Below are positions 1-64,000 of a DNA stretch of 64,000 bases, piece by piece. Position numbers and translations under genes: made by a program. The DNA is from Thereva unica (taxonomy: Eukaryota > Arthropoda > Insecta > Diptera > Therevidae): the NCBI GenBank assembly GCA_949987705.1, contig OX465283.1, forward strand, positions 90,941,813 through 91,005,812, written 5' to 3'. The notes beneath the pieces are model-generated. The model was not told the origin of the DNA. It worked only from the letters and a program-made list of their open reading frames with translations, and made no database searches. Position 1 is the first letter of the stretch, and every line of letters starts with the position of its first letter.

Positions 1-2832
1 AGCGTCCAACGATGGTGTTTGGACAGGTTCGGAGTGTTGTCGGTCGATCGTCTCAAGCGTTGATGCTGTATTTGCCGATACATTAATGTACTTAGTATGA
101 AACTCTTCGTATCATATTTCAATTACCCTAACCCACTCAATTTAATTGAGTAACAACTAAAAGAAGAAGCTAGGGAAGTGAACAGAATTTGGAAGTGACG
201 TTTACTTCAGTAGTGGCAAAGGAAGTAGAATGAATCTACCCAAGGTCGATGAACCCACAGGTGAGTTACGAGAGCATACCGGCAAAATGAGTCTACGCAA
301 CGCCTGGAATTCCTCATTGTGACAGAAGACACAGACGATGTCCTTTTGGATTGCCGGAGATTAGCCGAGCAAACTGCTGCACTGTAACCTACAGCTAAAG
401 GCACGGCTAAGAGCAACGAACGTCTTAGACTATAATGGTACGATCGTTTGATCTACTGACTAAAGTGGAGGAAAAGCTAAATTCCTCAATCAGAAGCTAA
501 GGCGGAAATGAACAAAAAAGAAGTGAGTTGGGCTTAGTAGAATTATCAGTGTTATCAGGTAAATAAATGCTGATCCAGCTTTGCGACGCATATTAAGCTT
601 AACATTCATTACGTGTTGGTAGAAAATTAGCCAGTCTTAAGAGAATTTCATGGGGCATCTTAAGCCCATCTTAAGATAATTGTAATTAGGCCTAATGACC
701 CAACTAGTTGGTGATTTTAGTTAGGATTAGAATACGGTATAACCGACAGCCTTGAGCGTGTCGGCATCATAATGCTTGCACCTTCCAACGCACGAAAATA
801 GATAGAATCCAATAAAATATTTGTGTAGAAATTAAAAATTAGTCTTAAAATCACGCCAAAGAAGTATAACTTCTAATGCGTGTACATAAGTACACACACC
901 CACTGTTTTTTTTATAAATGTTGTAAAATGGAATCAAATAAAAACGCCCTTTCGATTTGCAAATCGGCCACTTCAAAAATGTTTTATTGATAGCAAAAAA
1001 AGGATATCATAAAATTGATTATTGCACACAGGTAGTCTTAACATTTTCTGCTATTCAAACATTTTCTTTTGTTTTTTATATTGTAAAGACAATAAACACC
1101 CCTCCCGCCCCCTATAAAACAAAATTTCCAGCATCATAATTCCAAAAAACGTAAAAAAGCAAAATATTTAAAAGTTTTCGAATTTCATCAAACCCGATCA
1201 TTTTTTTCAGAAAAACTTTCATCGATGCGCGCAACAAAAACAGCGCTTCAAGTTTCCCCTCCGTGTTAAAAGAATTGCTTTACTCAACCCAAACGAGATT
1301 TCGTATACGCGAATGCTTTATGCAATTATATGTTTTCAAACGCGTGACGCAAATAATTTGAAGGGTTCTGCGCACCTCGTTGCCCAATTTCATAAATTTT
1401 GTTCTATCATTTCCCCTCTTTTAACTTAAAAAGGCAACAAACGCAGAAAAAACTCAACAAAATAATTTGGGAAGGGATGTGCGCATGCCGGATGTATAAA
1501 GTTAAGTAATCTTTATATGTATTGAGCAGAGCTTTTAAATACATGTAAAACTCCTGCTCAACAAAGGCAGTTTATCCATCGTAATAAGCATAATTTTACT
1601 ATAATTATGCTAAATATTTCTCATCCCTAAATTTAAAATAAATTAAAAGAATTGCTGGAAAAATTTCTTTTAAAGATATGAGCATTTTCATTCATAAATT
1701 GAGAGTTCTCCGCAGCCGCAAGCAACACAACTTCCCAGGCAGAAGCGCGCTTGCGACTGGCGGAGAATGTCAAAAATCTAGTAATCAAAGTGATAAAAAC
1801 AGAAATATCGTATTTTTTAGTAGAAATTACTACGAATTATTTCTGTGGAATATGTGTAAAATATAAAAACCTTAAAATAAAAAAAATATATAAAAACGGG
1901 TGTTTTTCAGTCATAATTTGTAAATTTAAAAAAAAAAAACAGTGAGTGTGTGTACTTATGTACACGCATTAGAAGTTATACTTCTTTGGCGTGATTTTAA
2001 GACTAATTTTTAATTTCTACACAAATATTTTATTGGATTCTATCTTTTTTCGTGCGTTGGAAGGTGCAAGCATTATGATGCCGACACGCTCAAGGCTGTC
2101 GGTTATACCGTATTCTAATCCTAACTAAAATCACCAACTAGTTGGGTCATTAGGCCTAATTACAATTATCTTAAGATGGGCTTAAGATGCCCCATGAAAT
2201 TCTCTTAAGACTGGCTAATTTTCTACCAATGTTAAGCTTAATATGCGTCGCAAAGCTGGATCAGCATTTATTTACCTGATAACACTGATAATTCTACTAA
2301 GCCCAACTCACTTCTTTTTTGTTCATTTCCGCCTTAGCTTCTGATTGAGGAATTTAGCTTTTCCTCCACTTTAGTCAGTAGATCAAACGATCGTACCATT
2401 ATAGTCTAAGACGTTCGTTGCTCTTAGCCGTGCCTTTAGCTGTAGGTTACAGTGCAGCAGTTTGCTCGGCTAATCTCCGGCAATCCAAAAGGACATCGTC
2501 TGTGTCTTCTGTCACAATGAGGAATTCCAGGCGTTGCGTAGACTCATTTTGCCGGTATGCTCTCGTAACTCACCTGTGGGTTCATCGACCTTGGGTAGAT
2601 TCATTCTACTTCCTTTGCCACTACTGAAGTAAACGTCACTTCCAAATTCTGTTCACTTCCCTAGCTTCTTCTTTTAGTTGTTACTCAATTAAATTGAGTG
2701 GGTTAGGGTAATTGAAATATGATACGAAGAGTTTCATACTAAGTACATTAATGTATCGGCAAATACAGCATCAACGCTTGAGACGTTCGACCGACAACAC
2801 TCCGAACCTGTCCAAACACCATCGTTGGACGC
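1..2832. repeat. Large foldback element: ~0.9 kb inverted repeats around a 1.0 kb core
   Basis: Positions 1 to about 913 reappear almost base for base as the reverse complement at about 1927-2832. The outermost match pairs base 1 with base 2832, so the palindrome may continue to the left of the window. The arms differ by only a few substitutions and one roughly 10-bp indel near 610/2230. The core (914-1926) carries no convincing gene. Parts of it (about 1380-1880) resemble, in inverted orientation, sequence at 28610-28810 and 31230-31490. The small open frames in the arms are mirror copies of each other and look spurious. A diverged single arm recurs at 56590-57455. Confidence 0.85.
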
Positions 2833-3444
2833 TTGATATTGGACATTCGTAGTTCGAGTAGCGGCCACACAATGCGTTCTACCATCAAACGTCCAACGTT
2901 GGAAAGTGCTCATAGCATCGTTTAGAGCCGGCTTTAGCTGAAAATTAGGATATGTAATTTATTTCCCTCCATAGCCTCTGGGTAAAAACCTCCTCACCCA
3001 CGGACATCGTGAACGGACTTTGGCTACGAATTTTCATATGCCCATGTAATAATAAACTTAATAGCTAAAGGATTGGAGTTGCAATGGTTGCCCTTTATAG
3101 CCTCTACCCCTTCGCTTATATCGTCCGCAGGCCGTATCAGAACATCAAAATTGGCAGCTTGCAGTAAATTAGGGCAGGAGATAAAAATGCAGCACGCTGC
3201 AACCAAAAGTATTTCAATTGGCTGAAGCTGGTAAAATGACAAGCAAAGCAGCGTGCTGCATGTTCATATCATGTCTTAAATTTGCAATATTTGAGGTTCT
3301 GATAGGGCCTCCAGCAATCCAATCGTAGCTACAGGCCTGGAAGCAGCCGGTGCCGATCCTACGTTCGCTTGAATGGAGGACATTTCTCGTGTAATAACAT
3401 AGTGGAGCCAAGTTTTTAAGTTCATTTTTAAATTCTTTTATTTA
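2833..3444. other. Non-coding repeat remnant
   Basis: No gene is visible. Positions about 2955-3160 are a diverged copy of the sequence at 5930-6340, and of its inverse at 52560-52735. They share the 'ccctccatagcct' block and the 'ttttcatatgccca' block. Two 12-bp palindromic words (GCAGCACGCTGC near 3188 and GCAGCGTGCTGC near 3247) face each other. Confidence 0.5.
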
Positions 3445-4143
3445 ACTTACACTGTTTGTCGTCAAATCTTGGAAGTTAAATTTGACCCACTTCCCGGTTT
3501 CGGATAGAGCTGAAATTTTGCATACACGTTTAGTTTGGATGACAATGCAATCTGGCCATTTTGTAAAAATATCAAGATGGCGGTTCCAAAATGGCGCTTA
3601 TTTAACTTACACTGTGTGTCGTCAAATCTTGGAAGTTAAATTTTACCCACTTCCCGGTTTCGGATAGAGCTGAAATTTTGCATACACGTTTAGTTTGGAT
3701 GACAATGCAATCTGGCCATTTTGTAAAAATATCAAGATGGCGGTTCCAAAATGGCGCCCGATTTTTGAAATTGTGCTCCGCGGCCCTCTGACATGGGTAT
3801 CAAATGAAAGGATATGACAGGTAGAACACAATAAGCTATGTGGCGTCATTCCAAATTCAAAATGGCGGCCAACACTTACACTGTTTGTCGTCAAATCTTG
3901 GAAGTTAAATTTGACCCACTTCCCGGTTTCGGATAGAGCTGAAATTTTGCATACACGTTTAGTTTGGATGACAATGCAATCTGGCCATTTTGTAAAAATA
4001 TCAAGATGGCGGTTCCAAAATGGCGCCCGATTTTTGAAATTGTGCTCCGCGGCCCTCTGACATGGGTATCAAATGAAAGGATATGACAGGTAGAACACAA
4101 TAAGCTATGTGGCGTCATTCCAAATTCAAAATGGCGGCCAACA
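3445..4143. repeat. Three-unit tandem repeat (269-bp unit)
   Basis: Units start at 3445, 3605 and 3874, each with 'acttacactgt'. The second and third units are about 269 bp and nearly identical. The first is 160 bp and lacks the distal 109 bp. Each carries 'tggcggttccaaaatggcgc' and 'gacccacttcccggtttcgg'. The parallel minus-strand open frames of 83 and 85 residues arise from repeat copies and are probably not genes. Confidence 0.85.
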
Positions 4144-4269
4144 CTCAATTGCGGAAAGCTTATAATAGACTAAAAAGTAGAAAATATAACCGATCAACTT
4201 CTAATTTTGCACACACTCGTAGTTCGGGTGGTTAATGTGTATGAATGATGAGATGAATAGTTGAGTTAA

Positions 4270-4765
4270 GGGTGAGTTGATAAAAAATAAATGGTTAAAA
4301 GAATTTTTAAAAAAAAATCTTTTCAAACTAAATAAAATAAATGGTTCAAAAATTTTTTTAAAAAAAATTCTTTTCATTAACTAAAAAATGTACTGAAAAG
4401 TAAAAAATAAAAAATATTTTAAAGAAAGCGTGAAATTTCAATTTTAATGAAAAAGTTAATTAAAAGAATGGCGCATTTTTCATCAAAAAATTTTGTTAGA
4501 ATTTGAAATTAACAAAGCAAAAAATTGAGGGTTATTGTAAATCTCACGCGATTTGCAGTTATATTTTCAATTTTTGATGAAAAATGCGCCTTTCTTTTAA
4601 TTAACTTTTTCATTAAAATTGAAATTTCACGCTTTCTTTAAAATATTTTTTATTTTTTACTTTTCAGTACATTTTTTAGTTAATTAAAAGAATTTTTTTA
4701 AAAAAATTTTTTAACCTTTTATTTTATTTAGTTTGAAAAGATTTTTTTTTTAAAAATTCTTTCAA
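4270..4765. repeat. AT-rich hairpin (foldback) of about 0.5 kb
   Basis: Positions about 4285-4500 fold back on 4562-4765 with a loop of about 60 bp. Paired blocks include 'gaaagcgtgaaatttcaatt' with its complement near 4612 and 'tgcgcatttttcatc' with its complement near 4575. No coding sequence is seen. Confidence 0.75.
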
Positions 4766-4774
4766 TAAAAAGTT

Positions 4775-5770
4775 GTAAAATATTGTATTTTATCACTTTT
4801 TCTGCACCTGGATTACCAGTCATTACGTTTACATGATTTACTTGAGTTCCTGACTTGACATTTACTTGAAACTCAAGTTGCGTTTTCGGTTCATTTACTT
4901 GACTTCAAAATGTCCTGAAATTTTCTTGAACTGACACTTGACCTTTCATATTATAACAGATACTATCTTCAAATTATAATATAAATAACTTTAAAAATAT
5001 TGCATCAAAAGTATACATACACTACAGTTTTTATCTTCTTCTTGTTCCAAAGAAAAAATACACAAGCAAAATTTCAAGTATTCAAGTAGTGTTTACATGA
5101 GCTTTTTCAAGTCAATCAAACAAATTTTTGTGATTTACTTGACTCAAGTATACTTGAAGTCAGGACGAGTTTACATGCATATTTAGTTACTTGAAATCTA
5201 CTTCAAGTATACTTCAAGTAAGCATGTAAACGTAATGAGTGATTAGTGTTTCAGTGATTGAATTAAAACAATTTCAAAAAATTTAGTGAACTAATATGTT
5301 TTAATGGTTTAATTGTGAAGGTGACCAATTTTGTTTACATTCGCTGTGGTTTTGTCGAGTTATTTTAGGGCAAAAATGTTGAATTTGTGTGGTTATTGAG
5401 TTAAAAGTGAATTTAAAGTGATTAAAGCTTGTTGAAGAATAATTTTTAAAAATATTAAAGCAGAAAACTGTGTAGGAAAAAGTTCCAAATTTTTGTTATT
5501 CATGTTGTGTGGTGGTACTTGCACTTATGTTTTAATAACTATTCCGTAATAATTTTTAACCATTTTAAATTCACTTTTAATTTCATTACCATATAAATCC
5601 AACATTTTTTCCCTAAATTAACACGAAAATACCACCATGAATATAAACAAAACTGGTCACCTTATCAATTTCATTCAATTTATTCACTCGGATCACTAAC
5701 TAACTTATCACCGGTAATGCACGTGCAGTAAAAAATGTTAAAATACAATATTTTGCCACTTTTTACAAGT
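4775..5770. repeat. Foldback unit related to the 48.3-49.9 kb palindrome
   Basis: The ends pair: 'aaaatattgtattttatcac' near 4781 with its complement near 5740. Inside, 5320-5440 pairs with about 5540-5670, including 'tgtttacattcg', and the same blocks occur four times at 48.5-49.6 kb. A separate 417-bp element (4821-5237) interrupts the left arm. Confidence 0.65.
4821..5237. mobile_element. Small inverted-repeat element, AGT target duplication
   Basis: The ends are CATTACGTTTACATG and its reverse complement, flanked on both sides by AGT (4818-4820 and 5238-5240). The related uninterrupted sequence at 49128 reads 'ccagtgatt', which supports a 3-bp duplication. Many internal ACTTGA/TCAAGT words point in both directions. 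It is non-coding. Confidence 0.65.
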
Positions 5771-5899
5771 TAAAAACTTGGCGAGTCTATGATATTACAC
5801 TACGAGTTAGAGAAATTGCGCCTTCCATTCAGTAAAAACCCCTCACCCACAAACAGCACACAATAAACACTACGAATCTTCCTGCCCACGAAAAACCAA

Positions 5900-6420
5900 A
5901 CATACGCTTAGCTGATGACTCGAACATGAAATTTATTTCCCTCCATAGCCTCAGCATAAAAACCCCCTCACCCATCTACATCGTGAACCGGCATCGGCTG
6001 CGAGTTTTCATATGCCCATAGTAATCACGGGATTCAGAAACAACATAATGTAAAAGACTGTATACCGTATACGGTATTTTAGTGCTGATGTCACGTGGGG
6101 GACACTTGCCATATAAAATCGAAGGTTCTGTTGTTGTTTCAGCATTACGACTGACGTCACCAAGCGCCCATTTTTTACGGTATTAGAAGCTGCCGTCGCT
6201 TTTGCATTACCTTCGTTTTCTGTATCCCGTGCATAATAATGATAATCCCAGTGCGCATGAAGAATGGAAGTTGAAATGCTTGCCCTCCATTGCTTCCACC
6301 CCTTCGCCCATATCCTCAAGTTGCGTTGCGTTGCGAATTCGTCAAAATTCACTCTCATAATATTTTTCAAAACGCGCCTAAAGAAGTATAACTTCAAAAA
6401 TTTGTGGAAATATAATTTTT
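5900..6420. repeat. Dispersed non-coding repeat, interrupted by a small insertion
   Basis: The sequence matches the inverse of 52487-52735, including 'ccctccatagcct', 'catatgcccata', 'gataatcccagtgcgcatga' and 'tttttcaaaacgcgcctaaa'. The match is broken by the insertion at 6021-6231. The 129-residue minus-strand open frame spanning this junction is therefore an artefact of two repeats. Confidence 0.6.
6021..6231. mobile_element. ~0.2 kb inverted-repeat element (MITE-like)
   Basis: The inner ends are CACGGGATTCAGAAAC and the complement of CACGGGATACAGAAAAC. CATA flanks both sides (6017-6020 and 6232-6235), and the related empty sequence near 52640 has the CATA only once. An inverse-oriented relative lies at about 58945-59157. 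Confidence 0.55.
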
Positions 6421-6573
6421 TATAACTAGAAAAAAAAACAAAGAGGTGTCAAGGGACACCGGGATGCAACGAAGTTCCTTTCGATTAATTAGTGAAGGAA
6501 TTGTAATAAAAATTTTGTTTTTAAGTTATAGTACAATTTTTTTTATTATTAATAAATATAATGTAATATAAAC

Positions 6574-7020
6574 TTAATCAGTATGCTCAATTTTAGTAAT
6601 AATTGGCTTGTGGTAACTGAAGTAGGAAACATATGTTTGGGACTCTATTTTATTTAAATGTCTTGAAAAAACTGCATCAATGGTAGTATTATATTTTGTT
6701 GTTGATTCTGCTGGATTATTGTTTATTCTTAAATCAAATTCTTCCTCTAGAAACTGTATTAATGGTTTTGATTTTTCATTACTGAAGTTGATGTTAAAAT
6801 CACCGGCCAAAATGAGTGGAACTTTATCTAAATTTTTGTTGTATCTGCTAAGTGTTCGAGATACATCTTTAGAATACTCTAGCAGCGCTCGATGAATGAA
6901 CTCCTGAATATCTAATAATTTGTTATTTGGTGAGACATATATGACTGCCATGATTAAGGTAACGCCGTTTTCCATTACACACTCTGCTGCACATAAATCT
7001 GCAACACTTGTAATTGCTAC
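6574..7020 (-). pseudogene. Endonuclease domain remnant of a Helentron protein (copy 1)
   Basis: About 148 residues of an apurinic-type endonuclease/exonuclease/phosphatase fold. Visible motifs are 'ILAGDFNINFSNEKS' (Asp/Asn of the active site), 'TTKYNTTIDAVFSRHL' and 'SYFSYHKPIITKI' (probable terminal catalytic His). In Helentrons this domain is the C-terminal part of a much longer Rep-helicase protein; here no Rep or helicase precedes it. The frame runs upstream into the microsatellite only because the repeat has no stop codons, so the long open frame is not evidence for a real fusion protein. The three copies in the window encode the same residues in this region, which suggests recent copying rather than selection within this locus. 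Confidence 0.75.
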
Positions 7021-7875
7021 AAAAGCAAAAAAAAACAAAAAAGAAACAACAAAAACAACAAAAACAACAAAAACAACAAAAACATCAAAAACAACAAAAA
7101 CAGCAAAAACAACAAAAATAACAAAAACAACGAAACAACAAAAATAACAAAAACAACAAAAACAACAAAAACAACAAAAATAACAAAAACAACAAAAACA
7201 ACAAAAGCAACAAAAATAACAAAAACAACAAAAACCAAAAACAACAACAAAAACAACAAAAGCAACAAAAGCAACAAAAACATCAAAAACATCAAAAACA
7301 GCAAAAACAACAAAAACAACCAAAATAATAAAAGCAACAAAAATAACAAAACAACAAAAGCAACAAAAACAACAAAAATAACAAAAACAACAAAAACAAC
7401 AAAAATAACAAAAACAACAAAAACAACAAAAGCAACAAAAGCGACAAAAACAACAAAAACAACAAAAATAACAAAAACAACAAAAACAACAAAAGCAACA
7501 AAAGCGACAAAAACAACAAAAATAACAAAAACAACAAAAGCAACAAAAACAATAAAAACAGCAAAAACAACAGAAGTAACAAAAACAACAAAACAACAAA
7601 AACAACAAAAACAACAAAAATAGCAAAAACAACAAAAACGACAAAAGCAACAAAAACAACAAAAGCAACAAAAACAACAGAAACAGCAAACACTAACAAA
7701 AATAACAAAAACAACAAAACAACAAAAATAACAAAAACAACAAAAAAACAAAAGCAACAAAAACAACTAAAATAACAAAAACAACAAAAACAACAAAAAT
7801 ACCAAAAACAACAAAAACAACAGAAACAACCAAAACAACAAAAACAACAAAAATAACAAAACAAAAACAACCTGT
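7021..7875. repeat. Microsatellite tract, (AACAACAAAAA)-like, copy 1
   Basis: About 850 bp of AACAAAAAC/TTGTTTTTG-type repeat, occasionally varied by GCAACAAAA or ATAACAAAA units. It lies inside the Helentron-like element and is shared, at different lengths, by all three copies. Open frames on it translate to Phe/Cys/Val/Leu or Thr/Lys/Asn repeats and are not credible proteins. Confidence 0.95.
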
Positions 7876-8243
7876 ATACACTCAAAAAAATAATCGTCGC
7901 GACACCACACTGTACAATGCGAAATAGAAAGACGACCCAGCAAACAATTTGGAGTAAAGTTTATCGCACGATAAAAGAGCGTAACAAAGCGATATCTTCC
8001 GGATGTAAAATTTATCGTAATTTTGTTATATTTTTATATTCTGAATGATATTGTAAGGCCGATAATAATTCGAAAAGAATTCAATTCGTTCTGGCGATAA
8101 TAGGAAGAAAAAGAAGATATTTATTCTCGTTTTCTCCTCCTTACGATAAGAAAACGATGTCATTCTATTGCGAACATATCAGAAAGAAGAAATATTTATG
8201 CTTTTCTTCCTTCTAACACAGTTGCGACACAGTGGCGATAAAC

Positions 8244-9449
8244 TTTTCTTCCTCTTAATGACATGTTATCCCTGTTTTTTCTTCCCTTCGTTAAGAAAAC
8301 GATGTATATGTATTGCTAAAATATCACCAAGAAGATGTATTTGTGATTCTCTTCCTTCTATCACACTGGCGAAACACTTTTCTTCCTCTTAATGACATGT
8401 TATCCCTGTTTTTTCTTCCCTTCGTTAAGAAAACGATGTATATGTATTGCTAAAATATCACCAAGAAGATGTATTTGTGATTCTCTTCCTTCTATCACAC
8501 TGGCGAAACACTTTTCTTCCTCTTAATGACATGTTATCCCTGTTTTTTCTTCCCTTCGTTAAGAAAACGATGTATATGTATTGCTAAAATATCACCAAGA
8601 AGATGTATTTGTGATTCTCTTCCTTTTATCACACTGGCGAAACACTTTTCTTCCTCTTAATGACATGTTATCCCTGTTTTTTCTTCCCTTCGTTAAGAAA
8701 ACGATGTATATGTATTGCTAAAATATCACCAAGAAGATGTATTTGTGATTCTCTTCCTTTTATCACACTGGCGAAACACTTTTCTTCCTCTTAATGACAT
8801 GTTATCCCTGTTTTTTCTTCCCTTCGTTAAGAAAACGATGTATATGTATTGCTAAAATATCACCAAGAAGATGTATTTGTGATTCTCTTCCTTTTATCAC
8901 ACTGGCGAAACACTTTTCTTCCTCTTAATGACATGTTATCCCTGTTTTTTCTTCCCTTCGTTAAGAAAACGATGTATATGTATTGCTAAAATATCACCAA
9001 GAAGATGTATTTGTGATTCTCTTCCTTTTATCACACTGGCGAAACACTTTTCTTCCTCTTAATGACATGTTATCCCTGTTTTTTCTTCCCTTCGTTAAGA
9101 AAACGATGTATATGTATTGCTAAAATATCACCAAGAAGATGTATTTGTGATTCTCTTCCTTTTATCACACTGGCGAAACACTTTTCTTCCTCTTAATGAC
9201 ATGTTATCCCTGTTTTTTCTTCCCTTCGTTAAGAAAACGATGTATATGTATTGCTAAAATATCACCAAGAAGATGTATTTGTGATTCTCTTCCTTTTATC
9301 ACACTGGCGAAACACTTTTCTTCCTCTTAATGACATGTTATCCCTGTTTTTTCTTCCCTTCGTTAAGAAAACGATGTATATGTATTGCTAAAATATCACC
9401 AAGAAGATGTATTTGTGATTCTCTTCCTTTTATCACACTGGCGAAACAC
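8244..9449. repeat. Nine tandem 134-bp repeats near the transposon's left end
   Basis: The word CCTCTTAATGACATG starts at 8251, 8385, 8519, 8653, 8787, 8921, 9055, 9189 and 9323, an exact 134-bp period. A tenth unit breaks off at 9457. The first two units read CCTTCTATC and the later seven CCTTTTATC, a sign of stepwise expansion. Each unit has three CTTCC-centred words, also found as ATCTTCCGG close to both transposon ends. By analogy with CACTA subterminal repeats these may be protein-binding sites (inference). Confidence 0.95.
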
Positions 9450-9508
9450 TTTTCTTCCTTTTCCCTTCATCGGTAATGTATTGGCAATAAACTTCTCTTC
9501 CTTTTTCC

Positions 9509-9545
9509 ATAAATATAACGGTTATTTGGAAATGCGTTCACTTTG
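9509..9545 (+). promoter_or_regulatory. Candidate core promoter of the transposon genes
   Basis: A TATA-like word (ATAAATATAA, near 9510) lies about 30 bp before TTCACTTTGG (near 9537), which resembles an arthropod initiator. It follows the tandem repeats and precedes the putative first exon. This is suggestive only. Confidence 0.3.
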
Positions 9546-9720
9546 GTGATAGCGTTTGACGTGCAAAGTTTAAATTTTTTAAAGGTAGAGTGTTTCAAAG
9601 TTAAAGTTTTTCGGGAGCAAAATTAAATTTTAAAATAAACGTGTTAAAGTATTTCGTTAGTGTCTGTTAAAAACTATAATTAAAATAAAATTTGTGAACT
9701 TTTGTTTGGTTAATTTTTTT

Positions 9721-9822
9721 GGTACATAATTAATTGGATTGTGCAGTATTCTTTTTTGGAGCCATCTTCGTGGTACATAATTAATTGGATTGTGCAGTAT
9801 TCTTTTTTGGAGCCATCTTCGT
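9721..9822. repeat. 51-bp direct duplication
   Basis: The sequence starting GGTACATAATTAATTGGATT is present twice back to back (9721-9771 and 9772-9822), without visible differences. It lies in the presumed 5-prime untranslated exon. Confidence 0.9.
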
Positions 9823-9857
9823 GTTGCAGCCTTGAAGCAGCGGGATTTTTTGAAAAG

Positions 9858-11009
9858 GTTAGTACATTTTTAGTTTCTTACTTTATACAATTATTACTTT
9901 GATATATTATTTTATATTATATGAGGAGTTTATTATCAAAAGGTGACATGTCCATACTTCAAGTTTTTTTTTTGTTTAAAGGATCGATTATCCTTGGTAA
10001 AATGCATAGTTTTTGCTTGAAAACAAGTTTAAAACCGCACTATATCTCGTATATAATAGACGGTAAATTCGGTTATTTTTTTCAAATTCGACACATGTAA
10101 CCGATTTTCTTCCCTAAATTTTCTTCCCCGCTTACCAAGAAAAGCAATGTTAAATTAAGTTCATAAAAAATATATTTTAGTTCAAAATGAAATGTTGAGT
10201 TCATTTTATAATTCAAAATATTAAAATAGTATCTATGATTTCAAAAAAGGTACATGTCCACCCTACCATTAAATCAGAAAGTGACATGTCCATTGGCATA
10301 TTACAAAAAGGTACATGTCCATTTTGTTTTTGCTTTTTTCACAATAACCAGTTAATGTATTTCTATGATTTTTTCACAATAAAATAATAAAATACTTTAT
10401 GTGTGTCGTCATATTTTTTAAAAATAAATATCTTTTAGGACTAAGTTCATGCACAGTTTTTACTCATTGCTGTAAAAAAATGAATGGAGGACATGTCACC
10501 TTTTGATAATAACCTCCTCATATATGGAGCGTACATTCAATGTCCACTATTTGCATGTTATGTTATTGAAATTGCAATAACTTTTTGGATATAAAATATA
10601 TCTTCTATTAAATATATGGCGTCCTAAATACCATAAGAAATAAATGGCATTTGCAAATAGCGAACTTTGATTCTGTACTCAGGTCTGTTCCAATAGACAA
10701 TGCGGTTTCCCGCATAGTTAGTAATTTTATGTCATTGCGTTGAAGACGAAAGGGTTTCTGGAATAAAATCAACTTTACTTGTTATATGTCATTCTTTTGA
10801 AGACAAGTGATTTTTGGGTTAAGGTCTTCTTGATTTGCACGCCATATGCCTAAAGCATTCCTTAACTGTTCCAAGTTTTCGCAGGTAACGACAGGCCAGG
10901 TTTTCTATTGGAAAAGACCTTTTATTTACTTTGTTATGTTTGCATTTATTTCGACATTTGTTTGAAATTGTTTTCAAAAGGGTTTTCATTTCGTTTTTCT
11001 TAAATGCAG
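9858..11009 (+). other. Putative 5-prime UTR intron before the transposase ATG
   Basis: A donor-like AAG|GTTAGT at 9857/9858 and a polypyrimidine-rich acceptor ending AAATGCAG at 11009 bracket 1152 bp. The acceptor sits one base before the transposase start codon (11011). It contains the inverted-repeat element at 9923-10519. No other long frame lies here. Confidence 0.45.
9923..10519. mobile_element. 597-bp inverted-repeat element inside the transposon
   Basis: The left end GAGGAGTTTATTATCAAAAG continues into GTGACATGTCC, and the right end is its reverse complement with one mismatch. ATAT flanks both sides. The core word ACATGTCC recurs internally near 10251, 10284 and 10313. It is non-coding and mobilised in trans, if at all. 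It is probably a MITE that landed in the 5-prime intron, since it does not touch the coding sequence. Confidence 0.65.
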
Positions 11010-11010
11010 A

Positions 11011-13038
11011 ATGTCGTCTTCTCAAAATTCTTCAAAAAATAAACGAAGAAGAGTTATGCGGGACGCGAAAAAACTGTTTGATTCCATTTATTGCGAAACT
11101 AAATCTCCTAATTCTCCTATTGACTGCTCTGAAAGAGTTGATAAACAGTTAGTGCCGAAAGCACATGAGCTGACAAATAATGAAAATGAAATTGGAAGAG
11201 AAGCTTCTTGTAGTTTTGCTACAATTGTAGAACCACAATTTCACGACCATTATTCCTTGGATTCTTCCGATTCTGATTCCGATAATGGAACTTCATTACT
11301 TAATAAGGAAAGAGAAAGTGCAGATTCACATCATTATTATGATGTAAGAGAAAATTTATCCGTTTGGATGGTAAAGCACAATATTAGTAATGAAGCGGGA
11401 AATGAGCTGTTAGAAATTTTTAGAAATTTAAATATAAATGTCCCTAAAGACGTGAGAACTTTAAAATCAACACCCTCTGATTGCTGCACATTCGCTATGG
11501 GTACAGGAAAATTTGTTTACTACAGCTTGAAAGACAGTTTAACAGACTTTTTCATGAATAATTCCTATGTTAAGGATAAAATATACATAGATATTAATAT
11601 AGACGGATTGCCAATCGCCAAAAGTTCTAATTTACAATTATGGCCAATATTATTCAATGTCGTAGGTTCAAAATACGTACATTTAATTGGTATGTATGAA
11701 GGATATTCAAAACCGCAGTCAGCAGATCTGTATTTAGACCGGTTTATAAATGAATTTCAAGAATTAAAGTTGAGCGGATTCACTTTCCAAACAAAAAAAT
11801 ATGACATTGAAATAAGATCTTTTATTTGTGACGCACCAGCTCGATCTTTTATATTAAGTGTGAAAGGTCATACTGGGTATAATTCGTGCATTAAATGCAC
11901 TGCAAAAGGAGAAATGTTTAAGAACCGTATGGTGTTCCGCCCTCAAGAGATTTATTCAAAGAGGACAAATGAGTCTTTTAGAAGGCGAACCTATCCAGAA
12001 CATCATCATTCACTAACTTCCATTGCATTGGAAAAATTAGATATTGATATAGTGCAGCAAATAGCATTAGATCATATGCACATAGTATGTTTGGGTGTAA
12101 TGAGAACTCTCATTAATGCGTGGACAAGAGTCAAAGGTCACGATTATTCTCTCCCTGGTTTTAAAATAAAGGAATTGGATGTGGCACTTATAAATCTTGT
12201 GAATTGCATACCATCAGAATTCGTTAGAAAGCCAAGATCGACAAAACATCTAGACAGATGGAAGGCAACGGAATTCCGTCAATTTCTTCTTTATACCGGC
12301 CCATTCATTTTACAACCTATATTGAGTGCAGAACGATACAAGCACTTTCTACAATTGTCACTGGCAATGCGAATTTTATGCGATGAAGTAAACTGCCTTG
12401 TATATAATGGCAGAGCAGAAGAATATTTGCAAGATTTTGTAAATAAAATACCCGACCTTTATGATTTGTCGATGCTCACATGCAATTTTCATTATCTGAT
12501 TCATCTCTCAGATAACGTAAAATATTTTAGAAGTACTTTAGAAAGTACGAGTGCTTTTAGGTTTGAAAATCACTTAAGGAAAATAAAAAGAATTGTAAAA
12601 AAACCGAACTATGTTGCTGCCCAAGTGTACAATAGACTTGTTGAAAGAAGTGTCCATTTAAATAATAAAGAAAACAATGCTGAAATTTTGTTTGGAAAAA
12701 TTAAAGGCAACGAATTGGCCAGCATCACGTTTAAGGGATTAATTTTTTCCAAAAAAAAACCAAACAATTATTGCATGAGGAATAACACAATAATAAAAAT
12801 TAAGAATATTTTGCTAAAGAATGATATCCCTTACATAGAGGGCATTGCTATTGAAAATATAGAACCCTTCTTTACTGATCCAATAGACTCTGCTTTTTTC
12901 AACATGTTCATTACCGGGAACGTTAATGAAGGACGCTCCGAGGAATTCATTTATAAAGAAATTTCGAATAAAGTTATTTGCTTAGTTGATGAAGATGTTA
13001 ATAAATATTTTTTAGTTCCTATAATTCATATAAAATGA
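11011..13038 (+). CDS. DDE-like transposase, 675 residues, intact
   Basis: This protein probably catalyses excision and integration of the surrounding transposon in the nucleus. The start follows an acceptor-like site and opens with a Ser/Lys/Arg-rich tail (residues 1-12) that could aid DNA binding or nuclear entry. Candidate catalytic acids are D198 in 'YIDINIDGLP', D274 in 'SFICDAPARSF' and E519 in 'SAFRFENHLRKIK'. Between the second and third lies 'KGHTGYNSCIKC' (H287, C293, C296), resembling a zinc-binding insertion, and 'ALDHMHIVCLGV' (about 352-363). This DAPA-GHTG-CxxC layout is shared with transposase-domain proteins common in ants, hydra and other animals, and recalls the tnp2 type of CACTA elements. 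No frameshift or internal stop is present. The stop overlaps the next gene's start (ATGA). Exact superfamily is uncertain. Confidence 0.85.
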   Translation: MSSSQNSSKNKRRRVMRDAKKLFDSIYCETKSPNSPIDCSERVDKQLVPKAHELTNNENEIGREASCSFATIVEPQFHDHYSLDSSDSDSDNGTSLLNKERESADSHHYYDVRENLSVWMVKHNISNEAGNELLEIFRNLNINVPKDVRTLKSTPSDCCTFAMGTGKFVYYSLKDSLTDFFMNNSYVKDKIYIDINIDGLPIAKSSNLQLWPILFNVVGSKYVHLIGMYEGYSKPQSADLYLDRFINEFQELKLSGFTFQTKKYDIEIRSFICDAPARSFILSVKGHTGYNSCIKCTAKGEMFKNRMVFRPQEIYSKRTNESFRRRTYPEHHHSLTSIALEKLDIDIVQQIALDHMHIVCLGVMRTLINAWTRVKGHDYSLPGFKIKELDVALINLVNCIPSEFVRKPRSTKHLDRWKATEFRQFLLYTGPFILQPILSAERYKHFLQLSLAMRILCDEVNCLVYNGRAEEYLQDFVNKIPDLYDLSMLTCNFHYLIHLSDNVKYFRSTLESTSAFRFENHLRKIKRIVKKPNYVAAQVYNRLVERSVHLNNKENNAEILFGKIKGNELASITFKGLIFSKKKPNNYCMRNNTIIKIKNILLKNDIPYIEGIAIENIEPFFTDPIDSAFFNMFITGNVNEGRSEEFIYKEISNKVICLVDEDVNKYFLVPIIHIK

Positions 13039-14340
13039 ATGAAGCCGAGGTGCAGCAAGAAGAACAGCACGGGGAAGACATTTTCAGAGAAATAAACGAA
13101 TACCTTCCAACGTTCCAACCCCCAAGCGAAAGTTTTAACTACCAAGAATTCCTGCGGATAAATCCAGGTTTGTATGGATCCTTATTTCTAGAAACACATT
13201 TCCATAACTTTGTTTTCACAATAGGTAATAAACCAGTGACCTCAACACAGGCTCTCCAAACCAACGACGCCAGTGTGGGCTTAGACGAAATTGTGCTGAT
13301 TGTTGATCCAGCACAAAAGAATCAACATCAACAAGTGCCTACAACCAATAATTTTATGCAGGAAGTACTGCAAGAACTTCACAACCTTACAAAGAAGTTC
13401 GATCAAACTGCACAGTTGCTAGACCAAAATAAAAATATGGTTTTGCGATTAACGCAGGAGATCGCTTCACTAACTGAAGAGGTGAAGGAGTTAAAAAAAA
13501 ATTCTTCCAAAAATACAAGCGAAGAAGCAACTTTACTGCCACAGCTACCTTTAAATGAACCCTCTCTACTGAGGGAATTCGACAGAGTGCTCTTGGACGA
13601 CCCAAAGGCCCGATCTCAACTTGTAAGTACCAAATATATAACATTTTAATTTAAAGCAATGTCATTAACAATACTTCATTATTACAGAAAACCTTATTTA
13701 CGCGCTCGGGCAAGGAGACCGCAGCCGAATTTCTCCGCTACAACCTGCGGAAATTCATCACCGATGAATTGTCCAGACAATATACCTGGAATGGAACCAA
13801 GGAAAAGGATAGCATTAAGCTATTCCATTTCATCAAAGTATTGAAAGGTAAGAAACCCAATAATATTGTTAATGAATAATTGTCCCAATTCTTTTTTAAA
13901 TTTTCAGTATTTTACTTTCGAACTTTCTTTAATAATTTTTCTTTAAGTACTTTGTTTTTTCACAACTAATCACTTCGTTTAGTTGTTGCTAATGCAATGG
14001 TTTTGTTATCATTAATTTAATTATTTCAGATTTTATGCAGTATTTGAACGCCATGTACTGAGAAAAATTATTTAGAAGTACATCATAATTGTAAAAAAAA
14101 GTACATAATTTCTCTCTATCTGTTAACCATTATCTAATTTTATTTTATATTTTTACAGGAACCTGTCTAGAAATGTTTCCCTCATCAACTGAAAATACGA
14201 TTCATCACATATTACAACAACATTTCCTGCATGCCGCAGACCGCATAAATAAACGTTCGCGGCAATCGACATCTGCGACTGCATCATTGCCTGAGACTCC
14301 AACCTCGGCAGGACCATCTCCACCACCGATTGTCACTTAA
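13035..14340 (+). CDS. DUF4806-type transposon accessory protein, three exons, ~309 residues
   Basis: The exons I infer are 13035-13622, 13688-13847 and 14159-14340. They join in frame through GTAAGT...TACAG and GTAAGA...TACAG introns (phase 0 and phase 1) and end at TAA (14338-14340). The N-terminal half is acidic and Gln-rich. Residues about 105-160 form a likely coiled coil ('LRLTQEIASLTEEVKELKK'). The C-terminal part spanning the exon joins ('FLRYNLRKFITDELS', then 'YTWNGTKEKDSIKLF') fits the DUF4806 pattern, a domain of unknown function seen in many insect proteins. Its ATG overlaps the transposase stop by four bases, so both may come from one transcript. By analogy with the TnpA/TnpD pair of CACTA elements it may bind the subterminal repeats. 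That role is inference; the splice model and open frame are what the sequence shows. Confidence 0.75.
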
Positions 14341-14632
14341 TTAAAAATGTATTGTAATGTAGAAAATATATGTATGTACTTTATTAAATTTTAATTTAAT
14401 GTTAAATATGTTAATGTTAAGTCTTTAATTTTCATAAAATTAAGTTATAACTGAAGTAAAAAATTTCATTTAGTTTTATTATAACTGAAGTAAAAAATTT
14501 CATTTAGTTTTATTATAACTGTATGAAAAATTTAATGTTAATATTGATGAAATGAATATATTTTATTTTTATAAAATTTCAATAACATAACCTTTTCTAT
14601 TTCTTTTTCAATCCTTATTTCTCTATTTCAGA

Positions 14633-14790
14633 CTTTTTTCAGGAGACCCTATTTAAGATGTTGGGTTCTGCTTTTATTTTAAATTCAATCGTCATCTATT
14701 TATAATTTTCTATGCAATACAAAATTATAAATAAATCACGATTGAATTTAAAACACAAGCAAAACCCAAAATCCTGAATACCCCATGAAT
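14633..14790. repeat. Imperfect hairpin downstream of the DUF4806 gene
   Basis: 'ttttaaattcaatcgt' near 14684 pairs with 'acgattgaatttaaaa' near 14738, and 'gggttctgc' with 'gcaaaaccc'. The loop is about 40 bp and AT-rich. It could act in 3-prime end formation or be a decayed small element. Confidence 0.6.
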
Positions 14791-14847
14791 TCTATTGTTG
14801 CATAAGTGTCATGCGAGCAATAAGAATGCGAATCGCGTTAATATCTT

Positions 14848-15372
14848 CCCAGCAAACAATTCTTATCTTCCGGAATACAGAAAGCGATTCGCCATCGAAG
14901 ATATCTCTATCTTCTGGGATATCGTCTTGACTGCACCGGAAGATAGTTTCGTTGGGAGAAAATGGTCCGCCAATGCGATACCCCCAGAAGAGATCCATGC
15001 GTAACAACAAGGCAATAATAATGCGAATTGCGGGAGCGAGAAGAAAGCGAATTGAGGAATTATCGCCGAAGGGAATTGTTTTCGTATCGCGTGGAGGATA
15101 AGAATTCGTATCTAATTCTTATCCTCCACGCGATACGAAAACAATTCCCTTCGGCGATAATTCCTCAATTCGCTTTCTTCTCGCTCCCGCAATTCGCATT
15201 ATTATTGCCTTGTTGTTACGCATGGATCTCTTCTGGGGGTATCGCATTGGCGGACCATTTTCTCCCAACGAAACTATCTTCCGGTGCAGTCAAGACGATA
15301 TCCCAGAAGATAGAGATATCTTCGATGGCGAATCGCTTTCTGTATTCCGGAAGATAAGAATTGTTTGCTGGG
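14848..15372. repeat. 525-bp near-perfect palindrome forming the transposon's right end
   Basis: The left arm starts CCCAGCAAACAATTCTTATC at 14848, the same word that begins the transposon. The right arm is its complement ending at 15372. The centre near 15110 is GGATAAGAATT-CGTATCT-AATTCTTATCC with a 7-base loop. Bases before 14848 are TT while GA follows 15372, so the palindrome has no target duplication of its own. It therefore seems to be part of the larger element rather than a separate insertion. Open frames on both strands are mirror images and not genes. Confidence 0.9.
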
Positions 15373-15627
15373 GAAAAGAAAATAACGGGCATGCTTTCTA
15401 TGAGAGAGAGATAGACAGACAGGGAAACATGCGCACGCTGCACGGCACAACTATACCAAAAAGTGTCGTTACAACTTTTGGTCTTAATTTTTTCCGTCTA
15501 GCCCCCTTTCGCAACGCGCGATAAGGAACTTCGTTCCAATAATTTTATTGCACTGTAGGGATTTTCAGGTACCAGGTCCGGTAACATCGGGGGCGTAATA
15601 CAAATAAAAATACCTGCAAGTTACAAT

Positions 15628-15920
15628 GGGTGCATCCAGCGCACTCAGCGGCTGAGTAGCGGCTAAGTGCTGAGCTCGTTGGATGGCTAGCTGAACTAAG
15701 CAGCTTAGCTCAGCGGCTGGCAAATTTCTCAGCGTAAAAATTTTATGCTAAGTAGGTCAGCGATAGTGAATTGATGTTATTTAAAATAGGAAAAAAAAAT
15801 TTAGCTGACAAAATAAATTTTAACTTAGCTACCCATCCAGCAGACACATATCGCTGAGTTACTTTTTACGCTGTGCTGTTCAGCTAAGCGTCTTATACGC
15901 TGAGTGCGCTGGATGCGCCC
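15628..15920. mobile_element. 293-bp MITE, AAT target duplication
   Basis: The ends are GGGTGCATCCAGCGCACTCA and the complement of GGGCGCATCCAGCGCACTCA, flanked by AAT on both sides. The interior repeats AGCTNAGC-type words. The 3-bp duplication is compatible with PIF/Harbinger; no coding sequence identifies the family. Confidence 0.7.
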
Positions 15921-16500
15921 AATTTTTTGAGGTCTTGTTAGTACTTAAATGTGATTCCTCTGTTTTTAGAGTTCAGATAAAATTGAAAGTGAAAGTGAGA
16001 AATTTCGGGTATGAATTCCGGAAATAGTTCTCCAAATATTTCAGTAAGAATGCAAAACAAGCAAAAACAAATTTTGAAATCAAATCAGAAATTTGCAAGA
16101 ATCACACTTTGGAAGAAATAATCATATGAGTATACATTGTTGCAACATTCACAAAACTTTACTTCATTCCTTCCGTACCCCGGTTCTAACTTCTAACCGG
16201 CAACATCACAAAAAAATTTCCTTGAAGATGTTTACTTCGGTTCGGTGCATTCATAAATTAAATTGCGCGCGAATGCTACCGAACGGCCTGTCGTAGGAAA
16301 AGCTTTTCCCCTTCGGTAATCGTGTGAGCACTGGGAGCAGTGCAATTGCAAGAAGTGGGGAAATTTGATTGGATATGTGAGGTTTTTGTTTTTTGACTGG
16401 GTTAGTGCAACTTTGTGAATATATCTTTTTTTAAGATCTTGTTGTTGTAGCGAAATTTTATGTTGAAGGTTGTCACTGAGTGTAGTAGGGCCTTAATAAT
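15921..16500. other. Degenerate relative of the 49.9-51.4 kb element
   Basis: No gene is seen. Positions about 16150-16500 align with about 51100-51430. Both contain an 'aaccggc/agccggc' start, a 'gcagtgca' word, 'tgggttagt' and the terminal word TGAGTGTAGTAGGGCCTTA. The left end is not recognisable here. Confidence 0.5.
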
Positions 16501-16559
16501 TAAGACTTGCTGGAAATCATGAAAGGGGGGCAAAATGGTAGTGGATTGGGCGTTGGGCT

Positions 16560-19234
16560 AACTACCGGACCCTGTAAAAACACACACAGTTAAGAAGCAA
16601 AGCCCTAGAATGGACGGGAAAAACGGCAACAACTATTTCAACAGCACCTGGAAATAATTTTCGGAGCATGGAAAACGCGACGTATATTTAGAACTGCAGC
16701 GGTTAAGTCATTATTGGCGAAGTGAGCAGATATCCAATAAAATTACTCGCGTTACAAGAGATCAGATGTATAGAAGAAGGAACAAAGGACCTTGGCACCT
16801 ACAGGATGTTCTACAGCTGCGGAAGGGAACATTACTTAGGAGTAGGCTTCGTAATACACAAGTCGGTTATAGATAATGTGGTAGAGCCCAAACCAATCAG
16901 TTAACGACTATGCTCAATATGACTCCGAACGAAATTCTTCACCCTTTCACGTACATGCGGAGACGAAGGAGAAAGCGGACACGATAAAGGACACTTTATA
17001 TTATAGGCTTGAACACGCATATGATACGGCCCCTTCCAATGACATTAAGATGGTGATAGGAGACCTCAACGCCAAAATTGGAAGAGAGAACTGGCACAGA
17101 CCGACCATTGGAAAGGAAAGTCTCCGCGAAACATCAAACGATAATGGGCAACGTGTTATCGATTTTGTAATGGGCAAAAATATGATCGTCAGCTCAACAT
17201 ATTTCCCAAGAAAGGACATTCACAAATACACGTGGCAATCTCCCAGGGAAAGATACTGCAATCGAATAGGCCGTATACTCATAGACAGCAGGGCAGCTTC
17301 CAGTATCCTCCAAGTAAGATCCTGCGAAGGTGCGAATCGGACCACTTCTTAGTTAAAGCTAGATTATCGAAGTCGGCTGTTCACCCAAGAAAAAAGAAAC
17401 AACAAATTAAAGAAATTCGACGTTGATCGCCTCCAAGAGCAGATCGTATTGGAGAGATATCAGGCAACTCTATCTAGCAGATAGGATAGGTCTAAACATA
17501 AATAATGCGAAGACAGTTAAGGGAAAATGGACAAGACTGAAGACGATACTAACAGATGTCACGAAGGAAACTGTAGGCTACAAACAGCTAGTATAGAAGC
17601 AAGCAATAGAAATAAGAAAAGATGTACAGAGAGATCAACGAGTAACAAGAAATTGAAATAGGAGGATACAAGATCCGCAAAAAACTTCTACAGGAAGAAC
17701 AAAAGACAATTCTTCAACAAGTACATCCTGAGGACAGGGGAAAATTTTGCACAAAACAAAACTCGGGAAGTATACAAGGAAGTAAACTTCTTCAAGAAAG
17801 GCTTCAAACCCTCCTCCGGTATATGTAAAACAAGATAGGGCGCTATAGCCACAGGCAGCAAAGATGTATAGAAAGCATTTAAGAAATTTTGTTGCGAGCT
17901 GCTGAACGCAATTGAGAGCATCCGATATGTACCGGTACCCCGTCTACGACATAACGATGACACTAGATAACAAATGCACCAACCCTGGAAGAATGACAGA
18001 GTGCCATACAAACCTGAAAAACAACAAATCTCCACGAATTGATAACATACCAGCAGAGTTTATCAAAGAAGGAGCAGATTCGCTTTCAGCAGCTATACAT
18101 AAATTACTCTGCTGCATATGGAGGAACGACAAAATCCTTCAAGATTGGAAATAAAGCATTGTCTGCCCAATACACAAGAAAGGGGACAAAGTCACCTTCT
18201 CTTTTAAGCACAGTATATGTATAAAATAATGGCAAATATAATTAAGGCCAGACTGGAACCTTATGCAGAAGCCACAATAAGTGAATACCAAGCTGGATTC
18301 AGAATAAATAGATCAACAATAGATAAACTTTTTTCAATAAAGCAAATCCTGCATTTTCGCCTAGGAGTACAACATCGAAGCGTGTCTACTTTTCAGCGAC
18401 TTTAAACAACGACAGCATCGACAGGAGGCAAATGTATGCGACAATACTGGACCTAAACATCCCACTAAAGATAGTAAAATTAACAAAACTGGCAATGGAA
18501 AACACAAAGTGTGCAGTCACAAGGAGAATTGACGCAGTCCTTCCCAGTCAAGCAAGGCTTAAAGCAGAGCGATGGGCTAGCACCCATGCTATTTAATCTC
18601 TGCCTAGAAGGAGTAATTCGCAAAGTAAACATTGATGCGAACGCAACCCTGCTTATCAAATCAAAACAGTTGGCAGGATATGCCGATGATATAAACTGCC
18701 TTGCTAGATAACTGTCATACCTTAGAGAAAGATTCACGGAATTATAAGAGCGAGCTGAAGAAATGCAGACAAAAGTAAAATTCAGTCAAGCGTGGAAAGA
18801 AGAAGAAACCACAACGCCACCTGGGAGGAACATAACTTTGAACGGGTAAACAAATTTAACTACCTTGGGTCCATAATCAGCGAAGACAACGATAGACGTA
18901 CAAAGAAGAATAACAGAACATACTTCTCACTACTACCAGTAAGGATATCCAGGGACTTCTACAGAAAAACAAAAATAAGAATCTACAAAACCATCATACG
19001 TACAATAGCTACGTAGCATGAAATATCTCCCAGAAATCCGCCGACAAGATGGATATATTTAAGAGGAAGGTTCTCAGAAGGATGTACGGCCCAACCAATG
19101 AAGAATATACATGGAGAATGCACTACAATTACGAGTTGTACTTATACAAAGAGTATGAACTTCCGACCCATGCCAAGCTACTGCGTTTTCTTTGGGTCAG
19201 TCATGTCCAAAAAATGGATGGTATAATATATTTT
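16560..19234 (+). mobile_element. Decayed RTE-like non-LTR retrotransposon
   Basis: Fragments in shifting frames follow the order of a LINE ORF2. Endonuclease pieces are 'LLALQEIRCIEEGTKDLG' (16743 on), 'VIGDLNAKIGRENWH' (17053 on) and 'KYTWQSPRERYCNR' (17226 on). Reverse transcriptase pieces are 'NIPAEFIKEGADSL' (18044 on), 'EYQAGFRINRSTIDKL' (18283 on), 'FPVKQGLKQSDGLAPMLFN' (18541 on) and 'LAGYADDINCLA' with the YADD box (18670 on). C-terminal pieces are 'KFNYLGSIIS' (18856 on) and 'FKRKVLRRMYGPTNEE' (19056 on). Many stops and frameshifts separate them. The EN/RT wording matches insect elements usually placed near RTE; I am not certain of the clade. A Helentron-like element follows at 19235. 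Confidence 0.8.
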
Positions 19235-19461
19235 TGGAACGAAGTTCCTTATCGCGCGTTGCGAAAGGGGGCTAGACGGAAAAAATTAAGACCAAAAGTT
19301 GTAACGACACTTTTTGGTATAGTTGTGCCGTGCAGCGTGCGCATGTTTCCCTGTTTGTCTATCTCTCTCTCATAGAAAGCATGCCCGTTATTTTCTTTTC
19401 GTCTTTCTATTTCGCATTGTACAGTGTGGTGTCGCGACGATTATTTTTTTGAGTGTATACA

Positions 19462-20322
19462 GGTTGTTTTTGTTTTGTTATTTTTGTTGTTTTTGTTGTT
19501 TTGGTTGTTTCTGTTGTTTTTGTTGTTTTTGGTATTTTTGTTGTTTTTGTTGTTTTTGTTATTTTAGTTGTTTTTGTTGCTTTTGTTTTTTTGTTGTTTT
19601 TGTTATTTTTGTTGTTTTGTTGTTTTTGTTATTTTTGTTAGTGTTTGCTGTTTCTGTTGTTTTTGTTGCTTTTGTTGTTTTTGTTGCTTTTGTCGTTTTT
19701 GTTGTTTTTGCTATTTTTGTTGTTTTTGTTGTTTTTGTTGTTTTGTTGTTTTTGTTACTTCTGTTGTTTTTGCTGTTTTTATTGTTTTTGTTGCTTTTGT
19801 TGTTTTTGTTATTTTTGTTGTTTTTGTTGTTTTTGTCGCTTTTGTTGCTTTTGTTGTTTTTGTTGTTTTTGTTATTTTTGTTGTTTTTGTTGTTTTTGTC
19901 GCTTTTGTTGCTTTTGTTGTTTTTGTTGTTTTTGTTGTTTTTGTTGTTTTTGTTATTTTTGTTGTTTTTGTTGCTTTTGTTGTTTTGTTATTTTTGTTGC
20001 TTTTATTATTTTGGTTGTTTTTGTTGTTTTTGCTGTTTTTGATGTTTTTGATGTTTTTGTTGCTTTTGTTGCTTTTGTTGTTTTTGTTGTTTTTTTTGGT
20101 TTTTGTTGTTTTTGATGTTTTTGTTATTTTTGTTGCTTTTGTTGTTTTTGTTGTTTTTGTTATTTTTGTTGTTTTTGTTGTTTTTGTTGTTTTTGTTATT
20201 TTTGTTGTTTCGTTGTTTTTGTTATTTTTGTTGTTTTTGCTGTTTTTGTTGTTTTTGATGTTTTTGTTGTTTTTGTTGCTTTTGTTGTTTTTGTTGTTTT
20301 TTTTTTGTTTTTTTTTTGCTTT
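19462..20322. repeat. Microsatellite tract, (TTTTTGTTG)-like, copy 2
   Basis: About 860 bp of TTGTTTTTG-type repeat with GCTTTTG and ATTTTTG variants. Its length and variant order are close to copies 1 and 3 but not identical, as expected from slippage after duplication. All long frames on it are low-complexity and rejected as genes. Confidence 0.95.
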
Positions 20323-20324
20323 TG

Positions 20325-20770
20325 TAGCAATTACAAGTGTTGCAGATTTATGTGCAGCAGAGTGTGTAATGGAAAACGGCGTTACCTTAATCATGGCAGT
20401 CATATATGTCTCACCAAATAACAAATTATTAGATATTCAGGAGTTCATTCATCGAGCGCTGCTAGAGTATTCTAAAGATGTATCTCGAACACTTAGCAGA
20501 TACAACAAAAATTTAGATAAAGTTCCACTCATTTTGGCCGGTGATTTTAACATCAACTTCAGTAATGAAAAATCAAAACCATTAATACAGTTTCTAGAGG
20601 AAGAATTTGATTTAAGAATAAACAATAATCCAGCAGAATCAACAACAAAATATAATACTACCATTGATGCAGTTTTTTCAAGACATTTAAATAAAATAGA
20701 GTCCCAAACATATGTTTCCTACTTCAGTTACCACAAGCCAATTATTACTAAAATTGAGCATACTGATTAA
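20325..20770 (+). pseudogene. Endonuclease domain remnant of a Helentron protein (copy 2)
   Basis: The residues are the same as in copy 1, with 'ILAGDFNINFSNEKS', 'TTIDAVFSRHLNKI' and 'SYFSYHKPIITKI', ending at a normal stop (20768-20770). The only apparent way into the frame is through the microsatellite, so expression is doubtful. It is probably the captured 3-prime end of an autonomous Helentron gene whose Rep and helicase parts were lost and replaced by repeats. Confidence 0.75.
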
Positions 20771-20911
20771 GTTTATATTACATTATATTTATTAATAATA
20801 AAAAAAATTGTACTATAACTTAAAAACAAAATTTTTATTACAATTCCTTCACTAATTAATCGAAAGGAACTTCGTTGCATCCCGGTGTCCCTTGACACCT
20901 CTTTGTTTTTT

Positions 20912-22899
20912 TTGTAGATAATCGCCTAATCTACAAACTTTGTTAACACAATTTTCTGATAAGACGTACGGTTTAGCATATATTTGCAAAAAACTGATAT
21001 TTTGGCCCTTTGACCTTGAATAAAAAAGTTTGCAGTCGTCCAATCGCGTGGCAGTCTCTACACCTTATGTACCTATAATAATGTTTTTAAGGGCTGTTCC
21101 AATTTTCAGCAACTTCCGAATTATCTCCCAATTATGGCGTTTTTTCGTGTATTTTGACTGGACTACTGTCTTACATTAGTACTTAAAACTTGCTTTTGAC
21201 TTTTTAGCTCACTTTTTGTCACAAGGGCGTCGTTTTTGAAGTGAAACTTCCTTGCTCTCGTTCTGAGGATTTTGAATTAATTCGCTCAAGTACGAGTGAA
21301 TTCAGAAAACTGAAACGAAAACAAGGACAGGTGTACGAAACGGAAGTTGCCTTCTCACTCATTTACATAATCGGAAATTTAGTGATGACACACACCGCAC
21401 CAGCAGGATAATATTTACAATTTATTTAAATTGGTCATACATAGATGGCTCAGGCATCGGTAAAGTAAAATGGGGAGTCGGTTATTTAAAAAAATGAGAT
21501 TGTGTATTAATTATTAAATATAAAATTTTTGTAAAAGCAGCGAAATATTTTTGATTTTTTGTTAATTAAAACTAAAAGTGTTCTTGGTAATATATATTTG
21601 GATACATATGCAATAACTCGAGTATTGTCATCTCGCTCTAGGTTGGAGTGAGATCACAATTACATTATCGACAGTTAGTTGGCTACAAAGTGTGATTAGT
21701 TTTGAAAAATATTTGTTTAATAATTGTAATAAGTGATATTTAAAACAATTAACTTGTATTTTGAGGTGTTTATTGTCATTTAGTGTTTTTCCGTACAAAC
21801 AGGATTGTTTTCTATTGAGGCAAGTGATATTGTAGCGCAAAATATACGTGAGTAAAATTTCTGATAATCTTTACATTAATATATTATCTTCAATTTTGCA
21901 ATGATTAAATTTTAATTGTATTAAAATATATAATATATTGCCAGAATTGAGATTTTGACCGTATTCCGTAATATCAACCAGTGAAAAAGAGTAAATTTAA
22001 GTGCTTTCGCTGTGATTTAATAGCATACATGAAAGTGTTATAACTTGAAACTAGCTGGGTTCCATTGGGAGATATGCATAATATTACCGCCAGGTTTTCA
22101 AGCTTTAGCTACTTAAAAATAGATGGCTTTTGCTTTTTACGGTTAAGTAAATTGTTTATTAAATATTTGAAAGTGCATTTTTAAAGTAAATATTTAAAAA
22201 TGGCAAATATAATATATATGGTAAGATATAATATTTTCTTCTATTATATAAATAATAATTCCTTCAAATTTATTTTTAGGACAATAAATTAATTTGATTT
22301 TATGTTTTCTCGCACTAATATCTGATATTAAAAAAAATACAATTAATACAAAGTACATATAGACATAAGTATGTAGGCGATGTTTCGCTTCTGCCTTGTG
22401 TTCTTTAATACACAATAATTTTTTTTTTAATTTTTTAATTATTTTGTAATTTTAGTATATTTCTAAAGACACCTTCCTCCACATCTGTGTTAAAATTGGC
22501 TTGCATATGAATTTTCTCCTATATATTTCTTTCGTTTCCTGGACTAATAGCGGCGTTTTAGTAGCTCTGAGACCGACCAAAGTTGCATTCCCCTGCTCTC
22601 TTGTGGCCACATTTGTAACTAACTAGACGCAAGCAATTTCTCCGTGGTTTATATTTCTAAACAGAATATTGTCAAGTAAGACTATAATCTGGAGCTCGGT
22701 TTACGCGTGTGGTCTAATAAATGTGTTGAAATGGTGGATGTTACAACTTGGTAGAATTGACTACAACTCATGGGGTCACGGAGCAACCCATAAATTTACA
22801 AAAAGTTGCGGCATTAACAAGCCATCCTCGAACAGAACTAATTGAGTGATGTTATATAGATAAATAAAAAATTGTTTTGAACAAAAAACTTAAATTTAA
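20912..22899. other. No recognisable gene
   Basis: AT-rich sequence without long frames. A GTGAGT donor-like site near 21849, after a stretch rich in short frames, could mark an untranslated exon, but nothing else supports one. No inverted or tandem repeat stands out. Confidence 0.3.
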
Positions 22900-23229
22900 T
22901 GTGAGTTGTGACAACGCTCTATGAAAGCTTTCAAGATAACGTTGAAAATTCCAGAAAGAACTTTCTGGATAATGTTCCTCAAATGTTCTAGCAGGACTCA
23001 TGGAGTAAAGACGTGGTTTGTTGATTTTCGCTCAACTATTTTCCGTAAATTATAATCTGTTTTCCATCGATTTTTGAGCCGTGTTTGAAAAAATCTCCGT
23101 AAATCTGTTTTGGGCTACTTTGGACTCCCGAGAGTTATTTATCCGCGTAATAGTTGCTAGATTTTTGCGACTTTTCCAATTCGTGCAGTGTTGTTGTTGT
23201 TCCGACAGTTATCAGCTGTATAAGAGTGC

Positions 23230-24123
23230 ATGATGAGTAAGCAAAATATCAAAACTGCCACCACAAATCAAAAACCGACTCCGGTCGTCACCAGAGGAAG
23301 AGGTCCGAGGAGAGGAGAGACACCTAAAACGGACCCTGAATTATCACTGCCCGCACCTTCTCCTCGTCGATCGTTATCAATTGATGGTTTTGACTTGCTT
23401 GAGACCCGGTTGAAAAAATTCATTACTGACTTGTTGTCTGAGAAATTTAATGAGATGGAGAATGCTATATCTGGTCTATCTCAGAAAATGGACAGCATAC
23501 TCGGTGAAGTGCAGATGACTGTCGACAAAGTCAATAAAATCAATGATGATGTGCATGCGATGCAGCAGGATATGTGTCTGTTATACCAAAAAGTTGATGA
23601 CAGTGAGAGACTGCTGAAGCAAAATGATGTGATTATTTCCGGCATTCCAAATGATGACTCATTGCAACCCAAGCAATTATTGTCTAATATTGCTACTTGT
23701 ATTGGACATGAGCTGTCCTTATATACAGACGCATTCTTCTTGCGCAGCACCAACAACGGCATTAACAAGAAGACCTTATCAGCACGAATGGTGGTAAAAT
23801 TGTCAAATACCACTGAAAAGTCGGCATTTATTAGACAATTTTATCGTAACGGAGGCGTTAAAATGAGCCAGATAAGTACCCTGCTTAATTCTGAGGGGAA
23901 ACTACATATTTGTGAGAGCCTCTCTAAAAACAACCAAAGAATTTATAACATAGTTAACAAACACAGACTCAATAAGGCCATCTACTCGGTAAGTACACGA
24001 CACGGAATTGTTTACGTTCGCTGTCGCAAGACTGATCCTCCTGTCAAAGTGACTTCTGTGGATGCCATTGATGAAATTATTGGAGGGAATATCAACTGTG
24101 ATAACGTCAATGCTGATGATTAG
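23230..24123 (+). CDS. LINE ORF1 protein (coiled coil plus FP-C-like C-terminus), 297 residues
   Basis: This is a nucleic-acid-binding ORF1 protein expected to coat the LINE transcript. Residues 1-50 are basic and Pro-rich ('RGRGPRRGE'). Residues about 60-140 are a predicted coiled coil with heptad Leu/Ile/Met. 'NDVIISGIPNDDSLQ' (about 136) starts the RRM-like core, and 'LHICESLSKNNQRIYN' (about 226) with 'GIVYVRCRK' resemble the Baculovirus FP-C-like region of many CR1-group ORF1s. No CCHC zinc knuckle is visible. The ATG is the second of two adjacent Met-compatible choices (MM). The frame is fully open. Confidence 0.8.
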   Translation: MMSKQNIKTATTNQKPTPVVTRGRGPRRGETPKTDPELSLPAPSPRRSLSIDGFDLLETRLKKFITDLLSEKFNEMENAISGLSQKMDSILGEVQMTVDKVNKINDDVHAMQQDMCLLYQKVDDSERLLKQNDVIISGIPNDDSLQPKQLLSNIATCIGHELSLYTDAFFLRSTNNGINKKTLSARMVVKLSNTTEKSAFIRQFYRNGGVKMSQISTLLNSEGKLHICESLSKNNQRIYNIVNKHRLNKAIYSVSTRHGIVYVRCRKTDPPVKVTSVDAIDEIIGGNINCDNVNADD

Positions 24124-24350
24124 TTTTAATTAGCTTTAATATTTTTTAATATTGTCTTAGTTTTATGAAAGCCTTTTATTAATTTCATATGTTGCTATGC
24201 TTATATACATTAACTCTTATTACTTTTTTTATAATTCCATTTTTAGCTTATGCTTGCATATTGTTTTAAATTTGTTTAATCTTTTTCATGATTTTGACCA
24301 CTTCGTTGCGTTGATGCTTCTAATGTTGTTTTTCTCATTGCTTATATATT

Positions 24351-27241
24351 GTGTTTTTAGTTGCCCTCCTGATGCTGGCCGCTGTTATACTACCGATCTT
24401 CGTAATGATGGGTAGTACGAGTACGTTTGGTTCTGTGTATGATGTGGGTAGACTGCTTAATATCATTTGCTCTCAAGAAGAATTGGATGTACTCAACATA
24501 TGTTACTTTAATGCAAGAAGCCTGAGGAACAAGATTGATGACTTGAGGGAAATGTTTGATAACACTAGAGTGAATGCGCTTTTGGTCACTGAGACGTGGT
24601 TAAATAGTGATATCCCTTGTTCTTATGTGCATCTACCTAACTTTACCATTCATCGTAATGACAGGCCTGATAGAATTGGAGGGGGTGTGGCTATCTACGT
24701 TTCCAAATCATTGCCGTCGAAAATCATCTACAGATCCACCGGTGATCAGTGTGAGTTCATTGTTGTCGAGGTCAAAACGCACAGTGACTTGTGTTTACTT
24801 GTATCTGTGTACTGCCCGCCCAATTCGTTCAATGAAGTCAATGCAGAAGAGCTCTCTAGCGTTCTCTCTAGGCTTGGTAGGCAGTATAGAGATATTCATA
24901 TTGCTGGAGATCTCAATGTTGACTTGCTTAAGTCAAACCGTAGAAGCAGTACGTTCACATGGTTATTCCAATCTGTTGACATTGAGATCTTAAACAATCT
25001 CCCAACGTTTAATAATTGCATGCGACCTTCTTTGCTTGACGTTCTTGCCACTTCGAGCGTTGAAAGGGTGGTTCGTTGGAGTCAACTTTCACCTCCCAGC
25101 CTATTCGACCATGACTTCCTTTTTCTATCTGTGAGATTTTCATGCTCAGCATCGGCCTCTCGTCAATTCATCACATACAGGGATTATAGAAATATTGATT
25201 ATGAAACCATTTACCAGAAATGCCTCTCGTTACCTCTAAACGCGATATTTAGTCTACACTCGATTGACTAGAAAGTACAGGTGTTCACTCCCCTTATTTT
25301 AGCTGTTTTCAACGAGTGTGTTCCACTCAAACGAATTCCTAAGAAGCCGGAATGTCATAACTGTCCTTGGTTTAATGCCGAAGTAAGGCTGCTAATCCAG
25401 GAACGTGAACTCCTTTATCGTAGGTACAGACGGCTGAGAACTACTGAATCTTTCAGTAGGTATAAGCACATCCGTAATATGGCTAACAAAAAATTCGTCT
25501 CGCTAAGCGGGAGTTCAATGCGGCTAAGCTTAATTCTGACCTGCCACCCAAACAAGTATGGAAGAATATACGTAAACTTGGTATACATACTGGGCCTGCA
25601 AATGCTAGCGACCTTAACTTCGACACCGAGCTTATGAATCAATCATTTATCCAACCGTTAATGCCCTTAGATACTAATCTAGAACAGAGAGCTGCACTCT
25701 CGTTTGAAGGCTTCAGCTTTAGATGTGTGGATGCGGCCGAAGTGCTTGCATCGCTAAATTCTGTTCGTTCAAATGCCACTGGTATTGATGGTGTTGAACC
25801 TCAATTTTTCAAGCTTATCATACCATATGTGATCGATGCAGTTACTCACATATTCAATTGCTGCCTAACCTATTCTGTATTTCCCCGTGCATGGAAGAAA
25901 GCGTTCATTGTGCCAATACCTAAAAAAACCTCTCCCTCTGACATATCTGACTTCAGGCCAATTAGTATCTTATCCTACCTGTCCAAGGTTCTGGAGAGAA
26001 TTATGTATGATCAGATTCAATCCTTTCTTGTTGAACGTAACTTACTGTGTGAATGGCAATCTGGCTTTAGGCGATTTCATAGTTGTGAGACTGCACTGCT
26101 GAAGGTCACCACGGATATTCGAGCTAAGTTGGATGATAACGAGACCGCGGTGTTGATTCTGCTTGATTTCTCAAAAGCCTTTGACACCGTTAATCACAAA
26201 CTCTTGCTGTATAAATTTGCCGCTCTCTTCCATTTCTCGTCCTCTGCTATCTCCCTCCTCTCCTCATTCCTCTCCAACAGGTCTCAGTGCATCAAGTTCA
26301 ATGACAAGTACTCATCCTTTCTTCCTGTGCCATCAGGAGTACCGCAGGGCTCTGTTCTCGGACCTTTGCTCTACACATTATTCACGAATGATATGTCTAC
26401 TGTCATCCGGAACTGTTGTTTTCACTTCTTTGCTGATGATACGCAACTATATACCTCATCTTCATCTGATAAGCTAGGTGAATGCATTAAAAGAGTGAAT
26501 GATGACTTGCGCAGTATCTCAAGCTGGGCGTCTAATAACTATCTTCGACTCAATCCTACCAGGTCCGTGGCACTATTTATCAGCCGTCGCTCAGTTAATG
26601 CCCATGAGCTAAATACTATCACGATTGATGATACTCCTCTACGTATTTTGAATAAAGCTACGAATTTGGGTATTGTGGTGAACTCGACGTTGACTTGTTG
26701 CGATCACGTCTCGCTGATCCTTAGTAAAGTTTATAGTTGCCTTCGAAGGCTATGGTTGTTTGGTAAACTCCTACCTCAACAGTCACGCCTAAGACTGGTA
26801 AAGAGCCTCATCATGCCGCATTTTTTGTACGGCATCTCGAGTTATATTGCTTTGGATGCCATTTGCAGGCGTCGTCTGAATGTGGCATTTAATGACTGCA
26901 TTAGATTCTGTTTTGGCTTACGACGAAATGCCCATGTTTCGACTTATCGCAAATTTCTTATCCCCTGCGAGTTCTTGTCTTACCTTGACATACATGCATT
27001 ATGTTTACTCTATAAGGTACACTTTACCAGTAATCCCAATTACTTGACTAATTTTATAGTACCCTTACAGTCACGTCGCCTGTTAAGCTTCCGCATACCT
27101 TCTTTCAAGAGCAGAATTGGTGGTCGATCCTACTTCTTGCACTCAATCAGACTGTGGAATAATTTGCCTCCCTCTATAAGGGGAGCCTCTTCAGCGGCGG
27201 TTTTCAGGAGCAAACTTTTAAAGCATTTTTCTGTTGGTTAA
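24351..27241 (+). pseudogene. CR1-like ORF2: endonuclease and reverse transcriptase, one stop and one frameshift
   Basis: The protein would nick target DNA and copy the LINE RNA in place. The endonuclease region starts after about 40 residues ('NICYFNARSLRNKIDDLRE'), with 'VTETWLNSDIP' (catalytic Glu), 'HIAGDLNVDLLKSN' (Asp/Asn) and 'FDHDFLFLSV' (His). An in-frame TAG lies at 25269-25271. Near 25490 the frame shifts, and the reverse transcriptase then runs uninterrupted to 27241. Its boxes are 'VLILLDFSKAFDTVNH', 'GVPQGSVLGPLLYTLF' and 'HFFADDTQLYTSS', so the catalytic Asp residues are kept. No RNase H follows, as usual for this group. The small number of lesions suggests a fairly recent insertion. 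Confidence 0.85.
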
Positions 27242-27505
27242 GTTTAATATTTATTTATTTTTTTTTATTTTAATTTAGTGTCTGTTGTCTTCTCGCGAGT
27301 GGTCAAATTCATATTTAGCTTCATATTTAGTTTTAATTAGTTTTGTATAACATTGCAATAGTTTTCTTTCTTTTTATTTGCATCTTCCTGTCTTTTTTCT
27401 CTCTTTTTTTTCCTACTTTTCTAGTTTGTAATATTCTCTAAAAGATTTGTACTCTAAAAGATTTGTATCTTGTGTGCACTTACCAAATAAATAAATAATT
27501 GAAAA

Positions 27506-28063
27506 AATTGAATAATTGAAAATCCCAAGACAGGGCAAGATATTTGTGCACTTCTTTGTTTAACTGTAAATGTGAGAAAGGAAATGGCAAACAAAGCCTT
27601 AAAACCCATTTCATATAAAAAGATACTCCTGAGAGGTTTAAGCTAAAAACAAAGTTTTCTTTAGACTTATGGGTATAAAGCACCGAGACAAGGTGAATTT
27701 ATGGTTTGATTTGCTATATTAACTGGATAAACTAATTACGGTATAAGGGTTTTTAAAAATTAATGGCTTTTGTCATTTAAAAACCCGAAATTTTATTTCC
27801 TTAAATTCGATACAAAATTACTGTACCTATAAAAATACGAATGCATTCCCACTTTTGAAGTACCGACGATCAAATTTATTTAGGGTAAATAGTCAATGAC
27901 TTTTATGTTTTATACATTGGTCTTGACCACTTTCAGTATAAAGTTTCATTATTTATAATTATAAACCTACATTTTAGTCTTCTTTTCTGTTTTATTTAGT
28001 TTGACCCCGTATATTTGTTTGTTTGTTTCTTTGGTTCAAATCTTGCGAGAGCTTTTTCAATTA
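27506..28063. other. No recognisable gene
   Basis: AT-rich spacer with only short chance frames. I see no repeat structure or RNA gene. Confidence 0.3.
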
Positions 28064-28400
28064 CAGTGGAACTTCTCTAACTCTTCTCAAGGTACTACAA
28101 AAAAAACTCGAGTTAGGGGGATTTCGACTCACAGAAATATACAAAAAATACACAAAAAAGTTATTTTTATTCTTATTCGGAAATTTTTTTTTTTGTGTTT
28201 TACAAGACCACTTCTTCTTTTCTATAAAATCTTCGATATAATTAGGAATATCACTTCTAGATTCCACAAATTTTCGTAGTTTTTGGTAGAGATCAAAATA
28301 CATTAAAAATGGAATGAAACATAAATAATGTATTTGTCATAAAGATTCGGCTTAGAGAATAATTCGAATTATAGAAGTTCGAGTTAGATAAGTTTCACTG
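28064..28400. mobile_element. 337-bp pogo/Tigger-like MITE, TA duplication
   Basis: It starts CAGTGGAACTTCTCTAACTC and ends with the imperfect complement GAGTTAGATAAGTTTCACTG, flanked by TA on both sides. CAGTGGAACYTC termini and a TA target are typical of pogo/Tigger members of the Tc1-mariner group. It has no transposase. Confidence 0.75.
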
Positions 28401-29261
28401 TATAGATTTTTTCAAACGTCTTGAAATTCCGCGCATCTACCCCAACTAAGCTCTTAAAAATGTTGAAAAGCTCGGACAAAGCTCCATTTAACTCCTCCTA
28501 TCAAATCACTTGCTCCCATTTAATCAGTCGCGACTGCGTTTTGCTACAGGAAGATGTATTTTTCTGGGACTTCAATGATTATTTTAAAAATTTGCAAATT
28601 ATGAATGATAAGTTTTTGTATTTTACACATTTACTGTAGAAATAATTTGTAGCCAATTTCTACTAAATAAATACAAAATTTGTGTCTTTATCACTGTGAT
28701 TACTGTTGAAGTTTTCCGCCAGTCGCATGCACGCTTCTGCCTGGAGAGGTTGTGCTGCATGCGACTGCGGAGAGTTATCGTTTTATGACTGAAAAAGCTC
28801 ATGTACATACATATTTAAGAGAAATTTTGTCAGAATTTTTTTTAAATTATTTTAAAGGACATCATTCATTTTGGACCAAAAACTGAAAGTGCCGGCCAGG
28901 ATAAAAATGTGTAATATTCGGATAGAACACCCAATTCCTATCATTTTTGACTACGGCACCAAATCTGTGCGCCCTTTGGTTACGGTGTTACATACTTTTA
29001 AAATACAATAAAAATGTTATTATGATGTTGTTATTGGAACGAAGTTCCTTATCGCGCGTTGCGAAAGGGGGCTAGACGGAAAAAATTAAGACCAAAAGTT
29101 GTAACGACACTTTTTGGTATAGTTGTGCCGTGCAGCGTGCGCATGTTTCCCTGTCTGTCTATCTCTCTCTCATAGAAAGCATGCCCGTTATTTTCTTTTC
29201 GTCTTTCTATTTCGCATTGTACAGTGTGGTGTCGCGACGATTATTTTTTTGAGTGTATACA

Positions 29262-30084
29262 GGTTGTTTTTGTTTTGTTATTTTTGTTGTTTTTGTTGTT
29301 TTGGTTGTTTCTGTTGTTTTTGTTGTTTTTGGTATTTTTGTTGTTTTTGTTGTTTTTGTTATTTTAGTTGTTTTTGTTGCTTTTGTTTTTTTGTTGTTTT
29401 TGTTATTTTTGTTGTTTTGTTGTTTTTGTTATTTTTGTTAGTGTTTGCTGTTTCTGTTGTTTTTGTTGCTTTTGTTGTTTTTGTTGCTTTTGTCGTTTTT
29501 GTTGTTTTTGCTATTTTTGTTGTTTTTGTTGTTTTGTTGTTTTTGTTACTTCTGTTGTTTTTGCTGTTTTTATTGTTTTTGTTGCTTTTGTTGTTTTTGT
29601 TATTTTTGTTGTTTTTGTTGTTTTTGTCGCTTTTGTTGCTTTTGTTGTTTTTGTTATTTTTGTTGTTTTTGTTGTTTTTGTCGCTTTTGTTGTTTTTGTT
29701 GTTTTTGTTATTTTTGTTGTTTTTGTTGTTTTTGTTATTTTTGTTGTTTTTGTTGCTTTTGTTGTTTTGTTATTTTTGTTGCTTTTATTATTTTGGTTGT
29801 TTTTGTTGTTTTTGCTGTTTTTGATGTTTTTGATGTTTTTGTTGCTTTTGTTGCTTTTGTTGTTTTTGTTGTTTTTTTTGGTTTTTGTTGTTTTTGATGT
29901 TTTTGTTATTTTTGTTGCTTTTGTTGTTTTTGTTGTTTTTGTTATTTTTGTTGTTTTTGTTGTTTTTGTTGTTTTTGTTATTTTTGTTGTTTCGTTGTTT
30001 TTGTTATTTTTGTTGTTTTTGCTGTTTTTGTTGTTTTTGTTGCTTTTGTTGTTTTTGTTATTTTTTTTTGTTTTTTTTTGATTT
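29262..30084. repeat. Microsatellite tract, (TTTTTGTTG)-like, copy 3
   Basis: About 820 bp. Shorter than copy 2 through loss of several repeat units; the variant order is otherwise parallel. Confidence 0.95.
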
Positions 30085-30086
30085 TG

Positions 30087-30532
30087 TAGCAATTACAAGT
30101 GTTGCAGATTTATGTGCAGCAGAGTGTGTAATGGAAAACGGCGTTACCTTAATCATGGCAGTCATATATGTCTCACCAAATAACAAATTATTAGATATTC
30201 AGGAGTTCATTCATCGAGCGCTGCTAGAGTATTCTAAAGATGTATCTCGAACACTTAGCAGATACAACAAAAATTTAGATAAAGTTCCACTCATTTTGGC
30301 CGGTGATTTTAACATCAACTTCAGTAATGAAAAATCAAAACCATTAATACAGTTTCTAGAGGAAGAATTTGATTTAAGAATAAACAATAATCCAGCAGAA
30401 TCAACAACAAAATATAATACTACCATTGATGCAGTTTTTTCAAGACATTTAAATAAAATAGAGTCCCAAACATATGTTTCCTACTTCAGTTACCACAAGC
30501 CAATTATTACTAAAATTGAGCATACTGATTAA
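30087..30532 (+). pseudogene. Endonuclease domain remnant of a Helentron protein (copy 3)
   Basis: Same residues as the other two copies across the domain ('ILAGDFNINFSNEKS', 'TTIDAVFSRHLNKI', 'SYHKPIITKI'), with a stop at 30530-30532. The upstream junction with the microsatellite differs (TTTGATTTTGTAGC against TTTGCTTTTGTAGC in copy 2). There is no own start codon before the domain. Confidence 0.75.
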
Positions 30533-30769
30533 GTTTATATTACATTATATTTATTAATAATAAAAAAAATTGTACTATAACTTAAAAACAAAATTTTTAT
30601 TACAATTCCTTCACTAATTAATCGAAAGGAACTTCGTTCCATCCCGGTGTCCCTTGACACCTCTTTGTTTTTTCATATTTAATATATTTGTCCAATTGTA
30701 TTAAAATAACATATCTTATTAACATTTTATTTCTCATTGTATTTTAAAAGCATGTAACAACATAACCAT

Positions 30770-31084
30770 GGCCATGTAGGACTGCGGTACTATCTCTACA
30801 ACCTACGACTGTCTCAAGAGACAGAATGCCGACTCTGCTTGGAAGGCGACGAAACTTCCACACATATTCTTTGTGAATGTGCTGCTCTGATCTGGCTTAG
30901 AAGAAGAACGTTTATCAGAGAGTTCTTGAGCCCTGCCCAAGTCCGGTCTTCATCAACTAAAGACCTTTTTGCCTTCATTCGGAAGGCCGTTAGTCTGCTC
31001 CGCTAGTGGGGTACGTACACAATAGGCCAAACTTGGCCGCAGTGTTCACCATATGGGTTGCCCCCTCATTCCTTATAATAATAA
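30770..31084 (+). mobile_element. 5-prime-truncated LOA-like LINE, 3-prime end only, 15-bp target duplication
   Basis: Translation gives the last part of an RNase-H-bearing LINE ORF2: 'TECRLCLEGDETSTHILCEC' is a CCHC-like tail matching 'CRLCLEEYESALHVLCECP' of the LINE at 38852-44859. The 3-prime UTR word CAATAGGCCAA is shared by both. It ends in TAATAATAATAA. TAACAACATAACCAT flanks both sides (30755-30769 and 31085-31099), the mark of target-primed insertion. Confidence 0.85.
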
Positions 31085-31499
31085 TAACAACATAACCATA
31101 GGGCGCACAGGTTTGGTTTCCTAGTAAAAAATAGTGGGAATTTTGTGATCTATCCGAATATTACGCTTTTTTTTCTGGCCGGCACTTTCAGAATTGGCCC
31201 AAAAATGTTTGGAACGTGAATGATGTCCTTTAGGGATGAGAAATACTTCGCATACTTATAGTAAAATTATGCTTATTGTAATGAATAAACTGGCTTGATT
31301 GAGCAGGAGTTTTACATGCATTTAAAAGCTCTGCTCAACACATATAAAGATAAATTAACTTTATTCATTTCTCATGCGTGCATCGCTTCTCAAATTATTT
31401 TGTTGAGTTTTTTCTGCGTTTGTTGCCATTTTAACTAAAAAGAGGGGAAATGACAATATTTATAAAATTTGGCGCAGAACTGCTCAAATTTTTTATCCT

Positions 31500-31858
31500 A
31501 TACCCACTTCTACTAAACTGATTCCTATTGACGCAGCGACCCAAAGTGTCCCTTGGCATACGACATGAGAAAACAGCACGGCTACTATTGCACGTCAGAC
31601 GTCAAAATCTCAAGAAGGTCAATGTTTGTGTACTAATTATTTTCTAGTTTTTGGTACAGCTTATGATTTGAAATAAATCCTTTAAACTAAAAGATTTTTT
31701 ACCTATTTTTTTTTCAACGAATTTGTCATTTTTATATTATTTTCAAGTTACCAGACCCTAATAAAGCCCCTATGAAACTTCTTTTTTCGTATTTTTAATG
31801 CATTAAAAATGAAGTGTCCCAATGTAGAAAAGCTATTTGTGTAAGTGAGTCAACAGTA
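31500..31858. other. No recognisable gene
   Basis: AT-rich spacer without long frames or repeats that I can recognise. Confidence 0.3.
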
Positions 31859-32110
31859 CCCACAAGGAAAATTGAGAATGCTTCCTATTGGTAGGAATAA
31901 GGAAGCCTTCCTGTTCGTTGCCCAGAGAAGGTATAGAGAATTTTTTGAATTTTATTTCCGCAAAAGCTTCATTCTTAGTCTTCCATCCAATGACATGGAT
32001 GGATAAAAAGAATATGAACTAGAGCACGGAAGAGAATGCTTCCAAACTCGAGAATGCTTCCTCGGAAGGTTTCCAGCATTCATGATTGTATGTTTCCTTT
32101 TCCTTGTGGG
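31859..32110. mobile_element. 252-bp MITE, TA duplication
   Basis: CCCACAAGGAAAA at the left and TTTTCCTTGTGGG at the right, both bordered by TA. Internal GAATGCTTCC words repeat near both ends. Superfamily not assignable. Confidence 0.6.
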
Positions 32111-32632
32111 TATGTGTCAAAAACATAAAAAGTGTATTAAAAATGCAAACACATTAAAAATGTAAAACTTTTACATTTTAAAAATTCTAGGAACTTGGTT
32201 TTTGACAGTTCTGCATTGAACAGCTGACATATCTTGTGAATTTTTTTTTGTGTTTCCAAGAATTATGAATGTATAAAGTGGGAACTAAATTGACATAACA
32301 CCGCATTTGTAAATGATTATGTCAATTCGCTTACTCAGAAGGAAATGTAAGCACCTACATATAGTGGCATAGCACGGCATATGACATACGCTCACCGGCG
32401 GCAATAGTGGCATATCTCAAAAACTCTGCATTGGAGAAAATGAAGGTTATAAGTTGTAGTAATTTAAATAAATTTAGTTAACTAAAATATACACAAAAAT
32501 TATATGGTTTTTAATGGTTACTGGTTAGTTTTTGTAGTCTAAATTAATATTACGTATTAAAATTTATGAATTTTTGTCTAATTGGAGGTACTTGAAAGAT
32601 GTGCCGCTATTGATTATACCAAGTCTAATATA
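32111..32632. other. No recognisable gene
   Basis: AT-rich spacer; no supported feature. Confidence 0.3.
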
Positions 32633-33033
32633 CCGAGTTTCCATGGGGGTCGAGTTGACTTGAGGTTGAGTTGAAATGACACTTCAACTCAACGACTCAA
32701 CTCTATGCGTTTCCATGGCTGACTTTTCTGCCTGTGTACAGACAGCTGAATGTGTACTTGTATTAAGCAACAGCTGCTTGCTAGCGATCATGGACCATAA
32801 AATTAATTTATTGTGTTCGTTGTATAACAGAAATGTTATAAACAGGCGCGACATTTTGAATTTTTTAACATTTGACAATCTCGTTTGTAGTTGTGTGCAT
32901 GAACTCTGTTCAATCTACCTATTTTCGTTGAGTTGAGCAGAGTTGAAAATCTTTAACGAAAACTCTTGACTGCGACTGTTTCCATGGAGTTCAAGTCGAG
33001 TTCAACTCTGGTTGAACTCTCATGGAAACTCAG
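32633..33033. mobile_element. 401-bp MITE with CYGAGTTTCCATG ends
   Basis: CCGAGTTTCCATGG at the left and CATGGAAACTCAG at the right, bordered by TA. Many internal GAGTTGA/TCAACTC words in both directions form a second layer of pairing. The 86-residue frame inside it is probably fortuitous. Confidence 0.65.
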
Positions 33034-33252
33034 TAATAGTTTTAGATGAAAATTCTGTTTGAGCTATCGGTAAAATGATAGGGATATAATACTTTTTAAT
33101 GTTCTAAATAAATAAAAGATTTAAAATAATACAGTACATGTTCAAAAATAGTACAGGATTTTAAAGAAGTAGTAATAGATCTTATATTTTGGCATTTCTG
33201 TGAAAATCTATTTAACTAAAATTAAAGCACTATTTTTTTATTATCACCGTAA

Positions 33253-33790
33253 CCCGGCCATTACACGGGACAGTTCTACTGACGCACAGTTCTGTCTGGA
33301 ACTGTCAAATACTGTCCAGCCAGCCGATTAGCGTTCGATCAACTGACAGACAGTTCATTCTAAAACTGTTTTCACACGTTGTAGTGTTGCAGTAACCGCT
33401 TTAAAGTGCTTGAGGATATCGAAAAGGATGAAAAAAGGAGACACAGGAAGATAAAATATTGGGTAAATCCGCTTCTTGTTGTATGTATTGGTAAAATAAA
33501 AGTTGCCATTTTGGCCTGAAAATAAATTTTTATTTATTAAACTGAAATAATAAAATAAAATATTCAACGAGCACTTCGCATCGCACCGATAGGCAAGCTC
33601 TTGCATGTAGTTACCACCTTGAAACCACTTTTCGCCAACTTGATTTCACAAATTGTCAAATTACTTTCTAGACAGTGTTGTCGAGATTGTAATCTTGCCA
33701 GTACTGTGGCGACAGTAATAAAGTCGGGATTGTAGACGTTTACATAAGACTGGGACAGTAACAGTAATACTGTCCCGTGTAAAGGCCAGG
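33253..33790. mobile_element. 538-bp Harbinger-like MITE, TAA duplication
   Basis: The left end is CCCGGCCATTACACGGGACAG and the right end CTGTCCCGTGTAAAGGCCAGG, flanked by TAA at 33250-33252 and 33791-33793. The GGCC-type terminus and TAA duplication fit PIF/Harbinger. ACTGTC words recur through the body. No transposase is seen. Confidence 0.7.
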
Positions 33791-34039
33791 TAAGCTTTCA
33801 TAGATCTGTAAGTGTTTTTAACTGAATTGTTACGTAATAAAAACATCAGATCATAGTACTTTTTTTGGTGAGCTACATAGGCCGTTAGACGAATTATCTT
33901 ATTCCTATCATTGATAAAATCGTCTGCCCCCGACTATTGGTACTCATATTGAAAATTAAAGAAAGAGTCAAAGTCTATAAAGCTATAAGTTAGAAAAATG
34001 TACGAAAAACTAAGTTTATATTGGCATAAATTGAGGGCG

Positions 34040-35262
34040 AACGACTAACAAAGACCTCGGAAGGTGGTGTCACTTCTTCACCGGAGAAGATTCACTGCAG
34101 ACAAACACCTAGCAGATCTGTTAGCAAGTCCTAGTCCTACCTCCATATATTACTATTTAAGATAAGAGGGCAGTAGACCGAACGCTTAGAAGGCAGTAGG
34201 CTGGATTCAGAAAGGGCCGCTCATGTATAGATCGTATTAACACCTTGAGATTTATAGTGGAGCAGTCTACTGAATTACGTTCCCCTTTACTTTACTTTCA
34301 TAGACTATAAGAAAGTGATCGATTCGGTAAATATGAGCTTTATATGGCAGGCACTACGGCAACGTGGACTGCCCGATAAAATAATAGAATTGATAAAAGG
34401 CCTAACCAACAATTCCAAATGCAAAGTTCTCCATAATGGAAAATTATCCGACAGCTTTGAGGTATGTTCAGGAGTACTACAAGGAGTGTCTTGACAGCGC
34501 TCTAGATAGTAGAACAAGCGGCATATAGTGGGGTTTGCAAGACCGCCTTAAGGATCTCGACTACCAGGACCTCAAAAATATGTTAAACAATTTGCCAACA
34601 GAAACTAGTCCAGCAGGCTTAAGGCTAAATGCGGCTAAATGCAAACGTTATTGAACGGACAGCGCTGAATAACCATGTCGTGGAACTGGTAGATAGATTC
34701 TGCTACCTTGGTAGTATTATTACCGAAAATAGCGGGGCAAAAGCACACGTCAGTTCCAGAATAAATAAAGCACGAAGTGCATATGCATGCCTATTTTGCA
34801 TATGGGCATCAACGGAGATCTAACGAACACCAAATTGCGGCTGTTCAACCCAACGTTAAGGCAGTTCTTTTGTGCAGTTACGAAACATGGAAAGTCACCC
34901 AATTCATCACAGGGCACCTACAAGTTTTCATCAACAGATGCCAACGTCGTATCCTAAAAATCCGCTGGCAAGATAGAATTTCAAAAAAGGAACTATGGCG
35001 CCGTGCCGGTCAAGATCGGATAGACAACCAAATCAGGCGAAGGACTGGATCCCTAGAGTCGGAATTCCTATAACAACGTGGAGGAGGACCCTACTAACAG
35101 AGACCACAACAACTGGGAGATCCTGGTCAGAGCTGAGACCAGTCGCGCAAACAGAGTCCGCTGGAGGGCAACTGTTTCCGCCCTATGTCCCATGAAGGAA
35201 AGAAGATTAAATTCAAATTCTGATACAATACTTATTACATTTTTTGAAATTTTTGAGATGTG
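34040..35262 (+). mobile_element. Decayed LINE reverse transcriptase fragment
   Basis: Reverse transcriptase pieces in shifting frames: 'QAGFRKGRSCIDRINTL' (34196 on), 'FIDYKKVIDSV' (34301 on), 'CSGVLQGVS' (34468 on), 'VDRFCYLGSIITENSG' (34689 on) and 'NRCQRRILKIRWQDRIS' (34935 on). The ADD box is lost between the second and third parts by deletion. The C-terminal wording is like RTE/BovB-type insect LINEs, but the clade is uncertain. Confidence 0.75.
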
Positions 35263-35404
35263 ACACTATTGTCGCCGCTGAGCGATGTGATCAAAATTTC
35301 GCTAACGGATTTTTCGTCAAACATTAAGAATTCGGCCTGGAGCGAACTTGGCGTAGTACGCATTGGAAAATTAATTGATTTATTTGACTTTTTTCAAATA
35401 AAAA

Positions 35405-35730
35405 ATGAATATGGAATTCGAAGAAGACTTAATTTGTGAAGAAAAGTTATTATTCGATAAAAGGAGCAGTTTATTTGAACATATATGTATGTAAATGCAA
35501 AAAAAAGGTTGGGAGAGAATTAGCACAAATTCAGGAAAGTCAGGTACGGAGTTGTTGCGCTAAACTACAATATTTTAGCTGAGTACATTTCTAACGAATT
35601 ATATTATTTCAGCGTCAGAATGTGACGGTAGATGGAAGTCGTTGCGTGAATGATATTCGAGGGAATTGAAGAAATGCAATGCTCCATCAGGTAGAGCTGA
35701 ATGCAATATGGAAATGTGGGTTCACTTCCC
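35405..35730 (+). pseudogene. MADF-domain protein pseudogene with an intron
   Basis: Exon 1 (35405-35543) reads 'MNMEFEEDLICEEKLLFDKR' then 'KKGWERISTNSG'. After an in-phase intron (CAG|GTACGG ... TTTCAG, 35544-35612), exon 2 reads 'ECDGRWKSLRE', a stop, then 'YSRELKKCNAPSG'. The 'GWERI' and 'C-x2-RWKSLRE-x-YSREL' pattern is that of MADF DNA-binding domains, about 80-90 residues long. It carries one stop in exon 1 (after 'HICM') and one in exon 2, so it is not functional. MADF genes occur both in fly hosts and as the second gene of PIF/Harbinger transposons, and the latter fits this window better. The assignment rests on motif wording alone. Confidence 0.65.
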
Positions 35731-35934
35731 AAGTGCGGGCGAGTGCTGTCTCAGGTCCTTTAAATGCTTATCACCCACCAAAAAACAAATTAATAAAATA
35801 GTGGCAATAAAAAAAAATACCAAAAAAATCAATAAATAAATAAATTAAATAACTATCTACTATAAAAGCCAAATCCATTTATAAGTGCTAAAAAACAAAA
35901 AAAAACTAAATAAATTAATCCGATGTATATCGAT

Positions 35935-37180
35935 GTTTCAAAGAGCTTAACGTCAATAAATCCACTGGTCCCGATAAAATACCCCCTATGGTTCTCAATA
36001 AATGTGCATCACCTTTGGCTAAGCCTCTGCGCAAAACTTTTTGCCCTGTCTGGCTCATGTTCAGCCTATACCGAAAAAATGTGACTCTAGCGATCCCCTA
36101 AACTACCGCCCAATAGCAATTACTTCTGTTCTCTCCAAAGTCATGGAGACCCTAATCAACAAAAAACTAATGGAATATCTGGAAACCAACAAAATCATTC
36201 ATAACAGACAGGACGGCTTTAGATCCAAAAGATCTACTGGCAACCTCCTTGTATCAGAGCACCTTCACCAAAGAATCCATCGCTTTGGTGAATCTTCTCT
36301 GGTTGCTCTAGATATGTCCAAAGCCTTTGACCGAGTATGGCATTCAGCACTGTTGTCAAAACTTCAAGCTCTTGGTATTCACACAGTTCTAAGAAATTGG
36401 ATTAAGAGCGTCCTTTCTGACCGTTCAATAAAGGTAGTATTGGTTGGCATCGAATCTAATCCCCACACCATCTCAGCCGGAGTTCCTCACGGATCAATTC
36501 TTTCACCCCATTTTTCCTAGTATTCATAAATGATCTGCTCTCAATTCTTTCCAACCCATTGCTCAGCTTTGCTGATGGCAGTACCATGCGTCATGCATTA
36601 TTCTTAAGCTTTCGACAATATTAGACAAGCATGTGCCAGAACTTGCCTTCACCATCGTGAACTCATGTCCAACTCTATCAACAGGGGGCATCGAACACAT
36701 CTTTGATTGGGGCCGCAAGAATCGTGTTGAGTTCAACCCCTCCAAAACGAAGTACTGTCTCATTACTTATAAAACCTGCACCGACCTTCCTTCTGTCTCA
36801 GTGGGCAAATCTTACAGCTGATCCTTCTCTTGGGTATAAATTTATCTGAGAACTTGCGATGGAATGATCACATATTCCAAATCGCTAAACAAGCATCCCA
36901 ATGCTTAGGATTTTTTAAGAGATGCGAATTTCTGCTCCCACCAGCAGCTAGAGCTACAATCTACAAATCCTACATTCGGCCCCGCCTCGAGTATAACTCA
37001 TTTGTCTAGGCTAGCGCCTCAAAACCGCCTTAGCGTGGCTGGACAAAGTGCAAAGCCGCGCCATCCGAATCATCGGAGATGACTGCCTCTCCATCGACTC
37101 TCCAAGCCACTGTAGGAATGTAGCAGCGCTCTCCATGTTTTATAGCTATTACCACAGCGACTGTTCCACAGTGTCAGAAA
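35935..37180 (+). mobile_element. Decayed Jockey/CR1-like LINE fragment
   Basis: Reverse transcriptase pieces: 'NVNKSTGPDKIPPMVLNKC' (35950 on), 'DSSDPLNYRPIAITSVLSK' (36083 on), 'ALDMSKAFDRVWHSALLSK' (36306 on), 'SAGVPHGSILSPHF' (36474 on) and 'LLSFADGSTM' (36560 on), where the catalytic ADD has become ADG. Then 'RCEFLLPPAARATIYKSYI' and 'RAIRIIGDDCLS'. There is no endonuclease upstream, so it is 5-prime truncated, with several frameshifts. Confidence 0.8.
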
Positions 37181-37837
37181 GACCTTAAATTGATAAGTTT
37201 TGCTAATATCTAATAATCTCGACGGAATTAGACCCGTTCTAAACGAAGTGATCTTTTTTTAATTTTGCACGGCGGTAGCCTTCCAACAAAACATCACTTG
37301 TCAAAATCCGACAATCTTTAAAAATCGTGCAAATATTTCGTTACACTTTACAAACATTACGAACTTTTCAAACCTTGCACTAGCACTTTTTGACGGGGAA
37401 TTGTATTGAATTGAAAGCTTTGGAATTTCTAAATGAAGTCATTCTCTTCCGAGTTAATCAGCGGCGCTTCAACACGCTCAATACGAATTCGCTTTAGTGT
37501 AGCGAACGAAGTACGAAGTTAAGTCTGATATAAGTTCTTAACGCCTGTTTTAGCAACTGACATTCTGTATGTCAAAATCCGGGGGTCTATGGGGAAAGAG
37601 CAAAAGATATAAACATCACTATACCCGTCTATTTTTTTCTAATTGATTTAACGCAAAAGATATAAACATCACTATACCCGTCTATTTTTTTCTAATTGAT
37701 TTTATTTCTGAGTGCTTCTGTCAGTTTGGGGGCTTATGGATGAGCGAGCGACTATACCTTTTTGGTGCCATCGGTTTGTATGGGAATAATTGCTGATGAG
37801 CAGTCCATTATTATATGTCAGTGGGACCTATAAGAAG
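37181..37837. other. Non-coding, with a 53-bp direct duplication
   Basis: 'caaaagatataaacatcact' begins two adjacent copies at 37601 and 37654. No gene is seen. The 3-prime part of the gypsy element (its end after integrase and any LTR) should lie around here but is not recognisable. Confidence 0.5.
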
Positions 37838-38839
37838 CTAAAAGCAAGTAAGAGCGTCTCTTAAATCTTTATTATCATAGGAAATTTTTTTCATGGCAGT
37901 TTTAAACGTTCGCACCATCCTCTCTGCTTCTCCATTTGATGCTGGGTGAAAAGGGGCTGTTGTCAAATGCTTGATACCATGAGCTCTACAAAAAACTGCA
38001 AATTCTTCTGCCGTGAACTGAGTACCATTATCTGATACTAACGTTTCTGGGAGTCCTTCAATAGCCAAAATCCCTTTAAGTGCGCGAACTGTTGCTTCAG
38101 CGGCAATCGTCGACATTTGCACAACGTAGGGGTAATTCGAAAGTGATAAATACATTGCGCCTTTAAATGGCCCCAGAAAATCTATGTGCACTCGCTCCCA
38201 TGGCTTTGTCGGCGTGGGCTAATTCTGAAATTCTCTTTTCGGCGAGCTGGCGTTATCTTGACTAGCTTTACATTTTTTTACTATATTCTCTATATCTCTA
38301 TATCACTCCAAAAACAATAGCGTCTGGCCATTTGCTTCATTTTAGTGGCTCCCCAATGGCCTTTATGGAGCATATTTACCACTTTATTTGTAAGTGAAGT
38401 TGGTATTACTACTCTGGAATGCTCTGTTTGATATATAATTACATCTTTCTCAATTGTTAATGCAAACCGACGTGAGAACAAATGTTTAATATGTTCAGAA
38501 AGCTGGTAGGCTGATTCCGGCCAACCGTTATTTATAAAGTGTTTAACCTGTTGCAACACTTTATCTCTACTTGTATATTTAGCTATAATTTGGGAATTAA
38601 TCGGAAAGTTATCCATATGTTGTTCAGCTGCTCCGTTTATTTCTAGGCAAGCTTCAGGTGTATTATCAAATACTTTATCAGGACCTACCGGTAACCTTGA
38701 AAGACCGTCGGCATTTCCATGTTGTCTTGTTGGCTTGTAACGTATACTATAGTTGTATCCCATAAGAATTAAAGCCCATCGTTGTAGTCTGTGTGCAGTG
38801 CTAATAGGTAATTGCTTTTCTGGACTAAATAAGGCTACT
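37838..38839 (-). pseudogene. Gypsy RNase H end and integrase (partial)
   Basis: On the minus strand this reads the end of RNase H/connection ('STAHRLQRWALILMGYNYSI', 'NADGLSRLP'), then the zinc-binding integrase start ('MLHKGHWGATKMKQMARRYC', an H-x-C arrangement) and the core. The core has 'HIDFLGPF' (first Asp), 'VSDNGTQF' (second Asp) and 'NGEAERMVRTFK' (Glu), so all three acidic residues survive. Several residues after 'MYLSLSN' appear missing relative to the family, and a stop/frameshift near 38220-38290 separates the zinc-binding part from the core. Integrase would insert the retroelement's DNA copy. 'TSDxG' spacing fits Ty3/gypsy rather than BEL or copia. Confidence 0.8.
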
Positions 38840-39508
38840 AAAGGTTTGTGGGGGGGGGGGGGGCAAAACCGAACCGTCACCTCCTCGTGGTGCCCCCTGG
38901 ATAACCAACTAACGACGGTAGTAGGGAGCAGACCCTTAAAAGCCTACCAAGCCAAGATGTAAATGTCATCGTGTCGAGGGCTGCGTGGCAGTGGGTAGTG
39001 CTGCACTGTCTCTAACGATCTCCTCTGGGCACCGGGCGCACCCAGTTGTATATAGCCTTATCCTAATATGGAGGCTCTGTTAGGATGGACCTTCCCTTTC
39101 CTGCCATACTCGTGGGACTCTTATGGACCAAAAAATTTTAAAACAAACAGACGAAGAGGTTGTGAGTCTGATGCAATAAGTATCAGCTCAGAGCTGGAGA
39201 GGGAACTCCTTGGAGGTACCTCGTCTAGCACAGAAGCTTCGGCTTCTCAATCAACAACGCTGGCCCAGGCAACTGGTGACAATGTTGTTGAAGAAATAAC
39301 GGCCAAGGTTGTCGGTATGACCGTGCAACCTAGCAAGAAAAAATCCGGTGCTGCCAAGAGGAAGAGGGCCAAGGCAAGGAAGGCTGCAGAGGAATTTGGG
39401 AGCTCCACGGAGCACACCCGAGTCCCACATGCGGAACTTCCTTCCCAACAAACCCAAGGCAGGACAGTGGTCAGGACGGGGGGCTCCAAGGAGCCGACCT
39501 GGACGACC

Positions 39509-40396
39509 CACAGTGCGACCGATTCCCAAAAAGCTGGCCAAAAGTCGATAAATCAAGTAATTGATACCAAATTTCTTACTCGGGGGTTTTCGGGGTCGCT
39601 GATTACGAATTTGATATTAAAAATTAGAAAAGCCACCCCCGCCCACCCCTATTAGCCACCCCCTCGTGTGAAATAGCGTATATTATTCAACACAATCAAA
39701 ATGCATGTCAATTTATAGGTTTTCGGGGTCGCTGATTACGAATTTGATATTAAAAATTTGAAAAGCCACCCCCTTCCACTCATATTGGCCACCCCCTCGC
39801 GTGAGATAGCGTATATTATTCAACATAATCAAGATTTATGTCAATTTATAGGGTTTTTCAAAACCTTCTTTAAAAAAAGCGGGCAAGTTGGGGCAGCTAA
39901 ATCTTGTTTTATTCTGTAACTAATACCTCAAGGAATATCCTCCACCAAATTTCAGAGCGGAACAACGCGGAACATTTTTCTATTCGCATGATGACTTACA
40001 CAGATTATTTGATTTCAAGCGATAAAAATTAGTAATAATTGTGGTGTCACTAAAATTTTTGTGGCATGGGAAATCTTTCTTTGTTATATTTTTTACATTC
40101 TACTTACATTCAGAAGTAGATTCTATTTTTGGTATGGCTATCCACGACGATCTTAATTTTTTACACAATGTTTAAACAACACTCTGTTAAATGCACTTTC
40201 GCGAGAACCATTTGACAAATCAAAACAGCTATCGTTGCGACTGTTGTTTTGGAGCAAGTACGAGAAAAAACATAACGCTATGTGTGATTTCTGGTGGCTG
40301 TGGGTGTACTGAAGCCAACTGAACAAAAAAGAAACCCCTATAAGAAAATTGTTTTTTCGACTTTTGGCCAACTTTTTGGGAATCGGCCGCACTGTG
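39509..40396. mobile_element. 888-bp Transib-like inverted-repeat element
   Basis: The 39-bp ends begin CACAGTG, then a 12-bp spacer and AAAAAGCTGG; the right end is the complement with two mismatches. CGACC is duplicated at 39504-39508 and 40397-40401. A CACAGTG-type heptamer and a 5-bp GC-rich duplication are Transib hallmarks, and the heptamer equals the V(D)J recombination signal. The inside has two 132-bp tandem units (from 39588 and 39720) and no transposase, so it is non-autonomous. Confidence 0.65.
39588..39851. repeat. Two 132-bp tandem units inside the Transib-like element
   Basis: Both units begin TTTTCGGGGTCGCTGATTAC (39588 and 39720) and contain 'gccaccccctcg' and 'agcgtatattattcaaca'. 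They differ at several bases, so the duplication is not recent. Confidence 0.85.
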
Positions 40397-41166
40397 CGAC
40401 CGCTGGACTGCCAGAAGTTTCTGGACCTGGGAAATTGGTAGCACCAACTCCTACAACTTCTAGGGGGCTATGTCCTATGCCGGACCCAACTGACGTACTG
40501 CCAAAACGGCAGCGGTCTGAGGATTCTCCGGCTGGGCAGGGACCCCAGAAGAAGAAAAAAAGGGGGAGTCGCAAGGACCCTCATACCGGGATAAGCTAGC
40601 TGGGATCACCATGGCAGTGGTCCTGGACAACTATCCCGAGGGCAAATTGACAGAGGAGCAATCATCCTCCGTCTGCGATGCCATCCTGTCTGAGGTAGAC
40701 AAAAGTCGTAAAGGCGATTGTCCGCCTCAGTTTTTGGGTGCAAGGGCGGCAGGGGGTCTCATCAAGATCACCTGCGCCAACGAACCCACCAGCCAATGGT
40801 TGACAAATGCTGTCACCAGGCTTCAGTTGTGGGAAGGGGCCAACCTCAGAGTAATTGAGGAAAAGGACCTTCCCAAATACAAGCGAATCACGTTCTGGGT
40901 TCCTAACGATGTTAGGGAACCGGAGCAGGTGCTCTGCAGGCTGGAAGTACAGAACCAGCCAATTGAGGTGACCTCTTGGCAAGTGATGGGCAGGAAGGTG
41001 GACCAGAACGGTCAAACTCTTGCCCTTAGCATTGACGAGAGGGCGCTCGCGCAGCTTAAAGAGCAGGGCATGTCCCTATTCTACGGCTTCGGACGAATTA
41101 GAGACAAGGAGATTGGCTCAAAAAAGGAGACTCCTGCTGGCTCACAACAGCGGGAACAGCCTCAGG

Positions 41167-44100
41167 ATGCGGGTGGTACAGTGCAACCTGCAACACAGTA
41201 GGGCTGCCTCGGTAGTCCTTTGCAGGGTGCTAGCCACCCAAGCTATCGACGTGGCTCTTGTACAGGAACCATGGGTAAACAAAAGTGCTATACAGGGCTT
41301 GCGGGCAACCGGCTACAGCATTGCATGCAGTGATGTGGACGGCGACCCTCGGACCTGTGTAGTTTACAATAAAAACACTAACTGCTTTCCTCTCACAGAT
41401 AAATCGTCGAGAGACCTGGCAGTGGTGATGATACAGATTAACAGGGGGGGCAGCAAGAGCATGATTACCTTATGTTCGACATACCTCCCCTATGACTCCA
41501 GAGATCCACCACCGTCCAAAGAACTCAAGGATATCGTGGGTCACTCTAACAGGAGCGGTCTGCAGATCATCATAGGATGTGATGCGAACGCCCATCATGA
41601 TGCCTGGGGTAGCAGTGGAGTGAGCAAGAGGGGTGAATACCTTTTTGATTACCTCTTAACTACTAACCTGGACATATTAAATCGCGGCACGGATCCTACC
41701 TTCGACAACGGTAGGAGACGTGAGGTTATAGACATCACGCTAGCTACTCAACCAGTTGCCACTTACATGAGTGACTGGCGGGTCTTAGATGAGCCATCGT
41801 GCTCAGACCACAGACACATTTACTTTATGGTGGGTGAGTCTTTGAAAAATGTGAGTACATACAGGAATCCTAGATATACGAACTGGACAGACTTTCGGGC
41901 CGAACTCAGTAGCATATTGAAGGGTTCCATGCACTTAATCAAATCTACGATGGATGTAGAACTATCCGCGGACTTCTTTACGGAGGCGGTTACTGCTGCT
42001 TACAACAATAACTGCCCTGTTCTGATGAGGACGCGTAATAAGAAAACTCCATGGTGGAATAACGAGCTCTCCAAGTTAAGATCCGCTACGAGGAAACTGT
42101 TCAACGCAGCTAAGAAGAGCGGCAACTGGGAGAGTTATAAAAGCTCGCTAACCAGCTATAACAGGGCAATCAGACGAGCAAAAAGAAATAGCTGGAGGAA
42201 TTTCTGCAAGAGTGTCGAAGACATTCGAGACTCAGCAAAAATCTATAAAGCTTTATCAAAGGGATTGTCGGTAGATCTTGGATCCATCAGGAGAACCGAT
42301 GGCTCTTTCACACAGTCTAGGGAAGAAACCTTGATAATATTGCTCCAGGCACATTTCCCAGGCACAACCATTTATTCAAAAGAGAACACAACTTCTGCGG
42401 GGCAGCGAATAGGCCAACTTTCTAAAGTGTCCAAAGCCGCCTGGACAGAAGCAAATACCTTGTTCAACCATGAAGCTATTAGGCAGGCGATTAGATCGTT
42501 CAAACCATACAAGTCCCCTGGAGCAGACGGAATCTATCCCATTCTGCTACAGGAGGGCTGCGACCTAGTCACTCCCTTATTATGCAAATTATTTAGGGCT
42601 TCCTTCGCACATGGCTACATCCCATCCGTCTGGAGGAACGTCAACATAACATTTATACCTAAGCCAGGGCGTTCGGATTACACCCTGACTAAATCTTTCA
42701 GGCCGATAAGTCTCTCGTCTTTTGCCTTGAAGACAATGGAGAAAATTATCGACCGGGTGATAAGGGAAACTTATCTTCAAAGCCAACCACTAAGCTCCTA
42801 TCAGCATGCGTACCAGGCGGGCAAGTCTACTGAGACAGCACTGCACAATCTGGTGCTCAGGCTTGAACATGCAGCTCTAAACAAAGGAGTTGCGCTGACG
42901 GCCTTCCTCGATATCGAGGGAGCCTTTGACAACACATCCTTTGATACTATAGCTAGGGCTCTAAGTAGACACAGTCTAAGTAGCACTTTCTGCAACTGCA
43001 TTGACTCTATGCTGAGAACTCGCAAACTAATTGTTTCTCATGTTGAGGGGTCTCTGGAGGGCACTATAGCAAGAGGCTGCTCGCAGGGATGAGTTTTATC
43101 TCCACTTCTCTGGTGCCTTGTTGCAGATGAACTCCTCGAGCTGCTTAACGGTCGAAACATTTTCGCCCAAGGTTACGCTGACGATGTGGTCATAGTAATT
43201 ACAGGTGAATCTGAAGACGCCATGTCAAGGCGCCTGCAGCAGGCACTTGATCTGGTCTCTAGCTGGTGCGAGAGCGTAGGTCTAAAAGTCAATCCCGACA
43301 AAACGATCCTAGTTCCTTTCACCAGGAAACGATCACTACCGGGAATTTGGGAACCTACATTCGCGGGCAGAACTATAGGCTTTTCACAACAAGCCAAATA
43401 TTTAGGAGTGACGCTAGATGCCAAGCTCAACTGGAAACAGCATATGGACACTCTGATGTGTAGAACGCGCAGATCCCTGTGGGCTTGCCGCAGAGCTTGT
43501 GGTTCCACCTGGGGTTTGCAACCGAAAACCATGTATTGGATATACACCACCATCATAAGACCCATGGTAACTTATGGAGCTTTAGTTTGGTGGCACAGAA
43601 CCAAGCTTAAGGGTTCCATAACCACTTTAAGCAAAATTCAAAGAATGGCTTGCCTCTCCATCACTGGGGCCATCCGCACTTCCCCAACGGCAGCGCTGGA
43701 GACTCTCCTCAATTTGGTACCCCTCCACCTTGAGGTAGTCCGCCATAAACGCGGCGTTGCGGCTGAAAGCGAATGGTTACTTGGGAGCTGATCTTGGGCG
43801 AGGACATTCTATAATAATCAACATCATAGAAGAGATTCCGGAAGCGGAGATGCTATCTGACGGCATGCCCTATAAAATCTCAAAATTTAAGCAACCTTCT
43901 GTACATATACAGGAAAGGCTTACCTGGACTTTTCCTAAAGTTTTGCCGGGCGGGCTAGTATGGTACACGGATGGCTCTAAAACGGAGACAGGTGTAGGCG
44001 CCGGAATCTGGAGTGAAAGTCCCAGATTCAGCAAGACTATAAGTCTAGGCACTCTGGCAACTGTCTTTCAAGCAGAGGTGTACGCTATTCTGGCATGCAC

Positions 44101-44788
44101 TCATGAGAACTTAAGAAGGGCCTACCAAAATAAACGGATTTTTATCTTCTCTGATAGCCAAGCGGCAATTAGAGCGATAAGGTCCCGTAGGACCAAGTCG
44201 AAATTAGTTTGGGACAGCCAACGTGCTCTTCATGAGTTGGGCGTTCTCAATCAAATTACACTTGTCTGGGTCCCGGGTCACCGGGGCTTCGAAGGCAATG
44301 AAAGTGCGGATGCCCTGGCTAAACAGGGCTCTGATTTAGAATTCATTGGTCCAGAGCCGGCTATTGGGGCACCGTCCAGCTTGCTGCAAAAGGCCCTGGC
44401 CGATCGGACCTTGATGAAACATATTGAACGCTGGAGGTCCGCGCCTGGACTGGCCAACTCTAAGCGGTTCCTTCCAGTGCCGTCCCCTAAAACGGCCAAG
44501 GAATTATTACGGCGCAGACGGAGTGATGTTAGGACACTTGTTGGCTTAATTACCGGACACTGTGCCCTAAATTACCACTTATGGAAGATAGGAAGGGCGG
44601 AGGATCCTACTTGTAGGCTTTGCCTAGAAGAGTATGAGTCTGCCCTCCATGTTCTCTGTGAGTGCCCTGCAATAGCGAGGAGCAGGGTCTCTTTGTTCGA
44701 GAAGTCCCTGCTCGAACACTCAAGTCTAAGCGACAAACCACTAGGCAGACTGCTGAGCTTGTTCAGGCGGTCTGGCCTACAAATATGA
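41167..44788 (+). pseudogene. LOA-like ORF2: endonuclease, reverse transcriptase, RNase H; one stop, one frameshift
   Basis: The start 'MRVVQCNLQHSRAA' fits the family. The endonuclease shows 'ALVQEPWVNKSA' (Glu), 'IGCDANAHHDAWGSSG' (Asp/Asn) and 'CSDHRHIYF' (His). Reverse transcriptase shows 'YKSPGADGIYPILLQ', 'FLDIEGAFDNTSFD' (first Asp) and 'YADDVVIVITG' (Asp-Asp). A TGA at 43090-43092 replaces the Gly codon of the usual QGGVLSPLLW box. Near 43760-43790 the frame shifts. RNase H follows with 'YTDGSKTETG', 'FQAEVYAI', 'FSDSQAAI' and 'GNESADALAK', so all four acidic residues remain. The tail 'CRLCLEEYESALHVLCECP' is the CCHC-like motif. The low lesion count suggests recent activity. Confidence 0.88.
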
Positions 44789-44871
44789 GGGGTTGTAGTA
44801 CAATAGGCCAACTAAATGGCCGCAGTACCTTTGGACCTAATACCTCACACAGGAAAAAAAAAGGTTTGTGG

Positions 44872-45675
44872 TCGGTAATCAATTCAAATGTGCGACCATA
44901 CAAAAATTGATGAAATTTTTTAACTCCAAATATAATGGCTAGAGCTTCCTTTTCTATTTGGCTATATTTTACTTGGGCTACATTTAATGTTTTCGAAGCA
45001 TGTGATATTGGGCGTTCGGATCCATCAGCATAACGATGTAGCAATACAGCGCCAATACCATATTGTGAGGCAACAACAGCTAATAACAGTGGTAAATCAT
45101 TATCATAATGGACAATTAGTGTAGCTTCTACAACTGCGTTCTTCAATTTCTCGAATGCTTTCTGATGAATCTCATTCCATTCAAAACGAACATTTTTCTT
45201 CCGTAAATTATTTAGTGGTGTGGCAATACTGGACAGATCTTTAATAAATTTCATATAATATGTTATTTTTCCTAAAAAAGCTTCTAGTTCTTTCAAACAT
45301 TTGGTTGCTGGCATATTTTTTATTGCCTCGACTCTATCCTCTGATGGCTTCAGTCCGTCAGCACTTATGGCCTAAATATTCTATGTATTTGTGGTTCCAA
45401 AAATTTACATTTGTCGATACGGCAGCGTAAACCCCAAATTTGCAAGCGTTTAAAAAGTTCGTCTAAATTTTTTAAATGCTCTTCTTCGACTCTCCCTGTA
45501 ACAATAAAGTCGTCCAAATATGCTGCGCAACCAGTCATATCATTAACTATTTGACTTGTTAGTCTCTGAAAAATCGCTGGAGCACTAGAAACTCCAAAAG
45601 GCAAGCGTTCATACTGATATAGACCAAATGGTGTATTAATAGTCAAAAAAGTTTTGATTCTTCGCTTAAGGATGG
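44872..45675 (-). pseudogene. Gypsy reverse transcriptase C-terminus and RNase H (partial)
   Basis: On the minus strand: 'YERLPFGVSSAPAIFQRL', 'AAYLDDFIVTGRVEEEH' (YLDD active site), thumb/connection text 'FLGKITYYMKFIKDLSSIAT', then RNase H with 'SQYGIGAVLLHR', 'YSQIEKEALAIIFGVKKF' and 'LITDHKP'. A frameshift near 45653 and another near 45365 interrupt it. The 3-prime edge is the LOA target duplication. Confidence 0.85.
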
Positions 45676-47590
45676 TGTAACAGCATAATGGCGCGATCTA
45701 AATAGTGGGCGCCACTTATGCGAGGTGTTACCCCCTTAGCCAAAAGCCCGGAAGAGCATGGCCAAGGAGCCAACACCATACATAAGAAATAAAAAGAAAA
45801 TCCGGAACTCCTACGCCGGCCACACGGAGTTGTCTAGCTCGCCGGAGGGGTCGTGGGGTGTGTGGCCGGGGCTTACCGAGGCTGGTTCACCACTCACCTG
45901 TGACTATGTAACTTAATTCCGCCATCATCCTTTTCCGATCATCGTCTGCGACGCGTCACACCCTGAAAAGGAAGTCATCCGTCCCAACCATTCCCAAGAA
46001 AAAATCTAACAACTTGAGTTCATTCTTAATAACTTAAAAATTGTTTTCTTTTATTTCAGACACATTAACAAAATACTAGAAACACCAATAGGTAATATCA
46101 ATATTCAATGGGACACGATTAGAACAATGTCATCATAGCTCAATACATTTACAGTTTCAACATAAAAACATTCACAATTTCCCCGGTAGGGATACTTCCG
46201 TATGCTAACTGATTTGCAAAACGTCTCGTATTGGTACCAATTTCGCTTCGTTTCACTCACAAGTGGTATCAACAAATATCGTGTCCAATTATAATTACGA
46301 ATAAGTTATTGGAAAACAACCAGAAAATTATTTTGCAAATAAAAAAAATTTAAGCCAATATTTTATAATAAAATTAGAACAAATAAAAAGGAAATTTCGT
46401 TTAAATTATTACATAACAATTGTACGGGAACAGTGAAAGAACAACAATTTATAAAGTATTTGCTTAATACCGTTAAAATTATTATTTGAGTAATAAAGTT
46501 AAAGTTAATAAATGAAGGTAAAAATTTGTGTTATTTTATTTATTTGTATTGTGTAAATCTATATATGTGTGTATAGCTATTTTAGATATCTTTTTTTTCT
46601 TTTGAAACCCAAATTTACTACCACCTTTCCGAATATATTGCAAAAGTAATATACAAAGTAAATGCCATACCGAAAAATCAATACTTCTTTGTTCCTTCTT
46701 AAGTTGGCACGATACCTTTATCGCCCTTAGTCCAATCAAATTAGGCCGACTTCACCATCTATATCCGTACTTGAAAAGTGTTCACCAGGCGCAACGCTTC
46801 ATGACCAAATCTGCCACCCGGCAATTCATTAATAGTACACTGCCGTAAAACACCTCGGTGACCACTAGTGAAATGAAGCCGCAATGCATGTGCCTCTTCT
46901 TCTTTTCCTACACCAAGCCAATTGACCAAAAATGTGAATCAACACGGCAGCCAATCACTTCCGTGTTAATGTGACGAAATTCTTGTACTCTCTTGAGAAA
47001 CGCCGATGATCTCAGGTTGACCAACAGACGTGGAATCCAAGGTACACCAGAATAGCACCACCCCAAATATTCTCCTTCGAAATTTGCTGCTAGATGAGCA
47101 ATGACCGCCTTGCTACACATACGATGAAAGCCTTTTTCGTCTGCACGCTGCAAATCGCCAGGAAATGAGAAGCAGGATTCCTTGTCGCTGGTTTCTTGAC
47201 CCCTTCTGGTTGGTTTTTTGGAAGACTTCTTGGTAGCTTCTTGATTACCATCAGGTTGGGAGCGAACACGGTAGCCGCCACTATTTACTCCGTCATGCAA
47301 AAAAGCCAATTGCAAAAAAAACCGATTGAAAAAAAACTGAATCTCCTGACTGATTGCAAAAATATTAGCAAAACATTCCAAACAAACTCTACGAGCTGAC
47401 TCACACTAACTGAACTCTCAAATTTTTTCTTTTTTTCCTGACTAACTCAATTATTTTTTTGTTCTCGCCTACCTCTTTTTAAATTTTTCCTTTTCCTCAA
47501 AAGTGATTTACAATAAATTTCCCATTGCCTACAAGGTGATTTCCCAACTAAATTTCCCCACCCAAATAACTAATAATTCCGACCGTTACA
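45676..47590 (-). mobile_element. 1.9 kb LTR-like insertion in the gypsy pol, ATGG/CCAT duplication
   Basis: On the minus strand the ends are TGTAACGGTCGG and ATGCTGTTACA, i.e. the TG...CA form of an LTR. CCAT is duplicated (ATGG at 45672-45675 and 47591-47594), and removing it rejoins the reverse transcriptase reading. I see no internal LTR copy, so it may be a long solo LTR. The 157-residue minus-strand frame (46908-47381) has no family I recognise. Confidence 0.55.
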
Positions 47591-48108
47591 ATGGGTATTT
47601 GAAAATAAGCATCACTCAGATCAATCTTTGAAAATAATTTACCGCCCTGTAGTTTATAAAAGATTTCCTCTACTCTCGGAATTGGGAATTGCTCTATTTT
47701 TAATTGAGGATTCATTGTAATTTTAAAGTCTCCACAAATTCTTATCTTTCCTGAACTTTTTTTTACAATAACAATGGGAGCTGACCATTGGCTTGTTGAA
47801 ACGGGTTTTAAAATTCCTTTTCTTACCTGCTCTTCCAGCTCTTTCTTTACAACATCTTGTAATGGAAAGGGTATCGGTCTTGGCTTAAAGAATTTCCCCT
47901 GGCTACCATCTTTCACATATAGTTTTGCTTCAAAATTAGTACACTTTCCTAAGGAGTCTTCAAAAACAGATGCATATTTTTCTTTTAGCTTAAGTAAATT
48001 AATTTTTGAAGTGTTAACTTCTTTAGGCGCGTTTGGCACTTTTTCGCTGGGGGTAAAACAAAGAATTCGTGACACGCGCATTTTGTTGCTACACCCGTTT
48101 CCGGACAT
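47591..48108 (-). pseudogene. Gypsy reverse transcriptase N-terminus (partial)
   Basis: On the minus strand: 'YASVFEDSLGKCTNFEAKLY', the PRPIP box, 'QWSAPIVIVKKSSGKIRICG' and 'KLFSKIDLSDAYFQIPI' with the first catalytic Asp. The sequence is open here and stops at the LTR-like insertion. Protease and gag are not found upstream; the neighbouring sequence (48130-48275) is already different. It joins functionally to 44872-45675. Confidence 0.85.
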
Positions 48109-48274
48109 ATGATGGCGACACGCGCACTTTGTTGCTCACTCGTTTCTGGGCACTTGTGCCTATGCAGCTGGCTAGAGCATGGAAACTTTTAGTTGAGCTC
48201 CACTTACAAAGAGCAGCGTATAATTATATGTGTGCGAGGCAAAATAGCCCGCGCTTGGCGAGAGGGATTGGGTT

Positions 48275-49862
48275 TGAACATAGCCTTCTATATATACAAG
48301 CCATGCAAACGCTTTTGCATGTAGTAGTACTTTGACCGGGTCTCTTAAACGTCAAAGTTTGTTCGGTGGTGAAATACGTGTCGCCGCGCATAAAAATTTG
48401 TTAAATTTGCAGTTAAAAAAGTATTAAATATATATTAAAGTTAATAAAATCGTGCGTGAATTAGTGCTCCAGTGTTTTAATAGAAAAAATTAAAAAAAAT
48501 GAATGATTAAGTGCATATTAAGAGTGATAAATGATAAGGTGGCCAGTTTTGTTTACATTCGTGGTGGTTTTTTGAGTTAATTTAGCGAAAAAATGCTGAA
48601 TTTGTGTCGTAATGATTTAAAAATGAATTTAAAGTGATTAAAGAGTGTCATAGAATAATTTTTAAATACATAAGTGCAGAAAAATGTAATTGCTATTCAT
48701 ATTGTGTATACTTATGTTTTTAATAGCTATTCCATAATAATTTCAAATCACTTGAAATTCACTTTTAATTGTGTACTTATATTTTAATAGCTATTCCATG
48801 ATAATTTTAAACCACTTTAAATTCATTTTTAATTCATTACGGCACAAATTCAACATTTTTTCGCTAAATTAACTCAAAAAACCACCGCGAATGTAAACAA
48901 TAATGGTCACCTTATCAATCAACACTCTTAAAATACACCTAATCACTCACTTCCCTCAGATCACTAAATAACTAATCACTGGTAATCCACGCCCGATTTT
49001 ATGCACTATTTAATACTTATAATTTACAATTTTATTATATAAAAAATAAAGCAAAGTTTAAAAAAAAGTGTTGAAATTGTAAAGTATAAGTATTAAATAT
49101 TCATTAAAGTGCATAAAATCGCGCGTGGATAACCAGTGATTAGTTATTTAGTGATCTGAGGGAAGTGAGTGATTAGGTGTATTTTAAGAGTGTTGATTGA
49201 TAAGGTGACCATTATTGTTTACATTCGCGGTGGTTTTTTGAGTTAATTTAGCGAAAAAATGTTGAATTTGTGCCGTAATGAATTAAAAATGAATTTAAAG
49301 TGGTTTAAAATTATCATGGAATAGCTATTAAAATATAAGTACACAATTAAAAGTGAATTTCAAGTGATTTGAAATTATTATGGAATAGCTATTAAAAACA
49401 TAAGTATACACAATATGAATAGCAATTACATTTTTCTGCACTTATGTATTTAAAAATTATTCTATGACACTCTTTAATCACTTTAAATTCATTTTTAAAT
49501 CATTACGACACAAATTCAACATTTTTTCGCTAAATTAACTCAAAAAACCACTACGAATGTAAACAAAACTGGCCACCTTATCATTTATCACTCTTAATAT
49601 GCACTTAATCATTCACTTTTTTAAATTTTTTCTATTAAAACACTGGAGCACTAATTCACGCGCGATTTTATTAACTTTAATATATATTTAATACTTTTTT
49701 AACTGCAAATTTAACAAATTTTTATGCGCGGCGACACGTATTTCACCACCGAACAAACTTTGACGTTTAGACAGACCCGGTCAAAGTACTACTACACACT
49801 CAAGCAGCTCAAAAGTTGTGCATGGCTTGTATATATAGAAGGCTATGGTTTGAATGTTGCAA
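48275..49862. repeat. Palindrome composed of two smaller palindromes
   Basis: The outer arms pair from 'atagccttctatatatacaa' (48282) to its complement ending near 49857, centred near 49067. Each half is itself a foldback: a block beginning 'tgtttacattcg' and ending 'ttcgctaaattaactc' or its complement occurs in alternating orientation near 48550, 48860, 49220 and 49530. The order is therefore A, A-inverse, A, A-inverse. The same A block appears at 5320 and 5650. The arms contain no credible gene. Confidence 0.85.
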
Positions 49863-49891
49863 TGCAGAAGCTGCTCTCAGCATTCGTTTTA

Positions 49892-51427
49892 AGGGCCTAA
49901 TACACTCAATCGAGCAATTATAGGGTATCGCCCGCCCGCGAATATTAAGAAAACTATCCAACCAAATGAAATAATTTAAATTAGGTATTTTTAAGAAAAC
50001 ATAAATCTAGCTATTCATGGTGGAAAATTTTAATATTTTTTATTAGTATATTAGTTATAATGGTTCAAAGTTCCGTACCTGCGCCCGGAAAATACTCCTA
50101 TTTAGGTGGAAAAATTTTAAATTTTTTTTAATGTACGATAAACTTAAATCGATTATCTAGCTATTCATGGTGGAAAATTTTTGAATTTTAGCCTTCTTTC
50201 ATGAGTAAATTATGTTTTAAAAATTGTCCACAAAATTTAAGAACGAAAATTCCCTAAAATTCTTCAGTTTTAATACATCAAATTTCCGCTCCAAGCAAAT
50301 CTCTGCGCTAGTTGTATTCTGTATAAAGCATTTGCGTAATCATACACGAGATGCGTTTGTATAAGTGAGAGCTTCTGCTTCGGCTTTTGCAGGGGAAATT
50401 TCAAACCTTTTTTGTTGCAGGCATGGATGGTGATCGTATTTTCGGAAAAAAATAAAATCTGAGGAAAAATCGGTTTGTTTGGCAAGAATTTTAATGACTT
50501 GCTTGATGGTGATTTCCTTGATTTGAGAATTTAGGGATTCTTGCCCGGTGGTCAGGTAGTGATCAATCGGTGTTTATTATCTTGGCTTTATGAAAAACCC
50601 AAGAAAATATTTTAATGGCAAATACTACCTTCATGTAATAATTAAGTTTTATGACATCCTTGTTTTTCGTTATTGTCTTTTTAGCCGTAACAACTTCCCG
50701 GAACTAGATTCGCAAAAAAGGTGTATCCCTTGCACAGGTATTTTACAACATGAGTGTAGATAAATTTTGCGTAAATTCATTTTTTATGGTTTTTATTATT
50801 TTTGTATGTAAATATGGGCTTTGCTGGACCTCTGGGTTAATTTGGTAGGAGGTCCGGAAATTCGGAAAGTCGGGGGTGTTTTTCAGATTTTTTAGTAAAG
50901 GGGGTGGGAGCCAAACAAAAAAAACTAGTATCTAGCACTTGCTAAATTTCAAATCAGCAAAAGCAGCGATATCAAAATTTCACATGAATGAAAAATTTAA
51001 ATATCAAACAAAAAAGATCTATTCTCATATCCCATGACAGGAACAAGTTCGTAGAGTGCATTACTGCGACATTAATTCAATTTCCATTCATAATTATCTA
51101 ACACTGGCTTCAATTTCTAGCCGGCGACACCGCAGAAGAGATTTCTTGAAAGTCGCCAGAAAATTTACCTCGGGCACGCACTCATAAAGTAAAGCCCAAC
51201 AAGACATACGAATGCAGCCGAACCCCTTTATTGTGCAAAGATTTCCCCTCCGGCGGCCGTGTTGTGCACTGCAAGCAGTGCACAACAGGTAATTTTGACT
51301 GTGTTAGGATGTTTTTGAGATTGGGTTAGTTTAATTTTGTGACTGTATTTTTTTTTAAGCTTCCCTTAATATTTTGTTGTTGGAACTGAATTTCATGTTG
51401 GACTTCGTCGCTGAGTGTATTAGGGCC
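49892..51427. mobile_element. 1.5 kb Harbinger-like inverted-repeat element
   Basis: The left end AGGGCCTAATACACTCA pairs with TGAGTGTATTAGGGCC at the right. The flanks are TTA-like, but the two borders do not match to the base. The body has two 150-bp-spaced copies of 'ctagctattcatggtgg' (50008 and 50158). No transposase is seen. A relative of the right half is at 16150-16500. Confidence 0.5.
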
Positions 51428-51430
51428 TTA

Positions 51431-51916
51431 AGGCCCAATTACAATGACCGGATTAGAGCGGAACAGAATCGGATTGAACTGTCAAAGTGGTTTTCCAAGC
51501 ATGCGTTTTCTATTTAACCGATTCCAATAAACGGATTCAAACGCATTTGACCGCATCTGTGCCGGATTCGTTTTAGTTTGTTTAGAAATCGCCGGATTGA
51601 GCTGTCAAAATTTTGGTAACCAAAAGCTGTGAATGTTTAAGGTTTTATTTTTTTTTTGATTTGTTATGTTTTTAAAAATGTTTTCGGACGAGCAGTTAAT
51701 CGCAGAAGTGAAAGATTATGAAATACTGTACAACAAGGCAAAGAGTGGATATAAAAATTCCAAGATTAAAAATGAAATGAAATGCTTGTATACTAAACAC
51801 TTTGACGTTTAAACGCGAACTGATCCGTTCATTGTAATCAGTGCAGTTTCCTATCCGTTCTGATGCGTTCTTTTGACATTTCAATCCGCGTAGATCCGTT
51901 CATTATAATTGGGCCT
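51431..51916. mobile_element. 486-bp Harbinger-derived element with a MADF gene start, TTA duplication
   Basis: The ends are AGGCCCAATTACAATGA and TATAATTGGGCCT, with TTA at 51428-51430 and 51917-51919. Interior words GGATTGAACTGTCAAA and TTTGACATTTCAATCC extend the pairing. It contains a small frame resembling the start of a MADF gene, as expected of an internally deleted PIF/Harbinger transposon. Confidence 0.7.
51678..51812 (+). pseudogene. Truncated MADF-domain reading frame in the Harbinger-derived element
   Basis: Forty-four residues open with 'MFSDEQLIAEVKDYEILYN' and 'SGYKNSKIKNEMK', which is the first helix and the YKN turn of MADF domains. The rest of the domain (the RWKSLR helix) is missing, and the frame ends 'TKHFDV' where sequence complementary to the other terminus begins. 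In PIF/Harbinger elements the MADF or Myb-like protein assists the transposase in DNA binding. This copy would be inactive. It shares the family, but not visibly the sequence, with the pseudogene at 35405. Confidence 0.6.
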
Positions 51917-52486
51917 TTATATTCTCGCGCCGCTCTCAAAATTCATGTCATATTCTCGCACGCCATCGCACACAGCAGCGAATGAGTGCGAGAGGATGAA
52001 ATGAATGTTTAAGTCGCAATGCAGACCCGCTCTCAAAATCCATGGCATATTCTCGCACCCATTCATTTCATATTTTCGCAATGCAGACGCCGCTCTGCAG
52101 CGACGGCAGCAGCGACAGCAGCATGCTGCTTCTTGTATCAGATTCGTTGTAGCAGCAGCAGGCAGCAAACGCTTTTTCGTCTTAAATAAAAAACGGAAAT
52201 GTCAAAAAAGCTGCCTTGTTGGGCAGCAAAATTAGGATTAGGAATGAAAATGCAGCGGCAGCATTCAGTACTGCTTCTGTGGTCATGTGACCCGCTTTGA
52301 CCAATAGAAACAGTTTGCTGCTGATATTTTTGTTGCGCTGCTTTGGATCTGATACAGCCTGAATACTAAATGCACGTGGTGTGGAGTCTTTGGCCGCATC
52401 TCTATTAACCAGCATTTGAATTAATTCCTTTTGAGATTTAATCAAAGTTACCAAATCACGCACTGTTTCTTTTTCCATGTTTTTGA
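51917..52486. other. Low-complexity stretch with a possible gag-like remnant
   Basis: 51940-52080 has alternating direct and inverted 'tattctcgca' words. On the minus strand a 98-residue frame (52182-52478) begins 'MEKETVRDLVTLIKSQKELI', a Lys/Leu/Ile heptad pattern seen in some retroelement gag starts. I cannot confirm that identity. GCAGCATGCTGC near 52128 recalls the palindromic words at 3188 and 3247. Confidence 0.3.
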
Positions 52487-52770
52487 AGTTATACTTCTTT
52501 AGGCGCGTTTTGAAAAATATTATGAGAGTGAATTTTGACTAATTCGTAACGCAACGCAACGGAGGATATGGGCGAAGGGGTGGAGGCAATGGAGGGCAAG
52601 CATTTCAACTTCCATTCTTCATGCGCACTGGGATTATCATTATTATGGGCATATGGAAATTCGTAGCCGATGCCGGTTCATGATGTCGTTGGGTGAGGGG
52701 GTTTTTATGCCGAGGCTATGGAGGGAAATAAATTTAATGTTCGATTCATCAGCTGGGATTTTCGTGGGCA
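52487..52770. repeat. Dispersed non-coding repeat, inverse of 5900-6420
   Basis: It shares 'gaagttatacttctttaggc', 'ctgggattatcattattatg' and 'ggctatggagggaaataaat' with the complement of 5930-6400 and lacks the insertion present there, so it records the empty site. Confidence 0.7.
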
Positions 52771-52784
52771 TAGAACAAACAAAT

Positions 52785-55490
52785 TATTTATTATTATTAT
52801 AAATTTGACTTTTACATTTTACAGAGTAGATTTACATATATAATAGTAAAGAGTTTAGAATACGTGCATGATCCTTTTCAGCTTAGATTTATTAATTAAA
52901 ATAAGAATTTATATAAATTTATCATAGATGGTACATAGGAGGAAAAAATTTTCAAAAACCTCATAGGTAATTATTAACCTAACCTTAACCTAAACTAAAA
53001 TCTTACATGCTAAAAAGAAAATTTATAGCCTAATGCTATCAGGCACTAATTGCCAGATCAAGGGGTTTGGGGATTTTCGACATTTGTCATAGAATACTAG
53101 AGCAGCATAGTTTGCTGAGTTTTCGATTAAATTTAAGTTGGCTTTTTTGTGCAATTTTTTAGTAGAGAAATGCCAGGGAAGATTGAATAGCATTTTCAAA
53201 ATTTTATTCTGCATAACTTGTAGTTTGCTTATATGAGAGCGAGCACACTCATACCAGGCAGGAGCTCCGTAGAGTATAATGGCTGAGAACACTGCTTTAT
53301 ACAGGATTAACTTGTTGTCCAGACTAAGAGTCGACTTTCTGTTGATAAATGGATATAATGTCCTGATGTAAATATTTATTTTGTGTTTGACATGGGCTAT
53401 ATGATTTTTAAAGGTAAGCGTTTTATCCAGCACTACACCTAGATATTTTACACTTTCGGACCAGTTAATGTCCTCATTATTTAGTTTTAGACATGTAGAG
53501 GGAAGTTGACTAGCCTTTCTTCTCCGGGTGAAAAACATAGCTTGTGTTTTGTTGCAATTTATTTTGATTTTCCATTTGTGGCAGTACGCTGATATTTTGT
53601 TTAGCGAGGCTTGAAGGGTCTGTAAGATTGTATTTTTATTTTGAGAGGAAGCATAAAGTGCAGTGTCATCCGCAAAGATAGATAAATTTGTGTTATTTAG
53701 TATGGGAAAATCTGCTATATAAATAATGAATAAGATCGGACCAAGGACCGATCCTTGAGGGACTCCCGCTGGAATAGCATGTGCATTGGATGTATCTCTG
53801 CCAACATGCACTTGGAAAAATCTGCTTAACAGAAAATTTTGCACAATTTTAAGTAAATATAGCGGGAAATTCATGGTACTTAATTTATAAACTAAGCCTT
53901 CATGCCATACCGAATCAAAGGCTGACTGGACATCTAGGATAACAAGGCCAGTTGAATTTTTATTGATTAGGTTGGACGAGATGTGCTTCTTAATTCTCAC
54001 AATCGCGTGTGTAGTATTATGTTGTTGTCTAAAGCCAAATTGTTCATTTGGTAGTAAATTGTTCTCATTAATTACTTTGATTATTCTGTCTTTTAAAATT
54101 TTTTCCAATATTTTTCCTAGAGAACTCAGCAGGCTGATAGGTCTGTAGCTGGTTGGTTCATGAGGTGGTTTGTTTGGTTTCAGTATAGGAACAACTTTTG
54201 CTGTTTTCCACTTGTTAGGGAAATAGCACAACTTTAGACCAACAATTAACTAAGGACGTAAGATAAACAACAGCTGTTCGTGGAAGATGTTTCAAACAGA
54301 TGTTTGGGATCTTATCCAGTCCAGGAGTTTTATTTAGCCTTAGGCGTCTAAGGAGCAATTTGATTTCTTTGGGCCGAACAAGGTCTTTTAAGTCCAATAT
54401 AGGGTTTTCTTGAACTAGTTTACCAACTACTTCGGTGACTTCGTTAATGGTGCTAGTATCACTTAGATTCACAGAAACTGCATTGTTTTTAGCAAAAGTG
54501 TTTGCGAGCAAATTTGCTTTTTCTTTGCACATAAAATATTTCTGATCATTTTGCTTGAGAGTTGGCATAGATCTATTCTTTTTCCGAAGGAGTTTAGCAA
54601 CCTTCCAAAAGGGTTTGGAAGCTTTTTTGAAACCTGAGATTAGATTCTTAAAGTTGTTATTTTTATAGACCTGAAGGTAGATTTCAATTAGCTTGTTTAA
54701 TTGGTTTAGCTGTGTCTTGTATGTTCTAAGACGGTGTCGCTGCCATAGACGGCGAAGACTGTTGCGTTGGGAGATTAAAACTTTAATATCATTAGGAATT
54801 TTCCTCGAGTGTACTGGGTTGATGGTTCTGGTAGGAGCGGAGAGTTCAATTCCTTCAACTATCACATTGGTGAAATGGTCTACCATACTATCAATTTGCT
54901 CATAGCTGCCTATTTCATTCAGGGCAAAGTGTTTTAAACCAAGTTTCATCCTATCATGAATGTAGACAGAGAACTGCTGCCAATTTGCTTTGTTGAGATC
55001 ATAAGTATATGAATTTTTAAATGTGGGATAATTAGACACCGTGATTTCAACTGGCAGATGATCAGAGGCTAGATCGTTAATAACAGCGGGTGGGGTAAGT
55101 GATTGTGTTATGTTGGTCAAGAAGACATCTAAAACAGAAGGATTAGATCTAGCATTGTATGGTATATATTTAGGATCTGGAGGATATAGGAGCACAGAAG
55201 AGCTTGTGGTTAAGTAGTCGTGGAGGATGTTTCCCCATGAATTGGCTCGCAGGCAGCCCCAGTTCTGATGACGACAGTTTAAATCACCTCCGATTAAGAA
55301 GGGTCCTTGTAAGTTGGCCAATTTATGGAGATCAGCCTTAAAGGAAGATTTATTTACCTGATTGGATGTGCCACCAGGGAAGTATGCAGACTTCATTAGT
55401 TGAGACATAATTTCATTATAGCTTTCGTGGGCATAGAAAGATTCGTAGTGTTTTAGGCACAAACAGTTTGGTTGCGCCAAACTGGCTGTG
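52785..55490 (-). mobile_element. Jockey-type non-LTR retrotransposon, 5-prime truncated
   Basis: The 3-prime end (near 52785) has an ATAATAATAATAAATAATT tail on the minus strand. ORF2 fills 53023-55480. ORF1 and the first part of the endonuclease are missing. It is inserted next to the repeat at 52487-52770. Confidence 0.8.
53023..55480 (-). pseudogene. Jockey-like ORF2: endonuclease and reverse transcriptase, one frameshift
   Basis: The endonuclease part (from 55480) shows 'GPFLIGGDLNCRHQNWGC' (Asp/Asn) and 'LASDHLPVEITV' (His); its first third, with the catalytic Glu, is absent. The linker is basic. A frame change at about 54215-54231 leads into the reverse transcriptase with 'YRPISLLSSLGKILEKIL', 'VILDVQSAFDSVWH' (first Asp), 'AGVPQGSVLGPILF' and 'SIFADDTALYASSQ' (Asp-Asp). 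The last part 'FSAIILYGAPAWYECARS' is typical of Jockey-clade ends, and there is no RNase H. Apart from the 5-prime loss and this shift the frame is open, so it is moderately young. Confidence 0.85.
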
Positions 55491-55599
55491 GTTTTATTTT
55501 AGTATCGCTGACTTACATTTGTCAGAGCTATTTTACTAGTATACTTAATTTCTAGTTCGCCCGCGTAGGCTGATGTTTTTGGGTGTTTCAAGTTTACTA

Positions 55600-56480
55600 T
55601 TTATTCATTTATATTTCGTTTGGCGTGTATTTGCTTGGTAACTCTGCAGCTTTCATAATGCCTTCACTAGCTATTTTTCTTACCAATTCATTCGGAGCAT
55701 GATTGCGAAGTCTATTTTGCATTAGCTGGAACATGTATATCAGGATTGGTGTAATTTTCGCCCATTTTCCGCTGCAATATAGAGGAAGGTACAGTGCCTA
55801 AGTATTTTCCTTTCCAAAAACTGCAACTTATTTGCCACCTTTGTGGATATTGGGAAGGCTTAGGTTAGTAGATACTGGTCATACTTCTGTCTTATAGCGC
55901 AAGTTTTTAGTTTCTGTTGCTGCGTCCTAGATTTCATTAACGGCTTTAGACTGTTACTAATATACGGGCGTTTATCAGTTTGAGTCTTAAGTGAGGGTTC
56001 CACATGATTCTATGATGCATCTGGACTGCCAGGTACTTCATAAAATAATTGTGCGACCATTAATGATTATTTTCCAGAGTTTTGATTACCGTTGCACGTT
56101 TCTATGTCCTTTACCTGAGAGATTCCTGAAACAGGTTATTAAACTTTTCCCTGATTAATTTCTACGTTCCATTTATCTAGGTTATCTATTATTTTGTTGA
56201 CGTGTGTTTGGAGTTCTTCTAATAATAGGTGAGACTTGTATTCCAAACAAGTGTATCATCAGCGTATTATATGCAAGTTGTGTTAAGAAGGGGAATTATG
56301 TTGGGGAAGTCGTGTATAAATATATTGAAAAGCTTGGGGCCTAAAATGGAGCCTCGGGGAACTCCAGATTCAATTTTCAACGGTTGAGAGGTTAGTTTTG
56401 TGAAGCAGTCTGAGTTTACAAGTTGTGATAGCAGTATCTGCTCCAAAGTATTAGTAGGCAGTATTTGCTCCAAATCAAAA
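55600..56480 (-). mobile_element. Strongly decayed Jockey-like LINE fragment
   Basis: Minus-strand pieces: 'LKIESGVPRGSILGPKLFNI' (ending near 56320), then an ADDT-like 'YADDTLVWNTS' (near 56265) and 'THVNKIIDNLDKWNVEINQ' (near 56190). Stops and shifts are frequent. It is a different, older element than the one at 52785-55490. Confidence 0.65.
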
Positions 56481-56589
56481 ATCTAATTTTTGAAACAAGT
56501 ATTATGGCCATACAAAGAAGACTGAGAAGAAGTTCTTGGCAGAGGCGAAGATTCCCGTCCACCTATTAACTTTCTCCAAGATCATGTAG

Positions 56590-57455
56590 ATATAGCCCTG
56601 AATAATGATCGATGTATGATGCTGTATTTGCCGCAACTCTTTGTATGATTTTTCAGTTACCCTAACGCGCTCAATTTAATTGAGTAACCACAAGTAGAAG
56701 AAGCTAGAGAAGTAAACATAATTTAGAAGTGACGTTGATTTCAGTAGTGGCAAAGGAAGTAAAATTAGTCTACCCAAGGTCGATGAGCTCACAGGCTCAT
56801 AACAAACGTGGAAGGATGGGGCTCGAAAGAGCATGGAGAGGTGAGTTATGAAGGCAACTTCCATCGGCTCGTACAATATGAATCCACGCAATGCCCGGCA
56901 TTCCTAAATGTGAAAAAGGACACAGACCATGCCCTTTTGGAGCGTCGAAGATTAGCCGAGGAAACTGCTGCGTTGTAACCGACAGCTTAAGGCACGGCTG
57001 AGAGCAAAGAAGACTATAATGATACCATTGTGTGATCTATGGAATAAAGTGGAGGAGAAGTTATATATCCTCTATTGGTAGGTAAGGCGGAATGAAGCCA
57101 AAAGGAAGAGAATAAGGCTTAGAAATAGCAGCAGTATTATCAGGTAGATAAGAGCTGAACCAGCTGGCGACGCATATGAAGGTTAACATTCTTTGCGTGT
57201 TGACAGGAAATCAGCCAGTCTTAAGAAAATTTGATGAGGCATCTTAAAACCATTGTAGTTAGGCCTGATAAGTCAACTAGTAGGTGATTTCTGTTAGGAT
57301 TTGAGTCCGGTATAATCTGCAGGCTAGAGCGTGTCGGCATCATAATGCTTCCAACTTCCAACGCATGAAAATAATAAGAATCCAATTAGTTATTTGTATG
57401 CCAAAGAAGTATAATTTCTAATGCGCGTACATAAGTACACACACCCACTGTTTTA
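56590..57455. repeat. Diverged single arm of the 1-2832 foldback
   Basis: The order of blocks follows positions 61-905: 'gatgctgtatttgccg', 'tcaatttaattgagtaac', 'cagtagtggcaaaggaagta', 'gtgtcggcatcataatgctt' and 'gtacataagtacacacaccc'. It has many substitutions and an insertion near 56800. No matching opposite arm lies downstream. Confidence 0.75.
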
Positions 57456-58944
57456 TATTTGTTCTTCTGGTGAAAACTAAGAAAAAACCATTTTTTTTAT
57501 TTTAATTTTCTTTGCAAATTTTCTTAAGTTTGCTCGTCGCCACTTGTTAAATAGCCACCACTGTTACATAGCACATAGCAAAACGCCATCTTCTTGTAGA
57601 CTAACTTTATTCCATGATCTCTTAAAAACTATTACAAAAACTATTACTTCAGATCTACTACACATAGGAGCTTAAAGATCACTTGTACATTTTGTTATCG
57701 CCCGATTTTCTTAATTTGTTGTTTTGCTTTAATTTCCCAGGAGACAACAGATGTACATGCAATTTTAGTAATAACACTTCGTCAGGTATTTATAATTATA
57801 TTTTTTTTGGATATTTGAGTTGACTTATAATTGTTTTCGTTGTTTATATAGGCTTCGAATATACACCCACTTACCATAGGCAGAGAAACACTCCCAGCCT
57901 ACTTACATATATGAAGTACCTTTTGGAACACCAGGTAGCTGCCTACAACTGCCTTTCCTTGGGCCCCATGCGTAATTGAAAGAAGATTCAAGGGTTGAAA
58001 CTCATTTTATACGACACTTGGAGAACAATACCACGTATACGAAGTCCATATTTTTTTATTTAACAGGTTTTATTTAACAGGTGTGTTAATGAATTAAAAA
58101 ATTAGCAATGAATGGAATTCAGATTGTCAGTTTATATCAAATATTCAAGTAGAATTCCACAAAAGTAGTCCCTAACCAGTTTTTTATTTTAAAGAACGAT
58201 TTTTCTAATTTTGTAGTCGTTTTCATTTTTCTTGTAATTATCTTTCTTTAGCTGTGTCAATAGCATAGGTGGATTGAAGTGCTCAGCCGAAGTTGAGAGA
58301 GCATTATTTTTTGTGCTGTCCGACATTTGTATCTTTCGTTTATATTTGCAGTCATCATTTTTAAAGAGGAATCGCTTTTAATCTGATGAATTATTTTGTG
58401 CATTATAGTCTCAATTTTACTATAAATTTATATGGCCTAGGTATTTAAAAGAAATCGTTTGTGCTGCTAAGATGTAGTTTAAGATTAAAGGATGAGTAAA
58501 AATGAAGCCAGATTCATTAACATTAACCTCTGCTAGTCAAAATTATCTACTCAAAAACAACATACAAGATAATTTTCTATTGTTATTTATTGATTTTAAG
58601 CGCATTTATTGTTGTATTATAATTCTCAAAGATCAAAGCTTCGTTTTACAATTACTGCAAACGCGGTCTTCCGAGTTTAAAATTTTACTACCTGGTTATC
58701 CTTCTTCTAAAAATATCCCCTATTTCATTTTCGTCTTGGACACAAAAAGTTTAGGAATCACCATGAAACCAGTTTTTCAAGGCTGCCATCTTATTATGAT
58801 GGGGCAATTTCGTTCATTAGATCCTATATGTTAAACTGTACAAACTGTACTGATTTGCTGTCAGTGCTTCTATACATGATGAGTCTGACACAATATGGGT
58901 TGGGCGAGCGCTAACAATATTCTCAGCTTCGACTAGAAAACTTT
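57456..58944. other. No recognisable gene
   Basis: AT-rich sequence. A 110-residue frame at 58502-58834 matches no family I know and has no supporting context. The region may include the core of the foldback whose arm lies to the left. Confidence 0.3.
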
Positions 58945-59157
58945 TCACGGTTTCGCGAGTTAGATTTTGAAGGTAATGTAAAAGATACTGACATCTTCGA
59001 ATACCGTAAAAAAGGCGCCTAGTGACGTCAGACCTAATGCAGAAACAACAACAACAGCTTCGATTTTATATTGAAAGCGGGCCCTATGTGACATCAGAAC
59101 GAAAATACCATCTTATGGTACACAGTCTTTTACATTACCATGTTTCTGTATACCATG
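58945..59157. mobile_element. Inverse relative of the small element at 6021-6231
   Basis: 'aataccgtaaaaaa', 'gtgacgtcag' and 'cagtcttttacatta' appear in inverse order to 6040-6200. The ends are worn: 'ggtaatgtaaaag' and 'gtttctgtataccatg'. Confidence 0.5.
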
Positions 59158-59509
59158 CTTTGGTCTTATTAACCGCATAATGACACTTATTTGGCAAAAT
59201 TCACCCGCCATATTGCACCCGAAATTTAAAATTTATAAGTTCTCATCTTAAATTCGTTACTTGCTACCTTAAAAACCACTAGATTTTCATTGGAATCGGA
59301 AAACAATTGGCAAATTTTTCGGCCATATTGGCGCGGCTATTTTGAATTAAAGCTCTGATCATAAACTCGTTGTTTGTTTCGTTAACAACCAACGAATACC
59401 AATTGTCATGGAAATCGGAACCCTATCGGCAAATTCATATTTGGGTGGCCATTTTGAATTTCGGTCATATTTCGACGACCATTTTGAATTTCCCCAACCC
59501 ACAATCCTC
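59158..59509. other. Non-coding; two diverged units
   Basis: Two stretches with 'ggaatcgga', 'ggcaaat' and 'ggccat...ttttgaatt' (about 59290-59346 and 59410-59465) look like an old tandem duplication. No gene is seen. Confidence 0.35.
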
Positions 59510-59686
59510 TGGATCGGATCAAGGTGTAATGCGAACCGTGCCGATGATCAGCTAGGCTGGGGACCCAGATTAAAAAATAGCTCAGTCGTTTCGTTGGCGA
59601 CCTCCGGTTCTAACTAGCCTTACCCGGGTACTGCGGATCTCTGCCCGGGTGGACCTCGTTTCTCCGCTACTCGTGGGAGTAATTAT

Positions 59687-61190
59687 GGAAAAATCATCCA
59701 AAATAACAACAAAACAATCAAAAACCGGAAGGGACCACAAATCCCGTTAATAACAAGGCTACGGCACCCCCGAGCCAACCCAAACCTAGCGGAAGTGGAG
59801 TCACAAGCTCCACCCCTCACGTCGCTGCCCAGCGTACACCTGCAGGCACGGCCGCTGCGGGGGATCAGGGGAGCGAATGGTCTGCGGAAGGGCCAAAGAC
59901 CTGAAAAGATCAGACCCGGCAAAATCAGGTCCTAAAGAAGGGACCACAAATCCCGTTAATAACAAGGCTACGGCACCCCCGAGCAAACCCAAACCTAGGG
60001 GAAGTGGAGTCACAAGCTCCACCCCTCTAAAAAAGGCCCCAGAAGCGACCACTAGCAAACCTGCTCCTCCTTGTGACTACGTCGCTGCCCAGCGTACACC
60101 TGCGGGCACGGCCGCTGCGGGGGGATCAGGGGAGCGAATGGTCTGCGGAAGGGCCAAAGACCTGAAAAGACCAGACCCGGCAAAATCAGGTCTTAAACAA
60201 ATCCGCAAAGCCCGCAACATCCTTCATCGCTTGGCCACCAACCCCATCAGGGAAGACCAAGTGTCGAAGGAGGACTTCACCAAAGTCCTAGATGACATCG
60301 CTTGGGCTAGACGAGTCATACCAGACTATACATTGGAGTCTAGAAGTGCACCAGCCTCTAAACGTCAACGATCTGTGGAGGAACCAAGTACCCACAGTCC
60401 AATTCCGAAAAGGTCCAAGACGCATGGCACCAAAGCGACATCCTTCGCAGAAATAGCAAAATAATCGGCATCCTGGACGAAAGTGACGAGAATGGCAAGA
60501 TCCCCAAACACCAATGGCGGTGGGTTCAAGTTGCCCTCGCCAAGGTGGCTATGGAGGTCCTGAAAGACAACCCTGGACCTCCCCCCTTATGCTTTGATGC
60601 CGGTTGGTATCAAGGCAATATAAAACTCACGGCCTGCGATAATACCAGATCTGCCGAGCTTTATAAAGCTGCGGTAGCTAGAGTTGGGGAAGTTTACCCA
60701 GGCGCCCGACTCAAGGCAGTCAATGCCGCGGACATACCATCTCGTCCGAGAGGACAGGAAATCATCGCTATGCTGAAGGCCTTCAACCCTCACATCTACA
60801 CCGATAACTGGAAAGCTCCTAAATGAAAAATGCCTGAACCAGCTGGCAAAAGAAAATTACGCCGTGAACTACGGCTTCCAACAGATCGCACTCAAGGTCT
60901 ACAAAACCGACATAGAAGCCGTAGTTAACCAAGCGGCCTGCACCAAGACCACTGGCGAGGAACCAGAAAACGTGGAAACCGATGGCGAAGGCGCAGCTCA
61001 GAGCGATAGCGATGCATCGACAGACTCCGAGCTGGGCAGAGCCGTCGGTAACCTCTTCACGGAGCGACAACTCCTTAGTTCGGACTTCGACGAAGACAAC
61101 TCCAGCGACGAGGAAGCGGATGTGACGGTCGTCGAAACTAAATACCCTGAAAATGGTGCAGGTGATACAGATAAACCTGCACCATTGTAA
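59687..61190 (+). pseudogene. LOA-like ORF1 with internal duplication and at least three frameshifts
   Basis: The presumed start 'MEKSSKITTKQSK' is followed by a near-duplicate of 209 bp (from 59730 and 59939). The second unit is about 51 bp longer. The readable parts are 'APPSKPKPRGSGVTSSTPLK', 'EDFTKVLDDIAWARRVIPDY', a DUF4780-like domain ('GNIKLTACDNTRSAELYKAA', 'ARLKAVNAADIPSRPRGQEI') and an acidic tail ('SSDFDEDNSSDEEADV'). The breaks lie near 59725, 60460 and 60820. The last 38 bases overlap ORF2. The role is as for the other LOA ORF1, an RNA-binding protein; this copy cannot make it. Confidence 0.7.
59730..60197. repeat. Imperfect 209-bp tandem duplication in LOA ORF1
   Basis: Both units begin AGGGACCACAAATCCCGTTA (59730 and 59939) and end near 'aaatcaggtc'. 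The second has about 51 extra bases (around 60025-60077) that the first lacks, so the first is a shortened copy. Confidence 0.85.
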
Positions 61191-63697
61191 AGCAGCATCC
61201 GCTTCGCTTCTGCTTCACCTGGCATCAGGCGAAGTCGATGTTGCTCTAGTCCAAGAGCCATGGATCTCTGGTGACAGGATCTGTGGCTTAAGGACACCTA
61301 AATTTAATCTCTTTTATACCAAAGGAAAGGGAAAACCCAGAACATGTATTCTGGTCAAAAATAACATAAGAACCTTTCTTTTCCCTCAATTTAGCAACGG
61401 AGACCTTACTGTGGTCGACCTAGAGTTGAAACAGAAGAAAATCAGGATGGTATCTTTCTATCTAGCCCACAATGATGAGGGCCCTTTACCCCCTATGGCC
61501 TTTCAAGACCTGGTAAGATTCACCCATCCTACCACGGTTCTGGTTATGGAGGGAGATGCAAATGCGCACCATACACAATGGGGCAGCACGGACACCAATG
61601 ATAGAGGGGAAGTTATTTTTAACTACCTACTGAACACCAACCTTGCTATTTGTAACAAAGGTAATGACCCCACCTTTATTACCAAGAACAGAGAGGAAGT
61701 TCTTGACATCACCCTTGTCTCGGACTGCCACTCCGACCGAATAGTGGTCTGAAAGGTTTTGAAGGAACACTCCTTTTCAGATCATAGATTTATAGAGTTC
61801 CAACTGCAGGACTCGAGCCCAGCCACCCTTTCCAATATAAAAAACCTCCAAATCGGACAAATTGGGGCTACTATACTAGGCTTATCGCAAAAAACCTTGC
61901 CCCCAAGCCTCCCTTTATACCCAAAAACCGGGAACAACTTGTAGTGACCGCGTAAACTTAATTACCAAGTTTACGCAAAGTCACACAACAGCCTCCCACA
62001 CAATAAACACGATCAGTCGGAACACTCCATCGATAAACTTAAAGTTCAGTGATCTTACCGTTCTCTGTTCCGTTCCGCCCGCATCGTGTCTATCGGGGAA
62101 TAGCCAATTTCCGGCATCTCCGTTTTCATGACTACTATCAAAAAGGCTCTCTACCCTGTGACACCGTGCGTGCGTAAGAAATATAAAATCCGAGTGACTT
62201 AATAAATATATGTATATATATATTATACAGACATAATTATTTTGATTTAGCTTGATTACGATACTGTGATAATTATAAGAATTGTTACCTTAATAAAATA
62301 CTATAAGTGAAAACATAAGCAGAAACGTGTTTAACTAAAAAGCTCCTCAGAACGAAGGAGCCATAAACTCGACAGCATTGTGGACATTTTCACGAAACAA
62401 TGCACTTACGCCATTAATAAAGCTTGTCCGAACAGCCACATAAAGAGGCTTCCAAACCCCCATGGTGGTCTCGCGAACTTGAGACACTCGGAAAAGAGTG
62501 CAGAAAAGAATTTAATTCAGCGAGACGCAGCAACAGCGAAACCGCCTGGGGCTGCTATAAGTCAAAGCTGAATAGATACAAAACGGCAATAAGGAAGGCC
62601 AAACGTACCTCCTGGGCTACCTTTTGCAGTAATATAGAGTCCACATCGGAGACCTCAAGCCTGCGTAAAATATTAACTAAAGCGCCAACAATGCTTAGTT
62701 ATTTACGCAAGGAAGACGGCGATTGGACCGACTCAAGCAGGGAATCCCTGAAACTACTTATGGACACCCACTTCCCGAGTAGTACTACAGTTGATACAAC
62801 TATCACGACCAACTCTTCAGCCTCACAACCGTTGATCAGATCTGTCATAAGTAGAGCAAAAATAAAATGGGCTGTGAACACCTCCAGCCCTACAAATCAC
62901 CAGGCCCTGACGGCATAGTGCCGGCACAACTGCAGCACACTCTTAGTTATACTCGTATTATGCCCTGGTTGCAAACCATGTTTACCGGGTGCCTCCAAAA
63001 TAACTGCATTCCCTCTAGTTGGAAAGTGGTTAAAGTAGTTTTTATACCCAAGGCAGGAAAAGCCTCCCACGTAATACCCAAAGACTTCAGGCCAATCAGC
63101 CTATCATCCTTTCTATTAAAGACTCTGGAGAGGCTAATCGAAATACATATATCTGAGGCAGACCATATTGACCTCGGAACTCTCTGGCGCACAACACGCC
63201 TATACAAAGGGCAAATCTACTGATACTGCTCTTCACTCACTGGTCTCAACCATTGAAAAATCCCTCGAGGTTAAGGAATATAAATTAGTAACATTTCTTG
63301 ACATTGAAGGAGCATTTAACAATGTTTTACCGAATGCCATTACCCTGGCCTTGACAGAACATGGGATCGAGACATCGTTGGTGTCTCTTATCCACCAAAT
63401 GCTTACTGGCAGGATGGTGAGCTCGATCTTGGGCGATAGCTCGGTCCGAAAGGCCGTAAATAGAGGCACTCCGCAAGGAGGAGTACTCTCCCCGTTGCTA
63501 TGGGTCGTAACTATGAACAAGCTCTTGCGACGCATGCAGGCAGAGGGACATGATGTCCTGGCGTACGCAGATGATGTTGTTATCATCAAAAAAGGAAAAT
63601 TTCCTCAAGTCCTCTGTGATCTCATGGAGGCAGCGCTACAAACCCTCTCAAGCTGGACTGCTACCCGCGGACTCAGCGTTAAGCTGGTGACATATCC
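61153..63697 (+). pseudogene. LOA-like ORF2: endonuclease and partial reverse transcriptase
   Basis: It starts 'MVQVIQINLHHCKAASASLL'. The endonuclease keeps 'ALVQEPWISGDR' (Glu), 'MEGDANAHHTQWGSTD' (Asp/Asn) and 'FSDHRFIEFQ' (His). There is a TGA at 61750-61752 in place of a likely Trp codon, a frameshift near 61841, the solo LTR, and further shifts near 62870 and 63160. Reverse transcriptase keeps 'LQPYKSPGPDGIVPAQLQ', 'TFLDIEGAFNNVLPN' (the second residue pair is Asn-Asn where the sister LINE has Asp-Asn), 'NRGTPQGGVLSPLLW' and 'AYADDVVIIKKG'. It breaks off after 'SWTATRGLSV', before RNase H. Confidence 0.8.
61940..62365. mobile_element. Solo LTR (426 bp) in the LOA-like ORF2, AACT duplication
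   Basis: TGTAGTGACCGCG opens the insert and AACT flanks both sides (61936-61939 and 62366-62369). Removing it joins 'PKNREQ' to 'LDSIVDIFTK' in frame. It holds TATAAA-like and AATAAA signals. The right end (CCATA) is not a clean CA, so the exact border and family are uncertain. Confidence 0.55.
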
Positions 63698-64000
63698 CAG
63701 CCGTACATGCATTGCATTCAGAGGCTAAATGAAATCCGGCGAATTTCGTCTGACATATAATTACATGGTTTGCGTTCCGTGCCGGCTGTCACACATAGCC
63801 CGAAAATCTAAGTAACGTGTTCATGTGTTTGTGGGCTTATGCTTGTGTGTGCTATCTCGAATGCGGCAATGTAGAAAAAGTTGAAAGTAGCCCGACCTTT
63901 GCGTGGCATGCCTTCCACTCACGGGATATTCCGTCAGCTCGCATTTGAATACACACACTTCTACATTATCTGTCAACGAATGCAATGCATGTACGGCTTG
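63698..64000. mobile_element. Inverted-repeat element at the window edge (incomplete or ends at 64000)
   Basis: AGCCGTACATGCATTGCATTC at 63700 reappears as its complement at 63975-63998. It interrupts the LOA reverse transcriptase. Smaller pairings such as 'caatgtagaa' with 'ttctacatt' lie inside. No coding sequence is seen. Confidence 0.55.

Follow-up and report, generated by a model that had tools for sequence, protein, structure and literature searches.

Analysis of the window, a stretch of 64,000 bp of the Thereva unica genome (contig OX465283.1), revealed a complete transposon at positions 7936-15372, which belongs to the cut-and-paste DNA transposons of the CMC(T) kind and whose transposase is of a known type. 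The lineage it represents combines CCCA...TGGG ends with a RAG1-like transposase and a DUF4806 gene, a pairing of which no account was found in the papers searched. The borders of the element, the 2-bp duplications of no fixed target, the intact motifs of the transposase gene, and the recurrence of a neighbouring DUF4806 gene were established. With a probability of about two thirds, we read it as an autonomous CMC(T) element of the CCCA...TGGG lineage, in which the DUF4806 partner would bind the ends or repeats and assemble or regulate the complex.

Borders, empty sites, and repeats

The element lies between the border letters AGACGA/CCCAGCAAACAATT ... AATTGTTTGCTGGG/GAAAAG (slashes mark the borders) and interrupts a repeat with two further copies in the window. 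The following features were located:

7934..7935, no strand: left target-site duplication GA, single in both empty sites
7936..7949, plus: left terminal inverted repeat CCCAGCAAACAATT, 14 bp, perfect (inverted-repeat match)
8228..9459, no strand: left subterminal tandem array, 134-bp unit, 9.2 copies, 99% matches (repeat search)
14848..15106, plus: left palindrome arm, 259 nt, 100% complementary, opening with CCCAGCAAACAATT
15114..15372, minus: right palindrome arm, 259 nt, 100% complementary, 7 nt between the arms
15359..15372: right terminal inverted repeat, inside the right palindrome arm
15373..15374, no strand: right target-site duplication GA, single in both empty sites
19399..19400, minus: empty site 1, target without insertion in a second copy of the host repeat (flank alignment)
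29199..29200, minus: empty site 2, uninterrupted target in the third copy (flank alignment)

On the minus strand, the left flank of the element (399 bp) aligns up to positions 19399 (100%) and 29199 (97.7%), and its right flank resumes at 19400 (171 bp, 98.8%) and 29200 (170 bp, 100%). Since both flanks thus join with a single GA in two other copies of the repeat, both empty sites are real, and the borders proposed on this basis in the preliminary description were confirmed. The interrupted repeat had been labelled a Helentron; a scan of the window (10 of its 29 open frames of at least 190 aa) revealed no Rep/helicase domain at E 0.001, and the empty-site argument is independent of that label. 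All three exact matches to CCCAGCAAAC in the window lie within the 7936-15372 element. In viral contigs, the 14-mer CCCAGCAAACAATT was matched in at least 120 stretches, which we took for chance matches.

The final 525 bp of the element form a perfect palindrome of two 259-bp arms and a 7-nt loop; this palindrome and the 134-bp array are details that had not been mentioned before. The left and right ends have 26 8-mers in common, a count that takes in the terminal inverted repeat itself, compared to a mean of 4.8 and a maximum of 15 in 300 shuffles. GGAAGAT and GCGATA were considered as a subterminal binding word common to the lineage and rejected, as they are not kept at both ends in other families.

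The transposase and its C-terminal domain

Gene 1 and its predicted domains are arranged as follows:

11011..13038, plus: gene 1, intact transposase, 675 aa, single open frame (translation, Pfam)
11332..12681, plus: transposase core, residues c. 108-557, RAG1/Transib-like fold (predicted model)
12679..13017, plus: C-terminal domain, residues c. 557-669, BAH-like fold (predicted model)

The motif residues of gene 1 are D198, D274, and E519, together with C293/C296, H494/H498, and D354xxH357. D198, D274, C293/C296, H494/H498, and E519 were invariant in an alignment of 37 sequences and present in 13 of 13 transposase proteins of the host genome. The best Pfam match was DUF1258 (E 2.5e-5), with 24.4 bits below the cut-off of 33.1. 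Relatives are abundant (2720 proteins at E <= 0.001); some match Transposase_21 (PF02992) and DUF4218 weakly, and protein P0120 matches DUF1258 as well as Transposase_21, under both cut-offs. Searches of viral contigs and prokaryote genomes with the transposase profile resulted in 12 and 14 pattern matches, respectively, with no relative confirmed. In predicted models, the core displayed a RAG1/Transib-like fold at a sequence identity of about 10% in structural alignments.

The C-terminal domain is predicted to fold like BAH, a chromatin reader, and the same fold was found in the model of a fish relative. It is quite possible, though somewhat short of an even chance, that the domain is a beta-barrel merely resembling BAH, without a function in chromatin binding. 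The Foldseek E-values of the BAH chains were not significant, and a common fold shows no function. A profile of 22 sequences detected no BAH among PDB sequences up to E 10, none of the 22 members matched BAH in Pfam, and the members are 14-40% identical to the window's domain with four invariant positions; Mis18-binding protein 1 was weakly matched by the domain profile (E 0.93). Against this stand the structural matches to the BAH domains of DNMT1, BAHCC1, TNRC18, AIPP3, ZMET2, and ASI1 in two models, whose underlying alignments have 16 sequences in common.

Ends of related elements and classification

CCC-type ends were searched in 20 transposase loci of the host genome and in the window. 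Thirteen elements had defined ends, including L147, which was added after sister copies had been fetched; loci without usable ends on both sides were excluded from the count (L129, L130, L132, L133, L134, L138, L142, L143-L146, and L148). Twelve of the 13 elements carry CCCA...TGGG and one carries CCCT...AGGG. Equal 2-bp flanks were detected in 11 of them and equal 3-bp flanks in none. The duplications comprise GA, TC, AA, AT, AG, CA, CG, TA, and AC, with TA in only one of 11 (L149).

CMC(T) elements are defined by target duplications of 2-5 bp, a RAG1/Transib-like core, and characteristic motifs, and 5'-CA..TG-3' termini occur in most of their lineages without being an absolute requirement (2025 survey, PMC12730594). 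The motifs, the predicted core, and the 2-bp duplications of our element all fit, whereas its lineage has CCCA...TGGG in place of the usual termini. The CMC group spans EnSpm/CACTA, Mirage, Chapaev, and Transib. EnSpm/CACTA elements likewise encode a DDE transposase with C2C and H3-4H motifs, and maize En/Spm, with TnpD and TnpA, is a two-protein element, a likeness to the two-gene lineage. However, their ends are CA..TG/CACTA, and CAC..GTG ends with a 3-bp duplication are reported for fungal EnSpm (PMC12730594), compared to CCCA...TGGG and 2 bp of any sequence here. The lineage also differs from them in its DUF4806/BEN-type partner and the predicted BAH-like end of the transposase. Mirage elements duplicate 2 bp and are TA-specific, which does not agree with the duplications listed above. 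DUF1258 (PF06869), the top match of gene 1 in spite of its low score, corresponds to the Mirage group, close to Transposase_21, in the excerpt of PMC3985635 consulted. Transib and RAG1 resemble the lineage in the predicted core fold, at the low identity given above, but no RAG2-like partner was seen beside the transposase. Transib duplicates 5 bp in contrast to 2 bp in our elements. In RAG, the DDE core is coupled to a reader of histones, namely the RAG2 PHD finger. The Nuwa group of PIF/Harbinger differs in its transposase group as well as in its DNA-binding domain. Finally, Tn3 TnpA recognises its ends with a domain of BEN-like fold (excerpt of PMC9579193), but there the domain is part of the transposase of a bacterial element, whereas the lineage has a separate partner gene.

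Since the transposase is clearly CMC-like and has so many relatives, the element might belong to an EnSpm or Mirage family that Repbase lists together with its partner gene, and hold no new biology. We consider this rather unlikely: paper searches combining DUF4806, BEN, or BAH with transposon terms, which did not extend to Repbase, yielded no such family and so upheld the preliminary description, which knew of no well-described family with this gene pair; in addition, the CCCA...TGGG ends deviate from those of most CMC(T) lineages.

The DUF4806 partner and its proposed role

Gene 2 follows gene 1 directly, its ATG overlapping the stop codon (ATGA):

13035..13622, plus: exon 1, first part of DUF4806 and a probable coiled coil (Pfam, predicted splicing)
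13688..13847, plus: exon 2, DUF4806 domain (Pfam, predicted splicing)
14159..14340, plus: exon 3, last part of DUF4806 plus tail, stop codon 14338-14340 (Pfam, predicted splicing)

With GT-AG introns placed by eye, the predicted spliced product has 309 aa, and both genes are open, as had been proposed. It matched DUF4806 (PF16064) at E 1.3e-5 with 25.9 bits, over the Pfam cut-off of 25, and had no match in the protein collection at E 0.001. ATGA-coupled translation was rejected as a general mechanism, since the overlap was seen only in the window and the related locus L130, and gene 2 starts elsewhere downstream in the other families inspected. DUF4806 is a BEN subtype according to the excerpt of a published account; hhalign aligned it to a two-sequence BEN alignment with a probability of 73% (69 of 90 columns), and a BEND6 chain was matched at E 0.32. 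The gene 2 protein is likely a DNA-binding protein, putatively of BEN type.

The pairing of transposase and DUF4806 was found in 16 of the 20 fetched loci, some of them in families where transposase identity to that of the window is no more than about 34-46%; the remaining four, which lack a clear partner, comprise two broken copies, one partly unreadable locus, and one weak match. The preliminary description had asked for constant adjacency of both genes, flanked by CCCAGCAAAC-type ends and 2-bp duplications. The pairing holds for most loci and the equal 2-bp flanks for 11 of the 13 elements, which supports its interpretation, but "always" does not hold. In a spider (Oedothorax gibbosus), one gene model (P0053) contains both transposase and DUF4806; its DUF4806 part matched only itself among proteins of similar length, and none was confirmed in viral contigs. 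The UniProt name of Photinus P0087, "DUF4806 domain-containing protein", was not borne out by Pfam. A reverse-strand control of the iterative HMM search gave one strong match (L140, E 4e-10), an inverted duplicate of this locus' own 3' part, the next best being at E 0.09.

The DUF4806 gene could instead be carried cargo that regulates the element or lets it escape silencing, for example a chromatin factor keeping it expressed, as discussed for TET/JBP genes, likely anti-silencing cargo of fungal EnSpm-like and other transposons (PMC12730594). Cargo is expected to be patchy, whereas the DUF4806 gene keeps its downstream position and its orientation in families throughout the tree, more like a core component, so that we regard cargo as distinctly improbable. 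That a host gene was captured by chance or that insertions merely adjoin is scarcely credible: although 82 of 95 DUF4806 matches among those listed adjoin no listed transposase, and three of six such loci inspected had none upstream (three had one), 13 of 69 transposase matches listed have a DUF4806 match on the same strand 446-2631 bp further downstream, with 0.29 expected. In several families, the DUF4806 gene also lies inside the ends of the element itself, and the flanks differ from copy to copy, a comparison that contradicts an accidental pairing.

As an autonomous two-gene CMC(T) element, it would be cut by the DDE core at its CCC/GGG ends and joined across a 2-bp stagger. The BEN-type DUF4806 protein would bind the ends or subterminal repeats and may help to assemble or regulate the complex, with the Myb protein of Nuwa and the BEN-like DBD1 of Tn3 as analogues. 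TnpA plays an analogous role in end binding and assembly in En/Spm. The least certain step is a possible tethering of the complex to nucleosomes by the BAH-like tail. Less likely than not, the CCCA elements might be an undescribed animal-wide branch of RAG1-like transposons, an old two-protein machine of a transposase reading chromatin with a BAH domain of its own and a BEN-type end reader, with the scattered DUF4806 genes largely its offspring. Next to RAG1/RAG2, this would then be another case, arisen independently, in which a RAG-like nuclease is linked to a histone reader.

The pairing would explain the expansion of DUF4806 in some genomes. In the excerpt of a Hydra paper, it is listed with transposase domains as having expanded (columns one and two, 69 and 54; remaining columns, 0-6), and that of a beetle paper marks it as enriched and defers its study. 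This reported BEN subtype, whose function is unknown, would gain a home and a testable job. The element can be assayed directly, being complete: its ends and empty sites are established, and both genes are open. A RAG1-like transposase with a predicted chromatin-reader-like fold also raises the question whether cut-and-paste elements pick sites or escape silencing via histone marks.

Borders and anatomy of the element

The window harbors a complete DNA transposon at 7936-15372, which ends in perfect terminal inverted repeats of 14 bp (CCCAGCAAACAATT) and is abutted on both sides by GA. The repeat that it interrupts has two further copies on the minus strand of the window, at 19230-20913 and 29031-30673, and both cross the insertion point unbroken, keeping GA once. 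The borders proposed in the preliminary description on the basis of these two empty sites are exact.

Features of the element (window positions)
8228-9459: tandem array of a 134-bp unit, 9.2 copies
11011-13038: gene 1 (transposase), single open frame of 675 aa
13035-13622, 13688-13847, 14159-14340: gene 2 (DUF4806-domain partner protein), three exons, GT-AG introns

The stop of gene 1 and the start of gene 2 overlap in the motif ATGA (13035-13038), which was absent from the other families looked at. A profile of the C-terminal domain of gene 1 (12679-13035), compared with PDB sequences up to an E-value of 10, gave one weak match, namely Mis18-binding protein 1 (E 0.93), likewise a chromatin protein. 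Upstream of gene 1, a 51-bp unit is perfectly duplicated in tandem (9720-9823), possibly within its promoter or first exon, and an imperfect inverted repeat of 64 bp (86%) with a 3-nt loop lies shortly after gene 2 (14650-14780). The window is rich in transposons; at 48279-49847 it also contains some 1.6 kb that match their own reverse complement at 94% identity, and elsewhere LINE-like open frames for endonuclease and/or reverse transcriptase (24324-27241, 40987-44788, 53023-55498, and 61126-61752), one set with RNase H.

The end of the element forms a terminal palindrome with two perfect 259-bp arms. This looks like a derived feature, since the end motif is not repeated further inside at the end of L131, a copy of the same family. 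In another family, the 3'-terminal 191 bp are doubled head to tail as a direct repeat (L139, L140, L141, and L142), each copy terminating in GTTTGCTGGG, and L140 has an inverted copy in addition. Together with the palindrome, these duplicates suggest that end duplication occurred repeatedly in the lineage.

Recurrence of the gene pair in the host genome

The closest named proteins to the transposase were fly proteins, which points to a fly as the probable host. Searching the host genome (910 Mb, 930 contigs) with it resulted in at least 69 matches (66 of 984 candidates scored); those listed comprised copies of its own family, mostly as broken pieces (56-100%), and members of other families (32-49%). 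Twenty loci were taken for a partner search with an iterative DUF4806 model, and 16 of them revealed the domain downstream on the same strand, at about 0.5-1.3 kb apart from L138 (4.4 kb). Best final E-values were below 1e-5 in each paired locus, though inflated, as the model had already taken in these hits. Before that, with only its two seeds, it scored 10 of the 20 loci below E 0.05. Pfam itself detected DUF4806 in seven of ten partner domains tested, and the only strong match in a reverse-strand control derived from the inverted duplicate of the 3' part of L140. The four loci with no clear partner were L129 and L132 (broken copies of the element's own family), L145 (E 0.11), and L133, part of which was unreadable. 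At or near L136, L138, L143, and L145 lie tandem arrays whose period is about 118 bp; they match at about 87-91% between the first two loci and at about 85-92% between the last two.

A genome-wide search with PF16064 gave at least 95 matches (150 of 339 candidates scored). Thirteen of the 69 listed transposase matches were followed on their own strand by a DUF4806 match at a distance of 446-2631 bp, compared with 0.29 expected within 20 kb; 82 of the 95 listed DUF4806 matches had no transposase nearby among the matches listed. Six of these 82 were chosen by hand from the better-scoring part; a transposase or its remnant lay just upstream in three, and none was found within about 3.7 kb in the other three, each of which could be a host gene, a domesticated copy, or a solo remnant.

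DUF4806 genes lacking a transposase within about 3.7 kb upstream
L154: G000:C155:178900-182900
L155: C1:133024900-133028900
L156: C5:57791700-57795700

DUF4806 therefore occurs outside this pairing too, and the two genes are not always adjacent, a clear partner being present in 16 of 20 loci.

In a midpoint-rooted FastTree tree of 64 transposases, the partner-bearing families of the host genome fell into three separate parts, and the spider protein P0053 (Oedothorax gibbosus), a single gene model with both transposase and DUF4806, into a fourth. If this tree is right, the pair would have arisen as early as the sampled group itself, or else have been exchanged between lineages.

Ends and target-site duplications

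Ends were defined for 13 elements by copy comparison or by an end motif matched on both sides. They read CCCAGCAAAC in seven, CCCAGTTGGG in three (L147, L149, and L150), CCCAGCGGGA in two (L151 and L152), and CCCTGCAAAC in one (L135). Equal 2-bp flanks were present in 11 (GA, TC, AA, AT, AA, AG, CA, CG, TA, AC, and GA); L140 and L152 showed neither 2-bp nor 3-bp equal flanks, and none of the 13 had equal 3-bp flanks. For seven loci with unsettled ends, we searched for inverted ends beginning with CC and equal 2-bp flanks. L143, L144, L146, and L148 each revealed a pair beginning with CCCA, a weaker assignment because the duplication served to find it and other pairs exist in each locus; L134, L138, and L145 yielded no such CC-initial pair.

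Partner domain and proposed mechanism

The spliced gene 2 protein scored just above the Pfam cut-off for DUF4806 (25.9 versus 25 bits), and its middle part gave many weak coiled-coil matches. DUF4806 is named a BEN subtype in an excerpt of PMC11075544, citing Pan et al. In a PDB sequence search, the partner domains matched BEND6 at E 0.32. A profile of 11 partner domains was aligned collinearly by hhalign with a two-sequence alignment of BEND6 and chain 4ix7, presumably Insensitive, covering 69 of 90 columns at a probability of 73%. These sequence comparisons are suggestive, not proof, of a relationship to BEN domains. In L143, L148, and P0053, the N-termini of gene 2 resemble each other (W[IV]...WP), a feature absent from gene 2 of the window. 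According to an excerpt of PMC9579193, the bacterial Tn3 transposase recognizes transposon ends through a BEN-like domain.

Gene 1 encodes a CMC(T) transposase (EnSpm/CACTA, Mirage, Chapaev, and Transib). The combination of CCCA...TGGG ends, untargeted 2-bp duplications, a DUF4806/BEN partner, and a BAH-like tail lies outside every named group tested. As the preliminary description had supposed, no account of this pairing was found in the literature searched, though a curated Repbase or Dfam entry may exist; nor did any paper there mention a BAH domain together with CACTA and a transposase. None of the passages retrieved that mention DUF4806 ties it to a transposon, and an excerpt of a Hydra paper sets it beside transposase domains in a domain list.

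The CCC/GGG ends and 2-bp duplications are observed; judging from the predicted fold, the DDE core would cut at these ends and insert with a 2-bp stagger. Most likely, the DUF4806 protein would bind the ends or subterminal repeats, given its recurrence, its domain, and parallels in En/Spm TnpA, Nuwa, and Tn3. TnpA of En/Spm is such a DNA-binding partner protein. In the boldest and least certain step, the predicted BAH-like fold, for which the structural E-values are not significant and the alignments behind the two models overlap, suggests that the tail may contact chromatin. RAG gains such a contact through the PHD finger of RAG2. Altogether, with a probability of roughly two in three, we regard the element as an autonomous CMC(T) cut-and-paste transposon whose DUF4806 partner would aid or regulate the complex and whose tail may tether it to nucleosomes. 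More tentatively, and with the odds against it, it would represent an undescribed animal-wide RAG1-like branch combining a transposase that reads chromatin through a BAH domain with an end-reading BEN partner, and the scattered DUF4806 genes would largely be its offspring.
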